Virus record (IMG/VR): IMGVR_UViG_3300020202_000079
Coordinates: 1-64,000 of that record
Origin: a virus
Direction: 5' to 3' (one strand)
Length of the DNA stretch: 64,000 nt
Part shown: in pieces, positions 1 through 64,000 of the stretch
Layout of the letters: each line of letters opens with the position of its first letter
Numbering within the stretch: the first letter of the stretch is position 1
Notes under the pieces: generated by a model
The model's database searches: none
What the model was told of the DNA's origin: nothing
What the model saw: only the letters and a program-made list of their open reading frames with translations
Made by a program: the position numbers and the translations under genes

Positions 1-70
1 TGTCACGCGCACAAAATTTGGCGCGGTGCTGAGGGTTTGAATACCGGCGTTTGAATACGGGAAATCAAAG

Positions 71-712
71 ATGGTCGATGAAGTGCCGGGCGCGCCGGCG
101 AAATCGCGCCGCGGCGGTAAGCGTCCCGGCGCTGGACGGAAGCCGAAGGGTTACGTCAAGCCGTCGGCGCTGAGCCATCTCAACCAGGTCAGCGCGCTGG
201 CGACGCCGGCACCCGATGAGATCGACGGCGTTGCCCAGCGGCATGCACGCAACGCGATCGAGGCGCTGGTCAAGCTCCTGTTCTATGGCTCGAGCGAGGC
301 AGCGAAGATCACGGCGGCGAAAGAGATTCTCGACCGCGGCTACGGCAAGCCTGCCGTCGAGATCGGCGGCGATGCGGCCCTCCTCCCGTTCATGCTGGCG
401 CCGGCAACCGCCGCCCAGTCGACGTCGCTGACAGCGGAGATCCGGAGCGAGTCGCGCAAATACGCCAATCTGGCTATCGAGGTGCTGCGCAAAATCGCGG
501 CAGACGGCGCGAGCGAGACCGCGATAGCGTCGGCCTCCAAGGCGCTGCTGGACCGCGGGCTTGGTACCGTCGGCAAGGCGCGCATGCCCGAAGAGCAGCG
601 CGACCGGCCGCTCGGCAAGAAGGAGATGGCGCAGCGCGCCGCGCAAGCTGCCGCGGTCGGGCGCCTGGCTACCCCAGCGCCTCCGAAGATGTTCGCTGAA
701 ACCGTGCAATGA
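71..712 (+). CDS. Terminase small subunit-like protein
   Basis: This 213-residue protein lies directly upstream of the large terminase and overlaps it by four bases (ATGA), the usual place of the small terminase subunit that recognises phage DNA for packaging. The N-terminus is strongly basic and contains a GKRPGAGRKPKG segment (about residues 17-28), a type of DNA-contacting arm common at the head of small terminases. The rest is predicted helical, with two related stretches, AAKEILDRGYGKP and ASKALLDRGLG. I see no full family signature, so the call rests on position and the basic arm. The first ATG (71) is used; only a weak GGGAAA precedes it. Confidence 0.6.
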   Translation: MVDEVPGAPAKSRRGGKRPGAGRKPKGYVKPSALSHLNQVSALATPAPDEIDGVAQRHARNAIEALVKLLFYGSSEAAKITAAKEILDRGYGKPAVEIGGDAALLPFMLAPATAAQSTSLTAEIRSESRKYANLAIEVLRKIAADGASETAIASASKALLDRGLGTVGKARMPEEQRDRPLGKKEMAQRAAQAAAVGRLATPAPPKMFAETVQ

Positions 713-2490
713 CCCCACTCGATCCCTGGTGGTCGACGGCATGCGTGGATTGGGAGCAGCGTATCGCCGAAGGGCGATCGCTCATTCCCTTCGAGCCGCT
801 CTTCCCGGCCGAGGCGGCGTCGGCGCTCAATGTCTTCAAGTCATGGCGCATCGTCGACGTGCCCGGCCGGCCGACCATGGGCGAGGCGTGTCGCCCCTGG
901 TCGCTGGACTTCGCAGGCACCGTGTTTGGCGCCTACGACCCTTCAACGGGCATCCGCTACATAAACGACTTCCACCTGGACATCGCCAAGAAGAACATCA
1001 AATCGACCTTGGCGGCCGGCGTGATGACGACTGCGCTGATCCGCAACTGGCGCGAATCCGGCGAGTTCTACATCCTCGCGCCGACCAAGGAGATCGCCGA
1101 CAACTCGTTTTTCCCAGCCCGCGACATGGTCAACGCGGACGAGGAGGCGAGAGACCTTCTGCACGTCCAGTCCAACTTCAGGATGATCACGCATCGCAAT
1201 ACGGGTGCGTTCCTGAAGGTGGTAGCCGCCGACAGCGAAACCGTCGGCGGCAAGAAGACGATCGGGCTCTTCATCGACGAGCTCTGGCTGTTCGGCAAGC
1301 GTGCCAATGCCGACGCGATGATCCGGGAAGCCAAGGGCGGGCTGGCCTCACGTCCCGAGGGGTTCGTGATCTCAGCTTCGACCAAGCCTGACGGTCCGCC
1401 TGCCGGCGTCTATGCGCAGCGGCTCGACTATTTCCGTGGCGTGCGCGACGGCAAGATCAACGACCCGCGCAGCCTCGGCGTGCTCTACGAATATCCGAAG
1501 CGTTTCATCGACAGCGGCGACTTCAAGAAGCGCGAATTCTTCTTCATCCCGAACCCGAATCTCGGCACCTCCGTCTCCGAGCAGTATCTGATCGACGAGC
1601 GCGCGAAGGCCGAACATGCCGGCCAGGCGGCTCTGGTCAATTTCTACGCCAAGCACCTCAACGTGCAGCCGAGCATGGCCATGCGCTCCGATGGCTGGGC
1701 GGGTGCGCTGGTGTGGGGACGAGGCCTCGAGCCGACGCTTACGCTGGACGAGCTGCTCGCCAGGTCGGAAGTCGTGACGGTCGGGATCGATGGCGGCGGC
1801 CTGGACGACATCCTCGGCGTGGCGGTGATCGGCCGGGATCGTGAGACCAAACGCTGGCTCTGCTGGGCGCACGGGCTGATCTCGACGGTTGGTGTGCTGC
1901 GCCGCAAGGCGAATGCATCGGACTACCTGACCTTCAAGCGCGCCGGCGAGCTCACCGTCTTCCGCTTCGGCCTCGAGGAGGAAGAGGAGGCGAGCGACCC
2001 GGCCCTGATCGAGCTGCTCGCCGACGTGCCGCCGGCCGACACGGATCCCGAGACGCTAGCGCCGGACATCAAGTTCGTGGTCGACCTTGTCGCGCGCATC
2101 GAGGAGCTCGGGTTGCTCGCGCAGGTCGGGGTCGATGCCGCGGGGATCGGCGGCATCGTCGATGCGCTGGCTGCCATCGGCATCACCCAGGACGCGGAGA
2201 CGCTCGAAGGCATCCGGCAGGGCATCGCCTTGATGGGTGCGATCAAGACGATCGAGCGCAAGCTGGCCGATGGCACCTTCCGGCACGGCGCGTTGCTCCT
2301 GCTCACCTGGTGCGTCAGCAACCTCAAGATCGTGCCTACGCCCACCGCAATGCGCGTTGCAAGAGACGAGTCCGGTTTCGGAAAGGTCGACGTCGCGATG
2401 GCCCTGTTCAATGCCGCTGCCCTGATGGGCCTCAACCCGGAAGCTTCAGGAGCGTTTTCCGAAGACTACCAGCTGCCGGTGTGGGCATGA
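709..2490 (+). CDS. Terminase large subunit (ATPase-nuclease)
   Basis: This is the packaging motor that pumps DNA into the prohead and cuts the concatemer. The 593-residue length fits the HK97-like Terminase_1 family. A variant Walker A (KKNIKST, residues 94-100) is followed by a hydrophobic strand ending in Walker B acid residues (GLFIDELWLFG, D190-E191) and a coupling motif ISASTKP. The C-terminal half has the RNase H-like nuclease pattern: VGIDGGGLDD with D361, and a later VGVDAAG strand. It is translationally coupled to the small subunit upstream and to a small membrane protein downstream, both by ATGA overlaps. The family identification is firm; the packaging mode (cos or headful) cannot be read from the sequence. 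Confidence 0.9.
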   Translation: MTPLDPWWSTACVDWEQRIAEGRSLIPFEPLFPAEAASALNVFKSWRIVDVPGRPTMGEACRPWSLDFAGTVFGAYDPSTGIRYINDFHLDIAKKNIKSTLAAGVMTTALIRNWRESGEFYILAPTKEIADNSFFPARDMVNADEEARDLLHVQSNFRMITHRNTGAFLKVVAADSETVGGKKTIGLFIDELWLFGKRANADAMIREAKGGLASRPEGFVISASTKPDGPPAGVYAQRLDYFRGVRDGKINDPRSLGVLYEYPKRFIDSGDFKKREFFFIPNPNLGTSVSEQYLIDERAKAEHAGQAALVNFYAKHLNVQPSMAMRSDGWAGALVWGRGLEPTLTLDELLARSEVVTVGIDGGGLDDILGVAVIGRDRETKRWLCWAHGLISTVGVLRRKANASDYLTFKRAGELTVFRFGLEEEEEASDPALIELLADVPPADTDPETLAPDIKFVVDLVARIEELGLLAQVGVDAAGIGGIVDALAAIGITQDAETLEGIRQGIALMGAIKTIERKLADGTFRHGALLLLTWCVSNLKIVPTPTAMRVARDESGFGKVDVAMALFNAAALMGLNPEASGAFSEDYQLPVWA

Positions 2491-2645
2491 TTTTTGCCGT
2501 CTCCAGATTCATCGTCGCGGCCGCCGGAGTTGCGCTCGTCGGATATGGGGCTTGGCTGCATTATCCGCCTCTCGGCTTCGTCATCGGGGGTTTGATGCTC
2601 TTCGGCCCAGCGTTGATCGGGGCGCTGCGCGCCGGGAGGGCGTGA
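2487..2645 (+). CDS. Small two-helix membrane protein between terminase and portal
   Basis: This 52-residue protein starts at an ATGA overlap with the terminase stop and ends 3 bp before the portal start, so it is embedded in the packaging operon. It is almost entirely two hydrophobic stretches (about residues 3-21 and 27-46) separated by a short AWLHYPPLG turn, ending in a basic RAGRA tail. That suggests a small inner-membrane hairpin protein. Small membrane proteins at this position are common in alphaproteobacterial siphophages and gene transfer agent-like clusters, but their role is not established. No function is assigned. Confidence 0.65.
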   Translation: MIFAVSRFIVAAAGVALVGYGAWLHYPPLGFVIGGLMLFGPALIGALRAGRA

Positions 2646-2648
2646 GGC

Positions 2649-4043
2649 ATGGACTGGTTCTCGCGTTTCCTCGGGACGCCGGACGTTGGAGCGCAGGACC
2701 GCTATGTCGACGACTGGCTGAAGGGCCTGGAGCGCGGCCTTGTGTCCGCTACCGGCATCCGCGTCACCGTCCAGGAGGCGCTGACAGTTCCCGGTATCGC
2801 CGCCTGTGTACAGGTGCAGTCGGAAGACCTGGGCAAGGTACCGCTCGAGCTCAAGAAGCGCGCCGACAAAGGCTTTCTGCCGGGAGATGACCACGATCTG
2901 TATCGATTGCTCAAGTTCGGCCCGGCGCCTTGGCTCCCGTCCTACAGGTGGCGCAAGGCCATGGTCCATGGGGCAATGGCGCACGGCAATCACTATTCGC
3001 GCGCCTGGCGCAGCGATGCTGGGAGGCTGGACAGGATCACGCCGATTCAGCAGGGCCGCTGCACGCCGCGCTGGGCCGATGACGGCGAGCCCTTCTTCGA
3101 CGTGACGTCGAAAACCGGCATCGAGCGTGGCCTGACCTGGCAAGACATCATCCACGTTGCCTACCGCGACTCCAACGACGGCGCGGAAAACGGCGGCATC
3201 ATCGGCGTCTCGCCGATCCTGCAGAACAAGGAAACCGTCGCCTTGATGCTCGCTGCCGAGCGTTTCGCAGCGGCCTTCTTCGCGAACGGCGCGCAGCCGT
3301 CGATGATCCTCGAATACGACAAGAAGCTGCCGAACGATGAGGTCGCAGCACGCATCCGTGCTGGGATCGAGCGTGTCTATGCGGGCATCGGCAACAAGTG
3401 GAAGGTTGCGATCCTCGAGCTCGGCATGAAGATGCGCGAGATCTCGTTCGACCCCTCGAAGACACAATTAACGGAGACTCGCAAGCTCGGCGCCGAGATG
3501 GCGTGCACGATGTACCGCACGCCGCCGCACAAGATCGGGCTTTTGGAGAGAGCGACCAACAACAATATCGAGCACCAGTCCATCGACTATGTGACGGGCC
3601 CGCTGTCGGCACTCGCGAAGTCGGTCGAATCCGCGATCGCCACCACTTGCCTGACCCCGGCGGAGCGCGAAACCTACAAGGTCGAGCATAACCTCGAAGG
3701 GCTGATGCGTGGCGATCTCCTCTCCCGGTACCGCGCATATGCGATCGGCCGGCAGTGGGGCTGGCTCTCGGTTAACAAAGTCCTCGAGCGTGAGAACGAA
3801 AACACGATCGGCTCAGAGGGCGATCAATATCTTGTGCCGCTCAACATGGTGCCAGCCGGCGAAGACCCGATGAAGGACGATCCGCAAAGGCCCGGCAGCG
3901 CATCCTACTGGATGCCAGGCGATGTGCGCTATGCCATGCCGGCCTTCGCATCGTTCGATCCGAATCGCGTCAACGGACACAAGGTTCTGCGCCGTGTCGC
4001 GTCGATCGTCGGTGCCAAAGGCGAACCACTCTACCTCAACTGA
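2649..4043 (+). CDS. Phage portal protein (HK97 family)
   Basis: The 464-residue product is the portal, the dodecameric ring at one capsid vertex through which DNA is packed and ejected. The opening segment (tested as VTVQEALTVPGIAACVQVQS, residues about 39-58) matches the conserved HK97 portal N-terminal pattern of a serine/alanine-rich helix leading to a V-x-A-C-V strand. A GVSPIL patch and a KRVxA-type central helix are also typical. It follows the terminase and precedes the S49 protease and capsid genes, the canonical HK97 order. Length is normal for the family. Confidence 0.88.
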   Translation: MDWFSRFLGTPDVGAQDRYVDDWLKGLERGLVSATGIRVTVQEALTVPGIAACVQVQSEDLGKVPLELKKRADKGFLPGDDHDLYRLLKFGPAPWLPSYRWRKAMVHGAMAHGNHYSRAWRSDAGRLDRITPIQQGRCTPRWADDGEPFFDVTSKTGIERGLTWQDIIHVAYRDSNDGAENGGIIGVSPILQNKETVALMLAAERFAAAFFANGAQPSMILEYDKKLPNDEVAARIRAGIERVYAGIGNKWKVAILELGMKMREISFDPSKTQLTETRKLGAEMACTMYRTPPHKIGLLERATNNNIEHQSIDYVTGPLSALAKSVESAIATTCLTPAERETYKVEHNLEGLMRGDLLSRYRAYAIGRQWGWLSVNKVLERENENTIGSEGDQYLVPLNMVPAGEDPMKDDPQRPGSASYWMPGDVRYAMPAFASFDPNRVNGHKVLRRVASIVGAKGEPLYLN

Positions 4044-4056
4044 GAGGACCAACTTC

Positions 4057-4944
4057 ATGACCCGCGCCTATCAGGCGCTCACGGCAGAGCCGTGGGCGAT
4101 CGAACCGTCTTGGCTCCACCTCCTGGCCGCAGTCGCGCGACGCGACAGCGCATCGCCCGAGCTGCAGGCGCGGCAGGATTGGCAGGAACGCGACTATGCG
4201 GCCATGGCCGGGCCCGCGGCGGCGCGGCTGGCTGGAGCTCATCGGGCATATGTGATTGACGGCGTGGCAATCCTCCCGATCACCGGGCCGATCTTTCCTC
4301 GTGCGAATCTCATGACCGAGATGTCAGGCGCCTCGTCGGTCACGATGCTCCAGAACGATTTCCGCATTGCGCTCGAGAACAAGGATATCGGGGCGATTCT
4401 GATGCTGATGGACACTCCGGGTGGGGCGGTGTCGGGAATCAACGCGTTCGCCGACACGGTGCATGCAGGGGCGAAGACAAAGCCCGTCGTCGCGCATGTG
4501 GCCGGCACCGCCGCTTCGGCCGGATACTGGATTGCCAGCTCGGCGAGCGAGATCACCATGGAGCGGACTGGCATGGTCGGCTCCATCGGTGTGGTCTCGG
4601 CAATCCCCAAGCAAGTCGAACCCGACAAGAACGGCGAGATGTGGATCGAGATCGTCTCCACCAACGCGCCGAACAAACGCCCAGATCCCGAGAGCGACGA
4701 AGGTCGCAGCGAAATCGTGACCATGCTCGATGCAATCGAGCAGCAGTTCATCGCTGACGTCGCCCGCGGACGCAAGGTATCAGTCGAGAAGGTCAAGGCC
4801 GAGTTCGGCGCCGGCGGCATGAAGGTCGGCAAGGCCGCGATCGCGGCCGGCATGGCCGACAGGGTGCAATCGCAAGACGCAACGCTCAACGCGCTGCGCA
4901 AGGAAGTGGCCAACAAGCGCCGCCTCGAGGCGCTGAGGCAGTAA
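4057..4944 (+). CDS. S49 (SppA/protein C-like) prohead protease
   Basis: This 295-residue serine peptidase probably matures the prohead by cleaving scaffold or capsid N-termini. It has the S49 core: a beta-strand/helix stretch AILMLMDTPGGAVSG, then the catalytic serine in AGTAASAGYW (S154), then the GSIGVV strand that follows in SppA-type enzymes. I chose the ATG at 4057 because MTRAYQAL is the first plausible N-terminus after the portal stop; an in-frame upstream extension would read through the portal 3' end. Its place between portal and capsid fits a prohead protease. The capsid delta-domain downstream is the likely substrate. Confidence 0.85.
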   Translation: MTRAYQALTAEPWAIEPSWLHLLAAVARRDSASPELQARQDWQERDYAAMAGPAAARLAGAHRAYVIDGVAILPITGPIFPRANLMTEMSGASSVTMLQNDFRIALENKDIGAILMLMDTPGGAVSGINAFADTVHAGAKTKPVVAHVAGTAASAGYWIASSASEITMERTGMVGSIGVVSAIPKQVEPDKNGEMWIEIVSTNAPNKRPDPESDEGRSEIVTMLDAIEQQFIADVARGRKVSVEKVKAEFGAGGMKVGKAAIAAGMADRVQSQDATLNALRKEVANKRRLEALRQ

Positions 4945-5006
4945 TCCACGGCGGAGGCCGCCGGGACCCCGGCTCGCTCAGAGCCACCACACCAAGGAGA
5001 ACTCCT

Positions 5007-6467
5007 ATGACGTTGAAGCTTGGCTTCGGCGTCGGCCTCGCGGCCGTCGTCGTGCTCATGGCCCTTGCGGTCGCAACATCCTACCCGGTCGGAGACCCGA
5101 CGGCCGGGCTTCTCATGGCGCTGACGCCGCTGCCGGCAGCTCTGCCGCGAGATCTGGTCGGTCTGCGCCAGCTCAGGGCGACTGCCTACCAGGAAATGGA
5201 GGCCGCGCTCGCGCTTGAAGGCGATGCTCGGCAGACAGAGTTCGATGCCGCTTCGGCGAACGTCGAGCGGCTCGATGGCGAGATCGCAAATGTCGAGCGG
5301 CTCCAGAAGCTGAAGGGCGGTAGCGCATTGCCGGGGATCATCGATCCCAACCAGGTCGGCGGCTTCATGGCGAAATACGCCAAGCTGCCGGCGGGCGCGC
5401 ATGCGCTACGGCCGGGCCAGACCCTGACCGACGCCCAGACGGCTGCCTTTGGCGACATGCTGCAGGCAGTCCGGAGGGCAGCACTTGGGCGCGGAACCGA
5501 CGAGCGCCTGGTCGAGGCTTCGCTCGGCTCGAACGAGACCGTGGCCGAAGATGGCGGCTTCCTAATCGAGAAGGACGTCAATGACGGCCTACTGCGGCGC
5601 ACCTTTGAGCGGTCCATGATCGGCAGCAAGGTCCGCCGGATTCCGATCTCGGCCAAATCGAACGGCCTCAAGATCAACGCGCTGAAGGACGACAGCCGCG
5701 CAACAGGAGCGAGGTGGGGCGGCCTGCAGCTCTACCACATCGGGGAAGGCGACTCCCTGACGCCGTCGCGTCCGAAGTTCCGCCAGATGAACCTGCAGTT
5801 GAAAAAGCTCGCCGGCCTGCTCTATGCGACCGACGAAATGCTGCAGGACTCAACGGCGCTTGCCGGCGTCATCGCCGAGGCCTTCCCGGACGAGTTCTCG
5901 TTCATGGTCGACGACATGATCTTCGAAGGCGGCGGTGTATCCACTGCTCTCGGCTTCATGAATGCAGGTTGCAAGGTCGCGATCGCCAAGGAGACCGGGC
6001 AGGCCGCGCGAACCATCCTCTTCGAGAACATCACCAAGATGTTCGCGCGGCTCCCCGCGCGGTCGATCCCGAAGTCTGAATGGTGGGTGAACCAGGACAC
6101 CATGCCGGCACTGATGGCTCTGCACCAGGTTATCGGCACCGGCGGCGTGCCCGTTTTCCTGCCGCCCGGTGGCCTGTCCTCGTCGCCCTATGGCACGCTG
6201 CTCGGCCGGCCGGTGATCCCGCTCGAGTTCAGCAACACGCTGGGCACCGAGGGCGACATCGTGCTTGCCGATCCCTCGAACTACGTGATGATCGACAAGG
6301 GCGACATCCAGTACGCGACATCCATTCACGTCGCGTTCCTGACCAACGAGCAGGCGTTCCGCTTCATCTACCGGTACGACGGGCAGCCGGTCGACGACAA
6401 GCCGATCACGCCGTTCAAGGGCACCGACAAGCAGTCGACCTTCATCACCCTCGCCAACCGCGCCTGA
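5007..6467 (+). CDS. Major capsid protein (HK97 fold) with hydrophobic N-terminus
   Basis: The 486-residue protein is the main head subunit. Residues about 60-105 form the charged coiled-coil delta (scaffold) domain, followed by an HK97-type capsid core: EDGGFLIEKDV entry strand, RRIPIS strand, LKKLAGLLYATDEML helix, GCKVAIAKETG and WWVNQDTMPAL, all classic Phage_capsid-family features. The start at 5007 is supported by a strong AGGAGA seven bases upstream. This makes residues 4-24 an unusual, almost uninterrupted hydrophobic segment ahead of the delta domain. A later ATG (5115) would remove it but has no ribosome-binding site. A strong hairpin follows the gene. Confidence 0.9.
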   Translation: MTLKLGFGVGLAAVVVLMALAVATSYPVGDPTAGLLMALTPLPAALPRDLVGLRQLRATAYQEMEAALALEGDARQTEFDAASANVERLDGEIANVERLQKLKGGSALPGIIDPNQVGGFMAKYAKLPAGAHALRPGQTLTDAQTAAFGDMLQAVRRAALGRGTDERLVEASLGSNETVAEDGGFLIEKDVNDGLLRRTFERSMIGSKVRRIPISAKSNGLKINALKDDSRATGARWGGLQLYHIGEGDSLTPSRPKFRQMNLQLKKLAGLLYATDEMLQDSTALAGVIAEAFPDEFSFMVDDMIFEGGGVSTALGFMNAGCKVAIAKETGQAARTILFENITKMFARLPARSIPKSEWWVNQDTMPALMALHQVIGTGGVPVFLPPGGLSSSPYGTLLGRPVIPLEFSNTLGTEGDIVLADPSNYVMIDKGDIQYATSIHVAFLTNEQAFRFIYRYDGQPVDDKPITPFKGTDKQSTFITLANRA

Positions 6468-6487
6468 CGCGCTTCGGCGCTCTGTCG

Positions 6488-6515
6488 GCGCCGGCCGGGC
6501 TGTGCCGGCCGGCGC
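6488..6515 (+). terminator. Strong hairpin after the capsid gene
   Basis: This is a perfect 11-bp GC-only stem (GCGCCGGCCGG / CCGGCCGGCGC) with the six-base loop GCTGTG, starting 21 bp after the capsid stop. No clear U-tract follows (ATCTTCACCCTTCTC). It may be an mRNA-stabilising or attenuating hairpin that sets capsid expression apart from the genes behind it, rather than a full terminator. Confidence 0.5.
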
Positions 6516-6559
6516 ATCTTCACCCTTCTCGCAATTCTTTCCCCTGAGGGAGAAACCAA

Positions 6560-7033
6560 ATGTCGAATCTCACATTCGGCGAGCGGCACATCGTCAAGGG
6601 TCTCGACGCTGTCGCCGACGCCTTTTCGGGCACCGTCTACTCCGACGTCGTCAATGCGGAGGCGTACCACGCCGTCCGCTTCATCGTTCACAAGGGCGTC
6701 GGCGCCACCGGCACCTCGACGCTCACGATTGAGGCCTGCGACAATGCCGCCGGCGACAACCCCGAAGCGGTGCCCTTCTACTACCAGAAGTACGACAATT
6801 CCGACGACGTGCCGGACGACGTCCAGGCGGCGACGACGTCAGGCTTCGCCACTGTCGCGGGATCGAGCCAGCTGTATGTGCTGGAAGTCGAATCGCAGCG
6901 GTTTCCGGCGGCCAAGCCCTGGGTCCGCCTGAAGGCCGTCGAGGTGGTCGACAGCCCCGTGCTCGGCGGCATCCTCATCGAGATGCTGAAGCCGCGTTAC
7001 GCGCGGCAGGTTCCCGACACGGTCATCGCCTGA
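6560..7033 (+). CDS. Putative head decoration or capsid accessory protein
   Basis: This 157-residue protein is preceded by a GAGGGAGAAA ribosome-binding site and lies just after the capsid gene. It is rich in beta-strand-forming and small residues, with no membrane segment or catalytic motif. The middle (STLTIEACDNAAGDN) and the end (VLGGILIEMLKPRYARQ) suggest a compact beta domain. Position behind the major capsid protein fits a decoration or head-stabilising protein. I do not recognise the family, so the role is inference from location only. Confidence 0.55.
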   Translation: MSNLTFGERHIVKGLDAVADAFSGTVYSDVVNAEAYHAVRFIVHKGVGATGTSTLTIEACDNAAGDNPEAVPFYYQKYDNSDDVPDDVQAATTSGFATVAGSSQLYVLEVESQRFPAAKPWVRLKAVEVVDSPVLGGILIEMLKPRYARQVPDTVIA

Positions 7034-7059
7034 CCTTTCAGCCTGATCCTGATCCCGGG

Positions 7060-7080
7060 CGCGTCGGGTTTCCCGGCGCG
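7060..7080 (+). terminator. Hairpin between head genes
   Basis: A 9-bp stem (CGCGTCGGG / CCCGGCGCG, one G-U pair) closes a TTT loop and is followed by the pyrimidine run TCTTCTCCCCTTT. This is a terminator-like or attenuating hairpin in the 103-bp gap between two head genes. Confidence 0.4.
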
Positions 7081-7136
7081 TCTTCTCCCCTTTCGCCAAG
7101 CATGGCGGCCGATAGGCCGAAAACAGGAGAACGAGC

Positions 7137-7850
7137 ATGTCCATTCATTCGATCCACATCAACGGCGCCCTCGCCTTCTGGGAGGGTCACCGCAAACGCA
7201 TCGTCGACGCGCTTGGCTCCGATGTCGTGAAGTTTGTGGACGATTTCGTTGCCGTGCCCGGCACCGATGCCACTCTCGACCAATGGACCATCACGCTGGT
7301 CGAGGCCGGCGCCGGAGAATCCACTGTGGCCGCCGGAACGGGTGGCAACGGCACGCTGGTCATCACGACGGACGGTAACGAGGATGATGGCGTCAACATG
7401 CAGCTGAAGGGCGAGGCCTTCAAGCTCGAGGCGAACAAGCCGCTCTATTTCGGCGTCCGCTTCAAGATCAGCGACGCCACGCAGTCGGATTTCTTCATCG
7501 GGCTCGCAATCACCGACACCACCATCCTCGGCGGCGTGACCGACTCGATCGGTTTCCTGAAGGCCGATGGCTCTACGGCTATGTCCTTCGACATCAACAA
7601 GAACTCGACGGCAACGAATGTCGCGGCGATCCACACGGTCGTCGACGATACCTTCCTTGTCGCCGAATTCTACTGGAACGGGGCCGCACTCGAGGTTTTC
7701 GTTAACGGCGCGTCCGTTTCGGTGCCGGCTATCACCAACCTGCCGGACGACGAGGAACTGACGCCCTCCATCCATTTCCTGGCAGGTGCTGCAGCCGCGA
7801 AGACCTGCACCCTCGACTGGATGCGCTGCATCAAGTTCGGCCGACAGTAA
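7137..7850 (+). CDS. Putative virion beta-sandwich protein (unknown)
   Basis: The 237-residue product has a start supported by AGGAGA before ATG 7137. It is dominated by alternating hydrophobic and polar residues, for example KPLYFGVRFKISDA, FFIGLAITDTT and FLVAEFYWNGAALEVFVNG, a pattern expected for a jelly-roll or lectin-like beta-sandwich. This is similar in style to structural phage proteins that wrap or decorate the head. It sits between two other head-associated small proteins. No catalytic residues are apparent. Function beyond a structural role is not supported. Confidence 0.55.
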   Translation: MSIHSIHINGALAFWEGHRKRIVDALGSDVVKFVDDFVAVPGTDATLDQWTITLVEAGAGESTVAAGTGGNGTLVITTDGNEDDGVNMQLKGEAFKLEANKPLYFGVRFKISDATQSDFFIGLAITDTTILGGVTDSIGFLKADGSTAMSFDINKNSTATNVAAIHTVVDDTFLVAEFYWNGAALEVFVNGASVSVPAITNLPDDEELTPSIHFLAGAAAAKTCTLDWMRCIKFGRQ

Positions 7851-7897
7851 AAACCGCCGCTCTCCCCGCACTCATTCGCCACTGAGGTTGCCCTGCC

Positions 7898-8305
7898 ATG
7901 GCCGTCGCCGGAACTGTCACCGTCACCACTTCGGATCTGGGCGGCGGCTACTCGAAGTACAGCATCGCCTGGGTGTCGTCGGCAGGCGGTGCGGTCGCAG
8001 AGAATGCCGTCGGGATCAAACGCGGCCATATCCACCAGGCGAAGTTCGTTCCGGATGGTGGCGGCACGCAGCCCACCGATCTCTACGACGTCACTCTCCT
8101 CGACGCGATCAGCGGTGGCGTCGATTTCCTGACCGGCATCGGTGCCAACCTTTCGAACGCTAACCGCAAGATCGGCGTGCCGCAGGTCGGCGACGGCACT
8201 ACCGCGCTACAGCGTGTCTTCCATGAAGGCGGGGACCTCTATCCGACCGTCGCCAATGCCGGCAACGCCAAGGGCGGCACCATCATCCTTGTCATGGGGC
8301 CTTGA
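7898..8305 (+). CDS. Hypothetical head-region protein
   Basis: This 135-residue protein lies in the head gene cluster. It is glycine- and serine-rich with short beta stretches (GTVTVTTSDLGGGYSKYSI) and a C-terminal TIILVMGP strand. It has no signal peptide, membrane helix or known motif. Co-orientation and position between the putative beta-sandwich protein and the head-tail connector genes indicate a virion component, possibly a decoration or head protein. I do not recognise a family. Confidence 0.55.
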   Translation: MAVAGTVTVTTSDLGGGYSKYSIAWVSSAGGAVAENAVGIKRGHIHQAKFVPDGGGTQPTDLYDVTLLDAISGGVDFLTGIGANLSNANRKIGVPQVGDGTTALQRVFHEGGDLYPTVANAGNAKGGTIILVMGP

Positions 8306-8307
8306 TC

Positions 8308-8568
8308 ATGAAAGCCAAGATGACGTTCCACTACACGAGCGCGGCCGGCGCGATCGCGCTCGCCAAGGCCGGCGAGGCGATCCCCGCTGAGGACCGCGCC
8401 GTCTTTCGGGAAGGCGACCCGCGCGTTGAGCGCGTCGCTGAAGCCGTTCCGGCCGCGGCGGCGGCCGACGAGCTGCAGGCCGAGGACCCCGCACCGGTTC
8501 CGCCACCCCCGCCCGTGGATCAACTCAAGGCCAAGAAGCCCGCCAGCAAGCCCCGTCCCAAAAAATGA
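8308..8568 (+). CDS. Small proline/alanine-rich protein upstream of connector
   Basis: The 86-residue product begins with MKAKMTFHYTSAAGAIALA and ends in a proline- and lysine-rich tail (PPPPPVDQLKAKKP and a final KPRPKK), which looks disordered and basic. The ATG at 8308 is used; a TTG at 8302 overlapping the previous stop is an alternative. It overlaps the next gene by ATGA. Similar short proteins with basic tails occur just before gp6-like connectors in HK97-type phages, but no function is known. Confidence 0.55.
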   Translation: MKAKMTFHYTSAAGAIALAKAGEAIPAEDRAVFREGDPRVERVAEAVPAAAAADELQAEDPAPVPPPPPVDQLKAKKPASKPRPKK

Positions 8569-9212
8569 TGTCGACCCTGGCGGTCACGACGCCCGCCACG
8601 TCGTTGGCCCTGCTCACGCCGGCCGAGCTGCGCGAGGCCGCCGGCGTCAGCGACAACAGCCAAGACGCCAAACTCGCCGCGCTCGGGCTTCGCATCGCGG
8701 CCGCAATCACGGCCGAATGCGGTGTCGCAGTCGGAGCAGGGGCGGCACCGACGCTCCGACGCGAGACGCTGACCCAGACGATGCGTTGCGTCGGGGCAAA
8801 GCAGATCGAGCTCGCCCGGCGGCATGAGGTATCGATCACGAGCGTCGTGGCCGATCTGGAGACGCTGACAACCGACGATTATGTGGTCGACCCCGAATCC
8901 GGGCTGCTGACACGGCTCAGCAGCGACTTGCCGATCAATTGGTGCGCGAACAAGGTCACCGTGGTGTACGCCGCCGGCTTCGACGAAGTGCCGCCTGACC
9001 TGAAGATGGCCGCTATGGATTTTGTGCGGCTGGCCTGGGCTGAATCACGTCGCGACCCTGCCTTGCGCGGTGAAGTCGTGGACATCCCTGACGTTCGTCG
9101 GGTGGAAAAGACTTGGTGGGTCGGATCGGTGCCGGGGTCCTCGCATGAGGGTGCGGTGCCGGACATCGTCGCCGGACAACTCGCACGATTCCGCAATTTG
9201 GTGTTTGCCTGA
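8565..9212 (+). CDS. Head-tail connector (gp6-like)
   Basis: This 215-residue protein resembles gp6-type head-tail connectors, which form a ring below the portal. An N-terminal helix pair (TPAELREAAGVSDNSQDAKL, then LGLRIAAAITAECGV) matches the start of such proteins. A beta segment with YVVDPESGLLTRL and VTVVYAAGFDEVPPDLKMAA follows, the usual Y-x-A-G-F-x-x-V-P-x-D-L-x-x-A signature of the family. It is coupled to both neighbours by overlapping start/stop codons. The family call is fairly secure from the C-terminal signature and gene order. Confidence 0.75.
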   Translation: MMSTLAVTTPATSLALLTPAELREAAGVSDNSQDAKLAALGLRIAAAITAECGVAVGAGAAPTLRRETLTQTMRCVGAKQIELARRHEVSITSVVADLETLTTDDYVVDPESGLLTRLSSDLPINWCANKVTVVYAAGFDEVPPDLKMAAMDFVRLAWAESRRDPALRGEVVDIPDVRRVEKTWWVGSVPGSSHEGAVPDIVAGQLARFRNLVFA

Positions 9213-9616
9213 TGGAAAATCCCGGCATCTATTCGCTTGGCGACTTCACGATCACCGCGGCCGGCACGCAGATAGGCACCGTGGTCGACGACCTGGCGGG
9301 TGTGGCCGAGCTCGACGCGCAGCTGCGGCTTGCCTATGGCAGCGGCGGTACGGCGGTGAAGGCCTATCTGCAGTCTTCACTCGATCAGGGCACGACCTGG
9401 TTCGACCTGTTGTGCTTCACCGCCACTACGGCGGGCAAGACGCGGGCGCGGCGGCTGAAGCCGGACGGCAACGAACTGACACCGACCGATGGCGCGTTGG
9501 CTGACGACACGGTCGCGGCCGGCATCGTGCTCGGCGACCGCTTCCGGCTGAAGGTCGTTTCGACCGGCACCTATGCCGGGAGCACCGTGCTTTCGGCGCG
9601 GGTGCACGCGCGGTGA
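9212..9616 (+). CDS. Hypothetical neck-region beta protein
   Basis: This 134-residue protein starts on the last base of the connector stop codon and overlaps the next gene. The sequence alternates strand-forming stretches (YSLGDFTITAAGTQIGTV, FRLKVVSTGTYAGSTVL) without charged helices, suggesting a small beta-barrel or sandwich. In this position between connector and head-closure genes it is probably a virion component. No family was recognised. Confidence 0.55.
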   Translation: MENPGIYSLGDFTITAAGTQIGTVVDDLAGVAELDAQLRLAYGSGGTAVKAYLQSSLDQGTTWFDLLCFTATTAGKTRARRLKPDGNELTPTDGALADDTVAAGIVLGDRFRLKVVSTGTYAGSTVLSARVHAR

Positions 9617-9972
9617 TAACGCCGGCCGAGCTGATCGCCGATCTCGATGCGGCTCTGGAAGAGGGCGGGAACACGGTCACCCTCCGGCGGCTGACGCTTG
9701 GGCCCGGCGGCACGCAGATACCATTCGATGCCGAAGGCCTCCCGGCGTCTGTCCGGCCGCTGAAGCCGGAAGAGCTCGTCGGCGGCATCGATCAGACCTG
9801 GTCGAAGGTTGTTCTCAGCCCGACCGGGATCAACGCCGCACAGTGGCCGCTGCCGATCCGCAAGGGCGACAAGATCGTCGAGACGAGCGGCAAGATCCGC
9901 AACATCGAGTTCCCGGGGCACATCTCGGTACAGGACGTGTTGGTCCGGATCGAACTGATGGTTGGAGGATGA
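9613..9972 (+). CDS. Head-closure / head-tail joining protein
   Basis: This 119-residue protein uses a GTG start that overlaps the previous stop. It contains a beta-rich core with TVTLRRLTLGPGGTQIPFD near the start and a KGDKIVETSGKIRNIEF segment. The pattern of a small barrel with a G-D-K-I turn is typical of head-closure (gpFII/gp16-like) proteins that seal the portal after packaging. The position after the gp6-like connector and before the gp10-like gene supports this. The specific family is not certain. Confidence 0.6.
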   Translation: MITPAELIADLDAALEEGGNTVTLRRLTLGPGGTQIPFDAEGLPASVRPLKPEELVGGIDQTWSKVVLSPTGINAAQWPLPIRKGDKIVETSGKIRNIEFPGHISVQDVLVRIELMVGG

Positions 9973-10187
9973 TGATTCGGTTGCGCTCTCACTCCAACAG
10001 GGCCCGAACGGATCGTTGCGGCCTGCGCAGCATGCCGTCGCGGTACTTTGATGACCGGGGCCTCAAGAGCGTTGCCGGCGGGGCGGCACGGCACAGCCGC
10101 AGGCTACCCTTCGTTGGGCTGAAGGCGAGGTTGCGCGGTTGGCATTTCACGCCCTGGGCGCGGCCGTGGGTCGCGCAGCGCTTCTGA
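9969..10187 (+). CDS. Small highly basic hypothetical protein
   Basis: A 72-codon reading frame starts at ATG 9969 inside the end of the head-closure gene (ATGATG overlap) and stops exactly one base before the next gene. The product is very arginine-rich (opening IRLRSHSNRARTDRCG, ending WHFTPWARPWVAQRF). The tight packing between neighbours supports a real gene, but the composition could also be that of a spurious frame in GC-rich DNA. No function is assigned. Confidence 0.4.
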   Translation: MMIRLRSHSNRARTDRCGLRSMPSRYFDDRGLKSVAGGAARHSRRLPFVGLKARLRGWHFTPWARPWVAQRF

Positions 10188-10814
10188 ATGTCCCGCTTCG
10201 AGACGTTCGATCGCGACATCAGGCTCGCGACGGAAGGGATTTCGCAAGACGCGATCAGCGCCGAGCTCGCCAAGCTGGCGAAGGCCGAGCTCGCCCAGGT
10301 GATTGCGTCGGGTGTTGCGTCGCGGCGGTACCGGACATTCGTCAACGGCCGCGAGGGTGCGGCCGAGGAGAGCGTCAGCGCACCGGGCCCGATCGTCTAC
10401 GACTTCATCTGGTGGTCGGTCGTCGTCATCGCTGCGCTTGCCGAATTGCAGCGGTTCGCGCCGGTCAAGTCGGGCCGGTACCGCTCTTCCTTCGTGGTGC
10501 TGGCGAACCGCGTGCCGGTAGCGGATTTCGAGAGCATCCCCGCCGAGGCCGAGGTCGTGGTGACGAATGTGCGGCCTTACACCCGGAAGATCCAGCAGAC
10601 CGTCGTGCCGCTGTTCCACCGGGCCCGCTCGGGCGTGCTGAGGAAGATGGGCAGCAATCTGGTGAGCTGCCGTGTCGAGTTCCTCGACCTGCCACAGGGG
10701 ATCCATCCGCAGGTGCCCTACATCCTGCGCGGGCCGACACGCTCGCGCCGCGCGGACCGGCAGCCTGGGCAGCGGATCACCTATCCGTCGCTGGTGATGA
10801 GGATGATTGACTGA
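10188..10814 (+). CDS. Neck / tail-completion protein (HK97 gp10-like position)
   Basis: This 208-residue protein lies where gp10-like neck or tail-completion genes are found, between head closure and tail terminator. An N-terminal helical region (ISAELAKLAKAELAQVI) is followed by a motif LQRFAPVKSGRYRSSFVVLAN, which matches the P-V-x-T/S-G-x-L/Y-R-x-S pattern of HK97-gp10-like proteins. The C-terminal third is basic and arginine-rich. The gp10-like motif makes the role plausible, though the protein is longer than typical members. Confidence 0.6.
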   Translation: MSRFETFDRDIRLATEGISQDAISAELAKLAKAELAQVIASGVASRRYRTFVNGREGAAEESVSAPGPIVYDFIWWSVVVIAALAELQRFAPVKSGRYRSSFVVLANRVPVADFESIPAEAEVVVTNVRPYTRKIQQTVVPLFHRARSGVLRKMGSNLVSCRVEFLDLPQGIHPQVPYILRGPTRSRRADRQPGQRITYPSLVMRMID

Positions 10815-10818
10815 GCGG

Positions 10819-10942
10819 CGGGTGTCTCACCCGCTCTCCCATGCCCCAGTCAGGGATAGCCACAAGCAGGTACCGTATGGGCCCGAGGGCACCCACCGCT
10901 TTCGCAGCGCCGCAAGCAGCCCCGACGCTTCACGAGCGTCGG
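10819..10942 (+). other. Intergenic gap with two perfect hairpins
   Basis: The 163-bp gap before the tail terminator gene holds two perfect stem-loops. One at 10819-10835 has the stem GCGGGTG/CACCCGC and loop TCT. The other at 10922-10942 has the stem CCGACGCT/AGCGTCGG and loop TCACG. Neither has a U-tract. They may be RNA-processing or attenuation structures separating head and tail transcripts. No small gene is convincing here. Confidence 0.4.
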
Positions 10943-10977
10943 CATAACGCTCAGCCGAGCAACGGATAGCACAGCAT

Positions 10978-11394
10978 ATGTCCAGCCCGGAAGCCTTTAG
11001 CGGCATCGAGACCTATCTGACAGCGAACTGGACGGCGACGCCGCTGGTCTTCGAGAATCCGCAGGATCCGACACCGGCCGACCAACCTGCGCATTTTCTT
11101 TTTGTGGAGATCGTCGGCAACGCCTTTGACCAGGTATCGATCGGTGCGGACCCGACGATTTCAAACCGCTGGCGGGAGTGGGGTCAGATATTCCTGCACG
11201 TGATGACGAAGAACGGCATCGGCAGCCGCCAGGCGCGCGTCTTTGCCAAGCAGGCCCTCGACCTCTTCCGCGGCAATGAGGACGCCGGCATCCGCCCGCG
11301 CGGCATGTCTATCGGCGCCGGGGAGCCGGGCGTGCCGATCGCCAACTACTTCGCCATGACCGCAATCGTCGACTTCGAGAAGGATCACGACTGA
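10978..11394 (+). CDS. Tail terminator protein (DUF4128-like)
   Basis: The 138-residue protein resembles tail terminators, which cap the tail tube and join it to the head. It has the expected layout: an N-terminal helix and TATPLVFENPQDPTPAD segment, then FLFVEIVGN, a QIFLHVMTKNGIGSRQAR strand-helix and a final YFAMTAIVDFEKD strand. This is the DUF4128 pattern (W-x-x-T-P-V-x-F-x-N ... G-x-x-R-x-x-x-A). It sits directly ahead of the tail tube gene. Confidence 0.7.
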   Translation: MSSPEAFSGIETYLTANWTATPLVFENPQDPTPADQPAHFLFVEIVGNAFDQVSIGADPTISNRWREWGQIFLHVMTKNGIGSRQARVFAKQALDLFRGNEDAGIRPRGMSIGAGEPGVPIANYFAMTAIVDFEKDHD

Positions 11395-11570
11395 TGAGCG
11401 CAACCGTCGCCAAAGCGTTCAAGAGTGCACAGTGCAAGTTCTTGCCCGGCGCCCCGGTCTCTCCGGCCGATGATCTCTCGCCGCACGACTATACCGACCT
11501 AGTGAAACGCGGCTTCATCGTCGAGGCGAAAGCCGAGCCGTCTCCGAAATCCGGCCGCCGCACCACCTAA
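11394..11570 (+). CDS. Small hypothetical tail-region protein
   Basis: A 58-codon gene begins on the last base of the tail terminator stop (TGATG). The product starts MSATVAKAFKSAQCKFLPG, contains LSPHDYTDLVKRGFIVEA and ends in a short basic tail. Short proteins with the same K-x-F-x-x-A ... L-V-x-R-G-x-V layout commonly lie beside head-tail connector or tail tube genes. Function is unknown. Coupled translation supports it as real. Confidence 0.6.
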   Translation: MSATVAKAFKSAQCKFLPGAPVSPADDLSPHDYTDLVKRGFIVEAKAEPSPKSGRRTT

Positions 11571-11650
11571 ACCACCCCCCTCCCTTTCCTTCCTCGTGAT
11601 GACCACCCGCCCGGTCGCGCCAGGCGGCTATCAGCCAATGGAGTGACGCC

Positions 11651-13114
11651 ATGACCGATTCAAACCGGCTTCGCCTGACCACCGTGCGCGAGACGACGCT
11701 CGGCACAACGCCCGGCTCGCCGCGCTTCCGTACCGCCCGCATCACCGGCGAAAGCCTCGGCTTCGAGCCGGTATTCGTCCAGTCGGCCGAGCTTCGGTCG
11801 GACCGCATGAACGCCGATCCGATCAAGGTGAACGAGACCAACCAGGGCGGCATCAATTTCGAGCTCTCTTTCCCGGTCGACGACAGCCCGTTCAGCGACC
11901 TGATCCGCTCGGCGATGTTCTCGACCTGGGTCAACTCGCCGGTGCGCGACAATGACGGCACGGCCGACAGCGTCATCACCGCCGTCACGGCTGCGTCGGA
12001 CACCTACACGGTCACCACCGGGGCCGCCTTCGTCGAGGGCCAGCTCGTGCGGGCGACCGGCTTCACCAATGCCGGCAACAACTTGATCTTCCGCGCGCAG
12101 TCAGGATCCGGGGCGACTTCGGTCGTGGCGCCGGCGTCGCCCGGACTGACCGACGAAACCGCCCCCCCGGCGACGGCCCGGCTGAAAGTGGTGGGCTTCC
12201 AGGGGGCTTCGGGCGACATCACCGCGACCTCGACCGGGCTCGGCTCGACGGCGCTCGATTTCACCACGCTCGGCCTCGCCGTCGGCATGTGGGTGAAGAT
12301 CGGCGGCACCGCAGCGGGCGACAAATTCGCAACCGCGGCCTGCAACGACTGGGCGCGCGTCACGGCGATCGCCGCCACGGCGCTCACGCTCGACAATCTG
12401 CCGTCCGGCTGGACGACGGACAGCGGCTCCTCGAAGACCATCAAGGTGTGGTTCGGCGACTACATCAAGAACGGCACCACCCGCACCTCGCTGTCGATCG
12501 AGCGTGGCTTCATGGGGCAGGCGACCCCGACCTACGTGCTGCAGCGCGGCATGGTCGCCGGCCAGTGGGACACCTCCTACCAGACCGAGCAGATCGTCAC
12601 CGGATCGTTCAACATGCAGGGCCTGACCGGCGCGCAGGACACCACCTCGCAGGATGCGTCGCCGGATGCGGCGACAACCAACGCGATCATGTCAGCGAAC
12701 GTCAATGTCGGGCGGATCGCGGAATCCGGCGTCGCGGTCGCCTCGCCGAACTTCATCCGCAGCGCGTCGATCTCGATGAACAACAATCTGAGGATGATCA
12801 CGGGGGTCGGCAGCGTCGGTGCCGTCGACATCGGCGTCGGGGAATGTGCCGTCACGATCAACCTCGAGACCTATTTCGGCTCGAATGCGCTGTACACGAA
12901 GCTGCTCGCCGGCACGGTGGGCAATATCAACATCCGCACCCAGAAAGACAGCCAGGCGGTGATCGACGCCGTGCCGCGGGTGACCTTCACCGGCGGTGCG
13001 CCGTCGGCCGGGGCGAAGAACCAGGATGTGATGCTGCCGCTGGCCGGCATGGCCAGCTACGACAGCCTCACTGGCGCGCATCGCATCGTCAACCGCCTCG
13101 AATATTACGAGTGA
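11651..13114 (+). CDS. Major tail tube protein
   Basis: The 487-residue protein polymerises into the tail tube. It opens with RLRLTTVRETTLGTTPGSP followed by ITGESLGFEPVFVQSAELRS, the characteristic start of Phage_tail_3/TTP-like tube proteins with the E-S-L x-x-x-x x-x-x-x-S-x-E-L-R pattern. It is much longer than minimal tube proteins (about 150-250 residues). Additional Ig-like beta domains are suggested by repeated GAFVEGQLVRATGF- and GLAVGMWVKIGG-type segments (roughly residues 105-260). A TLSIERGF-type strand marks the return of the core. It lies ahead of the chaperone frameshift pair and tape measure, as expected. Confidence 0.8.
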   Translation: MTDSNRLRLTTVRETTLGTTPGSPRFRTARITGESLGFEPVFVQSAELRSDRMNADPIKVNETNQGGINFELSFPVDDSPFSDLIRSAMFSTWVNSPVRDNDGTADSVITAVTAASDTYTVTTGAAFVEGQLVRATGFTNAGNNLIFRAQSGSGATSVVAPASPGLTDETAPPATARLKVVGFQGASGDITATSTGLGSTALDFTTLGLAVGMWVKIGGTAAGDKFATAACNDWARVTAIAATALTLDNLPSGWTTDSGSSKTIKVWFGDYIKNGTTRTSLSIERGFMGQATPTYVLQRGMVAGQWDTSYQTEQIVTGSFNMQGLTGAQDTTSQDASPDAATTNAIMSANVNVGRIAESGVAVASPNFIRSASISMNNNLRMITGVGSVGAVDIGVGECAVTINLETYFGSNALYTKLLAGTVGNINIRTQKDSQAVIDAVPRVTFTGGAPSAGAKNQDVMLPLAGMASYDSLTGAHRIVNRLEYYE

Positions 13115-13207
13115 TTGGCGTCTCCGCCGACACGGGTCAGGTTTCGGCCGAAAGGGCGGGCGGCATGTCGGGGCCGCTCGCCTCCTTCCGACAAAGGGAA
13201 AATCACC

Positions 13208-13606
13208 ATGACCGTAAAGCTTTCCTCGCTGAAGGCGGACCTTGTGCGCGAGAGCGTCGGCGACTGGGTCCCATATCCCCAGTGGCCCGGCGTGCGCTTT
13301 CGTGTCTCCTCGCTCAACAAGCCAGAATACGTAACGGCGCGAGACAGCCTGATGCAGCGGCTCGCGCGCACGAAGTCCGACGCTGCCGTCGAGTTCGGTC
13401 GCCTCTATGCCGAGCACATCCTGCATGAATGGGACGGGCTCGACGAAGCCTATACTCCCGAACTTGCCCACCACACGCTGACCAATCCGGAGTTTCGCGA
13501 AGTGGTGCGTGCTGTCGAATGGTGCGCCTCGCGCCTTGCCGAGCTCAACCTCGAGTTCGTGGAGAAGACGGGAAAAAACTCCGCGCCGCCCTCCGGTGGC
13601 GGCTAG
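13208..13606 (+). CDS. Tail assembly chaperone, short form (G-like)
   Basis: This 132-residue frame is the upstream half of a tail assembly chaperone pair. It starts at ATG 13208 with a nearby GGGAAAATC, rather than at in-frame codons farther upstream that overlap no Shine-Dalgarno. The sequence is acidic and helical (FRVSSLNKPEYVTARDSL). Near its end it carries the slippery heptamer AAAAAAC in the correct phase at 13573-13579. Ribosomes that do not slip end at 13606 and make this short form. Its place between tail tube and tape measure is diagnostic. Confidence 0.8.
   Translation: MTVKLSSLKADLVRESVGDWVPYPQWPGVRFRVSSLNKPEYVTARDSLMQRLARTKSDAAVEFGRLYAEHILHEWDGLDEAYTPELAHHTLTNPEFREVVRAVEWCASRLAELNLEFVEKTGKNSAPPSGGG
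13573..13579 (+). promoter_or_regulatory. Programmed -1 frameshift slippery site (A AAA AAC)
   Basis: The heptamer AAAAAAC lies in zero-frame phase as A AAA AAC (codons GGA-AAA-AAC of the short chaperone). It is the canonical X-XXY-YYZ signal. A shift of -1 here moves reading into the overlapping frame that is open from 13579 to 13944 and produces a G-GT fusion. GC-rich sequence directly downstream may provide a stimulatory structure. Confidence 0.8.
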
Positions 13607-13944
13607 AGGGGCAAAAGACTGCGGCCTGGCTCAGTCGGCTCGCCGAGGAACATCCAGACGAGATCACCGTTGACGCCCGCCCCGAACCGCCGCCCGATCA
13701 GGAGCGCTGGCATGACCTTTACTGGCGCGCCTGGGACATGCTTCGCTTCGACCGGCAGTACGGGGCCATGGGCGGCCAATCTCCGATCCTCTTCACGGCA
13801 ATCGACTGCTACGCGCACCGGTACGGCATCGAGGGCGAGGAGTTCGACATCTTTCGCCACCTGCTCACAGCGATCGACACGGAATGGCTTCTGTGGGCGG
13901 CGGAGCGGGAGAAGGAAGAGGCGGCGCGCAGGCGGCCTCGATAG
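13579..13944 (+). CDS. Tail assembly chaperone, -1 frameshift extension (GT-like)
   Basis: This is the T half of the G-GT chaperone, translated only after the -1 shift at 13573-13579. It adds 121 residues to the first 124 codons of the short form, giving a fusion of about 245 residues. The extension is coherent protein (TAAWLSRLAEEHPDEITVD, EFDIFRHLLTAIDTEWLLW) and has no ribosome-binding site or reasonable start of its own, which supports frameshifting over independent initiation. In lambda the equivalent GT protein recruits the tube protein onto the tape measure. The gene ends 24 bp before the tape measure start. Confidence 0.75.
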   Translation, partial: LRAALRWRLEGQKTAAWLSRLAEEHPDEITVDARPEPPPDQERWHDLYWRAWDMLRFDRQYGAMGGQSPILFTAIDCYAHRYGIEGEEFDIFRHLLTAIDTEWLLWAAEREKEEAARRRPR

Positions 13945-13968
13945 CTCAAAATCCTGGACGGGGCCTAT

Positions 13969-16900
13969 ATGACTGTTTCCCTGCGGCAGCTGCGCGTCAG
14001 CGCCGACTTCGACGCTTCGAAATATGTTGCTGGCATGGCAGCGAAGGTGTCGGCCGACAAAGCCGGCGCCGCGTCGAGCCGCGAAGTCGGTGATGCGATC
14101 ACAACGACCGACCAGAAAGCCCAGCGCTTGACCGGCGTCGAGCGGCTGTCACGGCAGTTCATCGTCGGTTATGGCGAGGCGCAGAGGTTCAACGCCGCGC
14201 TGATGAACATCGCCAAGGCGAGCAACGTCACCGAAACGTCCATGGCTCAGCTCGAGGCGCTGGTCGAGGGTGTGTATCGCAAGTTCGGACTGCAGGCGGA
14301 CGCGGCGCAGCTGGCCGCGGCCGGCTACCACAACGTCTCCTCGGCAATCGCCGCCGTCAACAGCCGATACGAAGCCCAAGCCGAAGGCGCGCGCAGGGCC
14401 GCCATCGCGGTCCAGCACCTCGCCGATGCGCAGCAGGCGCAGGCGCGCGTCAACGCCGCAACAGGCGTCAGGAGCGACTTCAACTCGCAAGCGCGGGCGG
14501 ACGATATTGCGGCCTACGGGGCCGAGCTCGACCGGCTGCGGGCAAAGTACAATCCTCTCTTCGCGGCGCAGCGGGGCTATCTCGCGACCTTGGAGGAAAT
14601 CCGCCAGGCTCATCGTGTCGGCGCCCTCTCAGCCACCGAGGCGGCGGATGCCATCCAGCGCCATAAGGCATCCTTCGCCAATCAGGTCCTGGCGCTCCGT
14701 GGGGTCGACCCGGCGGTCAGGACGGCTGCGAAAGGGACGGCGCTGGCCGCGCACGAGGTGAGCAACCTGTCGTTCCAGATGAACGATATGGCGATGATGC
14801 TCGCCTCCGGGCAGTCGCCCTTCACGCTGATGATGCAGCAGGGGACCCAGGTCGCTCAAATCATGGGCAAGCGCGGCCTGGGAGAAATCTTTCCGGCACT
14901 TGCGCAGGGGCTCGTCTCGCTGGTCACGCCGACCACCTTGTTCCTCGCCGGCATCACCGCGGCTGGCTATGCCGCCTACTATCTCTTCCGCTCGCTTTCG
15001 CCTGAGGTCGAGAAGCTCGACGGCATCCTGGCGCGGCATGAGGCTAATATCCGCCGCCTCGGACCGGCCTATGACGATGCGCGGGCCAGAGCTGAGGGCT
15101 ACGCCAGCGCAAGCGCGGCGACGATCAACCTGGTGAACGAAGGAGAGCTGGAAAAGGCCAAGCGACTGCTGATCGAACAGGTCGACGGGATCATCAGCGA
15201 CACGCGTGAACGGCTCCGCTATGGCTTCCGTGGCTTTTTCCCGGCGGAGGAGTTCAAGCCGTTTGAGAAATTGATTCAGAGCCTGCGTGAAAGCGCTCGC
15301 GACGGCACGCCAGAGATCAGGGCTTTTTCGGATGCCGTCACTGCGTTGGCCAAGGCCGATCCGAACCTCAAGCCTGCAGCCATCGAGATCCAGAATCTCG
15401 CCAAGGATGCGCTCGAAACCGCTTCGAGGCTTCCCGAGGTCGGCAAGCAGGTCGACGAGGTTGCCGGCGCGTTCGGGCGAATGAAGGCGGAAATCGACCG
15501 CGTTCCGAGCGCAGGGGTGCAGGACTATATAGGCACCCTGGCAACGGACCTGCGCGCGGGCCGGATCACCGCCGAGGAATTCCGGACGGCGCTCCTCAAC
15601 CTGTCCGGCGTCTCGCCGGATTTCTCCGGTGCCATCGCCAGCGTGTCAGGCCTCGCCGGGGAGCTGGAGCGGGCTCAACGGGCAGCGCTCGGCCTCGCGA
15701 ACACCACGCCCAGAACGAGCCGGCTCGGCACGATGGATCGCATGGTCGAGGGGTTCCGCGATGCGTTCGAGATGTGGCGGCGGTTCGGGGATGATGGCAG
15801 CAAGGGTTTCGACCCGGACAAGCCCGCGAAAATCAAAACGGGCAGCACCGCGAACGCCTATCGTGACTTGGTCAAGAGCGCGCAGGACCGGATTGATCAG
15901 ATGCGTCTCGAAGCCCAGCTGGTCGGCAAGACCGGCGTGGAAGCCGAGACCTTGCGCTTCGAGCTCGACCTGCTGCAGCGCGCCTACGACAAGGGCCGCA
16001 GGCCGACTGAGGCGCAGATAGCGCAGCTGAAGGAACTGGCCTCTAGCTACGCCGAGGTCGCCAGGAGCACCGCCGAGGCCCGGGCGACAGCGGATTTGCA
16101 CTTCGAGCGGGAGCAGCTCAGTCGAACCCGGCAGGAAAAGGAGGTCTATTCGCGCATCCGCCAACTCGGCCTGGACATCAAATCCGCCGAAGGCGAAAGG
16201 GTTGCGTTTGCCATTCGGCAAAACCAGCAGATCGAGCGCCAGCGCCACCAATACGAGGAAATCGCAGACGTCGTAGGCGACACCTTGGGCGATGCCTTCA
16301 CCGAAGTTTTCCTGGGTGGCATCAAGTCGTTCGATGACTTTGCCGAACACGTGGCTTCCGGCCTCGCGAGGCTCGGCGAGCAGAACCTCGCCAAGCTCTT
16401 CGACTTCTCGGCGGAAGGCATATGGGGCGGGGGCGGCGCCGCGAACGACAATCGCAAAGACCCATGGGCGGGGATGCGCGACGCCGTTGAGAAAGGTGCC
16501 TTTGCCGGCACGAGCAGCGGACAGGCTCCGCTCGTCGGCCTGTTCGAGTCGCTCGGAATGTCGGGCGCGGGCGCAGGCAAGGCCGCCGCCGGCGTCAGTG
16601 CTGGCCTTGGCGGGTTCGGCATGGGTTATCAGTCGCAAAATCCGGCGATGGGCGCGCTGGGCGGCGCATTGAGCGGCGCCGCCGCGGGAGCCCCCTTTGG
16701 CCCAATCGGTATTGCCGTCGGCGCCCTGATCGGTGGCGCTGCTGGTGGGTTGGGCGGCATTTTCGGCAACAGCCAGCAGAAGAAGAAGGATCAGCAGCAG
16801 GCGCGCGACAGCATCGAGCAGAGCCGCTCGACGATCGACACGCTCATCGACACGGGCATGGGCCGGGGCGTGGGCGGAATGGAGCAGACTTTCCGCGATT

Positions 16901-18252
16901 TCCGCGATGAGGCGGTCAAAGCGTGGCAAACGGCATGGAAGGCAGGCGACCACGCGCTCGCCAACGAGCTTGTCGTGGCCATCGACAATTTCCAGGGCAT
17001 CCTCAGGGCCGATTTCATCAACGGCTTCACCGGCACGCTGGAGGCGCTGCATGCCGGGCTTGGCGGCGACAGTCCCTTCGTTCAGGCGCAGCAGCGCATA
17101 CGCGCCTTGCGCGAGGAGATGAAGGGGTTCGTCGAAGACGCCGCGTTCGCCGGTGCGAGCGTCGGCGACGCGCTGGCGGCAGCGCGGTCCAATCTGTTGA
17201 TGCAATTGCGCGGCGTCGAAGAGCTTTCGCCGATGCAGGCCGAAATGCAGCGGTTGGTGGGCACGGTTGCCGGCCTTTCGAGCACGCTCGTCGAACTTGG
17301 GCTGACCGCCGAGCAGGCCGGCTGGATGGTGCACCACAATCTCAGCCTGGCGATCGCCAAGCTGCGCGATGATTACACGGAGGGTCTCACCCGCTCGATC
17401 AACGAGTTGCGCGGCAATGGCTATCTCAACGAGATTGCCGACGCGCAGAAACGCTACAATGAGCGCCTGCGCGACGCCGCAGCGCTCGGCTTGAGCGCCG
17501 CACTCGCCCAGGAGGAATACAATCTGGCGGTGGCGAAGATCTTTGAAAGCGCCGATCTCGGGGCCGACGAGATCGCCCGGCTGACCGCGCAGTTCCCGTT
17601 TCTGGCATCCGCCGTCGACTCGGCGCTGAAGGACATCCGCCGCTCATTCGCGGAGACGATCACCGACTTCTGGCGTTCGATCCGGCTGGACGCGGGTTCC
17701 TCGATCCTGTCGCCCACCGACCAGCTCGCCGAGGCGAAGGCCGCTTTCGAGCGTGCCGCGTCCGGGGCGCTGGGCGGCGACCGGTCCGCCATGGACGGGC
17801 TGCAAGGCGCGATCAGCACCTATCTCGAGCAGGCAAAGTCGTATTTCGGTTCCGCCGCCGGCTATGTCGACGCATTCAACTCGATCGACTCCGTCATCCG
17901 GCAATTGCGCCAGGCCGGGGGCCTCACGCCGGGCTTCGCCGGCGGCGGCTACACCGGCGACATGGCCACGAACCGGGTCGCCGGCACCGTGCACGGGCGC
18001 GAATTCGTTGCGAATGCGGCGGTGACGGCACGATGGCGGCCGGAGCTCGAGGCCATGCACGCCGGAACGTTCCAGCGCGGCGACGGCAGGGAAAACTTTC
18101 GCGAACTCGGCCGCATGGTGGCAGCGGCGACGGCCGCCCAAACCGAAGCGCTGGCTTCGCAGCTCGCCGACGTGCGCGCCGAGCTCAGGCGGCTTGCCGA
18201 CGCGCAGCGCCTGGCGGCCGAACGCAAGCCCGCCCCGGGCAAGGCCGCTTGA
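13969..18252 (+). CDS. Tape measure protein
   Basis: At 1427 residues this is the longest gene. It determines tail length and reaches the host membrane on ejection. The N-terminus is long alpha-helical and coiled-coil. Residues about 265-345 carry the conserved phage tail-length segment (FTLMMQQGTQVAQIMG) followed by hydrophobic helices (LVTPTTLFLAGITAAGYA). Near residues 860-925 there is a glycine/alanine-rich membrane-like stretch (GALGGALSGAAAGAPFG). The C-terminus ends with the frequent GFAGGGYTGD and GTVHGREFV motifs. With the usual scaling of about 0.15 nm per residue, the tail would be roughly 210 nm (inference). Confidence 0.9.
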   Translation: MTVSLRQLRVSADFDASKYVAGMAAKVSADKAGAASSREVGDAITTTDQKAQRLTGVERLSRQFIVGYGEAQRFNAALMNIAKASNVTETSMAQLEALVEGVYRKFGLQADAAQLAAAGYHNVSSAIAAVNSRYEAQAEGARRAAIAVQHLADAQQAQARVNAATGVRSDFNSQARADDIAAYGAELDRLRAKYNPLFAAQRGYLATLEEIRQAHRVGALSATEAADAIQRHKASFANQVLALRGVDPAVRTAAKGTALAAHEVSNLSFQMNDMAMMLASGQSPFTLMMQQGTQVAQIMGKRGLGEIFPALAQGLVSLVTPTTLFLAGITAAGYAAYYLFRSLSPEVEKLDGILARHEANIRRLGPAYDDARARAEGYASASAATINLVNEGELEKAKRLLIEQVDGIISDTRERLRYGFRGFFPAEEFKPFEKLIQSLRESARDGTPEIRAFSDAVTALAKADPNLKPAAIEIQNLAKDALETASRLPEVGKQVDEVAGAFGRMKAEIDRVPSAGVQDYIGTLATDLRAGRITAEEFRTALLNLSGVSPDFSGAIASVSGLAGELERAQRAALGLANTTPRTSRLGTMDRMVEGFRDAFEMWRRFGDDGSKGFDPDKPAKIKTGSTANAYRDLVKSAQDRIDQMRLEAQLVGKTGVEAETLRFELDLLQRAYDKGRRPTEAQIAQLKELASSYAEVARSTAEARATADLHFEREQLSRTRQEKEVYSRIRQLGLDIKSAEGERVAFAIRQNQQIERQRHQYEEIADVVGDTLGDAFTEVFLGGIKSFDDFAEHVASGLARLGEQNLAKLFDFSAEGIWGGGGAANDNRKDPWAGMRDAVEKGAFAGTSSGQAPLVGLFESLGMSGAGAGKAAAGVSAGLGGFGMGYQSQNPAMGALGGALSGAAAGAPFGPIGIAVGALIGGAAGGLGGIFGNSQQKKKDQQQARDSIEQSRSTIDTLIDTGMGRGVGGMEQTFRDFRDEAVKAWQTAWKAGDHALANELVVAIDNFQGILRADFINGFTGTLEALHAGLGGDSPFVQAQQRIRALREEMKGFVEDAAFAGASVGDALAAARSNLLMQLRGVEELSPMQAEMQRLVGTVAGLSSTLVELGLTAEQAGWMVHHNLSLAIAKLRDDYTEGLTRSINELRGNGYLNEIADAQKRYNERLRDAAALGLSAALAQEEYNLAVAKIFESADLGADEIARLTAQFPFLASAVDSALKDIRRSFAETITDFWRSIRLDAGSSILSPTDQLAEAKAAFERAASGALGGDRSAMDGLQGAISTYLEQAKSYFGSAAGYVDAFNSIDSVIRQLRQAGGLTPGFAGGGYTGDMATNRVAGTVHGREFVANAAVTARWRPELEAMHAGTFQRGDGRENFRELGRMVAAATAAQTEALASQLADVRAELRRLADAQRLAAERKPAPGKAA

Positions 18253-18262
18253 AGGCACGATC

Positions 18263-19048
18263 ATGCTGGCGATGACACGCAAGCTGCAGCGGGCGCTGGG
18301 CAATCATACGCTGGGCATCGCTTCCTATGCGCCGCCGGCGACACTCGCAGGCTCGCTGCACAATCAAAGCCCGACCGAGGACGGGGTCACCACCTTCGAG
18401 GTCGCGGCCGGAGGTTATGCGCGGGCGTCGCTCACGGGCCTGATGTCGCCGGCCAATGCGTCGACCGGAATCTCGCGGCTCGACCACGTCGTCAACATCG
18501 GCCCGGCGACCGCAAACTGGGGTGTCGTCACCTATTTCGGCATCCACGACGATGTCGGCGACATGATCTTCTACGGTGCGCTCAACCCTTCGCAGAGCGT
18601 CGAGACCGGCCAGCAATTCCAGCTGACCCCTGGCCAGCTCACAGTGGCGATCACCGAGGGCGCCACCCTTTGGCTCGCCAAGAAGCTGCTCGACCATGTG
18701 CTCGTCGGCATCCCCTGGACGATGCCGACGGCGATCCGGCTGGCACTTCACCTGGCGAGCCCGACCAATGCGGGATCCGTAGCAGCCGAATGCACCGGCG
18801 GCGGCTATGCCCGTCCGAACCTGACCGGGCTGATGTCGACCTTCGATCTGGCGTCGGGCGTCTCGACGCTGGCGACGGATGTAAATATCGGCCCCGCGAC
18901 GAACGACTGGGGCGCCATCACCGACGGCTCGCTGCACGACCAGGCCGGCAACATGCTGATCTTCGGCCAGAGCCAGGAGGCACAGATCGTGCCGATCGGC
19001 GAAAGCTTCCGGCTCAAGGCCGGGCGCTTCGCCATCCCGTTTCGCTAA
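18263..19048 (+). CDS. Tail-associated protein with two repeated domains
   Basis: The 261-residue protein follows the tape measure. It consists of two homologous halves: each has LHxxSPT, then GGYARxxLTGLMS, then VNIGPATxxWG, then a HDxxGxMxxxG block (about residues 33-135 and 155-255). The internal duplication points to a beta-structured virion protein, such as a tail decoration or fibre component; similar single copies occur in siphophage tail fibre proteins. No enzymatic motif is seen. The start at ATG 18263 is 11 bases past the tape measure stop. Confidence 0.6.
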   Translation: MLAMTRKLQRALGNHTLGIASYAPPATLAGSLHNQSPTEDGVTTFEVAAGGYARASLTGLMSPANASTGISRLDHVVNIGPATANWGVVTYFGIHDDVGDMIFYGALNPSQSVETGQQFQLTPGQLTVAITEGATLWLAKKLLDHVLVGIPWTMPTAIRLALHLASPTNAGSVAAECTGGGYARPNLTGLMSTFDLASGVSTLATDVNIGPATNDWGAITDGSLHDQAGNMLIFGQSQEAQIVPIGESFRLKAGRFAIPFR

Positions 19049-19081
19049 GTAACTACCCGCCTTCGCAAAGGAGAAACCCAG

Positions 19082-19549
19082 ATGCGCGGTTATGCACTTT
19101 CCAACACGCTCGCCGGCACCCAGCAGGCGGTCTCGACGGCGTTCAAGACGCTGGTCAACCTGTCGGCGTCGAACACCACTCTGTTGAAGCGTGCCGCCGT
19201 GCACGAGTTCGCCGTGGGCGTCGACGGCACGCCGGCCGACCAGGTGATGACCTGGGACATCTCGCGCACCACCGCGATCGGCACCGGCACGTCGGCGACA
19301 CCGACAAAGCTCGACCCGGCCGACGGCGCGACGCCGATGGTGGGCACGGTGAACCACACCGCCGAGCCGACCGTCACCGCCGCGTCGAGCCTGTGGGCCG
19401 CCGGCATCAACCAGCGCGCGACGCACCGCTGGGTGGCGATGCCGGGCCAGGAGCTGATCATTCCGGCAACCGACGCCAACGGCCTGGCGCTGCGGGTGAA
19501 GAGCCCCGGCTACACCGGTACCGCGATCGGGCAGCTGCACTTCGCCTGA
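19082..19549 (+). CDS. Hypothetical tail-region structural protein
   Basis: This 155-residue protein has a good AAGGAGAAA ribosome-binding site. It is beta-rich and threonine/alanine-rich, with a run of short strands (SVLL-type KRAAVHEFAVGVDGTPAD and QELIIPATDANGLALRV). The C-terminal half resembles the compact receptor-binding or decoration folds seen in small phage proteins. It sits between the duplicated-domain protein and other small tail genes, so a virion role is likely. The family is not recognised. Confidence 0.55.
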   Translation: MRGYALSNTLAGTQQAVSTAFKTLVNLSASNTTLLKRAAVHEFAVGVDGTPADQVMTWDISRTTAIGTGTSATPTKLDPADGATPMVGTVNHTAEPTVTAASSLWAAGINQRATHRWVAMPGQELIIPATDANGLALRVKSPGYTGTAIGQLHFA

Positions 19550-19595
19550 CAGCCGTTCCGCAAAAGAGAGGCCGCGCCCCAACAGGAGACCCAAG

Positions 19596-20003
19596 ATGGC
19601 TACCAGCGTCCATCACGAAGCGGCGATCGCGTTCATCACCGCGCTCGCTGCCGACCCGCAGTCGGCCGAGACGTTCAAGCAGCACCTCGACGACGTCTTT
19701 CCCGGCTGGCGCTCCAATGCGTCGCCGATGCAGGGCTATTCGACCGGCCACCACCATGTGAGCCTGATCGTCGGCCGGTCGCTGCACGACGCACTGCCGC
19801 AGCCCTACAACGCGCTGCCTTACCAGTGGGAGCAGAAGCACGGCTTCGGCGCCGTGGTCGCGTATGTGGAGCAGGCCGGCCGCACCGAGAAGGAGGTCGA
19901 CGAACTGCTGCGGGCCGGCGCGGCCGCGCTTCAGCGCGTCATCACCGACGCCGGCGGCGAGCCCACAGGCGAGGAAACGGCGAAACCAGCGAAGCGGAAG
20001 TAG
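19596..20003 (+). CDS. Hypothetical tail-region protein
   Basis: This 135-residue protein is preceded by CAGGAGA and begins MATSVHHEAAIAFITALAA. It is mostly helical, with a histidine-rich SVHHEA start and an internal STGHHHVSL cluster, and ends in a lysine-rich KPAKRK tail. It lies in the tail/baseplate operon. No known domain was recognised. A structural or assembly role is inferred only from position. Confidence 0.5.
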   Translation: MATSVHHEAAIAFITALAADPQSAETFKQHLDDVFPGWRSNASPMQGYSTGHHHVSLIVGRSLHDALPQPYNALPYQWEQKHGFGAVVAYVEQAGRTEKEVDELLRAGAAALQRVITDAGGEPTGEETAKPAKRK

Positions 20004-20015
20004 AGGCCGACATCC

Positions 20016-20273
20016 ATGCGTCGGCCCGGTGGCTATTTCTTCACCTGCGACGAGACGGGCAGTGAGCGTGTCCAGGACACCTTCACCTGTGCCCACTGCA
20101 ATCGCATCGTCGCGGTGAAGCCGCTCGCCGACCCAGCGAACATGGGTGGCCGCTGCTATGTTTGCGACAAGCTGATCTGCCCGCTCTGCCTCGGTAAGGG
20201 CTGCGATCCGCTCGAGAAGAAGCTGGAGCGTATCGAGGCCAGGGACCGCCTTTACCGCGAAATGCGGGGTTGA
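20016..20273 (+). CDS. Small zinc-ribbon protein
   Basis: The 85-residue protein carries three cysteine pairs: CAHC near residue 28, CYVC near residue 48 and CPLC near residue 57, plus a single GC pair. This fits a two-site zinc ribbon. The C-terminus is a charged helix (KKLERIEARDRLYREMRG). Such small treble-cleft proteins are found among tail genes of alphaproteobacterial siphophages and may be assembly factors or virion parts. The metal binding is inferred from cysteine spacing; the role is unknown. Confidence 0.6.
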   Translation: MRRPGGYFFTCDETGSERVQDTFTCAHCNRIVAVKPLADPANMGGRCYVCDKLICPLCLGKGCDPLEKKLERIEARDRLYREMRG

Positions 20274-20276
20274 TCC

Positions 20277-21752
20277 ATGTACGGCCACCAACCGTACGGA
20301 ACGACGCCGTACGGCGCCTCCGAACCGCCGGAGGCTGTCGCAGAGATCGTCCTCGCCGACAAGTGGACGCCGCCATTCTCGGAGCCGGTGCGCCGCCGCG
20401 TCGACCCGCAGGCGCATGCGGCGAGGCTTGCCGCCGAAGGCTTCCGCATCGATCCGGCTGCCCTGACGTTCGCCGAAGCGGTGACGGCCGACCGGTGGGT
20501 GCCACCGCTGTCGGAGCCGGTGCGCGTCCCGCGCCGGCTTCCGGCCGGCGAGCAGCAGTTCGCGGCCTTCACCGGCTTCGCGCCGTTCGCCGAGGCCGTC
20601 AGCCCGGATCGCTGGCAGGTCGCGTTCCAGGAGCCGATCCGCCGGCTGCCGCAGATCGAGCCGGGCTCGCAGCTCTTCGACATGCGCACGGACATCGCGC
20701 CGGCGCTGATCTGGTTCCAGCCGCTGTCGGAGCCGGTCCGCTTCAGGCGGGCATTGCCGGCATGGCAGCAGCAGTTCGCCGCCTTCGTGCAGTTCGCACC
20801 CTTTTCGGAAGCCGTCAGCGCCGATCGCTGGTATCCGGCGCTGTCGGAGCCGCGGCGCTATGCACGCCGGCTGCCTGCCCATGCGCAGCAATTCGCCGCC
20901 TACCAGGGCTTCGAGCCGTTCACGGAAGGCGTGACGGCCGACCGCTGGGTGCCGCCGCTGTCAGAGCCGGTGCGTTTCCCGCGCCGGCTTCCGGCCGGCG
21001 AGCAGCAGTTCGCGGCCTTCACCGGCTTCGCGCCGTTCGCCGAGGCCGTCAGCCCGGATCGCTGGCAGGTCGCGTTCCAGGAGCCGATCCGCCGGCTGCC
21101 ACAGATCGAGCCGGGCTCGCAGCTCTTCGAAATGCGCACGGACATCGCGCCGGCGCTGATCTGGTTCCAGCCGCTGTCGGAGCCGGTTCGCTTCAGGCGG
21201 GCATTGCCGGCATGGCAGCAGCAGTTCGCCGCCTTCGTGCAGTTCGCGCCCTTCGCGGAAGCCGTCAGCGCCGATCGCTGGTATCCGGCGCTGTCAGAGC
21301 CGCGGCGCTATGCACGCCGGCTGCCTGCCCATGCGCAGCAATTCGCCGCCTACCAAGGCTTCGAGCCGTTCACGGAAGGCGTGACGGCCGACCGCTGGGT
21401 GCCTTCGCTATCGGAGCCGGTGCGCTTCCCGCGCCGGCTTCCTGCCGGCGAGCAGCAGTTCGGGGCGTTCGTACAGTTCGGCCCCTTCGGCGAGCTGCTT
21501 TTCCCCGATCGCTGGGGACAGCCGCTCTCGCAGCCGGTGATCTACCCGCGGATGCTGGCGACGTCGCTGCAGCAGTTCCGGGCCTGGTCGGAATGGCCGG
21601 TGACGCTCGACCAGCCGGTGATCGCGCTGGTGGCGTCGATCGGCTTCGACATGGCACCGCTCAGCCGCTTCGCCGAGATGCTCGATGACGAGGGCGCAAT
21701 GAAGGCCTTCGCGGCGATCCTGAACCCCTGGTTCCTCTCGGATAGGTCATAG
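20277..21752 (+). CDS. Tandem-repeat tail protein
   Basis: The 491-residue protein is built from a repeating ADRWxxxLSEPVRxxRRLP ... QQFAAFxxFAPFAEAV theme with a basic period of roughly 38 residues. Superimposed is a long exact-phase duplication of 150 residues (450 bp), present twice plus a partial third copy. The N-terminus has a PYG-x-x-x-YG motif (HQPYGTTPYGA) shared with the next gene. No enzymatic motif appears; the repeats suggest an elongated fibre, collar or baseplate element. The C-terminal 90 residues diverge (MLATSLQQFRAWSEWPV). I do not recognise the family. Confidence 0.6.
   Translation: MYGHQPYGTTPYGASEPPEAVAEIVLADKWTPPFSEPVRRRVDPQAHAARLAAEGFRIDPAALTFAEAVTADRWVPPLSEPVRVPRRLPAGEQQFAAFTGFAPFAEAVSPDRWQVAFQEPIRRLPQIEPGSQLFDMRTDIAPALIWFQPLSEPVRFRRALPAWQQQFAAFVQFAPFSEAVSADRWYPALSEPRRYARRLPAHAQQFAAYQGFEPFTEGVTADRWVPPLSEPVRFPRRLPAGEQQFAAFTGFAPFAEAVSPDRWQVAFQEPIRRLPQIEPGSQLFEMRTDIAPALIWFQPLSEPVRFRRALPAWQQQFAAFVQFAPFAEAVSADRWYPALSEPRRYARRLPAHAQQFAAYQGFEPFTEGVTADRWVPSLSEPVRFPRRLPAGEQQFGAFVQFGPFGELLFPDRWGQPLSQPVIYPRMLATSLQQFRAWSEWPVTLDQPVIALVASIGFDMAPLSRFAEMLDDEGAMKAFAAILNPWFLSDRS
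20481..21462 (+). repeat. 450-bp tandem duplication inside the repeat protein gene
   Basis: GTGACGGCCGACC occurs at 20481, 20931 and 21381, exactly 450 bp apart, and flanking sequence matches almost base for base through the first two units. The third unit is truncated near 21462. Because the period is a multiple of three, the reading frame is preserved. The near-identity of the DNA, not just the protein, points to recent duplication or ongoing recombination. Confidence 0.85.
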
Positions 21753-23327
21753 ATGTTCGGTCGCGCACCCTACGGCGACGCCGCTTATGGCGATGCGTCG
21801 CAGCGGCCCGCCGGCTTCACCATGTTCGTCGGCGCCGTGCTCGCGGTGGATTTCGCCTACCGCATCTTCGTCGCCACGCGCGAGCTGGTCACCGTCGCCG
21901 CCGACAGTCCGGCGAACCAGGCTTTCGTCGGCTCGCTCGAACAGGCCCTGCGCTTCCGCCGCTCGATCGTCCAGCAGGATGGTTTCGGCGGCTTCGTCGT
22001 CGGCCAGGGCGAGCTGACCGTCCAGAATACCGACGGCGCCTTCGACGCCCTGCCGCAGAGCTACGCGCTCGACGGACGCGAGGTCGAGGTCAGGCACGGC
22101 CGCGTCGGCGACCGCTATGCCGACTGGTTCGTCGCCTTCAAGGGCGTCGCGGCCGACGCGCATGTCGACGAGGCGGCGCTGACCGTGCCGCTGCAGGACT
22201 ATTCGTTCCGGCTCGAGGCGCCGCTCAACGCCAACCGCTATGGCGGGACGGGCGGCGCCGACGGCGGCGAGGATCTGGCCGGCAAACGCAAGCCGCGGGC
22301 CTTCGGCTTCGTCGAGAACGTGGCGCCGCCGCTGGTGACGCCGACCTCGCTGATCTACCAGGTCAATGACGGACCGGTCGGGGCGATATCGGCGGTCTAT
22401 GTCCGCGGGATGGCGCTGACGCCGGGCAGCAACCATGCCAGCTATGCCGCGCTTGCCGCCGCCACGGTATCGTCGGGCACGTTCCACACCTGCCTGGCGG
22501 AAGGTTTCTTCCGGCTGAATTTCGTGCTCGAGGGAGAGGTTACCGCCGACGTCGAGGGCGATGCCAGCGGCGCCGGCTATGTCGAGACGCGCGCCGGCAT
22601 CGTCAAGCGCATCGTCGAGCTCGCGACCGACATCGCCACCGACGCGACCGGCCTCTACCTGCCGGCCTTCACGGCATTCGAGGCCGCCGATTCCGCAGCC
22701 GTCGGCTGGTGGGCCGACCACAATGACGGGTCGAGCGTCGCCGATGCGATCGCACAGGTGATCGGGGCCGCGGCCTGGGCCGGCTTCCGCCGCGACGGGC
22801 GCTTCGAGGCGATGCGCTTCTCGCTGCCGTCAGGTGCGCCGGTCTGGCGCTTCGACAAGACGCTGGTCCGCGACATCCGCCGCGAGAGGCTGCCGTCCGG
22901 CCTGACGCCGCCGCCATGGCGCTGGCGCGTGCCCTGGGGGCGCAACTGGACGGTGATCTCCGACCCGGCCGGCGCCGTCTCAGAAGCGCGGCGCGCCTTC
23001 CTGGCGGAGGAGGTGCGGTACGCCGGCGCCGAGGCCGCGGCCATCAAGGTCGATCACCCGCTGGCGCTGGAGCGGACGATCGGGGGCGCGGCTTATGCGG
23101 AAGCTGCCGCCGCGCAGGCCGAGGCCGACCGGCTGCTGGCGCTGCATCGCCGCAGCGCCGCGATCTATCGCATGACCTTCGACCTCAGGCCGCTGGTGCT
23201 CAATGTGGGTGACGTGATCGAGGCGACCTATCCGCGCTGGGACCTTGCCGAAGGGCGGCTGCTGCGCATCGTCGAGATCGGCGAGGACGCCGCAGCCGGT
23301 GAGATCGAGATCGTGGGTTTCGGCTGA
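21753..23327 (+). CDS. Putative tail hub/baseplate protein
   Basis: This 524-residue protein lies in the baseplate region and begins one base after the previous stop. Its N-terminus (FGRAPYGDAAYGDAS) shares the PYG-x-x-YG motif with the repeat protein upstream. The middle has beta-strand-rich stretches (LTVQNTDGAFDALPQS; REVEVRHGRVGDRYADWFV). The C-terminus carries LALHRRSAAIYRMTFDLRP and VLNVGDVIEATYPRWDL, similar to the last part of hub proteins that bind the tail tip. It is long enough for a multi-domain hub. A specific family is not claimed. Confidence 0.55.
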   Translation: MFGRAPYGDAAYGDASQRPAGFTMFVGAVLAVDFAYRIFVATRELVTVAADSPANQAFVGSLEQALRFRRSIVQQDGFGGFVVGQGELTVQNTDGAFDALPQSYALDGREVEVRHGRVGDRYADWFVAFKGVAADAHVDEAALTVPLQDYSFRLEAPLNANRYGGTGGADGGEDLAGKRKPRAFGFVENVAPPLVTPTSLIYQVNDGPVGAISAVYVRGMALTPGSNHASYAALAAATVSSGTFHTCLAEGFFRLNFVLEGEVTADVEGDASGAGYVETRAGIVKRIVELATDIATDATGLYLPAFTAFEAADSAAVGWWADHNDGSSVADAIAQVIGAAAWAGFRRDGRFEAMRFSLPSGAPVWRFDKTLVRDIRRERLPSGLTPPPWRWRVPWGRNWTVISDPAGAVSEARRAFLAEEVRYAGAEAAAIKVDHPLALERTIGGAAYAEAAAAQAEADRLLALHRRSAAIYRMTFDLRPLVLNVGDVIEATYPRWDLAEGRLLRIVEIGEDAAAGEIEIVGFG

Positions 23328-24079
23328 TGGGCAAGGCTGCAGTGCTTTTCGAGAACCTCGCCGACCTTGCGTCGGTCATCGCGGGCAGCCAGGTGATCAC
23401 GACGCCGGCCGCCAACGTGCAGAACGAGCACGTGGCGCGCAAATGGCGCTCGCGCATCTCCAGCGACTACCTGCTGTTCGACTTCGGCGCGTCGACGGCG
23501 ATCGACACGGTCGCGGCGATCGGCCTGACGGCAACGACGGCGCGGTTCCGTTTGTCGACTGCCGACGCTTCCGGTGCGGCGGGCGACGCCTGGGACACCG
23601 GCACGGCGGCGGTCAGCCAGGCCTACCTGCAGGCGATCGCAGTGCGGGCGGCGAGTGTTGCCGGCCGCTATCTCCGCATCGACCTTGCCGGCACCGGGGA
23701 CTTCGTCGAGTGCGGCCGCGTCGCCGCCGGCGTGCGGGGCCGCTTCTCGCGCAATTTCGCCTATGGCTGGGGCCGCGCCTGGGCCGACCCGTCGTTGCGC
23801 ACGAAGACCCGCGGCGGGCAGACGCAGATCGGCCGGGAAACGTACTACCGCACGCTGGAGCTGCCCTTCGAGGTGATCAGCCCCGTCGACCGGCAGGGGT
23901 TTGTCGAGACGATGGACCGTGTCAATGGCGCCAGCACGGATGTGCTGTTCATGACGGATGACGAGAGCAGCGAGCTCGCGCGCGACAGCGTGTGGGGCCT
24001 CGCCGCCGACGTCTCGCCGGTCGTCCAGCCCTACTTCGAAACCTTCAGCAAGACCTATCGCATCGAGGAACGCCTCTGA
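23327..24079 (+). CDS. Hypothetical tail-tip protein, discoidin-like
   Basis: The 250-residue protein overlaps the previous stop by one base. The first 150 residues have the strand order and motifs of a discoidin or carbohydrate-binding-like fold (YLLFDFGASTAIDTVAAIG, then ATTARFRLS and GRYLRIDLAG). The second part contains GQTQIGRETYYRTLELPF and PVVQPYFETFSKTYRIEERL. This may be a distal tail or receptor-binding component. The resemblance is by sequence pattern only and needs a structure-based comparison. Confidence 0.5.
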   Translation: MGKAAVLFENLADLASVIAGSQVITTPAANVQNEHVARKWRSRISSDYLLFDFGASTAIDTVAAIGLTATTARFRLSTADASGAAGDAWDTGTAAVSQAYLQAIAVRAASVAGRYLRIDLAGTGDFVECGRVAAGVRGRFSRNFAYGWGRAWADPSLRTKTRGGQTQIGRETYYRTLELPFEVISPVDRQGFVETMDRVNGASTDVLFMTDDESSELARDSVWGLAADVSPVVQPYFETFSKTYRIEERL

Positions 24080-24975
24080 TGGCCTATGTGCAAAAAGACA
24101 ACGTCGCGGAATCCTCCATCACGACGGGCACCGGCGAATACGAGCTCGCCGGCGCAGTGTCGGGGTATCAGGAATTCGGCGACGTGATGGCCAATGGCGA
24201 CGTCTGTAACCTGGCGGTCAGGGGCGGCGCGAACTGGGAAACCTTGCTCGCAACCTACAACAGCGGGACGAACAGGCTGGCGCGCACCGCCGTGATCGAG
24301 AGCTCGAACGGCGGCGCCGCGGTGGACTGGCCGGCCGGCACCAAGACGCTGATCATGGCGCCGCTGGCGTCGACGACGCTGGATCGGCGGTCGGCGCTGG
24401 TGCACGACAACGCTTTGATCATAGCCAACGCTGCGGATCCGACGAAGCGCGCCCACCTCGATACGAGTGGTGTCACCGCCGGACAGGACCGTGCCCTCAC
24501 GGTGCCGAACTTCAATGGCACGCTAGCGACGCTGGCCGGCACTGAAACGCTGACCAACAAAACACTCACGTCTCCAACCATTGACACCGGCATCTCCGGG
24601 TCCGCTATCGCTGATCAAGCCGCGATGGAAGCTGCGTCGTCCCTGGCGCTGGTCGTCACTCCGGGTCGGCAGCAGCTTCACCCGAGCAGCGTCAAGGGTT
24701 GGGCGTATTTCGGCGTCACCGGCAATCTGGCGGCGTCCTACAACGTCACCAGTGTGACGGACAACGGAATTGGTGACGCGACCGTCAATTGGGGCACCGA
24801 TTTCAGTACTGCAAACCACTGCGACCTCGTCAGTGTCGAGGTTTCAGGCGGCACGTTCGGGGCGCCAAAAAAATACAACGCCACCGCAGGAATCACGAGT
24901 GTCGCAAACTTCAACTCCTCCTTCGTCTTAGCAGATCCCGGGGCGTGGGCGGTGGCCTCTTTAGGAGATCAATAG
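24079..24975 (+). CDS. Tail fibre protein
   Basis: This 298-residue protein starts in a TGATG overlap. It opens with MAYVQKDNVAESSITTGTG, a typical tail fibre start. It contains the fibre shaft motif LAGTETLTNKTLTSPTIDTG, a phage fibre repeat that forms triple-stranded beta structure, and a C-terminal domain with VSGGTFGAPKKYNATAGI. The role is host recognition. The shaft motif makes the identification fairly firm; the receptor is unknown. Confidence 0.75.
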   Translation: MAYVQKDNVAESSITTGTGEYELAGAVSGYQEFGDVMANGDVCNLAVRGGANWETLLATYNSGTNRLARTAVIESSNGGAAVDWPAGTKTLIMAPLASTTLDRRSALVHDNALIIANAADPTKRAHLDTSGVTAGQDRALTVPNFNGTLATLAGTETLTNKTLTSPTIDTGISGSAIADQAAMEAASSLALVVTPGRQQLHPSSVKGWAYFGVTGNLAASYNVTSVTDNGIGDATVNWGTDFSTANHCDLVSVEVSGGTFGAPKKYNATAGITSVANFNSSFVLADPGAWAVASLGDQ

Positions 24976-25659
24976 ATGACCCCAAACATGGTGCTGTTGT
25001 GGACCCGCCCCGACGGCAGAACGGCGATCATGCGCCCCGCCCTGTTGCCGCTCATCCGCATGCAGATGCAGCGCAAGGACTATGAGCCGGCTGAGGATAT
25101 GCAGACCGTGGCAGAGGCTGGAGTCCCGGCCGAGCAAGCGAAAGAGTATGTCGCGCGGCGATACGATCGCGACCATGAACTCGGCAAGTTGAAGTCGAAC
25201 GGGAGCCCAGAGGCTCGCGTCGCGGCCGCACTCGCCTTCTTCGACGCCGAGGAGAAGGGTGGGCTGACGCTCGAGGAAGCCTGCCGTGTGATCGCCATGA
25301 AGGACGGTGCATGGGAAGGCGGCGAGATCACGGTCTGCACCGAGGAGGACTTCCTCAACGCCTGCGGCGGCGATGTCGGGCTGCGGCATGCAGTTCGAGC
25401 TGAAAAGGGCAAGCCAGTCATCGACATGGCGCTGGCGCGAGATCTCCATCGGCACAGGCTGCGCAGCGAACGGGTTCCAGAGCTGGCTGCTCTCGACGTC
25501 GACTATCAGCGCGCCGACGAGGCCGGCGACGGTGCCGCCAAAGCCCGTGTTGCGGCGCGCAAGCAGGCACTGCGCGACGTGCCCAGGGCGAAAGCGATCG
25601 AGGCGGCCGACACGCCCGCAGCGCTTGGCAAGCTCACGCTTGAGGCGTTGACAAAATGA
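24976..25659 (+). CDS. Hypothetical tail fibre accessory/assembly protein
   Basis: The 227-residue product directly follows the fibre gene. The C-terminal part (RHRLRSERVPELAALD, then ARVAARKQALRDVPR) contains the R-x-A-L-R-D-x-P pattern seen at the end of tail fibre assembly chaperones and baseplate accessory proteins of many tailed phages. The N-terminal half includes a charged helical region (AEQAKEYVARRYDRDHE). Chaperone or attachment function is plausible by position and this motif but is not established. Confidence 0.55.
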   Translation: MTPNMVLLWTRPDGRTAIMRPALLPLIRMQMQRKDYEPAEDMQTVAEAGVPAEQAKEYVARRYDRDHELGKLKSNGSPEARVAAALAFFDAEEKGGLTLEEACRVIAMKDGAWEGGEITVCTEEDFLNACGGDVGLRHAVRAEKGKPVIDMALARDLHRHRLRSERVPELAALDVDYQRADEAGDGAAKARVAARKQALRDVPRAKAIEAADTPAALGKLTLEALTK

Positions 25660-26792
25660 CGGCCAACCTCGTCGACCTTCTGCAGGACACTCCGGCCAAC
25701 GATGAGCTGACACTGACCGAAGAGACACACCTCCATACCCCATACACGCGGCAGCATGGGGTCAGGATCAACCGGAATGGAAAAAAGCTCTGGCTGACTC
25801 AGCCGCTTACCTTTGCCCCGCTCAACCCGGCCGAGACTATGAAGTTGCTCGGGCCAGGTCCGATCCAGTGGACGAAGGCCAATGCAGGCAACGAGCGTGC
25901 CCTGATCATGAAGGGCGGCTTCGAGATCGAGGATGCTCAGGTATTGCTCGACGTCTCGCGCAGCGGGTCAAACCTGAGCTTCAGCGCTCCGGCATGGCTC
26001 ATCGAGATCGACGCGCCTGACGCCTGCGCGCCGGCCCGCATCGACGGCGTGAGCGCCAGCGGCAACTTTCAGTACGGCGCCGGCTTCTTGAACGGAAAGC
26101 AGTGCGCCGGCCTTGAAGCGCTCGAGGTCGCTGGCGGGCCGCTTCGCTACATCCACGGCGGCATCATCCTCGTAGGTGCGCGCCATACGCGCATCAAGCA
26201 CGTGGCCACCCAGCACGTCTCATGGACAAGCTTTTTTGCCAACCTGTTCGAGGATCTCGAATTTTTCTACACGAGCGCTTCGATCTCGGGAGATGGCACA
26301 TCCGGCGACGGTATGATGATCGGCAGCGGCAACGGGCTCCGCGTCATCGGGCATCGCAACAAGTTTGGCTCTTGCTATGGCGGCTTGGTGAAGCCGGACG
26401 CCAACATCCCGCTGGTGAACGCGCTGTTCGAGAACTGCGATTTTTCGGCCGGTCTGACAGCCGGCTTCTTTGGTCAAGGCTACAGCGCATCGCAACGAAT
26501 CGAAGGCCTTACGATCACCGGTTGTCAGTTCGCGTATAATGGCGGTCGCGCGGTGCAACTCCGAAACGTCAACGGGCTGCGCGTCATGTTCAACGAGTTC
26601 TGCCACAACAACAACAGCAACCTGGATGACGGTTCTCAGATCGCGTTCGTGGATGCAAATAATATGCCGACGAGCAACGCTCTGGCCAATGTCCATGTAG
26701 CCGAATGGCACCACAACAGCCGCGTGAAACAGTACGGCACAGAGTTCAGCCCGCCGGTCGAGGACTATAAGCTACCCTACGTGCCAATTTAG
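25656..26792 (+). CDS. Tailspike-like beta-helix protein
   Basis: This 378-residue protein overlaps the previous gene (ATGA). It shows the ladder of short strands and asparagine/glycine turns of a right-handed beta-helix (GLTITGCQFAYNGGRAV, LFENCDFSAGLTAGFFG, LRVMFNEFCHNNNSN). This fold is used by tailspikes that bind or degrade surface polysaccharide. No specific catalytic residues are identified. The lack of an obvious head-binding domain suggests it attaches to another tail protein. Confidence 0.65.
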   Translation: MTANLVDLLQDTPANDELTLTEETHLHTPYTRQHGVRINRNGKKLWLTQPLTFAPLNPAETMKLLGPGPIQWTKANAGNERALIMKGGFEIEDAQVLLDVSRSGSNLSFSAPAWLIEIDAPDACAPARIDGVSASGNFQYGAGFLNGKQCAGLEALEVAGGPLRYIHGGIILVGARHTRIKHVATQHVSWTSFFANLFEDLEFFYTSASISGDGTSGDGMMIGSGNGLRVIGHRNKFGSCYGGLVKPDANIPLVNALFENCDFSAGLTAGFFGQGYSASQRIEGLTITGCQFAYNGGRAVQLRNVNGLRVMFNEFCHNNNSNLDDGSQIAFVDANNMPTSNALANVHVAEWHHNSRVKQYGTEFSPPVEDYKLPYVPI

Positions 26793-26833
26793 TGGTATAG
26801 CAGCTATCTAAACGGCTGTTGAGGGGTACTTTC

Positions 26834-27610
26834 GTGCAGAAGATTGGGAGGGACGTTTCGGCCGCTCAATATTGGGCTGACAAGAACGAGCAGTACGTGG
26901 CTGCGTTGGCAAATTCCTACCATGCGCATCGGCTTGGAGTGGTAAAAAGCCTGATCGGGCAGTTCGATCCAGCCGGCAAAACTGTTCTCGATTTCGGCTG
27001 CGGCGACGGCGTCATGCTGGATCATTTCGCTGGCGCGACGAAGATTGGTATCGAGCCGGACAAAGGCCTGATCAGCCATGCGAGAGCACGAGACGCCTCT
27101 GCTACGTTCTATCTCGGTGGACCTGCCGAACTTGCCAAGGTTCCAGACGCTTCTATCGACCTCGTCCTGTCGCTGAACGTCAACGCGTACATGACCGATG
27201 CCGAAGACCGCGCCTTCTACGAAGGGGTTCGGCGCGCTCTAAAGCCGGGCGGCGTGCTCGTCATCACGCACTCGAATGAGTTGTTCGACCTGTTCACGCT
27301 CAACGCGTACACGGTGCACTTCTTCGAGACCCATTTCGGCACCGCCAATGCCCGGTGGCTTCTGGTTCGGCCATCCGAGCCGGCGGATGCGACCTACAAC
27401 ATCCGCGAAAATCCTCTTACGTATGGTCGGAAGCTGGCGTTGTTCGGTCTCGTCGAAGAGCGGCAGGAATTCATCAACTACCACGAGAAGCCTCCGCTGC
27501 TGGGAAAGGACCGGGCGGTCTATCGCGACACCCTTCAGGTCCCAGAGCACGATCGCTGGAAGCTCATGTTCCAGTGCAGCACCTTCGGGGCTCGAGCCCG
27601 CAAGGCCTAA
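26834..27610 (+). CDS. Class I SAM-dependent methyltransferase (cargo gene)
   Basis: The 258-residue protein is a methyltransferase with motif I VLDFGCGDGVML, a second motif IGIEPDKGLI, and the post-III stretch DLVLSLNVNAYMTD followed by RRALKPGGVLVITHS. These identify the small-molecule/lipid/glycan methyltransferase fold (Methyltransf_11/23 type), not a DNA methyltransferase. I use GTG 26834 because GAGGGG lies seven bases upstream; a TTG at 26819 is possible but has no site. It lies between tail and lysis genes, where phages often carry cargo genes. It may alter the host surface (inference). Confidence 0.7.
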   Translation: MQKIGRDVSAAQYWADKNEQYVAALANSYHAHRLGVVKSLIGQFDPAGKTVLDFGCGDGVMLDHFAGATKIGIEPDKGLISHARARDASATFYLGGPAELAKVPDASIDLVLSLNVNAYMTDAEDRAFYEGVRRALKPGGVLVITHSNELFDLFTLNAYTVHFFETHFGTANARWLLVRPSEPADATYNIRENPLTYGRKLALFGLVEERQEFINYHEKPPLLGKDRAVYRDTLQVPEHDRWKLMFQCSTFGARARKA

Positions 27611-27806
27611 GCAAACCCGACCGCGACGTTCGTCCGCGGCGTGTTCCGCTGGCCGCCCGCCTTGCCGCTCAAGCGTCAGGGGGCGTTAGCCTCGGCATTC
27701 CTCTCCCGTATGTGAGCTTTCCGTACCAGTAGCGGCGCTCAAAGCCCTTTCCACATTTCGCACTCCCTCAAAACACTCTGCCGGAAACGGCGGAAGGAGA
27801 AAACCA

Positions 27807-28520
27807 ATGGCTCTTCGCAAGAAGACGACCCTGCTTGTCGTGCACGTGACCGCAACGCCGCCCTCGGCCGACATCGGCGTGAAGGAGGTTCGCGCGATGC
27901 ACAAGGCCCGCGGCTGGGCGGATATCGGCTACCACTACGTCATCCGGCGCAGTGGCAAAGTCGAGGCCGGCAGGCCCGATAACCAGATCGGCGCGCATGT
28001 CGAGGGTTTCAACTCGGTCTCGATCGGCGTCTCGCTGGTCGGCGGGGTCGATGCCAAGGGCAAGCCGCAGGACAACAAGACGCCCGATCAGGAGCGCGCT
28101 CTGGAAAAGCTGCTGCGCGAGCTCACCGGCCGCTACTCCGGCGCCAAGATCTGCGGTCACCGCGACCTGTCGCCCGATAGGGACAAGGACGGCGTGATCG
28201 AGGCGGCTGAGTGGATCAAGGCCTGCCCCTGTTTCAACGCCATCCCCTGGGCTGCTGCGCGCGGCCTGCCTGCAGCGGCGATCAAGGGGCCGTGGGGCGG
28301 CTCGGCGGACAAGCCCGCTCCCGCAGCGCCGGACGCGCGCGGCGTCTACCTGCAGCGGCTGCTCGCCAAGGCGGTCGGGGAATCGTTCGGGCCGATCGAC
28401 GGCATCATCGGCGACAAGACCGGAAAGGCGGTCGAGCGCTTCCAGAAGATGGTCGGCCTGGCCGTCACCAAGCAGTTCGACAAGGCGACCGTAGCCAAGC
28501 TGCGGGCGATGTTCGAATGA
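27807..28520 (+). CDS. Endolysin: N-acetylmuramoyl-L-alanine amidase with PG-binding domain
   Basis: This 237-residue lysis enzyme cleaves the amide bond between N-acetylmuramic acid and L-alanine in peptidoglycan. The N-terminal amidase_2/T7 lysozyme-type domain has the zinc ligands in VVHVTATPP (H13), CGHRDLSPD (H118) and ACPCF (C140), plus GYHYVIRRSG. A proline/alanine linker leads to a C-terminal PG_binding_1-like domain (GPIDGIIGDKTGKAVERFQ, residues about 197-215). No signal peptide is seen, so export relies on the holin downstream. It starts 7 bases after a GGAAGGAG site. Confidence 0.88.
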   Translation: MALRKKTTLLVVHVTATPPSADIGVKEVRAMHKARGWADIGYHYVIRRSGKVEAGRPDNQIGAHVEGFNSVSIGVSLVGGVDAKGKPQDNKTPDQERALEKLLRELTGRYSGAKICGHRDLSPDRDKDGVIEAAEWIKACPCFNAIPWAAARGLPAAAIKGPWGGSADKPAPAAPDARGVYLQRLLAKAVGESFGPIDGIIGDKTGKAVERFQKMVGLAVTKQFDKATVAKLRAMFE

Positions 28521-28855
28521 GCAAAGCGACGGGGATCGTCGCTGTGCTGCTCGACGGCGAGAACAAGCACGACCGCGCCCGGGAGAAGCCGGGCTCGTTC
28601 TTCTACTGCTCGACGGAAAGCCACGGGCCGTCGGCAGGCATCATCCATTCGTGCCCGTGCGGCTGCGGCAACCTGGGCCATCTGAATCTCGACCCTGCGG
28701 CAGGGCGGCCTCTATGGACCAATGCTGGCACGCGCGAGAAACCGACGCTCACGCCATCTGTAGGCATCAAGAAATACCGCGACGATCAGGACGTCGAGGC
28801 TGATGGCTACCACTGGCACGGCTACCTGACCAACGGCGTCTGGACGTCCTGCTAA
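28517..28855 (+). CDS. Small cysteine-rich protein, DUF6527-like
   Basis: This 112-residue protein overlaps the endolysin stop (ATGA). It contains a CPCGCG metal-binding-type cluster (SCPCGCGNLGHLNL), a TLTPSVGIKK stretch and a final YHWHGYLTNGVWTSC with paired His and Cys. This layout (CxCGC ... PSxG ... H-x-x-x-x-x-G-x-x-x-x-C) resembles the DUF6527 family, whose members occur in phages and in bacterial ubiquitin-like operons. Zinc binding is likely; a role in lysis is not implied. A GC-only hairpin (28861-28879) follows the gene. Confidence 0.55.
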   Translation: MSKATGIVAVLLDGENKHDRAREKPGSFFYCSTESHGPSAGIIHSCPCGCGNLGHLNLDPAAGRPLWTNAGTREKPTLTPSVGIKKYRDDQDVEADGYHWHGYLTNGVWTSC

Positions 28856-28903
28856 TCCGCGCCCGGCCGGCCGCCGGGCACCTTCAAATCAAGAGACTTT
28901 CCC

Positions 28904-29398
28904 ATGCGCAAGCTATTCGCTTTCGCCGCGCTGGCCCTCGCCTGCGCGGTTCCGGTCCTCGTCGCGATCGCAGCTTCCGTCGCCCTCGCGCAGGAAACCG
29001 CCATTCCGGCGGACGACTTCCTCGCGCCGATCCGGCCTTATCTCAACGAGCTGATCAGCGTGCTGGCCATTGCTTTCGTCGGCTGGCTCACGACCTGGCT
29101 CCGCTCGCTGTTCAAGGTGAACCTTGACGAGAAGCACCGCAACGCGTTGCACGCCGCGCTCGAGAACGGCGCTCGCCTCGCGATGGAGAAGCTCGACGCC
29201 TCGCTCAAGGACAAGAAGATCGATGTCGGCAGCCCGCTGGTCAAAACGGGGCTGGATTACGTGCTCAAATATTCGCCGGATGCGATCAACTATTTCGGGC
29301 TGTCCCCGGAGAGGGTGCGCGAGATGCTGCTCGCCAAGTTCGCGCCGCCGCCTGAAGCCGCCGCTGTGGCCGAAGCGGTCGCCGGCGAGAAGAAGTAG
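28904..29398 (+). CDS. Putative holin (LLH-like)
   Basis: The 164-residue protein has two hydrophobic segments: residues about 5-29, ending in a signal-like ASVALAQE, and about 50-66 (LISVLAIAFVGWLTTWL). A charged C-terminal domain (KHRNALHAALENGARLA) follows. This is the arrangement of LLH-type phage holins, which have a membrane anchor and a roughly 100-residue soluble tail. It lies between endolysin and spanin-like genes, consistent with triggering lysis. The N-terminus could alternatively be a cleaved signal peptide. Confidence 0.6.
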   Translation: MRKLFAFAALALACAVPVLVAIAASVALAQETAIPADDFLAPIRPYLNELISVLAIAFVGWLTTWLRSLFKVNLDEKHRNALHAALENGARLAMEKLDASLKDKKIDVGSPLVKTGLDYVLKYSPDAINYFGLSPERVREMLLAKFAPPPEAAAVAEAVAGEKK

Positions 29399-29403
29399 CG
29401 AGC

Positions 29404-29646
29404 ATGACGCTCGCGATCGTCGCCGGCCTGATCATCGCCGTGCTGGGCGCCATCTTCTGGGCGTCCCGCACGGGTGCATCGGCCGCGCGCGCCAAGGCTG
29501 GACGCGATGCTGCTGAGGCTAAGGCAGAAGCCGCCATCAAACACCTCGAGATGCGCGACGAGGGCCGGAAGATCGGGCTTGATGTCGAGAAGCTGACCGA
29601 GGCCGAGCTGGATGCCGAGCTCAAAGGGTGGAGCCCGAAGAAATGA
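29404..29646 (+). CDS. Putative i-spanin (Rz-like)
   Basis: This 80-residue protein has an N-terminal membrane anchor (LAIVAGLIIAVLGAIFWAS) and a charged alpha-helical periplasmic part (AAEAKAEAAIKHLEMRDEG). It overlaps the following lipoprotein gene by four bases, like Rz/Rz1 pairs. Together they would fuse inner and outer membranes at the end of lysis. The protein is shorter than lambda Rz, so the call rests on topology and partner. Confidence 0.6.
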   Translation: MTLAIVAGLIIAVLGAIFWASRTGASAARAKAGRDAAEAKAEAAIKHLEMRDEGRKIGLDVEKLTEAELDAELKGWSPKK

Positions 29647-29858
29647 GGATGCTCGTTTTCGCATCGATCCTGATGCTCAGCGCGTGCGCGGCTCCGAAAC
29701 CGGAGCCGATCATCACGGATCCGCGCGCCGTCTGGTGCGCGGAGAATTCGCCCGAGCGGCCCAGCGAGGCCGAGATCGCGGTGATGCCGATCGAGCGCAA
29801 GCGCGCGATAGTCGAGCACAATCGCAAGGGCGTAGCCTGGTGCGGGTGGGAACCATGA
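29643..29858 (+). CDS. Putative o-spanin lipoprotein (Rz1-like)
   Basis: The 71-residue product has a lipoprotein signal ending in the lipobox LSAC (Cys15), after which it would be anchored to the outer membrane. The mature part is short and proline-containing (APKPEPIITDPRAVWCAEN), typical of small outer-membrane spanin subunits. The ATG at 29643 overlaps the Rz-like stop. Its genomic pairing with the membrane-anchored helical protein upstream supports the spanin call. Confidence 0.65.
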   Translation: MRMLVFASILMLSACAAPKPEPIITDPRAVWCAENSPERPSEAEIAVMPIERKRAIVEHNRKGVAWCGWEP

Positions 29859-29998
29859 TCCTCGCCCACATCGTCGCCGGCGTTCGGGCTGGAGCTGCGC
29901 TCGATCCTGAAGCGCGAGCGCAGCGCATCGATCGAGCCAATGCGCGCGTCACGCGTTGTGCGAGGCACTATGACAGCCTGGCGAAGAAGCTGAAATGA
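29855..29998 (+). CDS. Small hypothetical protein in lysis cassette
   Basis: A 47-codon gene starts in an ATGA overlap with the lipoprotein gene and ends in an overlap with the next one. The product begins MILAHIVAGVRAGAALD and continues with a basic, helical segment (RIDRANARVTRCARHYD). No signal or membrane helix is clear. Its existence is supported by translational coupling on both sides; function is unknown. Confidence 0.5.
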   Translation: MILAHIVAGVRAGAALDPEARAQRIDRANARVTRCARHYDSLAKKLK

Positions 29999-30360
29999 CG
30001 ACGGCCAGCAATCAGGAAATCTTCCGCGCGATCGGCGAGCTCACGGCCGACGTGAAGGGCCTACGACGCGACGTCGAGCGCTTCGACAAGCGCAACGAGG
30101 AGGCCCAGTTTCGGGCCGATGAGCACCGCGCCGCGATCCATCAGGAAGTCACCGACCTCGCCGGCCGGATGGACGCGGTCGACGGCCGCATGGCCGCGGT
30201 CGAGGAGGTCTTGGGCGAGACCAAGGCGGTGACCGACGAGGTGAAGATGTGGAAGCAGCGGGGCATCGGCGCGATCGCCTTTGCTGGCCTGGCCGGCACT
30301 TCGATCGGCGCGGGCGCGCTCTTCCTGATCGGCAAGGCGCTCGACCTCTGGCGCCAATGA
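29995..30360 (+). CDS. Coiled-coil protein with C-terminal membrane helix (DUF1515-like)
   Basis: The 121-residue protein has an N-terminal coiled coil (RAIGELTADVKGLRRDVERF, then further heptads up to about residue 80). Then come the motif VTDEVKMWKQRGIGAIAFAG and a C-terminal membrane segment (GLAGTSIGAGALFLIGKAL). This layout, including V-T-D-E-V-x-x-W-K-Q-x-G-I-G-A, matches DUF1515-type rhizobial phage proteins of unknown function. As the last gene of the late operon, before a hairpin terminator, it may act in lysis. Confidence 0.65.
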   Translation: MTTASNQEIFRAIGELTADVKGLRRDVERFDKRNEEAQFRADEHRAAIHQEVTDLAGRMDAVDGRMAAVEEVLGETKAVTDEVKMWKQRGIGAIAFAGLAGTSIGAGALFLIGKALDLWRQ

Positions 30361-30403
30361 ACCCGAGCCCGGCGGGATAACCGAGCACCTCCCTTACCTC
30401 GCA

Positions 30404-30434
30404 CCCCGCTCGGCGCCGCCGCGCGGGGTTTTTT
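30404..30434 (+). terminator. Rho-independent terminator of the late operon
   Basis: The stem CCCCGC (30404-30409) pairs with GCGGGG (30423-30428), and the run TTTTTT follows at 30429-30434. It comes 44 bp after the last plus-strand late gene and just before the convergent HigA gene. It is the clearest intrinsic terminator of the window. Confidence 0.85.
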
Positions 30435-30454
30435 CGTTTGTGGAGGATGCCGTT

Positions 30455-30781
30455 CTAGGCCGCCTGCCGGTCCTCGGCCGGGACGATTGCCGCCAGTTCC
30501 GTGGCGAGGCGCCGGCGCTCGTGCCAGAGGTCATAGTCGACCTGCAGGCCCATCCACATTTCGGCCTCGCTGCCGATGAAGGCGCTGATCTTCAGCGCCG
30601 TCGCCGGCGTGACAGGGCTTTCACCGAGCAGCACCTTGTTCAGGCCGGTCGGCGACATGCCGATGGCCTTCGCGGCCTGCCGCATCGAGATTCCAGCGCC
30701 TGCCAAGGCGTCGGCGATGACCGAACCGGGGTGGGGTGGCGCGACCTGGCGCGGGCCGGCGGGGAGCGACTTCGTCGTCAT
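30455..30781 (-). CDS. higA: HigA-type antitoxin (XRE family)
   Basis: This 108-residue protein has the HigA layout. It begins with a short PPHPGSVIADALAGAGIS segment (P-x-H-P-G-x-x-L-x-E-x-L pattern), followed by a helix-turn-helix (SMRQAAKAIGMSPTGLNKVL), the antitoxin GESPVTPATALKIS stretch, and a W-M-x-L-Q-x-x-Y-D-L-W motif near residues 76-86. It neutralises HigB and represses its own operon. It is downstream of higB in the same minus-strand transcript, the usual HigBA order. The ATG is at 30781. Confidence 0.88.
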   Translation of the reverse strand: MTTKSLPAGPRQVAPPHPGSVIADALAGAGISMRQAAKAIGMSPTGLNKVLLGESPVTPATALKISAFIGSEAEMWMGLQVDYDLWHERRRLATELAAIVPAEDRQAA

Positions 30782-30821
30782 GTGGTCTCCGGGAGGGGGA
30801 GAGGGGCTGTCGCCCCTCGCC

Positions 30822-31100
30822 TCAGTGCGGCTGTTCAAGGTCGACATCATACGCATGCCCGTTCTCCCATGCAAAGGTGATCCGCCACTGGCCAGACACA
30901 GAGATTGACCACTTGTTCTTCCAACCCTTCCACGGGTGTAGCGCATAACCGTGGACGTCGAGCTGCCTTGTATCGGTGGCGCGGTTCAGGACCGCCAAGC
31001 GGTCGAGGCAGCGCCGCGCCAAAGTGCTGTCCATCCTGCGTGCCCTGCCGGTCTCGAAAAGCTCCTTCAGCTCCCGGCTCTTCCACGTCCTGATCGCCAT
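30822..31100 (-). CDS. higB: HigB-type toxin (RelE superfamily)
   Basis: The 92-residue protein is a ribosome-dependent mRNA interferase by family: it has the HigB pattern AIRTWKSRELKELFETG at the start, RRCLDRLAVLNRATD in the middle, and the strand pair NKWSISVSGQWRITFAWE with conserved W-R-I-x-F. The end DVDLEQPH is typical of HigB. It is transcribed together with higA from the strong promoter just upstream and is separated from it by 40 bp. Length is normal, so it looks intact. Confidence 0.87.
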   Translation of the reverse strand: MAIRTWKSRELKELFETGRARRMDSTLARRCLDRLAVLNRATDTRQLDVHGYALHPWKGWKNKWSISVSGQWRITFAWENGHAYDVDLEQPH

Positions 31101-31126
31101 TTCCGCTCTCCCGTCCTATGAGCAGA

Positions 31127-31162
31127 AATGTAATCTATCAGAGCACAGATGTCAACTGATAG
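31127..31162 (-). promoter_or_regulatory. higBA promoter with overlapping palindromic operator
   Basis: On the minus strand TTGACA (31155-31150) and TACATT (31132-31127) are separated by exactly 17 bp, a near-consensus sigma-70-type promoter facing higB. Overlapping it is a perfect 7-bp inverted repeat CTATCAG ... CTGATAG (31135-31141 and 31156-31162). This is the probable HigA operator that makes the module autoregulated. Confidence 0.75.
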
Positions 31163-31195
31163 AGCACAAAAAGGCGAAAAAAGATTGGCTGTTTC

Positions 31196-31600
31196 TCATT
31201 CCGATCTGCGGGTGACTGTCTTGATGATCCCGCCGAAGTCCGGCGGGAAATCGCGGTCGTGCCTCAGGCCGCCGCCGTTGCAGACACAGGGCTCGCCTGC
31301 GTCACCGCATCCATCGTGCTGCCAAGGCTTGTCGGCGTGCTCCTCGCAGACCCAGCCTTTGCCCGCACAAACCGGACAGTTGGCGGTTATGGCGCGCGAC
31401 AAGGCATCGTCGGCGTCCGGCTCGTCGATCTCCAGCGGTTCATGGCCAGGCGTCTCATGGTAAATGACCTGGCGCAGGTCCCGCATGTCGACCGGCTGGC
31501 GGCAGAAGAGGCATGAGACATAATGCTCAGCTTCGTTCGCGGGTTCGCCCTCGTGCGGTCTACCGCTGACCTTCGGGCCGAGTTCGGAAAGTTTGGTCAC
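31196..31600 (-). CDS. Cysteine-rich hypothetical protein
   Basis: The 134-residue protein overlaps the upstream DUF2188 gene through a GTGA junction and starts with GTG. It has CLFC near residue 30, CPVCAGKGWVC near 91-101 and CGDAGEPCVC near 117-126. These pairs suggest two zinc-binding sites, one DnaJ-like (CxxCxGxGxxC). The family is not recognised. It may be a DNA- or protein-binding accessory factor. Confidence 0.6.
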   Translation of the reverse strand: MTKLSELGPKVSGRPHEGEPANEAEHYVSCLFCRQPVDMRDLRQVIYHETPGHEPLEIDEPDADDALSRAITANCPVCAGKGWVCEEHADKPWQHDGCGDAGEPCVCNGGGLRHDRDFPPDFGGIIKTVTRRSE

Positions 31601-31842
31601 CCAGGATGCCGTTCGGGATCTTTGCCGTAGGTCCGCTCGGACTCTATCTCGCCATTTGCCTTATGATAGACGACCTGGCTCAGGCCACCGTCCTCATTGT
31701 GCTTTTTCGCGGCGGCCGTCGCCTGGTTCTCGGCGTCGCGCTGGGTTTCAACCGTCGCCTGGACTTTGCCGTCGCGCTGCACCTCCCAGCCCTCCTTGCT
31801 CAAAATCGACCGAAAGACGACACGTTTGGCTGTCTGGGCCAT
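31597..31842 (-). CDS. DUF2188 domain protein
   Basis: The 81-residue protein has the DUF2188 layout, a small alpha/beta module: EGWEVQRDGKVQATVETQRD, then ENQATAAAKKHN, and VVYHKANGEIESERTYG. The strong AGGAGGT ribosome-binding site before ATG 31842 supports the start. It is divergent from the DNA ligase gene and coupled to the cysteine-rich protein. DUF2188 proteins are widespread in phage and stress-associated loci without a defined function. Confidence 0.7.
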   Translation of the reverse strand: MAQTAKRVVFRSILSKEGWEVQRDGKVQATVETQRDAENQATAAAKKHNEDGGLSQVVYHKANGEIESERTYGKDPERHPG

Positions 31843-31944
31843 TTTCACCTCCTTGTGATGACAGCATTTAACCGTGCTCCTGCCGGGATTGTTCCGGAAC
31901 CGATTCGATGCAAAAGGGTTGAGTCGCGCTTTTGAGCTTGGCGG

Positions 31945-32814
31945 GTGTTGCGTTTGGCGTTGAAGTTCATCGAGCCGATGAAGCCGACCTTGGTCGAGGT
32001 TCCTCCCAAGGGCGACAACTGGATTCACGAGGTCAAATTCGACGGCTACCGGTCGCAGGCGCATATCGAAAACGGCCTGGTCACGATCTTCACAAGCCGC
32101 GGCGTCAATTGGACGACCAAGTATCCAACGATCGTGGAGGCTGCTTCGCATCTTCCGGTCAGATCGGCCATCATCGACGGCGAAATGATCGTACCGATGG
32201 TCTCGGGAGCATCAGACTTCCAGGCATTTCGGAGGGCGATCAAGAGCGCCCCGGACACGCTTGCATTCGCCACTTTCGATCTTCTCCACCTCGACGGCGA
32301 GGATCTTCGGCGCTTGCCCCTCCTGGAGCGCAAGCAGCGCCTTTGGGACTTGGTTGCCCCGGCTGAGGGTGCGATCCAGTACAGCCAGCATTTCCATGCC
32401 GGCGGTCAGGAGTTCTATGACCGCATGGTCGCCATGGAACTGGAAGGCATGGTCTCGAAGCGGCCGGACAGCCGATATGCCAGCGGCAGGACGGAGCAAT
32501 GGCTGAAGACCAAATGCTTCGACGAGGCTGAATTCGAGGTGGCGGCGGTGCTGCGAGAGCGCGGCAAGCCGGCGATCGCCTACATGGTCGACGAGGAGCA
32601 CCGCTATGTCGGCGGCGCCTTCATCACGCTCAATCACGCGCTCCGGGAGCGGCTTTGGGCCCGGGTGCAGGACAAGGCGCCAAAGGTGAAACCCAAGGGG
32701 ATGAAGCCGAAGGAGGGCGCGCAGTGGCTGAAGCCCGGGCTTCGAGCCCGCGTGCGCTTCCTGAAAGGCGAGGAGGAGCTGCGCCATGCCACGCTCCAGG
32801 AGCTGCTCGACTAA
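31945..32814 (+). CDS. ATP-dependent DNA ligase (LigD ligase-domain type)
   Basis: The 289-residue enzyme seals nicks through a lysyl-AMP intermediate. It shows the nucleotidyltransferase motifs: I EVKFDGYR (K31), III DGEMIVP, IV LEGMVSKRPDSRY and V WLKTKC, followed by a C-terminal OB-like domain (ARVRFLKGEEELRHATLQ). It matches the stand-alone ligase domain of LigD; no polymerase or nuclease domain is present. The start is GTG 31945. It may support phage DNA repair or be a host accessory gene. Opposite strand neighbours are unrelated. Confidence 0.85.
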   Translation: MLRLALKFIEPMKPTLVEVPPKGDNWIHEVKFDGYRSQAHIENGLVTIFTSRGVNWTTKYPTIVEAASHLPVRSAIIDGEMIVPMVSGASDFQAFRRAIKSAPDTLAFATFDLLHLDGEDLRRLPLLERKQRLWDLVAPAEGAIQYSQHFHAGGQEFYDRMVAMELEGMVSKRPDSRYASGRTEQWLKTKCFDEAEFEVAAVLRERGKPAIAYMVDEEHRYVGGAFITLNHALRERLWARVQDKAPKVKPKGMKPKEGAQWLKPGLRARVRFLKGEEELRHATLQELLD

Positions 32815-32883
32815 ATTTTTTGCCGGCGGCTTGGAACAGAGCAGGACGGCCCATCATTCCGTTCAATGCTTCACGTTCACATC

Positions 32884-32958
32884 ATGACGTGGTTCACGAT
32901 CGGACTTGTCGCCGCCATCTTTGTAGCGGGAGCGATCGCCCTTCTGGTTGGCGCGTAG
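32884..32958 (+). CDS. Possible 24-residue membrane peptide
   Basis: A 25-codon frame (ATG 32884 to TAG 32958) encodes a single hydrophobic segment, opening MTWFTIGLVAAIFVAGA. It would span the membrane once. Small membrane peptides of this kind are common in rhizobia but easily missed. There is no strong ribosome-binding site, so confidence is low. Confidence 0.3.
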   Translation: MTWFTIGLVAAIFVAGAIALLVGA

Positions 32959-32981
32959 CCAAGCGGCACGCTACACCTGGA

Positions 32982-33224
32982 CTAGGCAGGCTGGCCGTGG
33001 ATCGAGCGAACAGCGCGAGCGATCGCCTCATCCGTTTCCAAGTTCGCCTCGAGCGCCATAATGCGGGCGAGCGCAAGGTTGAGCAGCGCGAAGGCGGTTT
33101 CATCCTGCGACCAGCCCGCCGCCTCGGCGCGCGCAGCTAGCGAATTGAAAGCAGGCTGAACTGCCTCCTCGGCATGAAGCCCCCGGTCGGGATGGTGCGG
33201 AAGTCGAGGATGCGCATCAGTCAT
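32982..33224 (-). CDS. Small hypothetical protein
   Basis: The 80-residue protein starts at ATG 33224 (MTDAHPRLPHHPDRGLHAEE) and is otherwise helical and acidic (WSQDETAFALLNLALARIM). It has no motif. A longer in-frame extension upstream is possible but loses the natural-looking start. Orientation is convergent with the ligase. No function is assigned. Confidence 0.5.
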   Translation of the reverse strand: MTDAHPRLPHHPDRGLHAEEAVQPAFNSLAARAEAAGWSQDETAFALLNLALARIMALEANLETDEAIARAVRSIHGQPA

Positions 33225-33354
33225 GCCTCTCGAATCCACGAGATTCCAGAAGGTTCCTCCAGCGGAGTGATCCGCTCGATCATATCGACGGTTTGTCGTC
33301 TGGCTGCTTTCCTTCCGCCAATGGGGGAGGAATCGCCATGGCCGACTACAAAGG

Positions 33355-33831
33355 CTAGTTCGCTTGGCATCTGCAGTGCCAAGTGCCATCGCGCTCGATC
33401 ATTTGGCCAGAGTGCATGTTCGACGAAATCACGAACTCTCTCTCTGAAAGCGCTCGAACATTGAAGCACATGTTATAGCGGTCGATATAGTCGAAGAGCA
33501 GGTCCTGAGCGGTTTCCGCTTTCAGCCTGGCGAACTCGCAAACGTACGCCTGTTGAACGCTCTCCGGCACGAAGCGCACAACAGTAGCCCCAGCAGTTTC
33601 CCTCTCTAGGAGCCTGGTGAGGATTGGAAGCGGCTGACTCTCACCGTTCGCGTTCAGCGGGGTGGTGAACTCCTTCGGGCGAGGGGAGGCGCATTGCGTT
33701 GAGAGGACCAGAAGAATGCCACCTGCAATCCACGTGGCGGCCGCGCCAACGAGGCCGCTTCGTATGTCGCTGGGAATAGGACGAACGTACTCAACGAGCC
33801 AACTACGCCGAGTTATCGCTTCGTCGGACAT
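33355..33831 (-). CDS. Hypothetical membrane-anchored protein
   Basis: The 158-residue protein has one membrane segment (LVGAAATWIAGGILLVLS, about residues 27-44) followed by a cysteine and a soluble domain with two internal cysteines and a C-terminal HCRCQAN. It could be an anchored periplasmic protein. It is co-oriented with the following secreted protein gene. The family is unknown. Confidence 0.5.
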   Translation of the reverse strand: MSDEAITRRSWLVEYVRPIPSDIRSGLVGAAATWIAGGILLVLSTQCASPRPKEFTTPLNANGESQPLPILTRLLERETAGATVVRFVPESVQQAYVCEFARLKAETAQDLLFDYIDRYNMCFNVRALSEREFVISSNMHSGQMIERDGTWHCRCQAN

Positions 33832-33844
33832 CTATGAAAGCCTT

Positions 33845-34444
33845 TCAGGCTAGAGGAATCCTGACCTCCACGGTGAGCGACGCGTAAGAAATCGCCAGCG
33901 TGTACGTTTTGTTCCCTCCCCCAACACCACACCCCACCTTCATCCCCTCGGGAGTTTGGGCGCTATAGGGGTTTCCGGCGAAGGCAGCCTGTGTGCAGGT
34001 GATAATCTCATCATAGTTTTCCTCGATCAAGTTATGCAGTTTCACGCCCCCGATCGACGCGAAGCGTTTGTCTTTGAGGAGCGGAAACTCCAACGTGTCG
34101 AGTAAAGGCTGGCGCGTCTCCTGAAGAAGCGCAGCTTGTTCTGCAGCGGGTGCGAGCGCTGCCGCTTGCACCCTCTTCGCAACCTCGGCCGCCGGCCGTT
34201 CGTTGTCCCCGGCATCCGAGGGCATCGCTACGTCAAAAAAGCACGCCCCGCCGCCTTCCTCGATAACGGACGCCAGCGTTAGACGAGAGTCGTACCAGAC
34301 AGTGGTAAAATTGCAGGTCGCTTCCCAGGTCTCCGCCGAGCTCTGCGGCTGAACAAAGATGAGACCAGCAATCGCTATAAGGAACGCTGATACACTTCGG
34401 CTCACTGCCCGTTGAAGTCTGATCAAGACTGCGCCCCTCCTCAC
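33845..34444 (-). CDS. Secreted hypothetical protein
   Basis: The 199-residue product has an N-terminal signal peptide (SAFLIAIAGLIFVQPQSSAETW). The mature part contains four cysteines and a long helical stretch (AEVAKRVQAAALAPAAEQ), then LEFPLLKDKRF and TCTQAAFAGNP. A GTG at 34444 is the longest start. However, an AGGAGG lies inside that extension and would fit a TTG at 34426, so the real N-terminus may be shorter. No function is known. Confidence 0.5.
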   Translation of the reverse strand: MRRGAVLIRLQRAVSRSVSAFLIAIAGLIFVQPQSSAETWEATCNFTTVWYDSRLTLASVIEEGGGACFFDVAMPSDAGDNERPAAEVAKRVQAAALAPAAEQAALLQETRQPLLDTLEFPLLKDKRFASIGGVKLHNLIEENYDEIITCTQAAFAGNPYSAQTPEGMKVGCGVGGGNKTYTLAISYASLTVEVRIPLA

Positions 34445-34511
34445 TAACGTTACCGTTTTTTGTAAACAAATCGTTAACCATGTCGGGGGGCGCGGGTCAA
34501 TTCCGAGACGA

Positions 34512-35205
34512 TTATAGCGAATTAACAGGTTCGATCATCGAAGCCCTATCGTTCGGCTGCTTGTTGATCGCAGCCGCGTTCACGTCTCGGCTGACGCGTG
34601 CAAATCGACATTCCCCGTTTATCCGCTGGCCCAGCAGCCCTTTCACATTTTCGGCGGGAGTCTGCGGATCGAGCCAGGCATCGTAGACCGCGGGATCGAG
34701 CATGATCGGCTGCCGGTCATGGAGCTGGCTGACCGGCTGTTCGGCCGGCCCCGTTATGATCGTGCAGCTGGTGATATCGAGCGCCTTGTTGTGCGCCCAT
34801 AGGCCGGCAAAAGAAAACGGCTCGTGATCGCGCAGGAAGATGTGCCAAGGGTCCTTGCCGCCGTCGGCCGGGCTCTTCGTCCACTCGTAATAGCCATCCG
34901 CGGGTATTAGGCATCGCGTCGACCGAAAAGCATCCTTGAAGGCGTTCGACGTTTCGACCGTCTCGATCCGCGCATTGAAACATCGCCTGCTTCGGCATCT
35001 CCTTCGCCCACCACGGGACGAGCCACCAGCGGCCCTCCCGAAGCTTGTGGGCGCCGTTCTCGCCTTGGGTGACGAAAGGCACTGGGTCGGTCGGCGCGAT
35101 GTTATAGCGGGGCGCGTCGTTGCGCTGCCGCTCCCAATCGGTCGTGAGCCGATAGAGGCGCTGGATCTCGGACCAGGGCAGGTATCGCGTAAAGCGGCCG
35201 CACAT
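34512..35205 (-). pseudogene. SRAP (YedK/HMCES-like) protein, frameshifted
   Basis: The gene encodes a SOS-response-associated peptidase, which caps abasic sites in single-stranded DNA through Cys2. The start MCGRFTRYLPWSEIQRLY, the NIAPTDPVPF motif, the YYEW segment and LHDRQPIML all fit the family and would give about 231 residues. However, the frame changes around 34978-34980: one extra A in an AAA run splits the N-terminal part from the rest (AMF|NARIETVETSNAF). It is either a recent pseudogene or a homopolymer sequencing error. Both halves are otherwise well conserved. Confidence 0.8.
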
Positions 35206-35208
35206 CGA

Positions 35209-35478
35209 CTACTCCATGTCAGGCACTTCGCCGTGAACATAGAGGGTTTTGGGTGGGCCGTATTCCCCGATCGAAGGATTGGCCTCGCGCGACCAGGCAA
35301 TAGCGCCGGCGTGCTTCCTGGCCAGCGCCATGGCGGTTCGAATAGCGCGCTCCTCGCTGATCGATTCCGCCGGACCAAACGCAGCTTGCAGCTCGCCTTC
35401 CTCGTCGCGGTCGAATGCGGCCACGACGATCAGCTTGGGCGTGACCTTGCGCTCAGGCAGCAGGCTGATTGTTTTCAT
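35209..35478 (-). CDS. Hypothetical protein beside SRAP gene
   Basis: The 89-residue protein starts at ATG 35478 and ends 4 bp before the SRAP start. It is a compact alpha/beta sequence (LIVVAAFDRDEEGELQAAFG, then AMALARKHAGAIAWSREANP). Small proteins of this type sit near SRAP genes in rhizobial genomes. No known domain was recognised. Confidence 0.5.
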   Translation of the reverse strand: MKTISLLPERKVTPKLIVVAAFDRDEEGELQAAFGPAESISEERAIRTAMALARKHAGAIAWSREANPSIGEYGPPKTLYVHGEVPDME

Positions 35479-36063
35479 GGTGCTTGCCGTAAAGCCTGCC
35501 CACCCATTCCGCGTCGACAATGCTCGGCACCCAATCGACGAGCTCGAACAGGTCGCCATCGTCCACGCGAGACCAGTGCGGGTCGTCGTCCGCGGGGTCC
35601 AAGGCCGGCTCGGTGCGCCACCGCACGTGCGCCATCGATCCGGTCTTGTCGCGCCCGGCAATGATCGTTCCGTCGCGGGGTGCCTCAGCGGCAGGCCTTA
35701 CATGCTCCTGGGCCATGAACTCGATCTCGGCCGGGCTCGGACCGTCGTCCTGCTCCTCGGCAACGTCCCGCTCTGGCTCAATCAGCTTCAGGTAAGAGTC
35801 CGGCGGCACCTTCGCGCCTTGGCCGAGTGCTGCCTCAAACGCGGCATGCTCGGCGTCGTCCCACACGTGCGCGATCGCCGCTTCTTCATCCGTGTATTCG
35901 ACCGGGGCACCCATGTACCAACCCTCACGCGCGAAACGGGCGTCAGCCGCGGCGCCCGGGTGTACACCAAGCTGGCGGAAGTGTGCGGCGGCGGCCTCGA
36001 GGCCCACTCGCAGGCGGTCCGCCGGGCTCCGGGAATATCCAACTCCAGGGTGACGTTTGCCAT
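35453..36063 (-). pseudogene. Hypothetical protein with probable 5' frameshift
   Basis: The body of the protein (from about 36020 to 35453: DRLRVGLEAAAAHFRQLGV, DDAEHAAFEAAL and more) is open in one frame. The best start is ATG 36063 with GGAG seven bases upstream, opening MANVTLELDIPG, and it is in another frame. Using only the body frame gives a poor GTG start at 36076. A single-base change near 36030 would restore one natural protein of about 200 residues. It overlaps the next gene by 26 bp. It is mutation or sequencing error; no domain is known. Confidence 0.5.
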
Positions 36064-36140
36064 TTTGGAACTCCACGCTGTCGACCTTGTTCTCATTTTG
36101 TTCACGTAGTAGCGAGAGTCAAGCTCGGCACGAAATCGGC

Positions 36141-36419
36141 ATGGCAATCGAGACGCTTTACGACCTGTGGCTCGCTAAGGGGCGCATCCACGTGCGTTGC
36201 GCCTGGGGCGGCCGGGAAGGCATGAAATCGATTCGGGAATGCGGTTTCCGCATCGAGCCCGACTTGATGACCCTCATGCTCACCCGCGGCCGGCGTTGCG
36301 AACTGGTTGATCTCAGGACGAAGTTCCGCTGTCCGATGTGTGGCTCCTGGCGGGTGACGATCGGCGTCACGCTGCCCGGTCAGACGGACAGTTCGGCAAT
36401 AAGGGCTGCGCTGGGATGA
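36141..36419 (+). CDS. Small zinc-ribbon-like hypothetical protein
   Basis: The 92-residue protein starts at ATG 36141 (MAIETLYDLWLAKGRIHVRC). It has CAWGG near residue 20 and CPMCGSW near residue 69, compatible with one zinc site. The rest is basic alpha/beta. It overlaps the following gene by ATGA. No function is recognised. Confidence 0.55.
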   Translation: MAIETLYDLWLAKGRIHVRCAWGGREGMKSIRECGFRIEPDLMTLMLTRGRRCELVDLRTKFRCPMCGSWRVTIGVTLPGQTDSSAIRAALG

Positions 36420-36805
36420 CGGCTTCCCACAAGCGTGCCACCAGCTCACGGGCTGCAATCGACCGAGATTTGCCGCACCAGGTCGCGCTGCCGAATGACA
36501 TGTGCACCCAGGAGAACTATTGGCCGCTGCACAACTTCTGCGACAGCCTTGGTGTGCGATGGAGCACCCGGCATGTCATTGCCCAATGGGCGGACGGCGT
36601 TGAGCGCGAATACCGGCTATATTGCTTCGCCACACCCGAAGCGGCCGGCCGCTTCGCCAAGCGCTTCGAGGGGACCCCATTCGACCCCAAACGCGATCGC
36701 GAGAAGGGTGGGACGAAAGGGGCCTGGCACCGCACTGATGCGTCAGCGATGCCGGAGAGGTGCGGGCCGCTGAAGATGCCGAAGTTCTTCATTGAGCACC
36801 CCTAG
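36416..36805 (+). CDS. Hypothetical protein upstream of the attachment region
   Basis: The 129-residue protein overlaps the previous gene and is the last gene before the non-coding attachment region. It contains MCTQENYWPLHNFCDSLG and EYRLYCFATPEAAGRFAKRF, which suggest a small alpha/beta fold of the kind called phage or rhizobial hypothetical. Function is unknown. Confidence 0.5.
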   Translation: MTASHKRATSSRAAIDRDLPHQVALPNDMCTQENYWPLHNFCDSLGVRWSTRHVIAQWADGVEREYRLYCFATPEAAGRFAKRFEGTPFDPKRDREKGGTKGAWHRTDASAMPERCGPLKMPKFFIEHP

Positions 36806-37206
36806 TTCCCAAGGCTGCCGGCAGTTAGCCGCAGCAGGCGGGAACGGAGGGAAAACCGAGCCTGGCTAACCTCCAGACAAGTGGTTGATATGCCCGGACC
36901 TTGTTCGTCCCTCCGGGCCCACCAAGTTCGACGCGCTGCCTTAGCTGACGTGCGGACACCTATCCGGCCACATAACCTGCCACAAAAATCCCTTTCGGGT
37001 TAGAAATCGTCAGTGTTTTCAATGGCTGGTCATCTGCGTGGTGCATCTCGACCGCACCAAAACGCCGCCTGCAAACCATTTACAATCCATTGATTTCATA
37101 GCGTTTTCGGGCGCGGCTTCGGCCGCTGCTTGATTTTGCGCACCGTTTCATGCCACAAAACCTGCCACATATCAGGTCCCTCAGTGGCGTTTTGTAGGGT
37201 GCGCGC
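36806..37206. other. Non-coding region with probable phage attachment site
   Basis: The 401-bp gap upstream of the integrase has no convincing gene. It contains an inverted repeat GCCCGGA (36892-36898) / TCCGGGC (36912-36918) around a 13-base loop, running into CCACCA, which resembles a tRNA or tmRNA 3' end but is not a complete gene. Three copies of TGCCACA occur (36978, 37151, 37163), two of them in the longer direct repeat AACCTGCCACA (36974-36984, 37159-37169). Such short direct repeats next to an integrase look like arm-type binding sites. Confidence 0.5.
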
Positions 37207-38580
37207 ATGGGCAGGAATCTGGCCCGCAACGATCCCGATCGATACCTCTCCAAGCTCTTCTCCGAGAACTATTTCTACAAGCGACGCGTGCCGACCAGCG
37301 TCGCCAATCTCGACAGCCGCGCGCCGGTCATCCGCATCGCGCTCAAGACCGACGACCTGGTGCTCGCACGCCGCAAGCGCGACATGCTCGAGGCCGCCGA
37401 CGACGCGCTCTGGGCTTCCTACATCGAAGAAGACGGAGCCACGGATCCCGCGCGCCGCCGATACGAGGCGGCGGTCAAGCGCGTCGAGGCGTTCGGCTTC
37501 CATTTCCATTCCTCGCAGGAATTGCGGCGCGCCAGCTTCGACGAGCTGCAGCGGCGCTTCCGCGAGATCGACGACAGCTCGACCCGCGACGTCGACGTGC
37601 CGGCGCTGCTCGGCGCGATCGATGTGCCGGCCACCACGATCAGCCAGGCCTTCCAGATGTATTGCGACGAGATCGTAGCACCCGTGCTGATCGCCAAGAG
37701 CGTTCCGCAGCGGCGGCAGTGGCGGAAGGTGAAGCAGCGGGCGATCAACAAGTTCGTCGAGCTCAATGGCGACCTGGCGATGGTCGACATCACGGCCGAC
37801 CATGCGCGGCGCGTCTACGGCTATTGGCTGAAACGCATCGCACCGCAGGCGAAGGATGGGCCGGCGACCGCTTCCGCCTCGTCGGGCAATCGCGACATCG
37901 GAAATCTGCGCGTGCTCTACGAGGCCTACTTCCGCCACATGGGCGAGATGGACCGGCAGAACCCGTTCGCCGGCTTCAGCTTCGCCATCAAGATCAGGCG
38001 CACCCGCCCGACGATTCCTGCAGAGTGGATCAGGGATCGGGTGCTGGCGCCTGGCGCGCTCGCCGGCATGAACGATGAGGCGCGCGGCATCCTGCTGATC
38101 ATGATCGAAAGCGGAGCTCGGCCGAGCGAGATCGCCAATCTCGACCCCGTGCAATTCCGCCTTTCGCACAAGGTCCCGCACATTGCGATCGAGCCGCGGC
38201 TCGACCCTGAGAACCCACGCGAGATCAAGACCGAATCGTCGAAGCGCCTGGTGCCGCTTGTCGGCGTCTCGCTGGCGGCGGCGCAGCGGCACGCGGCTCA
38301 AGGTTTTCCGATGTACAGGGATCGCGAGACGCAGCTTTCTGCGGCCATCAACAAATATCTCAGGGCGCACGCGCTGCTGCCGACCAATGCACACACGCTC
38401 TATTCCTTCCGCCATGCTTACGAAGACCGGATGAAGGAAGGCGACATCGACGAGGAGCTGAGGCGCATCCTCATGGGTCATGCGCTCGACCGGCCGCGCT
38501 ATGGCATCGGCGGCGGGCTCGCCTGGCGGCGCAAGCAGATGCTGAAGATCATGCTGCCGTTCGATCCGGGGATCGTGTGA
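37207..38580 (+). CDS. Tyrosine recombinase (phage integrase)
   Basis: The 457-residue enzyme mediates site-specific integration and excision. The C-terminal catalytic domain shows R305 (ESGARPSEI), the box II YSFRHAYED with R402, H425 in LMGHALDRP and the nucleophile Y432 in RPRYGIGG. The N-terminus (FYKRRVPTSVANLDSRAP) has the DUF6538-like start of proteobacterial phage integrases, and the middle is a core-binding SAM-like domain. It faces away from the presumed attachment region, suggesting the phage end lies just upstream. The ATG at 37207 has the first reasonable start. Confidence 0.88.
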   Translation: MGRNLARNDPDRYLSKLFSENYFYKRRVPTSVANLDSRAPVIRIALKTDDLVLARRKRDMLEAADDALWASYIEEDGATDPARRRYEAAVKRVEAFGFHFHSSQELRRASFDELQRRFREIDDSSTRDVDVPALLGAIDVPATTISQAFQMYCDEIVAPVLIAKSVPQRRQWRKVKQRAINKFVELNGDLAMVDITADHARRVYGYWLKRIAPQAKDGPATASASSGNRDIGNLRVLYEAYFRHMGEMDRQNPFAGFSFAIKIRRTRPTIPAEWIRDRVLAPGALAGMNDEARGILLIMIESGARPSEIANLDPVQFRLSHKVPHIAIEPRLDPENPREIKTESSKRLVPLVGVSLAAAQRHAAQGFPMYRDRETQLSAAINKYLRAHALLPTNAHTLYSFRHAYEDRMKEGDIDEELRRILMGHALDRPRYGIGGGLAWRRKQMLKIMLPFDPGIV

Positions 38581-38788
38581 GGCGGGCGCGCGCAGCTTCC
38601 ATCGCCGCGTCGGCGACGCGCCGCTTCTCCAGCTCTTCCTCGAGCCGCTGCCAGATCGGCAGATAGAGATCGGCGCGCCGGCCAGCCTTGACCATGTAAT
38701 GCGCAGTCAGGTCCAGCCACCGCTCGATGTCGGCGGCCGTGACCGGGGGCAGGGGGCGGGTCGCCCAGTTCTGCCGTGGCTTTTTCAT
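38549..38788 (-). CDS. Small hypothetical protein, tail of leftward operon
   Basis: The 79-residue protein is basic and helical (DIERWLDLTAHYMVKAGRRA, then YLPIWQRLEEELEKRRVAD). It overlaps the preceding repeat-protein gene by ATGA and overlaps the integrase 3' end by 32 bp in a convergent arrangement. It is the last gene of the minus-strand early operon. Function is unknown. Confidence 0.55.
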   Translation of the reverse strand: MKKPRQNWATRPLPPVTAADIERWLDLTAHYMVKAGRRADLYLPIWQRLEEELEKRRVADAAMEAARARLTRSPDRTAA

Positions 38789-39840
38789 TCCACCTCGACC
38801 GGCTTGCCGTCGACCAGGCGATAGAAAACCATCGGCTTGATGCCGTCGCGGCCGGCAATGCCGGACCAGACGTTGCGGATCGAGCCATCGTAAGGGCTGC
38901 GCTCGACCAGGAAGAGCGCGCAGCCCTCGGCGCCGCGCACCTTGCCCTCAATGCCCGATGCGGTGGCAGCGCCCCAGTCGCCGGATGCGGTGGCAGCGCC
39001 CTGCGCTCCTGATGCCGTGGCAGCGCCCTGTTCACCGGATGCGGTGGCAGCGCCCTGATATCCAGATGCGGTGGCAGCGCCCTGATATCCCGATGCGGTC
39101 GCAGCGCCCTGATATCCCGATGCGGTGGCAGCGCCTCGCGTACCCGATGCGGTGGCAGCGCCCCGCTTGCCGGATGCGGTGGCAGCGCCCTGCGTACCCG
39201 ACGCGGTGGCAGCGCCTCCGTCTCCAGATGCGGTGGCAGCGCCCCAAGCTCCCGATGCGGTGGCAGCGCCCTGCGTACCCGATGCGGTGGCAGCGCCTCT
39301 GTCTCCCGATGCGGTGGCAGCGCCCTCGGTGCCAGATGCGGTGGCAGCGGCTCCCCACCCTGATGCGGTGGCAGCGCCCTGTTCACCGGATGCGGTGGCA
39401 GCGCCCCGGTCGCGATTGTTCTTCGCGCCTTCACGCTCGCCCGTTGCAAAGTCGCCCTTCACCCAAGTCACCCGCTCGGTGACATAGCGGATTGCGGCAG
39501 CGATCAGTTCCGGCAACCGGATCTCTGCCTTGATGGTGATCTCGGCCGCGGCGATCTTGGTATCGCCGCCTTTCTCGCGCGCGGTCTCGCCGCCGAGCTC
39601 GACCACGGCATAGCGGCTGGTCGCCGGCGGGTAGTAGGCGAAGACGTTGAGCGGATGCTCGCAGGCGTGAAAGCCGCTTTCGCACGCGACGACAGGGCCT
39701 TCGTGCTTGAAGCTGCCGCCGATCTCGAACTGGAAGTCGCGGCATTTCAGGTTCCGGTCGAAGCCCTTGTAGGCCACGATAGTGACGGGCTTTTCGGCAG
39801 GCACGGCTGCGGCCACGGCCGCCTTCGACTTGCGAGGCAT
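38785..39840 (-). CDS. DUF7666-like protein with 17 nonapeptide repeats
   Basis: The 351-residue protein (ATG 39840) has an N-terminal domain of about 130 residues (VTIVAYKGFDRNLKCRDFQF, ACESGFHACEHPLNVFAYY) resembling DUF7666. Seventeen near-perfect repeats of GAATASGxx follow, then a C-terminal VFYRLVDGKPVEVE. Only the last two residues of each repeat vary (EQ, TQ, YQ, DR and others). Such strict small-residue repeats form solenoid or beta-helix-like rods. GTG 39882 would add 14 residues but overlap the previous gene by 38 bp. Role unknown; length is likely variable. Confidence 0.7.
   Translation of the reverse strand: MPRKSKAAVAAAVPAEKPVTIVAYKGFDRNLKCRDFQFEIGGSFKHEGPVVACESGFHACEHPLNVFAYYPPATSRYAVVELGGETAREKGGDTKIAAAEITIKAEIRLPELIAAAIRYVTERVTWVKGDFATGEREGAKNNRDRGAATASGEQGAATASGWGAAATASGTEGAATASGDRGAATASGTQGAATASGAWGAATASGDGGAATASGTQGAATASGKRGAATASGTRGAATASGYQGAATASGYQGAATASGYQGAATASGEQGAATASGAQGAATASGDWGAATASGIEGKVRGAEGCALFLVERSPYDGSIRNVWSGIAGRDGIKPMVFYRLVDGKPVEVE
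38957..39405 (-). repeat. 27-bp tandem repeat array, 17 copies
   Basis: The core GATGCGGTGGCAGCGCC (plus strand) recurs every 27 bp from 38957 to 39389. It encodes GAATASGxx on the minus strand. The core is invariant apart from one copy, while the two variable codons change between copies. Such arrays expand and contract by slippage or recombination without breaking the frame. Confidence 0.92.
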
Positions 39841-39844
39841 CGCT

Positions 39845-40279
39845 CTAATCTTTCCGTTGCTTGGGGTTTTTTGCTTCGTCACAAATGCGCGGATATTGCC
39901 GCTTCCAGCGCTCCGGCCAGTCGGTCGCGAGAAGGTCGAGGTAGACGTCGGCGTGACATGCGGCGCCTGGCTTGCACCAGCAGGCGAGGTTGTGGCCGCG
40001 CAGGTGCCAGATGTTCGCCCGGATCCTGTTGCGCAGGACGATCATACCGAGCCCCGCCAGCGGCGCCCGCTCGCCATCCTCGAACTGGGTGCCATCCATG
40101 ATCGCGGTCTGGCTCATGTGGCGCAGGAAGCGGCGGAAGGTGCGGGCGGTGTCGAAGGGATTGCCGAACAAGCCCGGCCGGGTGACGACGCGCCCCGGCA
40201 AGCCGTTCAACGCGAGCGACGTCGCCTGCAGATCGAAGCCGCGGTGGCGGGACAGTTGGAGGCGGACGGCGGCCGTCAT
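39845..40279 (-). CDS. DUF4326 domain protein
   Basis: The 144-residue protein has the DUF4326 pattern: an N-terminal RLQLSRHRGFDLQATSLALN with LFGNPFDT, and the C-terminal hallmark LRGHNLACWCKPGAACHADV (L-x-G-x-N-L-A-C-W-C-x-x-x-x-x-C-H-A-D). Function of the family is unknown though phages commonly carry it. It overlaps the upstream gene at ATGA (start 40279), which is preferred to the GTG six bases earlier. Confidence 0.8.
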   Translation of the reverse strand: MTAAVRLQLSRHRGFDLQATSLALNGLPGRVVTRPGLFGNPFDTARTFRRFLRHMSQTAIMDGTQFEDGERAPLAGLGMIVLRNRIRANIWHLRGHNLACWCKPGAACHADVYLDLLATDWPERWKRQYPRICDEAKNPKQRKD

Positions 40280-40554
40280 GAGCACCCCTCACCAAGCGCG
40301 GCCGGCGGTTCGGCTTCGCCGATCCGGGCCTTGCTATCCTCTCCCGCAAGGGGCGAGGTGGAGCTTGCCAGCGCGCGGCGTGCCAGGTGGACGAGCGGCT
40401 TAAACGGGTTCGGGCGCTTGAAGCTTCCGATTCGATTGAGGAAGACCCAGCGTGTCGCGAAATAGCCGAACATCCAAAATTTGTAGCGGCCGAGTGCTGC
40501 CCAGGCTTCCCGCTCAGCCTGATCGAGTTCGGCGGCGAGCTGCGGCAGCGTCAT
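40276..40554 (-). CDS. Small hypothetical protein with repeat-derived C-terminus
   Basis: The 92-residue protein starts MTLPQLAAELDQAEREAWAA and is helical up to about residue 60. The last 27 residues (SPLAGEDSKARIGEAEPPAA and on) are encoded by a palindromic element CCTCTCCCGCAAGGGGCGAGG at 40338-40358 and its flank. This type of repeat is widespread between genes of Rhizobiales. The C-terminus may have been created by insertion of that repeat. Function is unknown. Confidence 0.55.
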   Translation of the reverse strand: MTLPQLAAELDQAEREAWAALGRYKFWMFGYFATRWVFLNRIGSFKRPNPFKPLVHLARRALASSTSPLAGEDSKARIGEAEPPAALGEGCS

Positions 40555-40751
40555 GCCGGCATCCTCTCGTCAGCGTCGATCTTGGGGCAGCGCGAAACGT
40601 AACAGGCCTTCCACTCGTCGAGCGTGGCTTCGCCGCTCATGAGCTTCTGCAGGTTGCCGGCAAGTTCATAGAGCGCATAGGCCGTACCGCCGTCGCGGTG
40701 GCGCAGGGCGTCGGCGGCGCTGCAGATGAGGCCGGGTGCGTCGTATTTCAC
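40551..40751 (-). CDS. Small hypothetical protein
   Basis: The 66-residue protein starts MKYDAPGLICSAADALRHRD and contains a helical YALYELAGNLQKLMSGEATLDEW stretch in shorter pieces. It is coupled to both neighbours by overlapping start/stop codons. No motif is recognised. It is probably part of the leftward early operon. Confidence 0.55.
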   Translation of the reverse strand: MKYDAPGLICSAADALRHRDGGTAYALYELAGNLQKLMSGEATLDEWKACYVSRCPKIDADERMPA

Positions 40752-41911
40752 GGCGCGGCCCTCGGAAACTCGCTGTGCTCGACGCCGTCGAGGAGGCGGC
40801 CGGCGGCCTTCTTGCCGACCTTCCAGCTTGTGTAAGCCGGTGGCGCTCCGGCGACGCCGCCTGGATGCCAGTTGCCGTCAGCGCCCCAACAACCACGCGG
40901 CAGCTTGGGGGACGCTTTCAATCCGGCCGCTTCAAGCACGCGCGGGAACGAACCGACCGGGTGGCATTCCTGCGGCCACCATTCTCCCCACTGCTTGAAA
41001 AAGAACGCCACGCCGGCCGCCTGGCATTGGTCGCGGATCGAGCGCGCCCAAGCTGGGTGCATCGGGCGGGCCTCCGGGCCGCTCTCGCCGCCGACGATGA
41101 CCCAGTCGATGAAGCGAGCACTCGCGGACACAAGCGCCTGCCTATGATGCGTGACGTTGGCTCCAGCCGCGATTCCCTCTTCAGACGTGTTGTATGGGGC
41201 AGGCCATTGTGCGTGGACCGGCCACATGTAACGACGATAGTCGATCGGCCCGAGCAACGGCTCGGCGCTGACGAAGCGGATCGCGGCCGGCGTGGCGAGC
41301 AGTTCGATGACACGCTCGTCGGCGCGCGGCTGGTCCTCGGCCGAGACGCCGAGCCACACGTTGGGGAGCGGGCCGCTGCTGATTGCAGCGCAGGCAGCGA
41401 CAACTTCGTCGTCAACGAGTTGGCGACCTACACCACCACTGTCGCCGTTGAGAACGCTGCGCACGTTCGCCGGCATCCAATCTTCGCTGAGATATTCCCG
41501 CATGCGCTTCGCGCGCTTGGTCAGCACGATGTGGGTGTGCTGCGGCGTCAGCGCCATGACGGCAAAGCAGCGGTCGATCATCTCGTCCGGCACGAAGTCG
41601 CCGAACATGTCCGTCATCGAGCACCAGAAGATGGTGCGCGGCGATTTCCAGCGCAGCGGCTGGGTCAGCGCCTCCTCGTCGAGGAAGATGTCGACCAGCT
41701 TCTCATTGCCGGGCTTGTAGGCGAGCTGGGTGCCGAATTTGAAAAAGCCCTGGTTGAGCTTCTCGGCGTAGCAGAACCGGCAGCCGTCGGAGGCGTGCGT
41801 GCAGTGCCAGCCGACTCGGCCGGTTTCCTTGTGCCTGGCGCGGATCGGGTTGAGGGTTTCGCCCTTCGTACCCGCGCGGTGCGTCCACTCGATCGCGGTG
41901 CCGTCAGCCAT
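40748..41911 (-). CDS. DUF5131 / phage Gp37-Gp68 family protein
   Basis: The 387-residue protein has the family start MADGTAIEWTHRAGTKGETL, and a cysteine cluster GCRFCYAEKL (CxxCY) preceded by HCTHAS, consistent with the three-cysteine pattern of this radical-SAM-like family. It also has IFWCSMTDMFGDFVPDEMI, then PLLGPI, WVIVGGESGPEARPM, and FFFKQWGEW near the C-terminus. The family is frequent in phages; substrate and function are unknown. The iron-sulfur interpretation rests on the cysteines. ATG 41911 overlaps the next gene by 8 bp. Confidence 0.85.
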   Translation of the reverse strand: MADGTAIEWTHRAGTKGETLNPIRARHKETGRVGWHCTHASDGCRFCYAEKLNQGFFKFGTQLAYKPGNEKLVDIFLDEEALTQPLRWKSPRTIFWCSMTDMFGDFVPDEMIDRCFAVMALTPQHTHIVLTKRAKRMREYLSEDWMPANVRSVLNGDSGGVGRQLVDDEVVAACAAISSGPLPNVWLGVSAEDQPRADERVIELLATPAAIRFVSAEPLLGPIDYRRYMWPVHAQWPAPYNTSEEGIAAGANVTHHRQALVSASARFIDWVIVGGESGPEARPMHPAWARSIRDQCQAAGVAFFFKQWGEWWPQECHPVGSFPRVLEAAGLKASPKLPRGCWGADGNWHPGGVAGAPPAYTSWKVGKKAAGRLLDGVEHSEFPRAAP

Positions 41912-42248
41912 GGTCCTCTCCGTCGTCGAGGACCGCATCGATCATCTTCTCGTCGACCACCGTCTCGACGATGAGGCGCGCGAGATGGTTCGGGTGGATG
42001 TTGCGCTTCGCAGCGTGCGGCCCGAGGCTGTCCAGCACGTCGATCGGGAAGAGCACCGTCCGGCACAGTTCCTCGATTGGTCGCGGCGCGCGCTTCGGCC
42101 GGCCGGCCGAATGCTCAAGCGCGGACACCGTCTTCGTTTCGATGCCGAGCCGTGCAGCAATTGCCTCGGTCGAGAAACGCTGCGCACGCAGTGCCAGCAC
42201 GGCATCGGTGCGGCTTGCGTAGCCGAGCGTCGGCTTCCTCGCGCCCAT
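41904..42248 (-). CDS. Putative helix-turn-helix DNA-binding protein
   Basis: This 114-residue protein has a likely helix-turn-helix (TEAIAARLGIETKTVSALE, residues about 27-45) and a proline-rich linker leading to a helical domain (HPNHLARLIVETVVDEKM). It is tightly coupled to the DUF5131 gene downstream. Its role may be regulatory within the early operon. The family is not recognised. Confidence 0.6.
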   Translation of the reverse strand: MGARKPTLGYASRTDAVLALRAQRFSTEAIAARLGIETKTVSALEHSAGRPKRAPRPIEELCRTVLFPIDVLDSLGPHAAKRNIHPNHLARLIVETVVDEKMIDAVLDDGEDHG

Positions 42249-42251
42249 CCG

Positions 42252-42908
42252 TCACCACACGTGTACGGCCAGGCTGTCGGTCGGCTTGCCGCCTTCAGCG
42301 ATAAAGCGATCGTACCACGCGAGGCGAGCCTCCAGGGTCAGAGGCTCGCCATCGGCGTCGACCCAGCCCTCACCTTCCACGAGAAGCAGGGCGGCTGTGG
42401 GCGAGCACTCGACGCAGGTGATCGTCTCGCCGCCGAGATAGCGATCGCCCTTGAAGATCGGGTTGGAGCACGCCACGCAGGTGACGCAGTCGGCGTTTTC
42501 GATCTCGATCTCGATCGCGTCCAGCGCCTCCTCGACCGCCTTGAAGCGGGCGTCGGTGACGGCGAGCAGGGCATCGCGCTCGCGGTGAATCGCAACGCTG
42601 GCGGCCTTGGCGACGAGCCAGCGCTGCTTCAGCGAGGGCAGCGCGGCCTGGATGAAGCCGTCATATTCGGGCGAGCCGGCCATAAGGCTGATCGCGTGAG
42701 CTTCGGCATCGTGGGGCCACTCGATCGGCACGGCCCACATACGCGGGTCGAGCCGCTCGTCGAGTGGCTTTTCGGTGCGCAGCTTAAGCCACCAGTCGTT
42801 GAAGGCCTTCGCCACCTTGACGGCGTCGAGATAGGAGCCGACGGCGATGACATCGTCGGGCCCGTGGATGTTCACGCACCAGAGGACGGCGTTGGTTTTC
42901 TCGGCCAT
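42252..42908 (-). CDS. Hypothetical cysteine-containing protein
   Basis: The 218-residue protein begins MAEKTNAVLWCVNIHGPDDV and has a central helical part (FKAVEEALDAIEIEIENAD). Two cysteine pairs, CVTCVACSNP near residue 140 and CVECS near 166, suggest a zinc ribbon. The end is AVHVW. ATG 42908 follows a decent GGAG-type site. No function is known. Confidence 0.55.
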   Translation of the reverse strand: MAEKTNAVLWCVNIHGPDDVIAVGSYLDAVKVAKAFNDWWLKLRTEKPLDERLDPRMWAVPIEWPHDAEAHAISLMAGSPEYDGFIQAALPSLKQRWLVAKAASVAIHRERDALLAVTDARFKAVEEALDAIEIEIENADCVTCVACSNPIFKGDRYLGGETITCVECSPTAALLLVEGEGWVDADGEPLTLEARLAWYDRFIAEGGKPTDSLAVHVW

Positions 42909-42922
42909 GGGCGGGAGTCCTT

Positions 42923-43273
42923 TCACGCGATCTCGGCGAGCTTGGCGCGGGCGGGGTCCATGATCTCGAAGGTGCGGCGCAGCTGCTGCAGGCGGGCATC
43001 GTTGGCCGCATCCTCGCGCTCGCGCTCGGCTTTTGCCGCGGCTACCGCGGCCTCGTATTTCTCGGCGGAGCGGCGCTTCCTGGCCTCGATCTGGGTCTCG
43101 AACTCGCGGATCTTCGCCACGAAACCCTGCAGCCAGATGCTGGTCGCCTTCAACATGGTGTCGATGCCGGGCTGCGCCTTCGCGCTCTCGGCCGCCTTCA
43201 TCGCATCGGCGACGAAATCGTCGCCGAGGTTGACCTCGTCGCCCTCGTGCGGCGCGCTGGCTTGCATGTTCAT
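42923..43273 (-). CDS. Coiled-coil hypothetical protein
   Basis: The 116-residue product is helical. The second half is a charged coiled coil (AKIREFETQIEARKRRSAEK, then EREREDAANDARLQQLRRTF). The ATG 43273 is chosen over the longer in-frame start at 43306 because it has AGGAGGC upstream. It is a likely protein-protein interaction factor of unknown role. Confidence 0.55.
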   Translation of the reverse strand: MNMQASAPHEGDEVNLGDDFVADAMKAAESAKAQPGIDTMLKATSIWLQGFVAKIREFETQIEARKRRSAEKYEAAVAAAKAEREREDAANDARLQQLRRTFEIMDPARAKLAEIA

Positions 43274-43298
43274 GGGTGCCTCCTGTGGGTTTGCCGCG

Positions 43299-43604
43299 TC
43301 AGGCATCGAACTGCTCTCCCGGCGCGGCGATCTGCCAGTCGACGCGCTCGCGGATGATCGCCGGGGATGGCGCGTCGTAGTGGGAGACGACGACGATCAG
43401 CAGCTTTCCCGTCGTGAGCATGCGCAGCCGGTCGAGCCAGCCGAAGCGAAAGCGGACGGCCGTGCGCGACCAGCCAGACAGGGTCTCGATGCCCTCGGGC
43501 TCGTTGCCCAGGTGATAGCGGAAGCCCAGCGCGCGGCGCATGCGCTCGCGCGATGTCGGGATGTGCGTCATCGCGAAATTGTTCGCGGCCTGTTCGTCGC
43601 TCAT
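43299..43604 (-). CDS. Small hypothetical protein
   Basis: The 101-residue protein (ATG 43604) has an RRALGFRYHLGNEPEGIETL start region and WLDRLRMLTTGKLLIVVVSH with a hydrophobic core strand, then DWQIAAPGEQFDA. It overlaps the gene upstream by ATGA. The family was not recognised. Confidence 0.55.
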   Translation of the reverse strand: MSDEQAANNFAMTHIPTSRERMRRALGFRYHLGNEPEGIETLSGWSRTAVRFRFGWLDRLRMLTTGKLLIVVVSHYDAPSPAIIRERVDWQIAAPGEQFDA

Positions 43605-43951
43605 GCGCTGCCTTTCGTCGGGTAGGACTGCGCCATGGCGGCGAGCTTGTGCTCGCGCCAAGCCGTCAGCTCGGCATGGATGGCGTCCATGCGGCGAAGA
43701 TCGTCAGGCGTCTCCTCCACGCCGGGATCGAGGGTGGCCATGATGCTCGACCAAAGGTGCTCGGCGCCGTGCATGTAGGCGTCGCGCAGCGCCGGCAGGC
43801 GCGGGTCGGCTGCGTCGATCTTGCTGATCACGACGAAGGCGTCGAAGCCGCCCTCGATCAGCTTGCCGTCGTTTGCCAGCTCGTGCGTGAGGCGCAGCGC
43901 CTCGCGCTCGACAGGGCTCCGACGGTCGCGCTTGCGTTTGGCTTCACCCAT
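43601..43951 (-). CDS. Small hypothetical protein (GEAKRK start)
   Basis: The 116-residue protein opens with MGEAKRKRDRRS, an N-terminal GEAKRK motif seen in many phage and plasmid hypothetical proteins, then a helical segment LRLTHELANDGKLIEGGFDA. It overlaps both neighbours. It may be nucleic-acid associated given the basic start; this is a guess from composition. Confidence 0.55.
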   Translation of the reverse strand: MGEAKRKRDRRSPVEREALRLTHELANDGKLIEGGFDAFVVISKIDAADPRLPALRDAYMHGAEHLWSSIMATLDPGVEETPDDLRRMDAIHAELTAWREHKLAAMAQSYPTKGSA

Positions 43952-44171
43952 GGCCCGCCCGCTCTTCGTAACGCCGGACGGTCAGGCGGCCGGCATCGCT
44001 GATGCGCGGGACGGCGCCGTTCCATGTGATCAAGCCGCGGCGGTCGAGCGCGGCGAGCAGCTGCGTCTCCGCCGCGGCGTGCAGGCCAGCGATCGGGCAG
44101 ATGTTGCCGCGTTCGCGCGCAGCCGCATTGCGCAAAGCCTTCAGCATCGGCGCGGTGACCTCGTCAGCCAT
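43944..44171 (-). CDS. Small winged-helix-like hypothetical protein
   Basis: The 75-residue protein (MADEVTAPMLKALRNAAARE) has a helix-strand pattern ending GLITWNGAVPRISDAGRLTV, compatible with a small winged helix. It is embedded in the overlapping operon. The regulatory role suggested by the fold is only inference. Confidence 0.5.
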   Translation of the reverse strand: MADEVTAPMLKALRNAAARERGNICPIAGLHAAAETQLLAALDRRGLITWNGAVPRISDAGRLTVRRYEERAGHG

Positions 44172-44490
44172 TGGACGCGGACCGCATCGTGCGGCGCAGC
44201 CGGGCGATGCCAGCCACGCGCTTCTGGATCTCGGCCTCCACCGCGTCGAGCCGCTCGGCGAGGAAGGCCATGCGATCAGATGCGGCGTCGAAGCCGTGGA
44301 TGTCGGCGAGCGGTATGCCCGCGTCTGCGAGCAGCTTCACTTGTTCGACGCGCCGGTACTGCTCGAGATTGTAGATGCGCCGCGTGCCCACGCGCCGCGG
44401 CTTGATCAGCCCCTTCTGTTCCCAGAAACGCAGCGTGCGCAACGTCAGGCCGAAAGTGGCGGCGATCTGCGCGATGCTCATGTCAGCCAT
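44164..44490 (-). CDS. MerR-family transcriptional regulator
   Basis: The 108-residue protein has a MerR DNA-binding domain at its N-terminus: MSIAQIAATFG, then LTLRTLRFWEQKGLIKP and RRVGTRRIYNLEQYRRVEQV. A dimerisation helix follows (AFLERLDAVEAEIQ-type, truncated after about residue 100). No metal-binding cysteines are present. It may regulate genes in the early operon or the excision switch. The family call is strong; the target is unknown. Confidence 0.8.
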   Translation of the reverse strand: MADMSIAQIAATFGLTLRTLRFWEQKGLIKPRRVGTRRIYNLEQYRRVEQVKLLADAGIPLADIHGFDAASDRMAFLAERLDAVEAEIQKRVAGIARLRRTMRSASNG

Positions 44491-44773
44491 GCTTCGCCTC
44501 CTTCGCGGGAAGCGCGGTGGCGGCGGCGAGCATCTGGGTCTTGTAGACGCGCAGGAAATTTTCCGCGGCCTCGAACAGGGGGCTAAGCAGCGCTTCAGCC
44601 GCGCGGCGCTCCGGATGAATGAAGAGGCTCGGCGCCACGACGGGGCCGATGTTCTCCATCGCCTGCTTCTCCTTGAGGAACTGCGCGATGGTTTCCTCGA
44701 CGCCGGCGAAGACGCAGGCCGCCGTGCTCATCGCGGCCGTCGCTTCCTCGAGCTTCCTGCGGGCGGCGTTCAT
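44483..44773 (-). CDS. Hypothetical helical protein
   Basis: The 96-residue protein (MNAARRKLEEATAAMSTAAC) is mostly helical, with hydrophobic patches (SLFIHPERRAAEALLSPLFE) and a C-terminal helix (QMLAAATALPAKEAKHG). It overlaps the MerR-type gene downstream and the next gene upstream. No family signature was recognised. Confidence 0.5.
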   Translation of the reverse strand: MNAARRKLEEATAAMSTAACVFAGVEETIAQFLKEKQAMENIGPVVAPSLFIHPERRAAEALLSPLFEAAENFLRVYKTQMLAAATALPAKEAKHG

Positions 44774-45003
44774 GGCAGGCTGCCTTCAGCTTTGGCTTGC
44801 GCAAGCAAAAGCTTGACGCGCTCGCGGTCGAGCCAGACGACGAGGCCCAACTTTTCCATGCCGTTCGGTGTCAGCGGCTGGGGCGTTCCGAACGTGATGC
44901 GGGTGATGCCCCTGTTCATGTTCAGGCTGTCGGCGCACTCGTCCAAATTCTGGAACTGCACCTTGTCGTCGCCGTAGGCGGCAATCAGCGCGGAGAGTTT
45001 CAT
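44770..45003 (-). CDS. Small hypothetical protein
   Basis: The 77-residue product begins MKLSALIAAYGDDKVQFQNL and continues with a beta-hairpin-like TRITFGTPQPLTPNGMEKLG and VWLDRERVKLLLAQAKAEG. It is coupled by overlap to genes on both sides. Function is unknown. It resembles other short phage proteins with the D-x-V-x-x-Q-x-L-D-x-C motif near residue 13. Confidence 0.55.
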   Translation of the reverse strand: MKLSALIAAYGDDKVQFQNLDECADSLNMNRGITRITFGTPQPLTPNGMEKLGLVVWLDRERVKLLLAQAKAEGSLP

Positions 45004-45263
45004 CCAAGCCACCCGAGCCCGTTTGCAACCATGAAGCCGGCCGCGATGATCGCGCCGCAAAGCACGATCGACACGATGCATGCGAGCAGCGAGGAGCCGC
45101 GGTCAGGTGGTGCGATGTCGAAGCCTTCGGCCTCGAAGCATTGGCCGAACGGACCCGGATCGTCCGGGCGGCGGTTCGTGCGAACCAGACGCCAGCGACG
45201 CGCAAGAGCCTCGTCCAGCGGGAGATGGATTTCCTTCGACCGGCCGAGGGTGCGTGTCATCAC
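45000..45263 (-). CDS. Small membrane-anchored hypothetical protein
   Basis: The 87-residue protein has a C-terminal membrane helix (LLACIVSIVLCGAIIAAGFM) after a soluble, charged N-terminus. It starts at GTG 45263 (or ATG 45260). It is coupled to the first gene of the leftward operon. A tail-anchored topology is likely. Confidence 0.55.
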   Translation of the reverse strand: MMTRTLGRSKEIHLPLDEALARRWRLVRTNRRPDDPGPFGQCFEAEGFDIAPPDRGSSLLACIVSIVLCGAIIAAGFMVANGLGWLG

Positions 45264-45730
45264 GCCGCCTCGCGTGCTTCGACAGGCTCGGCACAGGCTG
45301 CTTCGTCGGCGGGCTTCCTTCGAGGCTCGGCGTTGCCGAGCGCCTCAGGATGATGGCCGCGGGAGATGGCGATGGCGAGGTCGGCGGCGTCGATGCCGTG
45401 GCGGTCGATGTCGGCCTGGTCGAAGCCCGCCTGACGCAGCGCCTGGGCATGGAACGGCCGGCCGCTTGCTGCGAGCCCGAGCATGATTCGCGCCATGCGC
45501 TCGACGAGCTGGAGCCGAGCGAAGGCCGGCGTGCAGAGCGTGAAGCAGGCTGCCGCGCCGCCGCCGATCAGATGGCATCCCGCGCTTTCAATGTCCTCGG
45601 CGATCGCCTGGATTTCAGCGCGTGCGAGGTCCGGATTGCCGGCCAAGAAGTGCGCCAGCGATCCGGTCCATTCCGGTTCGCCTGTCAGGCCGTGGCCTTG
45701 GTGAAGCAGGATCGTCTGGCGGAGGTTCAC
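45260..45730 (-). CDS. First gene of the leftward early operon (hypothetical)
   Basis: The 156-residue protein is read from GTG 45730, which has GGGGCG seven bases upstream. The longer ATG 45772 would lie inside the promoter and operator described at 45763-45815, so it is probably not used. The protein has a helical core (HFLAGNPDLARAEIQAIAED), while the C-terminal residues (ADEAACAEPVEAREAA) are encoded by two palindromic repeats at 45274-45297 and 45317-45353. No family is known. It is the first gene behind PL. Confidence 0.55.
   Translation of the reverse strand: MNLRQTILLHQGHGLTGEPEWTGSLAHFLAGNPDLARAEIQAIAEDIESAGCHLIGGGAAACFTLCTPAFARLQLVERMARIMLGLAASGRPFHAQALRQAGFDQADIDRHGIDAADLAIAISRGHHPEALGNAEPRRKPADEAACAEPVEAREAA
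45274..45353 (-). repeat. Two Rhizobiales-type palindromic repeats inside a gene
   Basis: GTGCTTCGACAGGCTCGGCA starts at 45274, and CCTTCGAGGCTCGGCGTTGC starts at 45317 and continues to CTCAGGATGA at 45353. The second is a known style of intergenic palindrome in Rhizobiales genomes. Both lie within the 3' coding end of the first leftward gene. They suggest that the C-terminus was extended by repeat insertion. Confidence 0.6.
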
Positions 45731-45762
45731 GTCGTCGCCCCATCGATAATTCGATGGCAGCG

Positions 45763-45815
45763 ACTTTGCCATTTGCAAACTTAAGGGTCAAGCCGAAAGT
45801 TTGCTATGTGCAAAC
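45763..45815 (-). promoter_or_regulatory. Leftward early promoter PL with two operators
   Basis: On the minus strand TTGACC (45791-45786) and CAAAGT (45768-45763) are spaced by 17 bp. O1 at 45765-45779 and O2 at 45800-45814 are both TTTGC-N5-GCAAA palindromes whose centres lie 35 bp apart. The arrangement is the mirror image of PR at 46215-46266. The operators are the likely targets of the repressor encoded between the two promoters. Confidence 0.6.
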
Positions 45816-45823
45816 ATCGCGAC

Positions 45824-46180
45824 TTAGTTGGTGGTGAAGTCCTTGAGCGACTTGATGTATAGGCCGAGTCGGCGCCGCTCGTCTTCCGGCAGCTCGCCGA
45901 TGATCGCGGCTGCAACGTCGGGGTCTGCGAGGTCCGCTTCTGATTCGCTGCCACTGACCGGAGGCTTGCGAGTAAGAAGCCATGAAACCGGCACCTTGAG
46001 GGCGGCGGCGGCTTTTTCCAGGATATCCTGGTTGTACCGCTGGTTGCCGCTTTCCAGCGACGACAAATACCCCTCGGTGATGCCCATGGCATCGGCCAGC
46101 ACTGCTTGGGTCATGTTGTTTCTGGCGATTCGCCACTCGCGTATGAAAGTGCGCCGCCACTGCTTCGGTTTTCTTGCCAT
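45824..46180 (-). CDS. CI-like repressor (XRE family)
   Basis: The 118-residue protein has an XRE helix-turn-helix (MTQAVLADAMGITEGYLSSL, residues about 23-42), preceded by a basic arm (KPKQWRRTFIREWRIARNN), and a short C-terminal helical region (LPEDERRRLGLYIKSLKDF). It lacks a peptidase domain, so induction would not be by RecA-stimulated self-cleavage of a LexA type. It lies between two operator sets and is divergent from the Cro-like gene, which defines an immunity region. Start ATG 46180 is used; ATG 46222 with GGGAAA is an alternative but overlaps O3. Confidence 0.8.
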   Translation of the reverse strand: MARKPKQWRRTFIREWRIARNNMTQAVLADAMGITEGYLSSLESGNQRYNQDILEKAAAALKVPVSWLLTRKPPVSGSESEADLADPDVAAAIIGELPEDERRRLGLYIKSLKDFTTN

Positions 46181-46214
46181 GGGCACAGTATGAACACCCG
46201 GCAGATCAAGCGTA

Positions 46215-46266
46215 TTTGCCATGTGCAAACTTTCCCGTTGACTTTGAGGTTTGCAAATACCAAAGT
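46215..46266 (+). promoter_or_regulatory. Rightward early promoter PR with two operators
   Basis: TTGACT (46238-46243) and CAAAGT (46261-46266) are separated by 17 bp. O3 at 46215-46229 is TTTGC-CATGT-GCAAA, and O4 at 46250-46264 is TTTGC-AAATA-CCAAA (one mismatch). The two centres are 35 bp apart, exactly as at PL. The spacer shares GTTTGCAAAT with PL in the same register. The predicted transcript start lies at about 46273, so the Cro-like mRNA would be leaderless. Confidence 0.6.
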
Positions 46267-46274
46267 CCGCGCCC

Positions 46275-46502
46275 ATGACTGCAGGGCCGCTTACGTTTGC
46301 TGGTTGGGTCGAGAAATCGGGGCGAAGCCGCGCCGACATCTGCGGCGAGCTCAAGATTTCCGCCCCATACCTGTCGCAGATCATCAATCGAAAGCGTCGC
46401 GTGTCGCTCGAGCTCGGGTTGAAGATCGGGAACATGTGCGGTGGTGTTGTGCCGCTTGAAAGCCTGGTCATCGAGCAGCCCCAGAATGAGGCAGCCGAAT
46501 GA
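46275..46502 (+). CDS. Cro-like DNA-binding protein
   Basis: The 75-residue protein is divergent from the repressor and sits right behind PR. It has a helix-turn-helix (SRADICGELKISAPYLSQII) followed by NRKRRVSLELGLKI, like small Cro or transcriptional-switch proteins. It has no ribosome-binding site before ATG 46275; together with the promoter position this indicates leaderless translation. A TTG at 46251 is a weaker alternative that would lie inside O4. Confidence 0.75.
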   Translation: MTAGPLTFAGWVEKSGRSRADICGELKISAPYLSQIINRKRRVSLELGLKIGNMCGGVVPLESLVIEQPQNEAAE

Positions 46503-46504
46503 TT

Positions 46505-46783
46505 TCAGTGCAGCGCCATGCAGCGCATGAACACCTCGCAGCACCTCATGCCGAAATAGGCGAAGGTCGCGCGGATGGTGAACCAGATCAGCGTCGGGCC
46601 GCTGACCAGGCGCACCTTGACCACGGTCTCGACCGTCACGTGATCGTAGGTCGAGACCTGCCTGGCGCAGAAGGTGTAGCGAATGTTGCCGTCGCCGGCG
46701 TCCTCGATCCCTCCAAGCTCCGAAACGTAGATATCCTCGACGATGACAGGCTCGTGGAGTGCATGCGGCTGCAGCTGCATCAT
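46505..46783 (-). CDS. Hypothetical protein opposite the Cro-like gene
   Basis: The 92-residue protein has a strong GAGGGGG ribosome-binding site before ATG 46783. It contains PVIVEDIYVSELGGIED and a hydrophobic C-terminal segment (LIWFTIRATFAYFGMRCCEV). It may be anchored to the membrane by that C-terminal helix. The stop is 2 bp from the Cro-like stop, in convergent orientation. Function is unknown. Confidence 0.55.
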   Translation of the reverse strand: MMQLQPHALHEPVIVEDIYVSELGGIEDAGDGNIRYTFCARQVSTYDHVTVETVVKVRLVSGPTLIWFTIRATFAYFGMRCCEVFMRCMALH

Positions 46784-46936
46784 GGTTGCCCCCTCTTTTG
46801 CAAGAAGAGTAGCCGACAAGATTTGGCGCGTCCTGTTGTCCTTCGGTGGCGCACCCGCGTTCATCACAGCTGCTCATTGCCAGCCTTAACGATACGTCAA
46901 TCAAATCTTCCGAAGTCCATGGCTGGGCGACGCGCA

Positions 46937-47170
46937 TCAATGGCCACCCCGCGCCAGGCTGCGGCGCAGGTCGCGCACCAAATCGTGCGCGACCTCGGGC
47001 GGCAGCACCATTCTCGCCACGATGCGGCGCTCGCGCATGGGGCGGGAGACGTCCTCCCAGCCGGTGACCCGCACGCAATGGTCGGTCGTCTCGACCTCGA
47101 CGCCGGCGCAAAAGGCGCTGGCAACGACGACCGGCTCGGTCAGCGGCGCCTTGTCGTCAAAGCTGGCCAT
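46937..47170 (-). CDS. Small hypothetical protein
   Basis: The 77-residue protein (ATG 47170 with GGAACGG upstream) has TEPVVVASAFCAGVEVETTD and a C-terminal MVLPPEVAHDLVRDLRRSLA. It is divergent from the early rightward genes. Similar small proteins appear near Cro-like genes in alphaproteobacterial phages, but the family is not recognised. Confidence 0.5.
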   Translation of the reverse strand: MASFDDKAPLTEPVVVASAFCAGVEVETTDHCVRVTGWEDVSRPMRERRIVARMVLPPEVAHDLVRDLRRSLARGGH

Positions 47171-47202
47171 GGCCACCGTTCCTGCGCGTCCGGAGTGCCG
47201 GC

Positions 47203-47400
47203 ATGAGCGCCCCCGTCGAGATCAGCGTCGAGCTGCCGGGGGCGGTGTTTGTGGCGCTGCGCCTGGTCGAGGTGGCGACCGATCTGCCGCGCGGCGAGAT
47301 CGTGGCGCGCGCGATCAGCCGGTATGCGGCCGAGCAGGGACTGCCGGCGCTGGCGCGTGACATGGACGAGTTCGAGAAGGATCTGGAGGTGCGGCTGTGA
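47203..47400 (+). CDS. Small hypothetical protein (rightward early operon)
   Basis: The 65-residue protein (MSAPVEISVELPGAVFVALR) resembles a ribbon-helix-helix fold: a strand followed by helices (LPRGEIVARAISRYAAEQGL). It could be a small DNA-binding or antitoxin-like protein. It is coupled to the next gene by a GTGA overlap. The function is inferred only from this pattern. Confidence 0.5.
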   Translation: MSAPVEISVELPGAVFVALRLVEVATDLPRGEIVARAISRYAAEQGLPALARDMDEFEKDLEVRL

Positions 47401-47612
47401 CCACCCCCATCAATTCCCGCGCCGGCATCCTCCCCGGAGACCGCGCGGTGGTGCAGCCTGGAGCAAGCCTTGGGAGGCTCGGCAGCGCCGAGGCCGGTGA
47501 TCCCCCCTCGCCGGCCGCCATCTTTAGCGATGCAGGCGAGCTGCTCGACCTGCCCGAATTCGCGCGGGCCAATGTCTCGCGCTTTGCGCCACACCTTGAA
47601 CGTTGCGGATGA
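47397..47612 (+). CDS. Small hypothetical protein
   Basis: The 71-residue protein starts at GTG 47397. It is proline- and glycine-rich (INSRAGILPGDRAVVQPGAS) with a C-terminal helix (DLPEFARANVSRFAPHLERC). No motif was found. It ends 205 bp before the next gene; that gap has a double hairpin. Confidence 0.45.
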   Translation: MTTPINSRAGILPGDRAVVQPGASLGRLGSAEAGDPPSPAAIFSDAGELLDLPEFARANVSRFAPHLERCG

Positions 47613-47693
47613 TGATGAACGAAGCACCGAAACTCCCTCCGTAGCGCCACCGATGTCGGCCTGGCCGACACGCGCTTTTTGAAACGACCGAGG

Positions 47694-47745
47694 CCTTCCC
47701 CGCCACGGGGAACGACACGGGGTTTCCCCGTGCCGGGGAGGTTTT
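47694..47745 (+). terminator. Nested hairpins, possible terminator/attenuator
   Basis: An inner stem CACGGGG/CCCCGTG with loop TTT (47716-47732) is nested in an outer stem pairing CCTTCCCCG (47694-47702) with CGGGGAGG (47734-47741). It is followed by TTTT (47742-47745). It lies between two plus-strand gene groups and could attenuate early transcription or be a site for the NusG-like protein. Confidence 0.4.
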
Positions 47746-47817
47746 GCGTTCGCGCCGCGTAGCAGCCGAGTCATCCCGCCAATTTTTTCCAGCTCGCCTC
47801 GGGGAGGGGCGACGCCC

Positions 47818-48324
47818 ATGGTTCCGAACGCAAACGCGCGGCATTTCCTCATCAAGGCCAAGCAGCGCGACCTGATCACCGCCGCCGGCGGGCAGGTGCG
47901 CGCGGCCGAAATCTGCGGCTACGGCAAGTCGACCGTGGGGCGCTGGGCCGATCCCGGCAGCCCCGAATGGATGCCGCTCGACGCGCTGTTCAAGCTCGAG
48001 GAGGACACCGGCCGGCACGACCTCTCGGAAGCGATCGCCGCCTGCCGGGGAAAACGCTTCTCCGATGAGCCCGGGACAGCTGCCGCCAACGGCTCGGCCA
48101 TGTCGGCGCACGCCGCAGCGGTGGTGCAGATGGGCGAGCTGATGACCACCGGCGCTCTCGCCTTCGCCGACGGCAAGCTTACGCCGGCGGAAGCGACGCA
48201 GATCGACCGGGCGCTCTCCAAGCTGGAAGAGGCGGTCGAGGAGTATCGCAAGGTGATGGCGGGCGCGCGCGGCGCCGGCGGCCTCGACCTGGTCGGCAAA
48301 GCCGACCGTGACGAGGAGCGCTGA
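47818..48324 (+). CDS. Putative CII-like/HTH regulatory protein
   Basis: The 168-residue protein starts with a lysine-rich segment and a possible helix-turn-helix (GQVRAAEICGYGKSTVGRWA) reminiscent of phage CII-type regulators. It continues with a long helix (TPAEATQIDRALSKLEEAVE). It is the first gene after the hairpin region and may control early transcription. The HTH pattern is clear enough for a DNA-binding call, but the exact family is not. Confidence 0.55.
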   Translation: MVPNANARHFLIKAKQRDLITAAGGQVRAAEICGYGKSTVGRWADPGSPEWMPLDALFKLEEDTGRHDLSEAIAACRGKRFSDEPGTAAANGSAMSAHAAAVVQMGELMTTGALAFADGKLTPAEATQIDRALSKLEEAVEEYRKVMAGARGAGGLDLVGKADRDEER

Positions 48325-48326
48325 CG

Positions 48327-48692
48327 ATGCTGCTGCGCTATTTCCTGATGGGCGTTCTGATAGCCGCCTTCTACCTTGCGCTCTGCGTGGCCGCCTGGCT
48401 CGGCGCGTTCGACGGCGAAGCGCGGGCGCACGATGCGCTGCCCACGGCCTCGGCGCCGCTTGGCTGGTCTTATCCGTTCTCCTGCTGCTCCGGCTACGAC
48501 TGCCGGCAGGTGCCCCCGGCCGACGTGTTCGAAGGGCCGGACGGCTACCGCATCGTCGGTACCGGCGAGGTGCTGGCCTACTCGGACAGCCGCATCAAGG
48601 ATTCGCCCGACGGCGAATTCCACTGGTGCTCGGTCGCCGGGAAATCTGACGGCAAGACCATCTGCCTCTTCGTGCCGCCGAGGGGGTTTTGA
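48327..48692 (+). CDS. Membrane or secreted hypothetical protein
   Basis: The 121-residue protein has one N-terminal hydrophobic segment (LLRYFLMGVLIAAFYLALCV), then a periplasmic-like domain with CCSGYDCRQVPPADV, ending in FHWCSVAGKSDGKTICLF. Four cysteines suggest disulfides. It may modify the cell surface of the lysogen or block superinfection (speculative). It overlaps the next gene. Confidence 0.55.
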   Translation: MLLRYFLMGVLIAAFYLALCVAAWLGAFDGEARAHDALPTASAPLGWSYPFSCCSGYDCRQVPPADVFEGPDGYRIVGTGEVLAYSDSRIKDSPDGEFHWCSVAGKSDGKTICLFVPPRGF

Positions 48693-48907
48693 TGCCGCGC
48701 TGGGAAAATCCCGACTGGAGCGCCGACGAAATCGAAGTGCTGAAGCTCGGCTGGTTGGAGCTCGGCAAAAGTGCCGAGCAATGCAGCCGGCTGCTCAAGC
48801 GGCGGCTCGGTGTAACGCGTTCGCGCGCCGCAATCTGCGGCTTTGTCGATCGCAACCGTGACGTTTTCGGCAGCCGCGTGCCGGCCTCGAAAGTCGAGGC
48901 AGCCTGA
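48692..48907 (+). CDS. GcrA-like DNA-binding protein
   Basis: The 71-residue protein resembles the N-terminal DNA-binding domain of GcrA, the alphaproteobacterial factor that works with sigma-70 at GANTC-methylated promoters. It has DWSADEIEVLKLGWLELGKS, then LLKRRLGVTRSRAAICGFVD, matching W-T-x-E-x-V-E-x-L-K-x-L-W ... G-V-T-R-N-A-V-I-G-K-V-H in GcrA. The RNA-polymerase-binding C-terminal domain is absent. It is overlapped by the ParB-like gene. The relationship is by sequence pattern and should be verified by profile search. Confidence 0.6.
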   Translation: MPRWENPDWSADEIEVLKLGWLELGKSAEQCSRLLKRRLGVTRSRAAICGFVDRNRDVFGSRVPASKVEAA

Positions 48908-49725
48908 TGCGCGCGATCGCACCCTTGCGCCTGCCGGACGTAACCCCTGCCATCATCAAGGGCGCGCCGCCGGTGGCGAAGCTGGTCGAGCCCGGCTCGC
49001 TCTATGTCGACGAGAGCTACCAGCGCGCGCTCTCGGAGCGATCGGTGAAGCTGATCCGCAAGATCGTGGCGGAATGGGACTGGCATGCGTTCAAGCCGCC
49101 GATCGTGGTCGAGGTCGAAGGCCGTTTCGAGGTGATCGACGGGCAGCACACCGCGATCGCCGCGGTGACGCATGGCGGAATCGACCAGCTGCCGGTGCTG
49201 ATCGTCGACGCCGAGACGGTGGGGTCGAAGGCTTCGGCCTTCGTGCGGCACAATCGCGACCGCATCCAGGTCACGCCGGTGCAGCTGCATACGGCCATGG
49301 TCGCGGCCGGCGACGAGGATGCCCAGACCGTGGCGCAGGTGTGCGAGCGCGCCGGGGTGAAGATCCTGCGCAGCCCGCCGGCGCTCGGCCGCTACGCCAC
49401 CGGCGACACGATGGCGATCACGACCGTCCGCGCCCTGGTGAACCGGCGCTACGCCGCCGGTGCCAGGCGGGTGCTGGAAACTTGCGTGAAAGCCGGCTGC
49501 GCGCCGGTCTCGGCCGCGATGATCAAGGCCGTCGAGCACCTGCTGTTCGCGCCCGAATATGCGGGCGAGCTCAACGAGGCGCGGGTCGCGCTCGTCGTCT
49601 CCGCCAACATGTCGACCATCGAGAAGGAGGCTGAACGCTTCGCGGCAGAGCGCAAGGTGCCGCTTTGGCGGGCGCTGGCCAGCGTCATCTACATGAACCG
49701 GCGGAAGGCCAAGAATGCAGCCTGA
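48907..49725 (+). CDS. ParB/sulfiredoxin-like nuclease-fold protein
   Basis: The 272-residue protein has an N-terminal ParB-type domain: LVEPGSLYVDESYQRALSER, then VIDGQHTAIAAV with the D-G-Q-H motif (residues 78-81). The rest is a helical domain with NRRYAAGARRVLETCVKAG. Similar proteins occur in phages and are proposed to bind or nick DNA. It is placed between the GcrA-like and CtrA-like genes. ParB-like CTPase function is unproven here. Confidence 0.7.
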   Translation: MRAIAPLRLPDVTPAIIKGAPPVAKLVEPGSLYVDESYQRALSERSVKLIRKIVAEWDWHAFKPPIVVEVEGRFEVIDGQHTAIAAVTHGGIDQLPVLIVDAETVGSKASAFVRHNRDRIQVTPVQLHTAMVAAGDEDAQTVAQVCERAGVKILRSPPALGRYATGDTMAITTVRALVNRRYAAGARRVLETCVKAGCAPVSAAMIKAVEHLLFAPEYAGELNEARVALVVSANMSTIEKEAERFAAERKVPLWRALASVIYMNRRKAKNAA

Positions 49726-50074
49726 CGTCATCCAGCAGATGCGCGAGGAGATCGACCGGCTGCGGGAGCGCATCCGCGTGCTCGAGGCGGCGCTGGCGCC
49801 GGCGCTCGACATCCCGATCGAATACGGGCTGACCGCCACGGAGGGCCGGCTGTTCGCGCATCTCAGCGCCAGGCCGCAGGTGACAAAGCGCGGGCTTTAC
49901 CTCGCCGCCTACGGTGACTGGACCGACGAGACGCCCGACGAGGCGGTGATCGAATCGCATGTGTGCAGGTTGCGACGAAAGCTGCTGCCGTTCGGTTTCC
50001 GGATCATCGGCGAGCGCTTCGCCGGCTACCGCCTCATCCAGCCCGGCGACAGGGGGGGGCGACATGCAGCCTGA
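49715..50074 (+). CDS. Winged-helix protein A, CtrA/OmpR-type DNA-binding domain
   Basis: The 119-residue protein begins with a short coiled coil (QQMREEIDRLRERIRVLEAA) and continues as an OmpR/CtrA-like winged helix: EYGLTATEGRLFAHLSARPQ, then VIESHVCRLRRKLLPFGFRI with a terminal GERFAGYRL wing. The receiver domain is missing. It is a tandem paralogue of the next gene. It overlaps the ParB-like gene by 11 bp and the next by 11 bp. Confidence 0.7.
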   Translation: MQPDVIQQMREEIDRLRERIRVLEAALAPALDIPIEYGLTATEGRLFAHLSARPQVTKRGLYLAAYGDWTDETPDEAVIESHVCRLRRKLLPFGFRIIGERFAGYRLIQPGDRGGRHAA

Positions 50075-50423
50075 CCTCGTCCAGCGGCAGAACAACGAGA
50101 TCGCCATGCTGCGCGAGCGCGTGAGGCAGCTCGAGGAGGCGCTTGCGCCGGCCGCGGTCACGGTGCCGCTGGAATGGGCGCTGACCGCGGCCGAGGCGCG
50201 CGTCTTCGCACATCTCACCACGCGCGAGATCGCCAGCAAGCAGTCGATCATGGCGGCCCTCTACAGCCTGCGGCCGGATCTGGACGAGCCGGAGATCAAG
50301 ATCGTCGACGTCTTCATCTGCAAGATGCGCAAGAAGATTGCGCCGTTCGGGGTGAAGATCGTCACCGTTTGGGGCCAAGGCTACGCGCTCGTCGGCCGTG
50401 AAGACTATGCGAGGGCGGCATGA
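50064..50423 (+). CDS. Winged-helix protein B, CtrA-like without receiver domain
   Basis: The 119-residue paralogue of the preceding gene also has an N-terminal coiled coil (NNEIAMLRERVRQLEEALA), then a winged helix. Here DEPEIKIVDVFICKMRKKI is nearly the same as the recognition-helix region of CtrA (D-E-P-E-x-K-I-I-D-V-F-I-C-K-L-R-K-K-L). It is followed by VTVWGQGYALV, like the CtrA C-terminal wing V-W-G-R-G-Y-V-L. Lacking the phosphorylatable receiver, it would bind DNA constitutively (inference). It would dimerise through the coiled coil. Confidence 0.75.
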   Translation: MQPDLVQRQNNEIAMLRERVRQLEEALAPAAVTVPLEWALTAAEARVFAHLTTREIASKQSIMAALYSLRPDLDEPEIKIVDVFICKMRKKIAPFGVKIVTVWGQGYALVGREDYARAA

Positions 50424-51279
50424 CTCCCCGCCTGATTCACGGCCTCGCCGAGGAACATTGGCCGGCAAGGTGGCCGAGCGAAGCGTTGACATGATCTACG
50501 CCGATCCGCCGTTCGGAAACGAGCAGGTTTGGAGCGGCCGGTCCGGTTCGTTCGACGATCGCTGGAGCGATCGCGCCCCCTCGCAGGCCTCATGGGAAAG
50601 GTTGCGCGCTCATAACGTGGCCGGTGCTGCCGTGCTCGAAGTCGCGACGGCTAGCGCTGCTGCGCGCTCCTATCTCGGGGCCATGGCCGATATCCTGGTC
50701 GCCAGTCACCGCTGCCTGAAACCGACGGGAACGTTCTGGCTGCATTTCGACGACACGATGGGGGCGCATCTCCGACTGCTTTGCGACGTGGTCTTCGGGC
50801 CGCAACTGGCAATCGGGACGCTGTTCTGGAAGCGCACCCTCGGCGGCCACGCCAACGCGAAATCATTCGGGCGCGTGCATGACACCATCGCATGCTACGG
50901 ACGCACCGAGGCCGCGCGCTGGCGGTTGTGGCGCATCGGCACCCTGGGTGGCGATCCCTTCGGAAGCGGCTTTAACCGGTTCCATGACTTTGCCGATGCG
51001 GCCCCACTCAACACTGGCAGCAATGAGCGTGTGGGCTATCCAACGCAGAAGCCCGTCGATCTGCTCGTGGAGATCATAAGGGCTGCGACGCGCCCGGGGG
51101 ACCTGGTTGTCGATCCGACATGCGGCAGCGGGACCACGCTGGTTGCGGCTATGAAAACAGGCCGCCGAGCCATCGGTATCGATCAATCTGCTGATGCAAT
51201 TGCAGCGGCCCGTAAGCGGATAAGCGGCCCGTCTACGAGCCAAGGTTCGCTCTTCGATTTCGCCGAGGTGGCGGCATGA
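50420..51279 (+). CDS. DNA methyltransferase, beta-class (CcrM-like), with probable 5' frameshift
   Basis: This is an N6-adenine or N4-cytosine DNA methyltransferase: motif IV VDMIYADPPFGNEQVW near the N-terminus and motif I VVDPTCGSGTTLVAAM near the C-terminus, the beta-class order seen in CcrM. The best start is ATG 50420 in an ATGA overlap with the CtrA-like gene (opening MTPRLIHGLAEEH), but it runs into a stop. The rest is open in another frame from 50398. A one-base deletion near 50450 would explain it. GTG 50470 or ATG 50491 may rescue a shorter protein. Length about 286 if restored. Confidence 0.7.
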
Positions 51280-52529
51280 CGATCGACCTGCCGCCGCCCG
51301 ACCAGATCAAGGCGCATCCGCTGGCCGAGCTGTTTCCGATGCTGCCGGAGCAGGAGATCGCCGAGCTCGCGGACGACATCGTGACCTATGGCCAGCGCAT
51401 GCCGATCGTCATCTTCGAGAACCAGGTGCTCGACGGGCGCAACCGGCTTGCCGCCTGCCTGTTTGCGCAGGTCGAGCCGAGCTTCGTCGTCTACGATGGC
51501 GACGATCCGCTCGGCTTCGTGCTGTCGCACAATCTGCACCGGCGGCACCTTTCGCCCAGCCAGCGCGCCATGGTGGCGGCCTCCATCGTCGACTGGGAGG
51601 TCGGGCTCAACCAGCATTCGGCAGGGTCTGCAAATTTGCAGACCCACAAGGCGGCCGAGCGGCTGTCGATCAGCGAGCGGGCGGTGGCTGCGGCCAAGCG
51701 CATCCGCGAGCACGGCTCGGCCGAGCTGGTGCAGGCGATCCGCGACGGTCGCGTCTCCGTGCATGCCGGCGAGGCGCTGTCCGACCTGGCGCACGAGGCG
51801 CAGCGTGCCGCGCTCGCCGAGGAAGAGCGCGAGATCATCCGGCGGGCGAAGGAAATCCGGGCGGCCAGGCAGCAGCTGCGCCACGCCGAGCGGCTGGCCA
51901 ACATGGAGCGGATCGCCTCGGCCGGGGCATCGCGCGCGCCGCAAAAGCTCGACCGGCTCTATGGCGTCTACTACGCCGACCCGCCCTGGAAATTCGACGT
52001 GCGCTCGGAAGAGACCGGGCGCGAGAAGAGCGCCGAGAACCACTATCCGACGATGACGACGGAGGAGATCGCGGCGCTGCTGGCCGAACTGATCGGCGGC
52101 GACACGCCGGCGGTGTTCTTCCTCTGGGCCACCAACCCGATGCTGCCCGACGCGCTCGACGTGCTTGAGGCCTGCGGCTTCACCTATGTGCATCACTGGA
52201 TCTGGGACAAGGAAGTGGCCGGCACCGGCTATTGGGGCCGCGACCGGCATGAGCTGCTCCTGATCGGCCGTCGCGGCGACATCGCCTCGCCGCTGCCCGG
52301 CACGCAGCCGGAGACGGTGTTCCGGGTGAAGAAGGGCAGGCACTCGGCCAAGCCGGATGTGTTCGCCGAAACGATCGAAAAGCTGTTTCCGGGCGTGTCG
52401 CGGCTGGAGCTTTTCGCGCGGCGTGCGCGGCCGGGCTGGGATGCGTGGGGTTACGAGGCCGACGAGGCGGGCGGCGAGGCGGACCAGCCGGAAACGGCAA
52501 CGCCGCCCGCCGAGGCGGTGCCGGCATGA
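51276..52529 (+). CDS. ParB-like / MT-A70 methyltransferase fusion
   Basis: The 417-residue protein fuses two domains. Residues 1-210 are ParB-like (AHPLAELFPMLPEQEIAELA; LDGRNRLAAC with D-G-R-N-R at 53-57; helix-turn-helix segments). Residues 225-395 are an MT-A70 adenine methyltransferase with the catalytic DPPW (ADPPWKFDV at 234-242) and FFLWATNPML, WIWDKEVAGTGYWGR. This fusion occurs in phages and mobile elements and methylates adenine in a sequence set by the ParB-like part. It overlaps the preceding methyltransferase by ATGA. The family call is firm; the target site is unknown. Confidence 0.8.
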   Translation: MTIDLPPPDQIKAHPLAELFPMLPEQEIAELADDIVTYGQRMPIVIFENQVLDGRNRLAACLFAQVEPSFVVYDGDDPLGFVLSHNLHRRHLSPSQRAMVAASIVDWEVGLNQHSAGSANLQTHKAAERLSISERAVAAAKRIREHGSAELVQAIRDGRVSVHAGEALSDLAHEAQRAALAEEEREIIRRAKEIRAARQQLRHAERLANMERIASAGASRAPQKLDRLYGVYYADPPWKFDVRSEETGREKSAENHYPTMTTEEIAALLAELIGGDTPAVFFLWATNPMLPDALDVLEACGFTYVHHWIWDKEVAGTGYWGRDRHELLLIGRRGDIASPLPGTQPETVFRVKKGRHSAKPDVFAETIEKLFPGVSRLELFARRARPGWDAWGYEADEAGGEADQPETATPPAEAVPA

Positions 52530-52534
52530 ACGTG

Positions 52535-53188
52535 TCAGATCGTCAGATGTTCTGGATTCTCGGCTATGAGCTCAACGCGTTCATGCCGCGCTCCGATGAT
52601 CTTGAGTTTGACGCGAGCACCAACCGGGACGTTGAGCGTCCCTTCTATCGGACCATCTTTTTTTGCGAACATCTGGATCGAGACCCGCACACGGGGCGGT
52701 GGTTTGGTCCGGTCAAGCCATCCCGGAATAGTGAAATGGACGCCTTCCGTTTCCGGATTCACGGTTTGGAGCACCTGGAGCATTGGGTCTTGGAACTCGA
52801 TGCTGCCAAAGACGGTCTGACCCTCGGCTGTAATGTCCTCGACTTCGATCGACCGGCGGTTCCAATTCGTGATGACCACATCCACCACCGAAAAACCTTC
52901 GTCGCTCTCCTCCAGCTCGACCGTCGGCAGGGCATCTCCGACGACGAATGCCGTCTGGCGGCGGGCCTCGCGCATTTGGCCGGCAAGGAAGGTGATGGTA
53001 GCGCCGGCGGCAATGGCCGCGGCCCAACCGCTGAGTGCTCCGATCCATTCGCGCAGGCAATCCGCCTCGCCAGCGACGCACCAGTCGGCGCGCACAATGG
53101 CGAAATCGGAAATGGCGAGAAAGGCAAAACCGCCCAATGCGGCGCCTCCGAGAAGAACGATGAAGTCGCCGGTGCCCATGTCGCGCAT
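52535..53188 (-). CDS. Membrane protein encoded antisense within the early operon
   Basis: The 217-residue protein has two membrane segments (FIVLLGGAALGGFAFLAISD and WIGALSGWAAAIAAGATITF) and a soluble C-terminal domain (SIEVEDITAEGQTVFGSIEF). It is the only minus-strand gene in this long plus-strand operon and is convergent with the MT-A70 gene five bases away. The lone opposite gene suggests a lysogenically expressed cargo gene with its own promoter near 53200 (inference). The family is unknown. Confidence 0.55.
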   Translation of the reverse strand: MRDMGTGDFIVLLGGAALGGFAFLAISDFAIVRADWCVAGEADCLREWIGALSGWAAAIAAGATITFLAGQMREARRQTAFVVGDALPTVELEESDEGFSVVDVVITNWNRRSIEVEDITAEGQTVFGSIEFQDPMLQVLQTVNPETEGVHFTIPGWLDRTKPPPRVRVSIQMFAKKDGPIEGTLNVPVGARVKLKIIGARHERVELIAENPEHLTI

Positions 53189-53232
53189 GCGGCGCTGAAT
53201 AGCACAGCCGGCGTTTGCTTCGCGAGGGCCGC

Positions 53233-55857
53233 ATGAACGCGACCGTCGCCGCGCCTCTCGATCCCTATCTCGATTTCCTCCGCGGCAAGATCAAGCTGGC
53301 CGAGCTCGCCGGCTTCCATGTCGAGCTGGACGAGATCAACCCGGCGCTCGCCCCACATTGCCGCGCGATCGTGAGGTGGGCCGCGGCCGGCGGCTGCCGC
53401 GCGATCTTTGCCAGCTTCGGGCTGCACAAGACCTCGATCCAGATCGAGCTCATGCGGCTGATCGGCAAGCGCTTCCGCGGGCCGCGCCTGATCGTGATCC
53501 CGCTCGGCGTGCGGCACGAGTTCTTCGCCGAGGTCGCGGAACGCTTCACCGGGGAGCATGCCGCGACGCTGCGCTTCGTGCGGCGCGACAGCGATATCGA
53601 CTGGGCCGACGATTCCGTCATCTGGCTCGCCAATTACGAGAGCGTGCGCGACGGCAAGATCGACCTGTCGCGCTTCGTCGCCGCCTCGCTCGACGAGGCG
53701 GCAGTGCTGCGCGGCTACGGCACCAAGACCTTCCAGACCTTCCTGCCGCTGTTCGACAAGGTGCGCTTCAAGTTCGTCGCGACCGCCACGCCCTCGCCGA
53801 ACCGCACCAAGGAGCTGATCCACTATGCTGGCTTCCTCGGCATCATGGACACCGGCCAGGCGCTGACGCGCTTCTTCCAGCGCAACTCGGAGACGGCCGG
53901 CGACCTGACGCTATACCCGCACAAGGTCGACGAGTTCTGGCTGTGGGTGCACAGCTGGGCCGTCTTCCTGCAGAGCCCGGCCGATCTCGGCTTTCCCGAT
54001 GAGGGGTACCGGCTGCCGCCGCTCGAGGTGCGCTGGCACGAGGTGCCAATCGACCACTCCACCGCCGGCGTCGACCGCGACGGGCAAGGCCTGCTGTTGC
54101 GAAACACCGCGCTGGGCTTGAGCCAGGCCGCCGCGGCCAAGCGCGACAGCCTGCCGGCGCGGATCGAGAAGATGAAGGCACTGATCGCCGAGGATCCTGC
54201 GGCGCACCGGGTGCTGTGGCACGACCTCGAGGCGGAGCGCGAGGCGATCGAGGCGACGGTGCCCGGCGTGCGCTCGATCTACGGCAGCCAAGACCTGGAC
54301 GCGAACGAAGAGAACGCCGTCGGCTTCAAGGAAGGGCGGTTCGCCTTCTTGGCCACGAAGCCGGAGATGAGCGGCGCCGGCAACAATTTCCAGAAACACT
54401 GCCACCACGCCATCTTCGTCGGCATCGGCTTCAAGTTTCACGACTTCATCCAGGCGGTGCATCGCATCGTGCGCTTCGGGCAGCATCACGCCTGCCGCAT
54501 CGACATCATCTACTCGGAAGCCGAGCGGGAGGTGCGCAAGAGCCTCGAAGGCAAGTGGGCCGAGCACGATTCCATGATGGGCCGCATGGCGGAGATCATC
54601 CGCCGCTACGGGCTCGCAGGCCTGCCGGCCGAAGATTTGCTAACGCGCTCGATCGGGGTCATGCGGCGGGTCGAGGAAGGCCAGTTCTTCCGCGTCGCGC
54701 ACAATGACGCGGTCGAGGAGGCGAAGCTGACGGCGGACGCGTCAGTCGGGCAGATCGTGACCTCGATCCCGTTCGCCAACCATTTCGAATATTGCGCCAG
54801 CTACAATGATTTCGGCCACACCGAAGACAATGGCCATTTCTGGCGGCAGATGGATTTCCTGACGCCGGAGCTCTACCGGATCCTGCAGCCGGGGCGGCTC
54901 GCCTGCATCCACGTCAAGGACCGGGTGCTGTTCGGCAACGTGACCGGCGAGGGCGTGCCGACCATCTCGCCCTTCCACGCCGAAGCGATCTTCCACTACC
55001 TCGCCCACGGCTTCCAGTATTTCGGCATGATCACCGTCGTCACCGACGTGGTGCGCGAGAACAACCAGACCTATCGGCTCAGCTATTCGGAGATGATGAA
55101 GGACGCCACCAAGATGGGCGTCGGCTGTCCCGAATACGTGCTCATCTTCCGCCGGCCGCAAAGCGACCAGAGCAAGGGCTATGCCGACCTGCCGGTGGTG
55201 CATGACAAGCCGCTGGTGATCGCCGCCGACGGCAGCCGGCAGCGCTGGAGCGACGGCGACAAGCGCAGCCAAGTGCCGGACAGCGGCTATACGCTGGCGC
55301 GCTGGCAGCTCGACGCGCATGCCTTCTGGCCGTCATCCGGCAACCGGCTCCTGACCACGGCCGAGCTGGTGAAGCTCGGCAGCAAGTCGACATCGGCTCT
55401 GTTCAAGCGCCTCTTCGAGGATGGCGGAGGCCCTTACGATTTCGCCGCACATGTGCGGCTCGGCGAGGAGCTGGCCGAGCGCGACAATCTGTCGAAGACC
55501 TACATGACGCTCGACCCGCCGTCGAAACATCCGGCGGTGTGGACCGACATCGTGCGCATGTTCACGCTGAACGGGCAGCAGGCGCAGAAGAACCTCGAGA
55601 AGCATGTCTGCCCGTTGCAGTTCGACATCGTCGACCGGCTGATCGAGCGCTACTCGAACCCGGGCGAGACGATCTACGACCCGTTCGGCGGGCTGATGAC
55701 GGTGCCCTACCGGGCGATCCTGAAGGGCCGGCGCGGGCAGGCCTCGGAACTCTCCGCCACCTATTTCCATGACGGGCTCAATTACTGCCGCCAGGCCGAA
55801 GCCAAGGTCGCGGTGCCCGACATGTTCGCGGCGCTGGAAGCGGAGGCAGCGGCATGA
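53233..55857 (+). CDS. SNF2-type helicase fused to DNA methyltransferase
   Basis: The 874-residue protein joins a helicase with a methyltransferase. The helicase part has a Walker A variant GLHKT (residues 63-67 in SFGLHKTSIQ), DEAA (154-157), a TATPSPNR motif III, and HRIVRFGQ near 410 as motif VI. The C-terminal half has a methyltransferase pattern: TSIPFANHFEYC (residues 510-521) and IYDPFGGLMTVPY (D816). Both active sites are altered: H replaces G in Walker A, and IPF replaces PPY in motif IV. It may be a non-canonical or regulated enzyme. ATG 53233 is preferred. Confidence 0.75.
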   Translation: MNATVAAPLDPYLDFLRGKIKLAELAGFHVELDEINPALAPHCRAIVRWAAAGGCRAIFASFGLHKTSIQIELMRLIGKRFRGPRLIVIPLGVRHEFFAEVAERFTGEHAATLRFVRRDSDIDWADDSVIWLANYESVRDGKIDLSRFVAASLDEAAVLRGYGTKTFQTFLPLFDKVRFKFVATATPSPNRTKELIHYAGFLGIMDTGQALTRFFQRNSETAGDLTLYPHKVDEFWLWVHSWAVFLQSPADLGFPDEGYRLPPLEVRWHEVPIDHSTAGVDRDGQGLLLRNTALGLSQAAAAKRDSLPARIEKMKALIAEDPAAHRVLWHDLEAEREAIEATVPGVRSIYGSQDLDANEENAVGFKEGRFAFLATKPEMSGAGNNFQKHCHHAIFVGIGFKFHDFIQAVHRIVRFGQHHACRIDIIYSEAEREVRKSLEGKWAEHDSMMGRMAEIIRRYGLAGLPAEDLLTRSIGVMRRVEEGQFFRVAHNDAVEEAKLTADASVGQIVTSIPFANHFEYCASYNDFGHTEDNGHFWRQMDFLTPELYRILQPGRLACIHVKDRVLFGNVTGEGVPTISPFHAEAIFHYLAHGFQYFGMITVVTDVVRENNQTYRLSYSEMMKDATKMGVGCPEYVLIFRRPQSDQSKGYADLPVVHDKPLVIAADGSRQRWSDGDKRSQVPDSGYTLARWQLDAHAFWPSSGNRLLTTAELVKLGSKSTSALFKRLFEDGGGPYDFAAHVRLGEELAERDNLSKTYMTLDPPSKHPAVWTDIVRMFTLNGQQAQKNLEKHVCPLQFDIVDRLIERYSNPGETIYDPFGGLMTVPYRAILKGRRGQASELSATYFHDGLNYCRQAEAKVAVPDMFAALEAEAAA

Positions 55858-56108
55858 AGCCCGACTTTTCGCCCGAGATGCTGCGGTTCTTCCTGCATGC
55901 GCGCTACCGCCATTCGGGCAGCGAGGCGCCGGCGGCGAAGGCGCTCAACTGGCTGCGCAAGGCGGCCGGCGTCGACGTCTACGACATGCGCGCGGCGATC
56001 GCCGGGCACCTGACCAGGGCCAAGCCGCGCGTGCGGCTGTGGGGCGCGCTCGGCCATGTGGTGGCCGACCATGGAATTACCCTGACGGATGATGGAGGGC
56101 AGCGCTGA
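55854..56108 (+). CDS. Small hypothetical protein
   Basis: The 84-residue protein (MKPDFSPEMLRFFLHARYRH) has a helical core (PAAKALNWLRKAAGVDVYDM) and a C-terminal GALGHVVADHGITLTDDG. It overlaps the helicase gene (ATGA) and the next gene. No domain is recognised. It probably belongs to the rightward early operon. Confidence 0.5.
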   Translation: MKPDFSPEMLRFFLHARYRHSGSEAPAAKALNWLRKAAGVDVYDMRAAIAGHLTRAKPRVRLWGALGHVVADHGITLTDDGGQR

Positions 56109-56374
56109 TGCGGGCCGGCTTCGACTGGCGGCGCTTTGGCCGCGACGTGCGCAAGGGCATTGCAGGGCGGGCGCTGAGGCCGCTCGCCGAAGAGGTGGGC
56201 GTAACTTCGACCGATCTCTCGCGCGCCTCATCCGGAACCAATGTCAGCATCGAGAAGGTGCTCGCCATGTGCGACGCATTCGGGCTCTCGGCGCGGCGCT
56301 ATTACCAGAAGCCGAGCCCTGAAAAATCAGCACGTTGCACCTCCGCTCACGTGAAACAGGAGGCGCGCGCATGA
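56108..56374 (+). CDS. XRE-type helix-turn-helix protein
   Basis: The 88-residue protein has a typical helix-turn-helix (LRPLAEEVGVTSTDLSRASS, residues about 23-42) with the helical follow-on SIEKVLAMCDAFGLSARRYY. It is probably a regulator within the early operon. The last twenty residues are polar. Start ATG 56108 overlaps the previous stop. Confidence 0.65.
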   Translation: MRAGFDWRRFGRDVRKGIAGRALRPLAEEVGVTSTDLSRASSGTNVSIEKVLAMCDAFGLSARRYYQKPSPEKSARCTSAHVKQEARA

Positions 56375-56961
56375 ACGGCTTGGCCGGTTTTCCAGCCCAG
56401 CAGGCGTGGGTGTGCGGGCTGTCGATCATGCAGCAATCGGTGCTGTTCGCCGCGGTGAGAGCGCCAGACGGCATCCGCAAGGATCATCCGGTCAAGGTGC
56501 TGTTGCGCTGGTACCGGCGCTGCGTCCTCGTCTCGGCCTTCGACGGCAAGGCCCTGACCGACCCCTTCGTCGGCGGCGGGGGCAGCTTCACCGGTCCCTA
56601 CGACATGCACCACGCCGCGGCCTTCGACCCGGCGCTGACGCCGAGCGAGCGGCGTGCGCTCGCATATGGCGATGTCGCAGTCTGGGATCGGCTGCGGGTG
56701 AATTCGTTCGACGGGCAGCGGGACACCTATCTCCGTCACGTCGACGAGCTGCCGCACCACTTCCAGCTGCATTTCATGCATGCCGCCGAGATCGTCGGCT
56801 ACAAGCATCCCGACCTGGCCATCAGGAACTGGTGGCGGGACTTTTACGAAGCGCTCGTGAACGACGCGCATCTGTTTCCCGAAACCGAGGAGCAGATGGA
56901 TGAGCGGCTGAGCGACTGCGAGGCTGCGTGGCGCGCTCGTGAGTCGGTGGTGGCGCGATGA
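56371..56961 (+). CDS. Hypothetical early protein
   Basis: The 196-residue protein is coupled to its neighbours by ATGA overlaps. It has HPVKVLLRWYRRCVLVSAFDG and a glycine run (DPFVGGGGSFTGPYDMHHAA), then a C-terminal helical acidic segment (EEQMDERLSDCEAAWRARES). No catalytic motif is convincing, despite a weak DPF-like stretch. Function is unknown. Confidence 0.5.
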   Translation: MNGLAGFPAQQAWVCGLSIMQQSVLFAAVRAPDGIRKDHPVKVLLRWYRRCVLVSAFDGKALTDPFVGGGGSFTGPYDMHHAAAFDPALTPSERRALAYGDVAVWDRLRVNSFDGQRDTYLRHVDELPHHFQLHFMHAAEIVGYKHPDLAIRNWWRDFYEALVNDAHLFPETEEQMDERLSDCEAAWRARESVVAR

Positions 56962-57257
56962 GCGGCGAAGCCCACTGCACCGACAGCCTGCTGCCGATCA
57001 TCGCGCAGATGCACAATGCGGCCGACGACCGCGCACGCGCGGCGGTGCTGCTCGCCGTCTCCGATGCGATCCTGTGCAAATACCGGACTGTGTTCGACCA
57101 GGCCTGCCAGCGCGCGGCCTTCGACCTCGGCCGAAAATTCATCGAGATGCGGCGGGCCGAATGGTGTGCCAAGCGCGGGCGTGACGGACGGCATACCAAT
57201 CCACTGTTCGAGCAGGTGCGGGCCGAGTTCGCTGCGTTTGCCGCGGGAGGCGCCTGA
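56958..57257 (+). CDS. Small hypothetical protein
   Basis: The 99-residue protein has a helical core (RAAVLLAVSDAILCKYRTVF) with cysteines at two positions and ends in FEQVRAEFAAFAAGGA. It overlaps the previous gene. No motif or domain is identified. The upstream stop and this start share four bases. Confidence 0.5.
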   Translation: MSGEAHCTDSLLPIIAQMHNAADDRARAAVLLAVSDAILCKYRTVFDQACQRAAFDLGRKFIEMRRAEWCAKRGRDGRHTNPLFEQVRAEFAAFAAGGA

Positions 57258-57260
57258 GCC

Positions 57261-57863
57261 ATGGCGCGGGTCTCCTACGATCCGGAAGGCGACGTCAAGC
57301 TGCGGCGGGAGCGGGGCGGCCTGGATGCCGAGCTCAGCCGGATCTGCCGGCGCGAGGAAGCGCGCGCGCGAAAGTCGTGGAATGTGCTCAGCTCGCCCGA
57401 CGCGCCGCTGCCGCCCGGGCGCCAGGCATCGGCGCCGCGCGACGAGCAGGCGGCGGCACTGGCGCTGATCCACGACGCTGTGCGCGCCGGGCAGCAGCAG
57501 ATCGCCGCCGCGCACGCTGCGGCGAGAAAGCGAATCGCGGCCGCTCGCATCGAGGCGCAGGCGCTCCTCGCCACGCTGCCCGACTTCGCCGCGCTCGAGG
57601 CCGCGCCGGCGAAGCGCGGCAAGAGCGCCGGTCGCGCCATGCGCGAGGCTGCCGACCGGCGTGGCGTTCCGGTGGCGGCAATCATCAGCGCCTCGAAGAG
57701 CCCGGTGGCGAGGCTCGCACGCCTGGAGGCGGTTCTCGGTGTCGTGGACGCCTGCCCGGGGCTCTCCCGCGAGCAACTGGGGAAATTGTTCAAGCGCTCG
57801 GGCGAAACCTTCTCGCGGCTCTACCGTGAGGCGCTCGAAGCGCGGCGGAGAGGCGAGATATGA
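57261..57863 (+). CDS. Coiled-coil / HTH-like hypothetical protein
   Basis: The 200-residue protein has a helical, alanine- and arginine-rich middle (AAAHAAARKRIAAARIEAQ). Its C-terminal helix-turn-helix-like region (CPGLSREQLGKLFKRSGETF) resembles DnaA C-terminal DNA-binding domains in hydrophobic spacing. It may bind DNA in replication control. This is a pattern-based suggestion; the family is not recognised. Confidence 0.5.
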   Translation: MARVSYDPEGDVKLRRERGGLDAELSRICRREEARARKSWNVLSSPDAPLPPGRQASAPRDEQAAALALIHDAVRAGQQQIAAAHAAARKRIAAARIEAQALLATLPDFAALEAAPAKRGKSAGRAMREAADRRGVPVAAIISASKSPVARLARLEAVLGVVDACPGLSREQLGKLFKRSGETFSRLYREALEARRRGEI

Positions 57864-58282
57864 GCCTGCCGCGCGCCATGCATGTCGGACGGCAGCCGGA
57901 CGATCCGCGCACACTGTTCGTGATCTTCGACCGCGAGCCGACCGACGACGAGATGGAAGCGGTGCACGCGCTGCTGCGCGAGGCGGCGGACGAGGGTGCG
58001 GGCCCAAGGCCCTTCGCGCCGCTCGAGGCCTATGCCGACGCGGAGACGGGCGGGAAGAACCATGCGGCCGAAGCCGCGATGAAATGCGGCGACCCGGCCT
58101 TCAAGCGCTTCCTGATGGAACGGCACGGGCTGGAAAGCCCGGCCACCGACGAGCGCGCCACGCAGAAGCTGCGCAGCCTGCTCGGCATCACCAGCCGGCG
58201 CGAGCTCAACCATGGCGGGCTGTCAGCTGAAGCCTGGGTGCGGCTGCGCCGGGAGTTCGAGGCGTGGAGGCGCGCGGGATGA
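57860..58282 (+). CDS. Hypothetical early protein
   Basis: The 140-residue protein starts MSLPRAMHVGRQPDDPRTLF. The C-terminal part (AAEAAMKCGDPAFKRFLMER, then RSLLGITSRRELNHGGLSAE) has a pattern frequent in alphaproteobacterial phage early genes, but with no assigned function. It is coupled to genes on both sides. Confidence 0.5.
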   Translation: MSLPRAMHVGRQPDDPRTLFVIFDREPTDDEMEAVHALLREAADEGAGPRPFAPLEAYADAETGGKNHAAEAAMKCGDPAFKRFLMERHGLESPATDERATQKLRSLLGITSRRELNHGGLSAEAWVRLRREFEAWRRAG

Positions 58283-58464
58283 AGCGGGACCGTGCCTTCC
58301 TGATCTTCTACGCCCGCGTGCTCTTGCGCGAATGCGCAGCCCGGCGGGGCAGCAATGACTTTTACTGGATGCTGTTCGACGGTGCGCAACGGGCGCGACG
58401 TGAAGTCAAGGCGCTGTCGCGTCAGCCGCGCCAGCTCCGTCTTTTCGGGGAGGTCGCGGCTTGA
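58279..58464 (+). CDS. Small hypothetical protein
   Basis: The 61-residue basic protein (MKRDRAFLIFYARVLLRECA) contains SNDFYWMLFDGAQRARREVK. It overlaps both the upstream gene and the TTG start of the C5 methyltransferase. Its small size and basic nature could fit a nucleic-acid-associated protein, but there is no direct evidence. Confidence 0.45.
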   Translation: MKRDRAFLIFYARVLLRECAARRGSNDFYWMLFDGAQRARREVKALSRQPRQLRLFGEVAA

Positions 58465-60824
58465 ACGCACAATTCATGCTCGAAGCCCCGGCCCAGAGGG
58501 GCAAGCCGCTGCCGTGCCTGCCGGCGCGCGGGCGCATGCGGCCGGGCAGGCAGCATCGGCTTCCAGTCGCCCCGCCGCCTCTTTGCGGCCCGCGCAAGGT
58601 GGCCGTGGTCGACAGCTTCGCCGGCGGTGGCGGGGCATCGAACGGCATCGAGCTGGCGCTCGAAATCCTGTCGCGCATGGGCCTGCTGCCGGCCGGGCAC
58701 GACACGCTGGTGCACTACGCCATCAACCATGACGAGCCGGCGCTCGCCATGCACGAAGCCAACCATCCGCGCACCAAACACCTTCCCCACAATGTGTGGA
58801 AAGTGTCGCTGCGCGAGATCCTGGGCGACAATTTCTTCGGCCTGCTCTGGCTCTCGCCGGACTGCCGCGACCATTCGCCGGCCAAGGGCGGCCCGATCAC
58901 CTCGCGCTCGGTGCGCGATCTTGCCTGGGTGCTGGTGCGCTGGCTGAAGGAACTGCCGGACTGGCAGCGGCCATGGTGCATCTTTCTCGAAAACGTTCCG
59001 GCCTTCTCCAAGTGGAGCCCGCTGGTCGAGCGGGCCGACGGCAAGGGTTACGAGCGCGACAGGAGCCGCGAGGGCGAGATATTCCATCGTTTCGTGCGCA
59101 CGGTCTGCAAGCAGTTCGGCTATTCGGCCGGCTGGCACGAGGAGATGTCCTGCCGGCACGGCGACCCGACCATCCGCAAGAGGCTCTACCTGGTGTTCCG
59201 CCGCGATGGGGAGCGGGTCGAGTTTCCCGACCAGACGCACGGCGACCCGAAATCTGAAGCCGTGAAATGCGGCAAGCTCAAGCCCTGGCCCGTCGCCGCC
59301 GACATCATCGACTTCTCGCTGGACTGCCCGTCGATCTTCATGACCAAGGCGGAAGCCCGCGATTATACACGCCGGACCGGAAAGCGGCTGATCCGGCCGC
59401 TCGCCTTCAAGACCGACGCGCGGCTGGCCAAGGGCGTGAAGCGGCATGTGATCGATGCCGGCGACGAGGCCTTCGTGGCGACCTGCAACCATGCCGGCGA
59501 CGGGTTCCGCGGGCAACCGCTCGGCGAGCCGTTCGCCACCGTCGCCAGGGCGCGGGACGCGCACGGTCTCGTCCTGCCGCACGTTGCGGTGTTTCGCGGC
59601 GACAGCGACGGCAGGCCGGTGACGGCGCCGGCGCCGACCGCGACGGCCAACAGCTTCATCAAGCGGCCTGGCGGCGCCTCGCCTCTGGGCGTGGTCGAGA
59701 CGTCGGCGGTGCCGTTCGTCAGCCGCGGCCAGCATGGTGGCGGCAACCGGCCGGCCGGCGAGCCGCTGCACACGATCGCCGCGTCTGACGGCGACACCAA
59801 CCAGATCGCCCAAGCGGTGATCGCTCCCTTCGTGGCTGTCCAGAACAATGACACGAAGCCGGACGGCGCGCAGTATCACCGGGCGGGCCGGGCTGTGACA
59901 CAGCCGCTGGGAGCCGCGACGACATCGCCGACGCATTCGCTCGCAGTGCCCTATCTGGTGCCTCGCTACGGCGAGCGTGAGGGGCAGGAGCCGCGATCGC
60001 TCCCGATCGACCGGCCGATGCCGACCCCGGTGCCGGACGGCAACCAGGGCAGCCTCGCGGCCGTCTATCTGGCGCAGCACAATACGGGTGAGGAAGGGCA
60101 CTCGGCCGGCCGTCCGGTCTCGACCATCGTGCAGAAGGGCTGCACGCAAGGCGTCGTCGCGGCCTCGATCGTGGAGATGCACGGCCGCTCGGACGCGCGC
60201 CCGGCCGGCGATCCGCTTTCGGCCGCCACCGGCACCAGCGCGCACGGTTTGATGGCGGCGCACATGCTGTCGCTGAAGGGCAGCGATCGCCGCGACGGGC
60301 CGTGCACCGATGCGCACGATTCGATCTGTGCCGGTGGCCAGCACTCCGCCGTGGTGACGCTGCCGCTGGTGACGGCGTACTTCGGTCAAAGTGTCGCTTC
60401 GCCGGCCGATGAACCGCTGGGGGTCGCGGGAACGAAGGACCGCTTCGCGGCGACTCAAGTCGAGGCGGCCGTTCCGCCGCTCTCCGAGCGACAGCTCGCC
60501 CGCGCCCGCCAGGTCGCGGAGTTCCTCCGCTTCCACGGCTGCTGGGACGGCGGCGACTTCGTCACCGTCATCATCCGAGGCGTCACCTTCATCATCGTCG
60601 ACATCGGAATGCGCATGCTCACGCCGCGCGAGCTCGCACGCGCGCAGAGCTTCCCCGATTCCTACGTGCTTGACCCGATCGTGAACGGAAAGAGGCTCTC
60701 CGAGACCGAGCAGCGCCACAAGATCGGCAACTCGGTCACGCGCTTCACCGCCGCGGCGCACATCGTCGCCAATTACCGCCCGCCGCTGTCATGGGGCGAG
60801 CAGGAATATCGGGAGGCGGCTTAG
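58461..60824 (+). CDS. C5-cytosine DNA methyltransferase with repeat-rich target region
   Basis: The 787-residue enzyme methylates cytosine at C5. It has motif I DSFAGGGGASNGIELAL (F53-S60), motif IV SPDCRDHS with the catalytic C135 (a PDC instead of PCQ, as in many phage enzymes), motif VI FLENVP (177-180), and the C-terminal LTPRELARAQSFPDSYVL and HKIGNSV. Between about residues 345 and 665, where the target-recognition domain lies, it has about nine diverged repeats of a GRPxxxPLxTI ... HGLV pattern. It starts at TTG 58461 by TTGA overlap. The large variable region may give broad or multiple specificity. Confidence 0.82.
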   Translation: MNAQFMLEAPAQRGKPLPCLPARGRMRPGRQHRLPVAPPPLCGPRKVAVVDSFAGGGGASNGIELALEILSRMGLLPAGHDTLVHYAINHDEPALAMHEANHPRTKHLPHNVWKVSLREILGDNFFGLLWLSPDCRDHSPAKGGPITSRSVRDLAWVLVRWLKELPDWQRPWCIFLENVPAFSKWSPLVERADGKGYERDRSREGEIFHRFVRTVCKQFGYSAGWHEEMSCRHGDPTIRKRLYLVFRRDGERVEFPDQTHGDPKSEAVKCGKLKPWPVAADIIDFSLDCPSIFMTKAEARDYTRRTGKRLIRPLAFKTDARLAKGVKRHVIDAGDEAFVATCNHAGDGFRGQPLGEPFATVARARDAHGLVLPHVAVFRGDSDGRPVTAPAPTATANSFIKRPGGASPLGVVETSAVPFVSRGQHGGGNRPAGEPLHTIAASDGDTNQIAQAVIAPFVAVQNNDTKPDGAQYHRAGRAVTQPLGAATTSPTHSLAVPYLVPRYGEREGQEPRSLPIDRPMPTPVPDGNQGSLAAVYLAQHNTGEEGHSAGRPVSTIVQKGCTQGVVAASIVEMHGRSDARPAGDPLSAATGTSAHGLMAAHMLSLKGSDRRDGPCTDAHDSICAGGQHSAVVTLPLVTAYFGQSVASPADEPLGVAGTKDRFAATQVEAAVPPLSERQLARARQVAEFLRFHGCWDGGDFVTVIIRGVTFIIVDIGMRMLTPRELARAQSFPDSYVLDPIVNGKRLSETEQRHKIGNSVTRFTAAAHIVANYRPPLSWGEQEYREAA

Positions 60825-61247
60825 ATGATTAATCGGCGGGTTCATTCGCTCGACGAGCCTGAGGCTTTTGCCATTGCCACGCGCCTGACGGCGCAGGGCC
60901 AGGAAGAAGGTGCCATCCCGCGCGATCGCGCGCCGCTGACCGGATGTGAAGACGCCTTCTTCGCCTATGAGGGCGGTACAGTCGTCGGCTGCGCAGTGTT
61001 CTGGAATCCGGAAGGGCGGCCGTTCCTCTACCTCGACATCCTGTTCGTCGCGCCGGAGCACCGCCGGCGTGGCCTGGGTGCTGGGCTCCTGGACGCGGTT
61101 GCGGCGGAAGCCGCTGAGCTGGGTCTGACAGAGATCCATTTCGGCACGATGCTCGCTAATGCGCCGATGCAAGCGCTCGGCCGGAAAGCCGGCTTCGAGA
61201 CGAAATACGTTGTCATGGTGCGCACGCTTGTGGGTGCCGGGGTATGA
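60825..61247 (+). CDS. GNAT acetyltransferase
   Basis: The 140-residue protein has the GNAT core: FLYLDILFVAPEHRRRGLGA with the acetyl-CoA pyrophosphate-binding R-R-R-G-L-G, then LLDAVAAEAAELGLTEIHFG, and ALGRKAGFETKYVVMV at the end. It would transfer an acetyl group from acetyl-CoA to a small molecule or protein; the acceptor is unknown. It is embedded in the replication part of the early operon. Length is typical. Confidence 0.8.
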   Translation: MINRRVHSLDEPEAFAIATRLTAQGQEEGAIPRDRAPLTGCEDAFFAYEGGTVVGCAVFWNPEGRPFLYLDILFVAPEHRRRGLGAGLLDAVAAEAAELGLTEIHFGTMLANAPMQALGRKAGFETKYVVMVRTLVGAGV

Positions 61248-61765
61248 CCTCGATCGCCGATTTCGCCGCGTTCCGCGCCTCGCCCAAGAGCAAGAGTGAC
61301 AAGGTCGTCAGAGATGAGGCACTGCAGCCGAATGGTGTTGCCGGCCGGCTCAAGCCGCTGGAAAACACATTCTTCCGGTACAAGCAGATTGCAGGGATCG
61401 ACCTTACCGATTGCCTGGTCGAGCGCCTCAGCCCGATGCGGATTCGCATCTGGGAGCCGCTGCTGACCAAGGCACCTTCGCCACCCAAGGCGGCGCCCTT
61501 CTGCTGCTACATCCAGACGGTCATCTTCTACCACTTCCCGCACATCCTGCAGCTGCGGAAGAGCTATTGGCGCGACGCTTCCGGGATCCTGCGCGAGGGC
61601 AAACGCGGGTTCGAGGAATGGGACCAGATCAAGACGCGTTTGACGTCCGACGACGTCGTTGAGTTCGAGGGTGAGCGTTATGTGGTCAATGGTGGGCAGG
61701 TTCTCTGGAAGCGCAGTCGCTGGTGGATGCTTCGCGGCGCCAGACGCGAGGAACGGCAGCGATGA
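61244..61765 (+). CDS. Hypothetical protein upstream of replication initiator
   Basis: The 173-residue protein overlaps both neighbours. It contains KLENTFFRYKQIAGIDLTDC in parts and VIFYHFPHILQLRKSYWRDA, and a basic end (RSRWWMLRGARREERQR). It shows no known domain. It might be a replication accessory factor by position, but evidence is lacking. Confidence 0.5.
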   Translation: MTSIADFAAFRASPKSKSDKVVRDEALQPNGVAGRLKPLENTFFRYKQIAGIDLTDCLVERLSPMRIRIWEPLLTKAPSPPKAAPFCCYIQTVIFYHFPHILQLRKSYWRDASGILREGKRGFEEWDQIKTRLTSDDVVEFEGERYVVNGGQVLWKRSRWWMLRGARREERQR

Positions 61766-63033
61766 GCGAATCTTCACGCGCTTGGAGCTGGCGCCACGCC
61801 TTCGCCTCGTCGGACCTGCCGGCCACGACCAAGGCCGTGCTGCACACGCTCGGCATGTTCATGAACGAGCTCGGCGAAGGCTGCTACCCCTCCGTCGCCG
61901 ATATCTGCCGCTATAGCGGACTCGACAAGAAGACGGTGCTGAAGCACCTCGCTGTGGCGCGGGAGGCGGGCTGGATCGGCATCGGCCAGCACGGCTATCG
62001 CGGCCAGAAATGGAAGCGCAGCGAATATGTGGCGCGCTGGCCCTCGCGCGATCTCGATGCGCCTTGCCTGCCCTTCGACGACGAGCAAGAGGCGGGGAGC
62101 GGCGGCGCGACAGGGACAGAGGAAGACCCCGAAAAAGGTGGTGGCGCTACTCCACCACCTTCCGACGCCGGCGAGGTGGTGGAATCCAGGGGTGAAGGTG
62201 GTGGAATTGAGGGGTCGAAGGTGGTGGAGCAGCTCCACCAGGATAAGACCAGTCCAGTAACCTCTCCAGATACCAGTCCAGTTGAGAAAGAGCGCGGGCG
62301 CGAGGAAAATGGTCCAGAAGGGCTGACCAAGCGCGCCGAGGCGCTGTTCTACGCCACGTTCAAGCACTGGAAGCGCTTCGACGTCTCGCCGAAGCCGCCG
62401 ATGCTGGCGGCATGGGGCAAGCTCAGCTGGGCCGAGATGGAGGAATGCGCGCCGACGGTGCCGCTCTTCCTCGAGCAATGCCGAAAGGATGGCGTCTCGC
62501 ACCCTTGCGCGGTGGCGACCTTCATCGGGCAGGCCATGTGGAAACCGTTCATCGAGGCGGCACGCAATTCAGGGCCGAAGGCCGAGCCGGTCGAGGCAAA
62601 ACCGCTCGGCAAGGCGTGGATGGCGCTACGGCTGAAGGCCCTGCTCGGCGGGCCGGTGGCGACGGTCTCGACCAAGCTCACCAGCTTCGAGGAAAAGCTC
62701 GTCCTCGACGGCAAGGCCAATGCCGATGAGCTGAGGCGCGACAAGCTCGCCCAGGTCGGCTACCCGGCCGTGAACCGGCTGCACGACCAGCTGCGCTTCC
62801 GCACGGTGGCGATCGTCGATCCGACGCTGGCAGAGCTCGCCTCTGGCTTCGTGCCGGTCGAGGTCGGCAGTGCGACCTGGCTCGCCTGGAAGGACCTGCA
62901 TGCAGCGCGCGGCTGGCCGTGGCTGCCGGATCTCGGATGGATCAAATGGGTCTACTTCCCGGCCGACGGAGCGGACGGGTTGCATGCCTTCGAGCAGGCG
63001 CTGAAGGGCACGGAAACGGGGAAGGCAGCATGA
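61762..63033 (+). CDS. Replication initiator-like protein with winged-helix N-terminus
   Basis: The 423-residue protein begins with a helix-turn-helix (CYPSVADICRYSGLDKKTVL) in the HTH_36-type layout of phage replication initiators such as lambda O-like proteins. A low-complexity linker (residues about 115-180) follows, then a helical C-terminal domain (WAEMEECAPTVPLFLEQCRK; WLAWKDLHAARGWPWLPDLG). The linker DNA carries iterons, the typical place of a phage origin inside the initiator gene. Start ATG 61762 overlaps the previous gene. Direct helicase-loading function is inferred. Confidence 0.65.
   Translation: MSESSRAWSWRHAFASSDLPATTKAVLHTLGMFMNELGEGCYPSVADICRYSGLDKKTVLKHLAVAREAGWIGIGQHGYRGQKWKRSEYVARWPSRDLDAPCLPFDDEQEAGSGGATGTEEDPEKGGGATPPPSDAGEVVESRGEGGGIEGSKVVEQLHQDKTSPVTSPDTSPVEKERGREENGPEGLTKRAEALFYATFKHWKRFDVSPKPPMLAAWGKLSWAEMEECAPTVPLFLEQCRKDGVSHPCAVATFIGQAMWKPFIEAARNSGPKAEPVEAKPLGKAWMALRLKALLGGPVATVSTKLTSFEEKLVLDGKANADELRRDKLAQVGYPAVNRLHDQLRFRTVAIVDPTLAELASGFVPVEVGSATWLAWKDLHAARGWPWLPDLGWIKWVYFPADGADGLHAFEQALKGTETGKAA
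62136..62282 (+). repeat. Iteron cluster, probable replication origin inside the initiator gene
   Basis: AGGTGGTGG occurs at 62136, 62174, 62196 and 62219. The middle two extend to AGGTGGTGGAATYS and the last three are spaced by 22-23 bp. The first pairs with an inverted copy CCACCACCT at 62152-62160, and the last with GCTCCACC. Two direct repeats ACCAGTCCAGT (62248, 62272) follow in a more AT-rich stretch. This resembles lambda-type origins with iterons in the O gene. Confidence 0.6.
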
Positions 63034-63773
63034 TGGTCGATCGGGTGGGTAAGAGCGAACGCGTCTGGCTCGATCGCGCCGGCCAGCCGATCGAGGCGGC
63101 ACCTCGGCTGGCGTTCGTGCAGCGGCAGCAACAGCTGACCCGTCGCGGCCAGGCACTGCTCGCTGCGGCCGGAGAGGTTGCTCCTGAGAGGCGGTGGTAT
63201 GTGGTGCGCGTCGCACCAGGTCAGGACAAGGCTGTGGACAATTCGCTCGCTGAAGCCGGCATCGATCGGTGGATGCCGGAGGAGAAGCGTGTCGTGAAGC
63301 GGCGCGTCGCCGGCGGCCGGATGGTCCGGAAGGACGAGATGCGGCCCTGCCTGATCGGCTATGTATTCGTGCACATCGTATCGTGCCCGGAGCATTGGCA
63401 CGGCATCAAGAAGATCGACGGCTGCCTCGACGTGCTCGGCGGGATGGAGCGGCCTTGGCCCGTGCTCGAAAAGGAGTTTGCCGAGCTGCGCGATCTCTTC
63501 GGGCTGTCGCCCAAGGCGCGCGAGCGAGTGCTCGCCGAGCGGGTGAAACAGGCCATGGCGCTAGAACCTGGTGATCCGGTGAGGGTCACGGCGGGGCAGC
63601 TCGCCGGCCGCACCGGCGACTATGAGGGCGAGGATGGGACGTTCCGGGCATGGGTGATGATGAGCCTGTTCGGTGGGCGCGTGCCGGTCAGCGTCCCTCT
63701 TGCGGATATCGAGAGAATCGGCGTAGCCACTGCGCCCCAGGACGAGTCGACAGAGCGCGGCAGGCCATCATAG
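63030..63773 (+). CDS. NusG/RfaH-like transcription antitermination protein
   Basis: The 247-residue protein has an N-terminal NGN domain (RRWYVVRVAPGQDKAVDNSL, residues about 51-70; MRPCLIGYVFVHIV near 105-118) and a C-terminal KOW-like domain (EPGDPVRVTAGQLAGRTGDY, then VMMSLFGGRVPVSVPLADIE). This identifies a NusG paralogue that would bind RNA polymerase and prevent pausing or termination. It is the last complete early gene, just before HNH and terminase genes, as expected for a late-gene antiterminator. Start ATG 63030 overlaps the previous stop. Confidence 0.85.
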   Translation: MMVDRVGKSERVWLDRAGQPIEAAPRLAFVQRQQQLTRRGQALLAAAGEVAPERRWYVVRVAPGQDKAVDNSLAEAGIDRWMPEEKRVVKRRVAGGRMVRKDEMRPCLIGYVFVHIVSCPEHWHGIKKIDGCLDVLGGMERPWPVLEKEFAELRDLFGLSPKARERVLAERVKQAMALEPGDPVRVTAGQLAGRTGDYEGEDGTFRAWVMMSLFGGRVPVSVPLADIERIGVATAPQDESTERGRPS

Positions 63774-63843
63774 CCCAGCCAGTGCCATCGGCCCCAGGCG
63801 AAGCAGGGTTTGAAGCTTCGCCGCATTGGAAGCGATTCCCGAA

Positions 63844-64000
63844 GTGGCAAAGTTGCGGACGCTGCAGTCGCGTGTGTTGGCGCGTGACCTGCGCAAGGTG
63901 AAGGTAGCGCCGAAGCGCGCCGACCCGGAGCTGCAGACGCCCGAGCATCGAGCCTGGAGCCTGGCGGTCCGCAATCGCGCAGGGTGGCGTTGTGAATGGG
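63844..64000 (+). CDS. HNH endonuclease, partial (5' end)
   Basis: The window ends inside a gene that opens at GTG 63844. The visible 52 residues include RADPELQTPEHRAWSLAVRN followed by RAGWRCEW, the typical start of phage HNH endonucleases before the first CxxC and HNH motifs. HNH genes usually lie next to the terminase and act in packaging. No proper ribosome-binding site precedes the GTG, so the start is not certain. The catalytic motif lies beyond the window. Confidence 0.7.
   Translation, partial: MAKLRTLQSRVLARDLRKVKVAPKRADPELQTPEHRAWSLAVRNRAGWRCEW

Follow-up and report, generated by a model that had tools for sequence, protein, structure and literature searches.

Our data directly support that a temperate phage of alphaproteobacteria encodes a receiver-less DNA-binding protein of the CtrA lineage, wH2, which carries CtrA-specific recognition residues and whose gene is paired with that of a ParB-fold protein. 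wH2 (119 aa; 50064..50423, + strand) comprises a coiled coil and a CtrA-type winged helix, and the ParB-like protein (DUF6551; 272 aa; 48907..49725, +) a ParB-CTPase fold plus a helical domain. Their genes lie in the window, that is the 64,000-nucleotide stretch of viral DNA that was analysed, within a cluster of five same-orientation ORFs with overlapping starts and stops (48692–51279). The stop of the first ORF, which codes for a GcrA-like protein, overlaps the ParB start at 48906–48909, and further overlaps connect ParB with wH1, a second winged-helix gene (49715–49725), and wH1 with wH2 (50064–50074). The cluster sits in an early rightward operon after the gene for a CII-like activator (47818..48324, +; phrog_101, 1.4e-19), which lies 5' of the operon and marks it as the early right region; an integrase and a repressor are also encoded. 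Gene positions, overlaps and the single early operon are thus as described in the first-pass annotation, whose central claim, a receiver-less CtrA-type DNA-binding domain beside a ParB-type factor in an early phage operon, is borne out by PF00486, NCBIfam, a phylogenetic tree and Foldseek. Conservation of the ParB-wH2 pair in dozens of phages makes this claim stronger than the sequence alone allowed.

Profile searches assigned wH2 to Trans_reg_C (PF00486, OmpR-type winged helix) with 34.2 bits as compared to a cut-off of 26.2. Among the NCBIfam families CtrA was matched best (E 8e-13, next family 4e-6), the score of 48.6 bits comparing with a full-length cut-off of 350. BLAST against 30 OmpR-type proteins from two host genomes, Mesorhizobium and Caulobacter, retrieved CtrA at 1e-11 and the runner-up at 3e-4, and annotated CtrA proteins were the top matches in an unbiased plasmid search with wH2. 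In the tree, the phage proteins and CtrA share one side of a branch with 98% SH-aLRT support, while 26 of the 27 other OmpR proteins are located on the opposite side. CtrA motifs are present in two stretches, DEPEIKIVDVFICKMRKKI at residues 74–92 (50283–50339) and VWGQGYALV at residues 102–110 (50367–50393), the latter having GQGY in place of the GRGY of CtrA at a wing position. Within the wH2 family, residues K79 (96%), D82 (96%), F84 (85%), C86 (94%), K87 (85%) and W103 (92%) are conserved (48 distinct rows, gathered via ParB and not via the recognition helix). With the exception of D82 (59%), these residues are not conserved in other OmpR proteins.

No receiver domain was detected in the 119 residues of wH2 by profile search. 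In its place, the AlphaFold model has a 25-residue helix (residues 3–27), which is followed by the winged helix. Thus, the second CtrA-like protein keeps the CtrA motifs and has a coiled coil instead of a receiver, as proposed before. The best fold matches of the model are DNA-binding domains of the OmpR family, and phmmer against solved structures returned weak matches only. CtrA, which shares the lineage of the DNA-binding domain and the recognition residues with wH2, is ~231 aa long and possesses a receiver. In addition, the N-terminal beta platform of OmpR effector domains is absent from the wH2 model, so that the orientation of wH2 on DNA could differ. The missing receiver would allow wH2 to escape control by CckA-ChpT.

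The ParB-like protein matches PF20188 (DUF6551; 36.3 bits, cut-off 26.8) and phrog_1033 (ParB-like; 6.6e-18), and its AlphaFold model (pLDDT 83) retrieves the ParB-CTPgammaS structure 7bnr (3.7e-6), Noc and KorB as top Foldseek matches. YQR and DGQHTA are invariant in the family and the N..R motifs are conserved, while NCBIfam, including TIGR00180 for canonical partition ParB, gave no match. Family and fold are those of the phage DUF6551 proteins with ParB-CTPase fold, which bind CTP or ATP; CtrA and winged-helix partners do not come up in the main text of the respective study (PMC12704722). A CtrA-type winged-helix gene lies directly 3' of ParB in 54 of 78 ParB-recruited viral loci, and all seven strong ParB matches in Hyphomicrobiales genomes (7/7) have a winged-helix gene directly behind. 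One copy of wH2 is encoded by a Mesorhizobium prophage (L071). The ParB-like gene is the constant partner of wH2, and from this pairing of genes we infer a partnership of the two proteins. An operon of this ParB/CtrA-domain type appears not to have been described yet; no near relatives at the DNA level were found among named phages.

wH1 (49715..50074, +) is a tandem paralog of wH2, likewise composed of a coiled coil and an OmpR-type winged helix, and falls barely inside Trans_reg_C (26.8 bits, cut-off 26.2). The wH1-wH2 tandem is also present in L001, L002, L012, L023 and L026–L029, and identity between both proteins amounts to 53–60% in the coil as compared to 34–40% in the DNA-binding domain (three pairs). 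The recognition helix of wH1 is altered (IESHVCRLRRK), with ERFAGY where wH2 has VWGQGY, and E82, S83, H84 and R103 occupy positions at which CtrA-type residues would be D, V, F and W. This change suggests that the specificity of wH1 is not CtrA-like. In BLAST, wH1 preferred other OmpR proteins over CtrA, all matches being weak. Hence, of the two receiver-less CtrA-like proteins claimed previously, wH2 is confirmed by its CtrA-specific residues, whereas wH1 is confirmed only in part.

Receiver-less winged helices of CtrA type are also known from other alphaproteobacterial phages, namely from the roseophage RDJLPhi1 (PMC6363796) and, in the form of related helix-turn-helix proteins, from phages of Rhodobacter and Paracoccus. 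However, the gene in RDJLPhi1 lies between homologs of gafA and rcc01866, the Rhodobacter and Paracoccus proteins have long, other N-terminal regions, and proteins of the RDJLPhi1 type have neither an annotated ParB gene adjoining nor a tandem wH1. The precedents, receiver-less CtrA in RDJLPhi1 and GcrA in phiCbK, are single cell-cycle genes in a few phages.

We prefer the reading that ParB and wH2 form an early regulatory pair that acts mainly on host CtrA sites, and judge its chances to be about even; as CtrA boxes are not in excess in pair-bearing phages, control of host CtrA sites is unproven. The core would consist of two genes made early in infection or induction, coding for the DUF6551 nucleotide-binding protein of ParB type and for wH2. 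The latter would form a dimer that has the DNA-reading domain of CtrA and no receiver, and is predicted to bind CtrA-type (TTAA) half-sites without a need for phosphorylation via CckA-ChpT. Its main targets would be the host CtrA sites at the replication origin and at motility/pilus and cell-cycle promoters, where it may compete with CtrA or mimic it while being blind to phosphorylation, and the ParB-like protein would be its putative co-regulator. wH1, whose coiled coil is similar but whose recognition helix differs, probably combines with wH2 to address a second or composite site, whereas the GcrA-like protein and the methyltransferase would be exchangeable neighbours outside the core. A CtrA head without its switch, recurring beside ParB in dozens of phages, suggests that the phage may occupy CtrA sites on its own terms. 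The 'host takeover device' of the first-pass annotation is putative. Alphaproteobacterial phages respond to CtrA via CtrA boxes (PMC9437464); if the preferred reading is true, many temperate phages write to CtrA sites, beyond merely reading them. The pair would also offer a small natural phosphorylation-blind CtrA and a defined two-protein set.

Alternatively, the pair may regulate the phage itself, which we regard as possible albeit clearly less likely. In this case, wH2, together with wH1 and ParB, would bind phage operators and set when early or late genes are transcribed. The likeness to CtrA would then stem from a captured host gene whose specificity was re-adapted to these operators. KorB-KorA likewise consists of a ParB-fold protein and a small DNA-binding protein, although KorA, unlike wH2, is not an OmpR-type winged helix. 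This ParB-type clamp and its partner control their own replicon, plasmid RK2 (PMC11790492), which argues for self-regulation, as do the location of the pair in an early operon, immediately behind the CII-like gene, and the receiver-less CtrA of RDJLPhi1, which sits between regulators (PMC6363796). However, the exact sequence TTAA-N7-TTAA has 0 occurrences in 20 whole pair-bearing phage records, and near-matches to the CtrA box in the early regions of 45 pair-bearing loci number 22 as compared to 15.5 expected. CtrA boxes and half-sites are not in excess in the window, in the 45 loci, in the 20 records or in intergenic as compared to coding counts, and self-regulation via canonical CtrA boxes was rejected on these grounds. 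Repeat operators common to distant pair-bearing loci were not found either. Moreover, the CtrA recognition residues are kept across widely diverged phages, suggesting that the CtrA site is still the target. The lack of canonical CtrA boxes in the phages is compatible with host targets or half-sites.

We consider it doubtful that, following the logic of KorB-KorA, the receiver-less CtrA domain directs or locks a ParB-type NTP-dependent clamp at host CtrA sites, which would override the CckA-ChpT-CtrA circuit, with wH1 adding a second half-site specificity via coiled-coil mixing. A role in phage replication or plasmid-like partition, in which wH2 would be the site-specific loader that brings the ParB-type protein onto a centromere or origin of the phage, would suit the ParB/Noc/KorB fold, the DNA-metabolism neighbours and the presence of DnaA beside the pair in L003 but is unlikely, as a search for a repeated parS-like site found none and the phage encodes an integrase.

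Equally unlikely is that the entire five-gene cluster reproduces the CtrA-GcrA-CcrM circuit in a phage and acts as one takeover device, even though wH2 is of CtrA type. The small GcrA-DBD-like protein (48692..48907, +) scored 13.2 bits with Pfam GcrA (cut-off 26.9; residues 8–54 on profile positions 2–42), and a profile built from host GcrA proteins gave 14.4 bits as compared to a shuffle maximum of 6.9 (0 of 2000 reach 14.4). The proposed likeness to GcrA thus exceeds shuffled sequences but stays below the Pfam cut-off. This weak match is confined to the DNA-binding domain, and the protein stops at 71 aa without linker or C-terminal sigma-interacting domain (layout according to PMC7403470), in agreement with the earlier remark that the polymerase-binding part is absent. 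phmmer against solved structures provided weak matches only, no relatives were found in viral contigs and related loci have no counterpart at the corresponding position. phiCbK likewise carries a GcrA relative, gp222 (PMC3556154), which is detected as Pfam GcrA, in contrast to the protein in the window. In favour of a circuit copy, full GcrA adjoins the pair in sister phages L025 and L049, DnaA in L003, and GcrA-like proteins adjoin the winged-helix gene in L006 and L227. However, GcrA occurs in 11 of 44 pair-bearing records versus 4 of 39 controls, which is no clear excess.

The methyltransferase (50398..51279, +) is a beta-class N6/N4 DNA enzyme (PF01555, 4.5e-31). Its designation as CcrM-type was rejected: profile search detected no RAMA, the C-terminal domain of CcrM; identity to CcrM is 27% and covers the catalytic domain only; NCBIfam CcrM gave 66 bits at a cut-off of 830, with true CcrM of two hosts reaching ~645; and closer kin are found in actinophages. 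The CcrM C-terminal domain is present in 0 of 48 related records. Phage enzymes methylating GANTC are already known (PMC5537653), which would be in line with a circuit copy. GANTC is depleted in the window (93 versus 314 in dinucleotide shuffles), more mildly so as compared to synonymous-codon shuffles (74 versus 114.5, sd 8.8); this fits a CcrM-bearing host and says nothing on the specificity of the methyltransferase. As the GcrA-like protein is weak and lacks a counterpart at this position elsewhere, the wH1 helix is changed and the methyltransferase is not CcrM, core cell-cycle proteins united in one cassette find no support, CtrA-specific features being limited to wH2. Likewise, comparison of related loci and records led us to reject a full-length CtrA-GcrA-CcrM cassette as conserved unit.

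The 5' end of the methyltransferase gene is apparently frameshifted: the ATG at 50420 opens MTPRLIHG and runs into a stop after 24 codons, and the catalytic frame begins only at GTG 50398 or ATG 50407. The next operon gene codes for a ParB-like domain fused to an MT-A70 methyltransferase (51276..52529, +; MT-A70 1.7e-20; phrog_21315 4e-155), relatives of which are present in 22 fetched loci, and a helicase plus methylase protein is encoded further downstream in the early region (53233..55857, +; phrog_16 DNA helicase 3e-102; PF01555).

The virus record comprises 64,214 bases, most of which lie in the window, and the presence of genes for a large terminase, portal, tape measure, integrase, repressor and replication initiator indicates that its source is a temperate tailed phage. 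None of the named phages searched at the DNA level is near it; the closest protein relatives are found in Hyphomicrobiales prophages, e.g. that of Mesorhizobium sp. B2-3-4 (L071). Compared to synonymous-codon shuffles, GANTC (74 versus 114.5) and TTAA (6 versus 26) are rarer than expected in the window, which would fit a phage whose host, as we infer, uses both words. The first-pass annotation had described a cell-cycle-like cassette of five genes at 48692–51279, and five genes overlapping head to tail are indeed present there, in the early rightward region downstream of a CII-like gene (phrog_101). A lone minus-strand ORF of 217 aa (52535–53188) within this plus-strand early operon is possibly an inserted cargo gene.

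The second winged-helix protein of the cassette, wH2 (50064–50423), is really CtrA-like as judged by its sequence. Both CtrA motifs ascribed to it are present. The protein has 119 aa and lacks a receiver domain, in whose place an AlphaFold model based on 50 related rows (pLDDT 84.6) puts a single N-terminal helix (residues 3–27), in line with the proposed coiled coil. A winged helix follows; the model does not show the beta platform with which OmpR-type effector domains usually begin at their N-terminus. Foldseek matches of the model are OmpR-family DNA-binding domains. The CtrA lineage is evident from NCBIfam, in which CtrA scores E 8e-13 and the second-best family 4e-6, and from BLAST against 30 OmpR-type proteins of one Mesorhizobium and one Caulobacter genome (the two CtrAs, 1e-11; next, 3e-4). 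Likewise, annotated CtrA proteins rank top in an unbiased tblastn search of plasmids with wH2. A tree of 113 DNA-binding domains, whose few columns give little resolution within the phage/CtrA group, places all phage proteins and CtrA on one branch (98% SH-aLRT) versus 26 of 27 other OmpR-type domains. To avoid using the helix as bait, a second set of wH2 proteins was collected through ParB; its 48 distinct rows retain the CtrA recognition residues K79 (96%), I80 (94%), D82 (96%), V83 (96%), F84 (85%), C86 (94%), K87 (85%), T101 (96%) and W103 (92%). Other OmpR-type proteins mostly carry R or N at 79, H at 84, S or G at 86 and R at 103. Most host CtrA rows were picked by the helix pattern and match it to 100% by construction, the fair comparison being with L164 and L165, two CtrAs for which PF00486 was the sole search profile. 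The wing reads GQGY in wH2 but GRGY in CtrA.

The ParB-type factor claimed for the cassette proved to be a 272-aa DUF6551 protein (48907–49725; 36.3 bits) with a ParB fold, whose model best matches CTP-bound ParB, Noc and KorB in Foldseek. Among the residues invariant in its family, YQR (38–40), DGQHTA (78–83) and N116/D118 appear to be placed like the nucleotide-binding boxes of ParB, and binding of CTP or ATP is reported for ParB-fold proteins of the DUF6551 family from phages (PMC12704722). Recruitment of viral contigs with wH2 yielded 66 loci, most of the closer ones with the ParB gene directly upstream. Conversely, ParB recruited 80 viral loci, 78 of which are not cut by a contig end; a winged-helix gene was scored within reach in 48 of these, and six more (L195, L201, L213, L251, L263, L268) carry one with an over-extended ORF start, giving 54/78, many records being close kin and hence not independent. 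Of 297 genomes sampled from the order to which L071 belongs, 16 also encode the ParB protein; all seven places above 360 bits adjoin a winged-helix gene, and weaker ones mostly do not. Some ParB relatives, in cyanophages among others, lack such a gene. Taken together, these counts make the conserved, coupled ParB–wH2 pair a real, lineage-limited module.

The other supposed CtrA-like protein, wH1 (49715–50074), is a tandem paralog of wH2. wH1 proteins uniformly have an ESH(V/I/M)-type recognition helix, with RF.GY in the wing; therefore the CtrA signature is lost, and only wH2 upholds the claim of two CtrA-like proteins, yet wH1 itself is conserved. The wH1–wH2 order recurs in L001, L002, L012, L023 and L026–L029, and in nine ParB-recruited loci overlapping this set. 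In three phages, wH1 and wH2 are 53–60% identical in their coil regions versus 34–40% in their DNA-binding domains, which suggests shared dimerization and split DNA specificity.

The GcrA-like ORF (48692–48907) covers the DNA-binding domain only (residues 1–45 in GcrA; PMC7403470) and, as had been noted, lacks the polymerase-binding part; its identity as GcrA is weakly supported (13.2 bits on Pfam; 14.4 bits on a host-GcrA profile, with no shuffle above 6.9). No relatives of it were found in the viral contigs searched. Sister phages offer better examples: full GcrA adjoins the pair in L025 (6605–7354) and L049 (3532–4116) and lies beside a CtrA-like winged-helix gene in L057 (4964–5704); DBD-only or divergent versions occur in L006 and L227. 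Over whole records, GcrA is present in 11/44 with the pair versus 4/39 controls, a set that itself includes many ParB relatives, suggesting a possible preference for pair-bearing records. In L003, the gene immediately downstream of the pair (6980–8698) codes for a DnaA-like protein. In L262 (3434–4762) and L265 (3344–4768), ParB relatives are fused N-terminally to a domain that resembles the sigma-interacting C-terminal domain of GcrA (CRWP..WCG..YCPEH).

The methyltransferase (50398–51279) has a beta-class core, but assignment as CcrM is rejected: it lacks a RAMA domain, which is also absent from 48 related records, and is 27% identical to host CcrM and ~34% identical, over most of its length, to Streptomyces and Mycobacterium phage enzymes. 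Streptomyces and Mycobacterium hosts lack the CtrA–GcrA–CcrM circuit. In L277 and L278, relatives come after the ParB gene, and the enzyme is therefore a neighbour of the module. GANTC-specific phage enzymes unrelated to CcrM exist (PMC5537653), so that this enzyme may recognize GANTC or another motif. Its 5' end appears frameshifted: at 50398–50520, its frame and likely start ATG (50420) are out of frame, reflecting a frameshift or an assembly error. The early region (50398–60824) encodes four methyltransferase-domain proteins (N6/N4, MT-A70 with ParB, helicase-methylase, cytosine-5).

We propose that wH2 would act as a coiled-coil dimer, binding CtrA-type half-sites independently of phosphorylation, with the ParB-like protein as its partner. 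KorB–KorA (PMC11790492), in which a ParB-fold protein works with a small protein that binds DNA, provides a useful working model but is no evidence of membership. CtrA sites were also sought in the phages themselves: 20 pair-bearing records contain no canonical box, and early regions of pair-bearing phages show no excess of CtrA boxes. Host sites are therefore somewhat more probable targets than phage sites. Known precedents are single genes or systems, namely the receiver-less CtrA of RDJLPhi1 (PMC6363796), GcrA encoded by phiCbK (PMC3556154) and CtrA boxes through which host CtrA controls several phages (PMC9437464); a search mostly outside subscription journals found no published description of a ParB/CtrA-domain pair, which appears to be new.

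Elsewhere in the window, a tandem repeat (20467–21470; 450-bp unit, 2.2 copies, 95% matches) lies in a structural-region gene (20277–21752), and a 27/81-bp tandem repeat of ~17 copies (38954–39411) lies within a minus-strand gene (38785–39840; phrog_4433).
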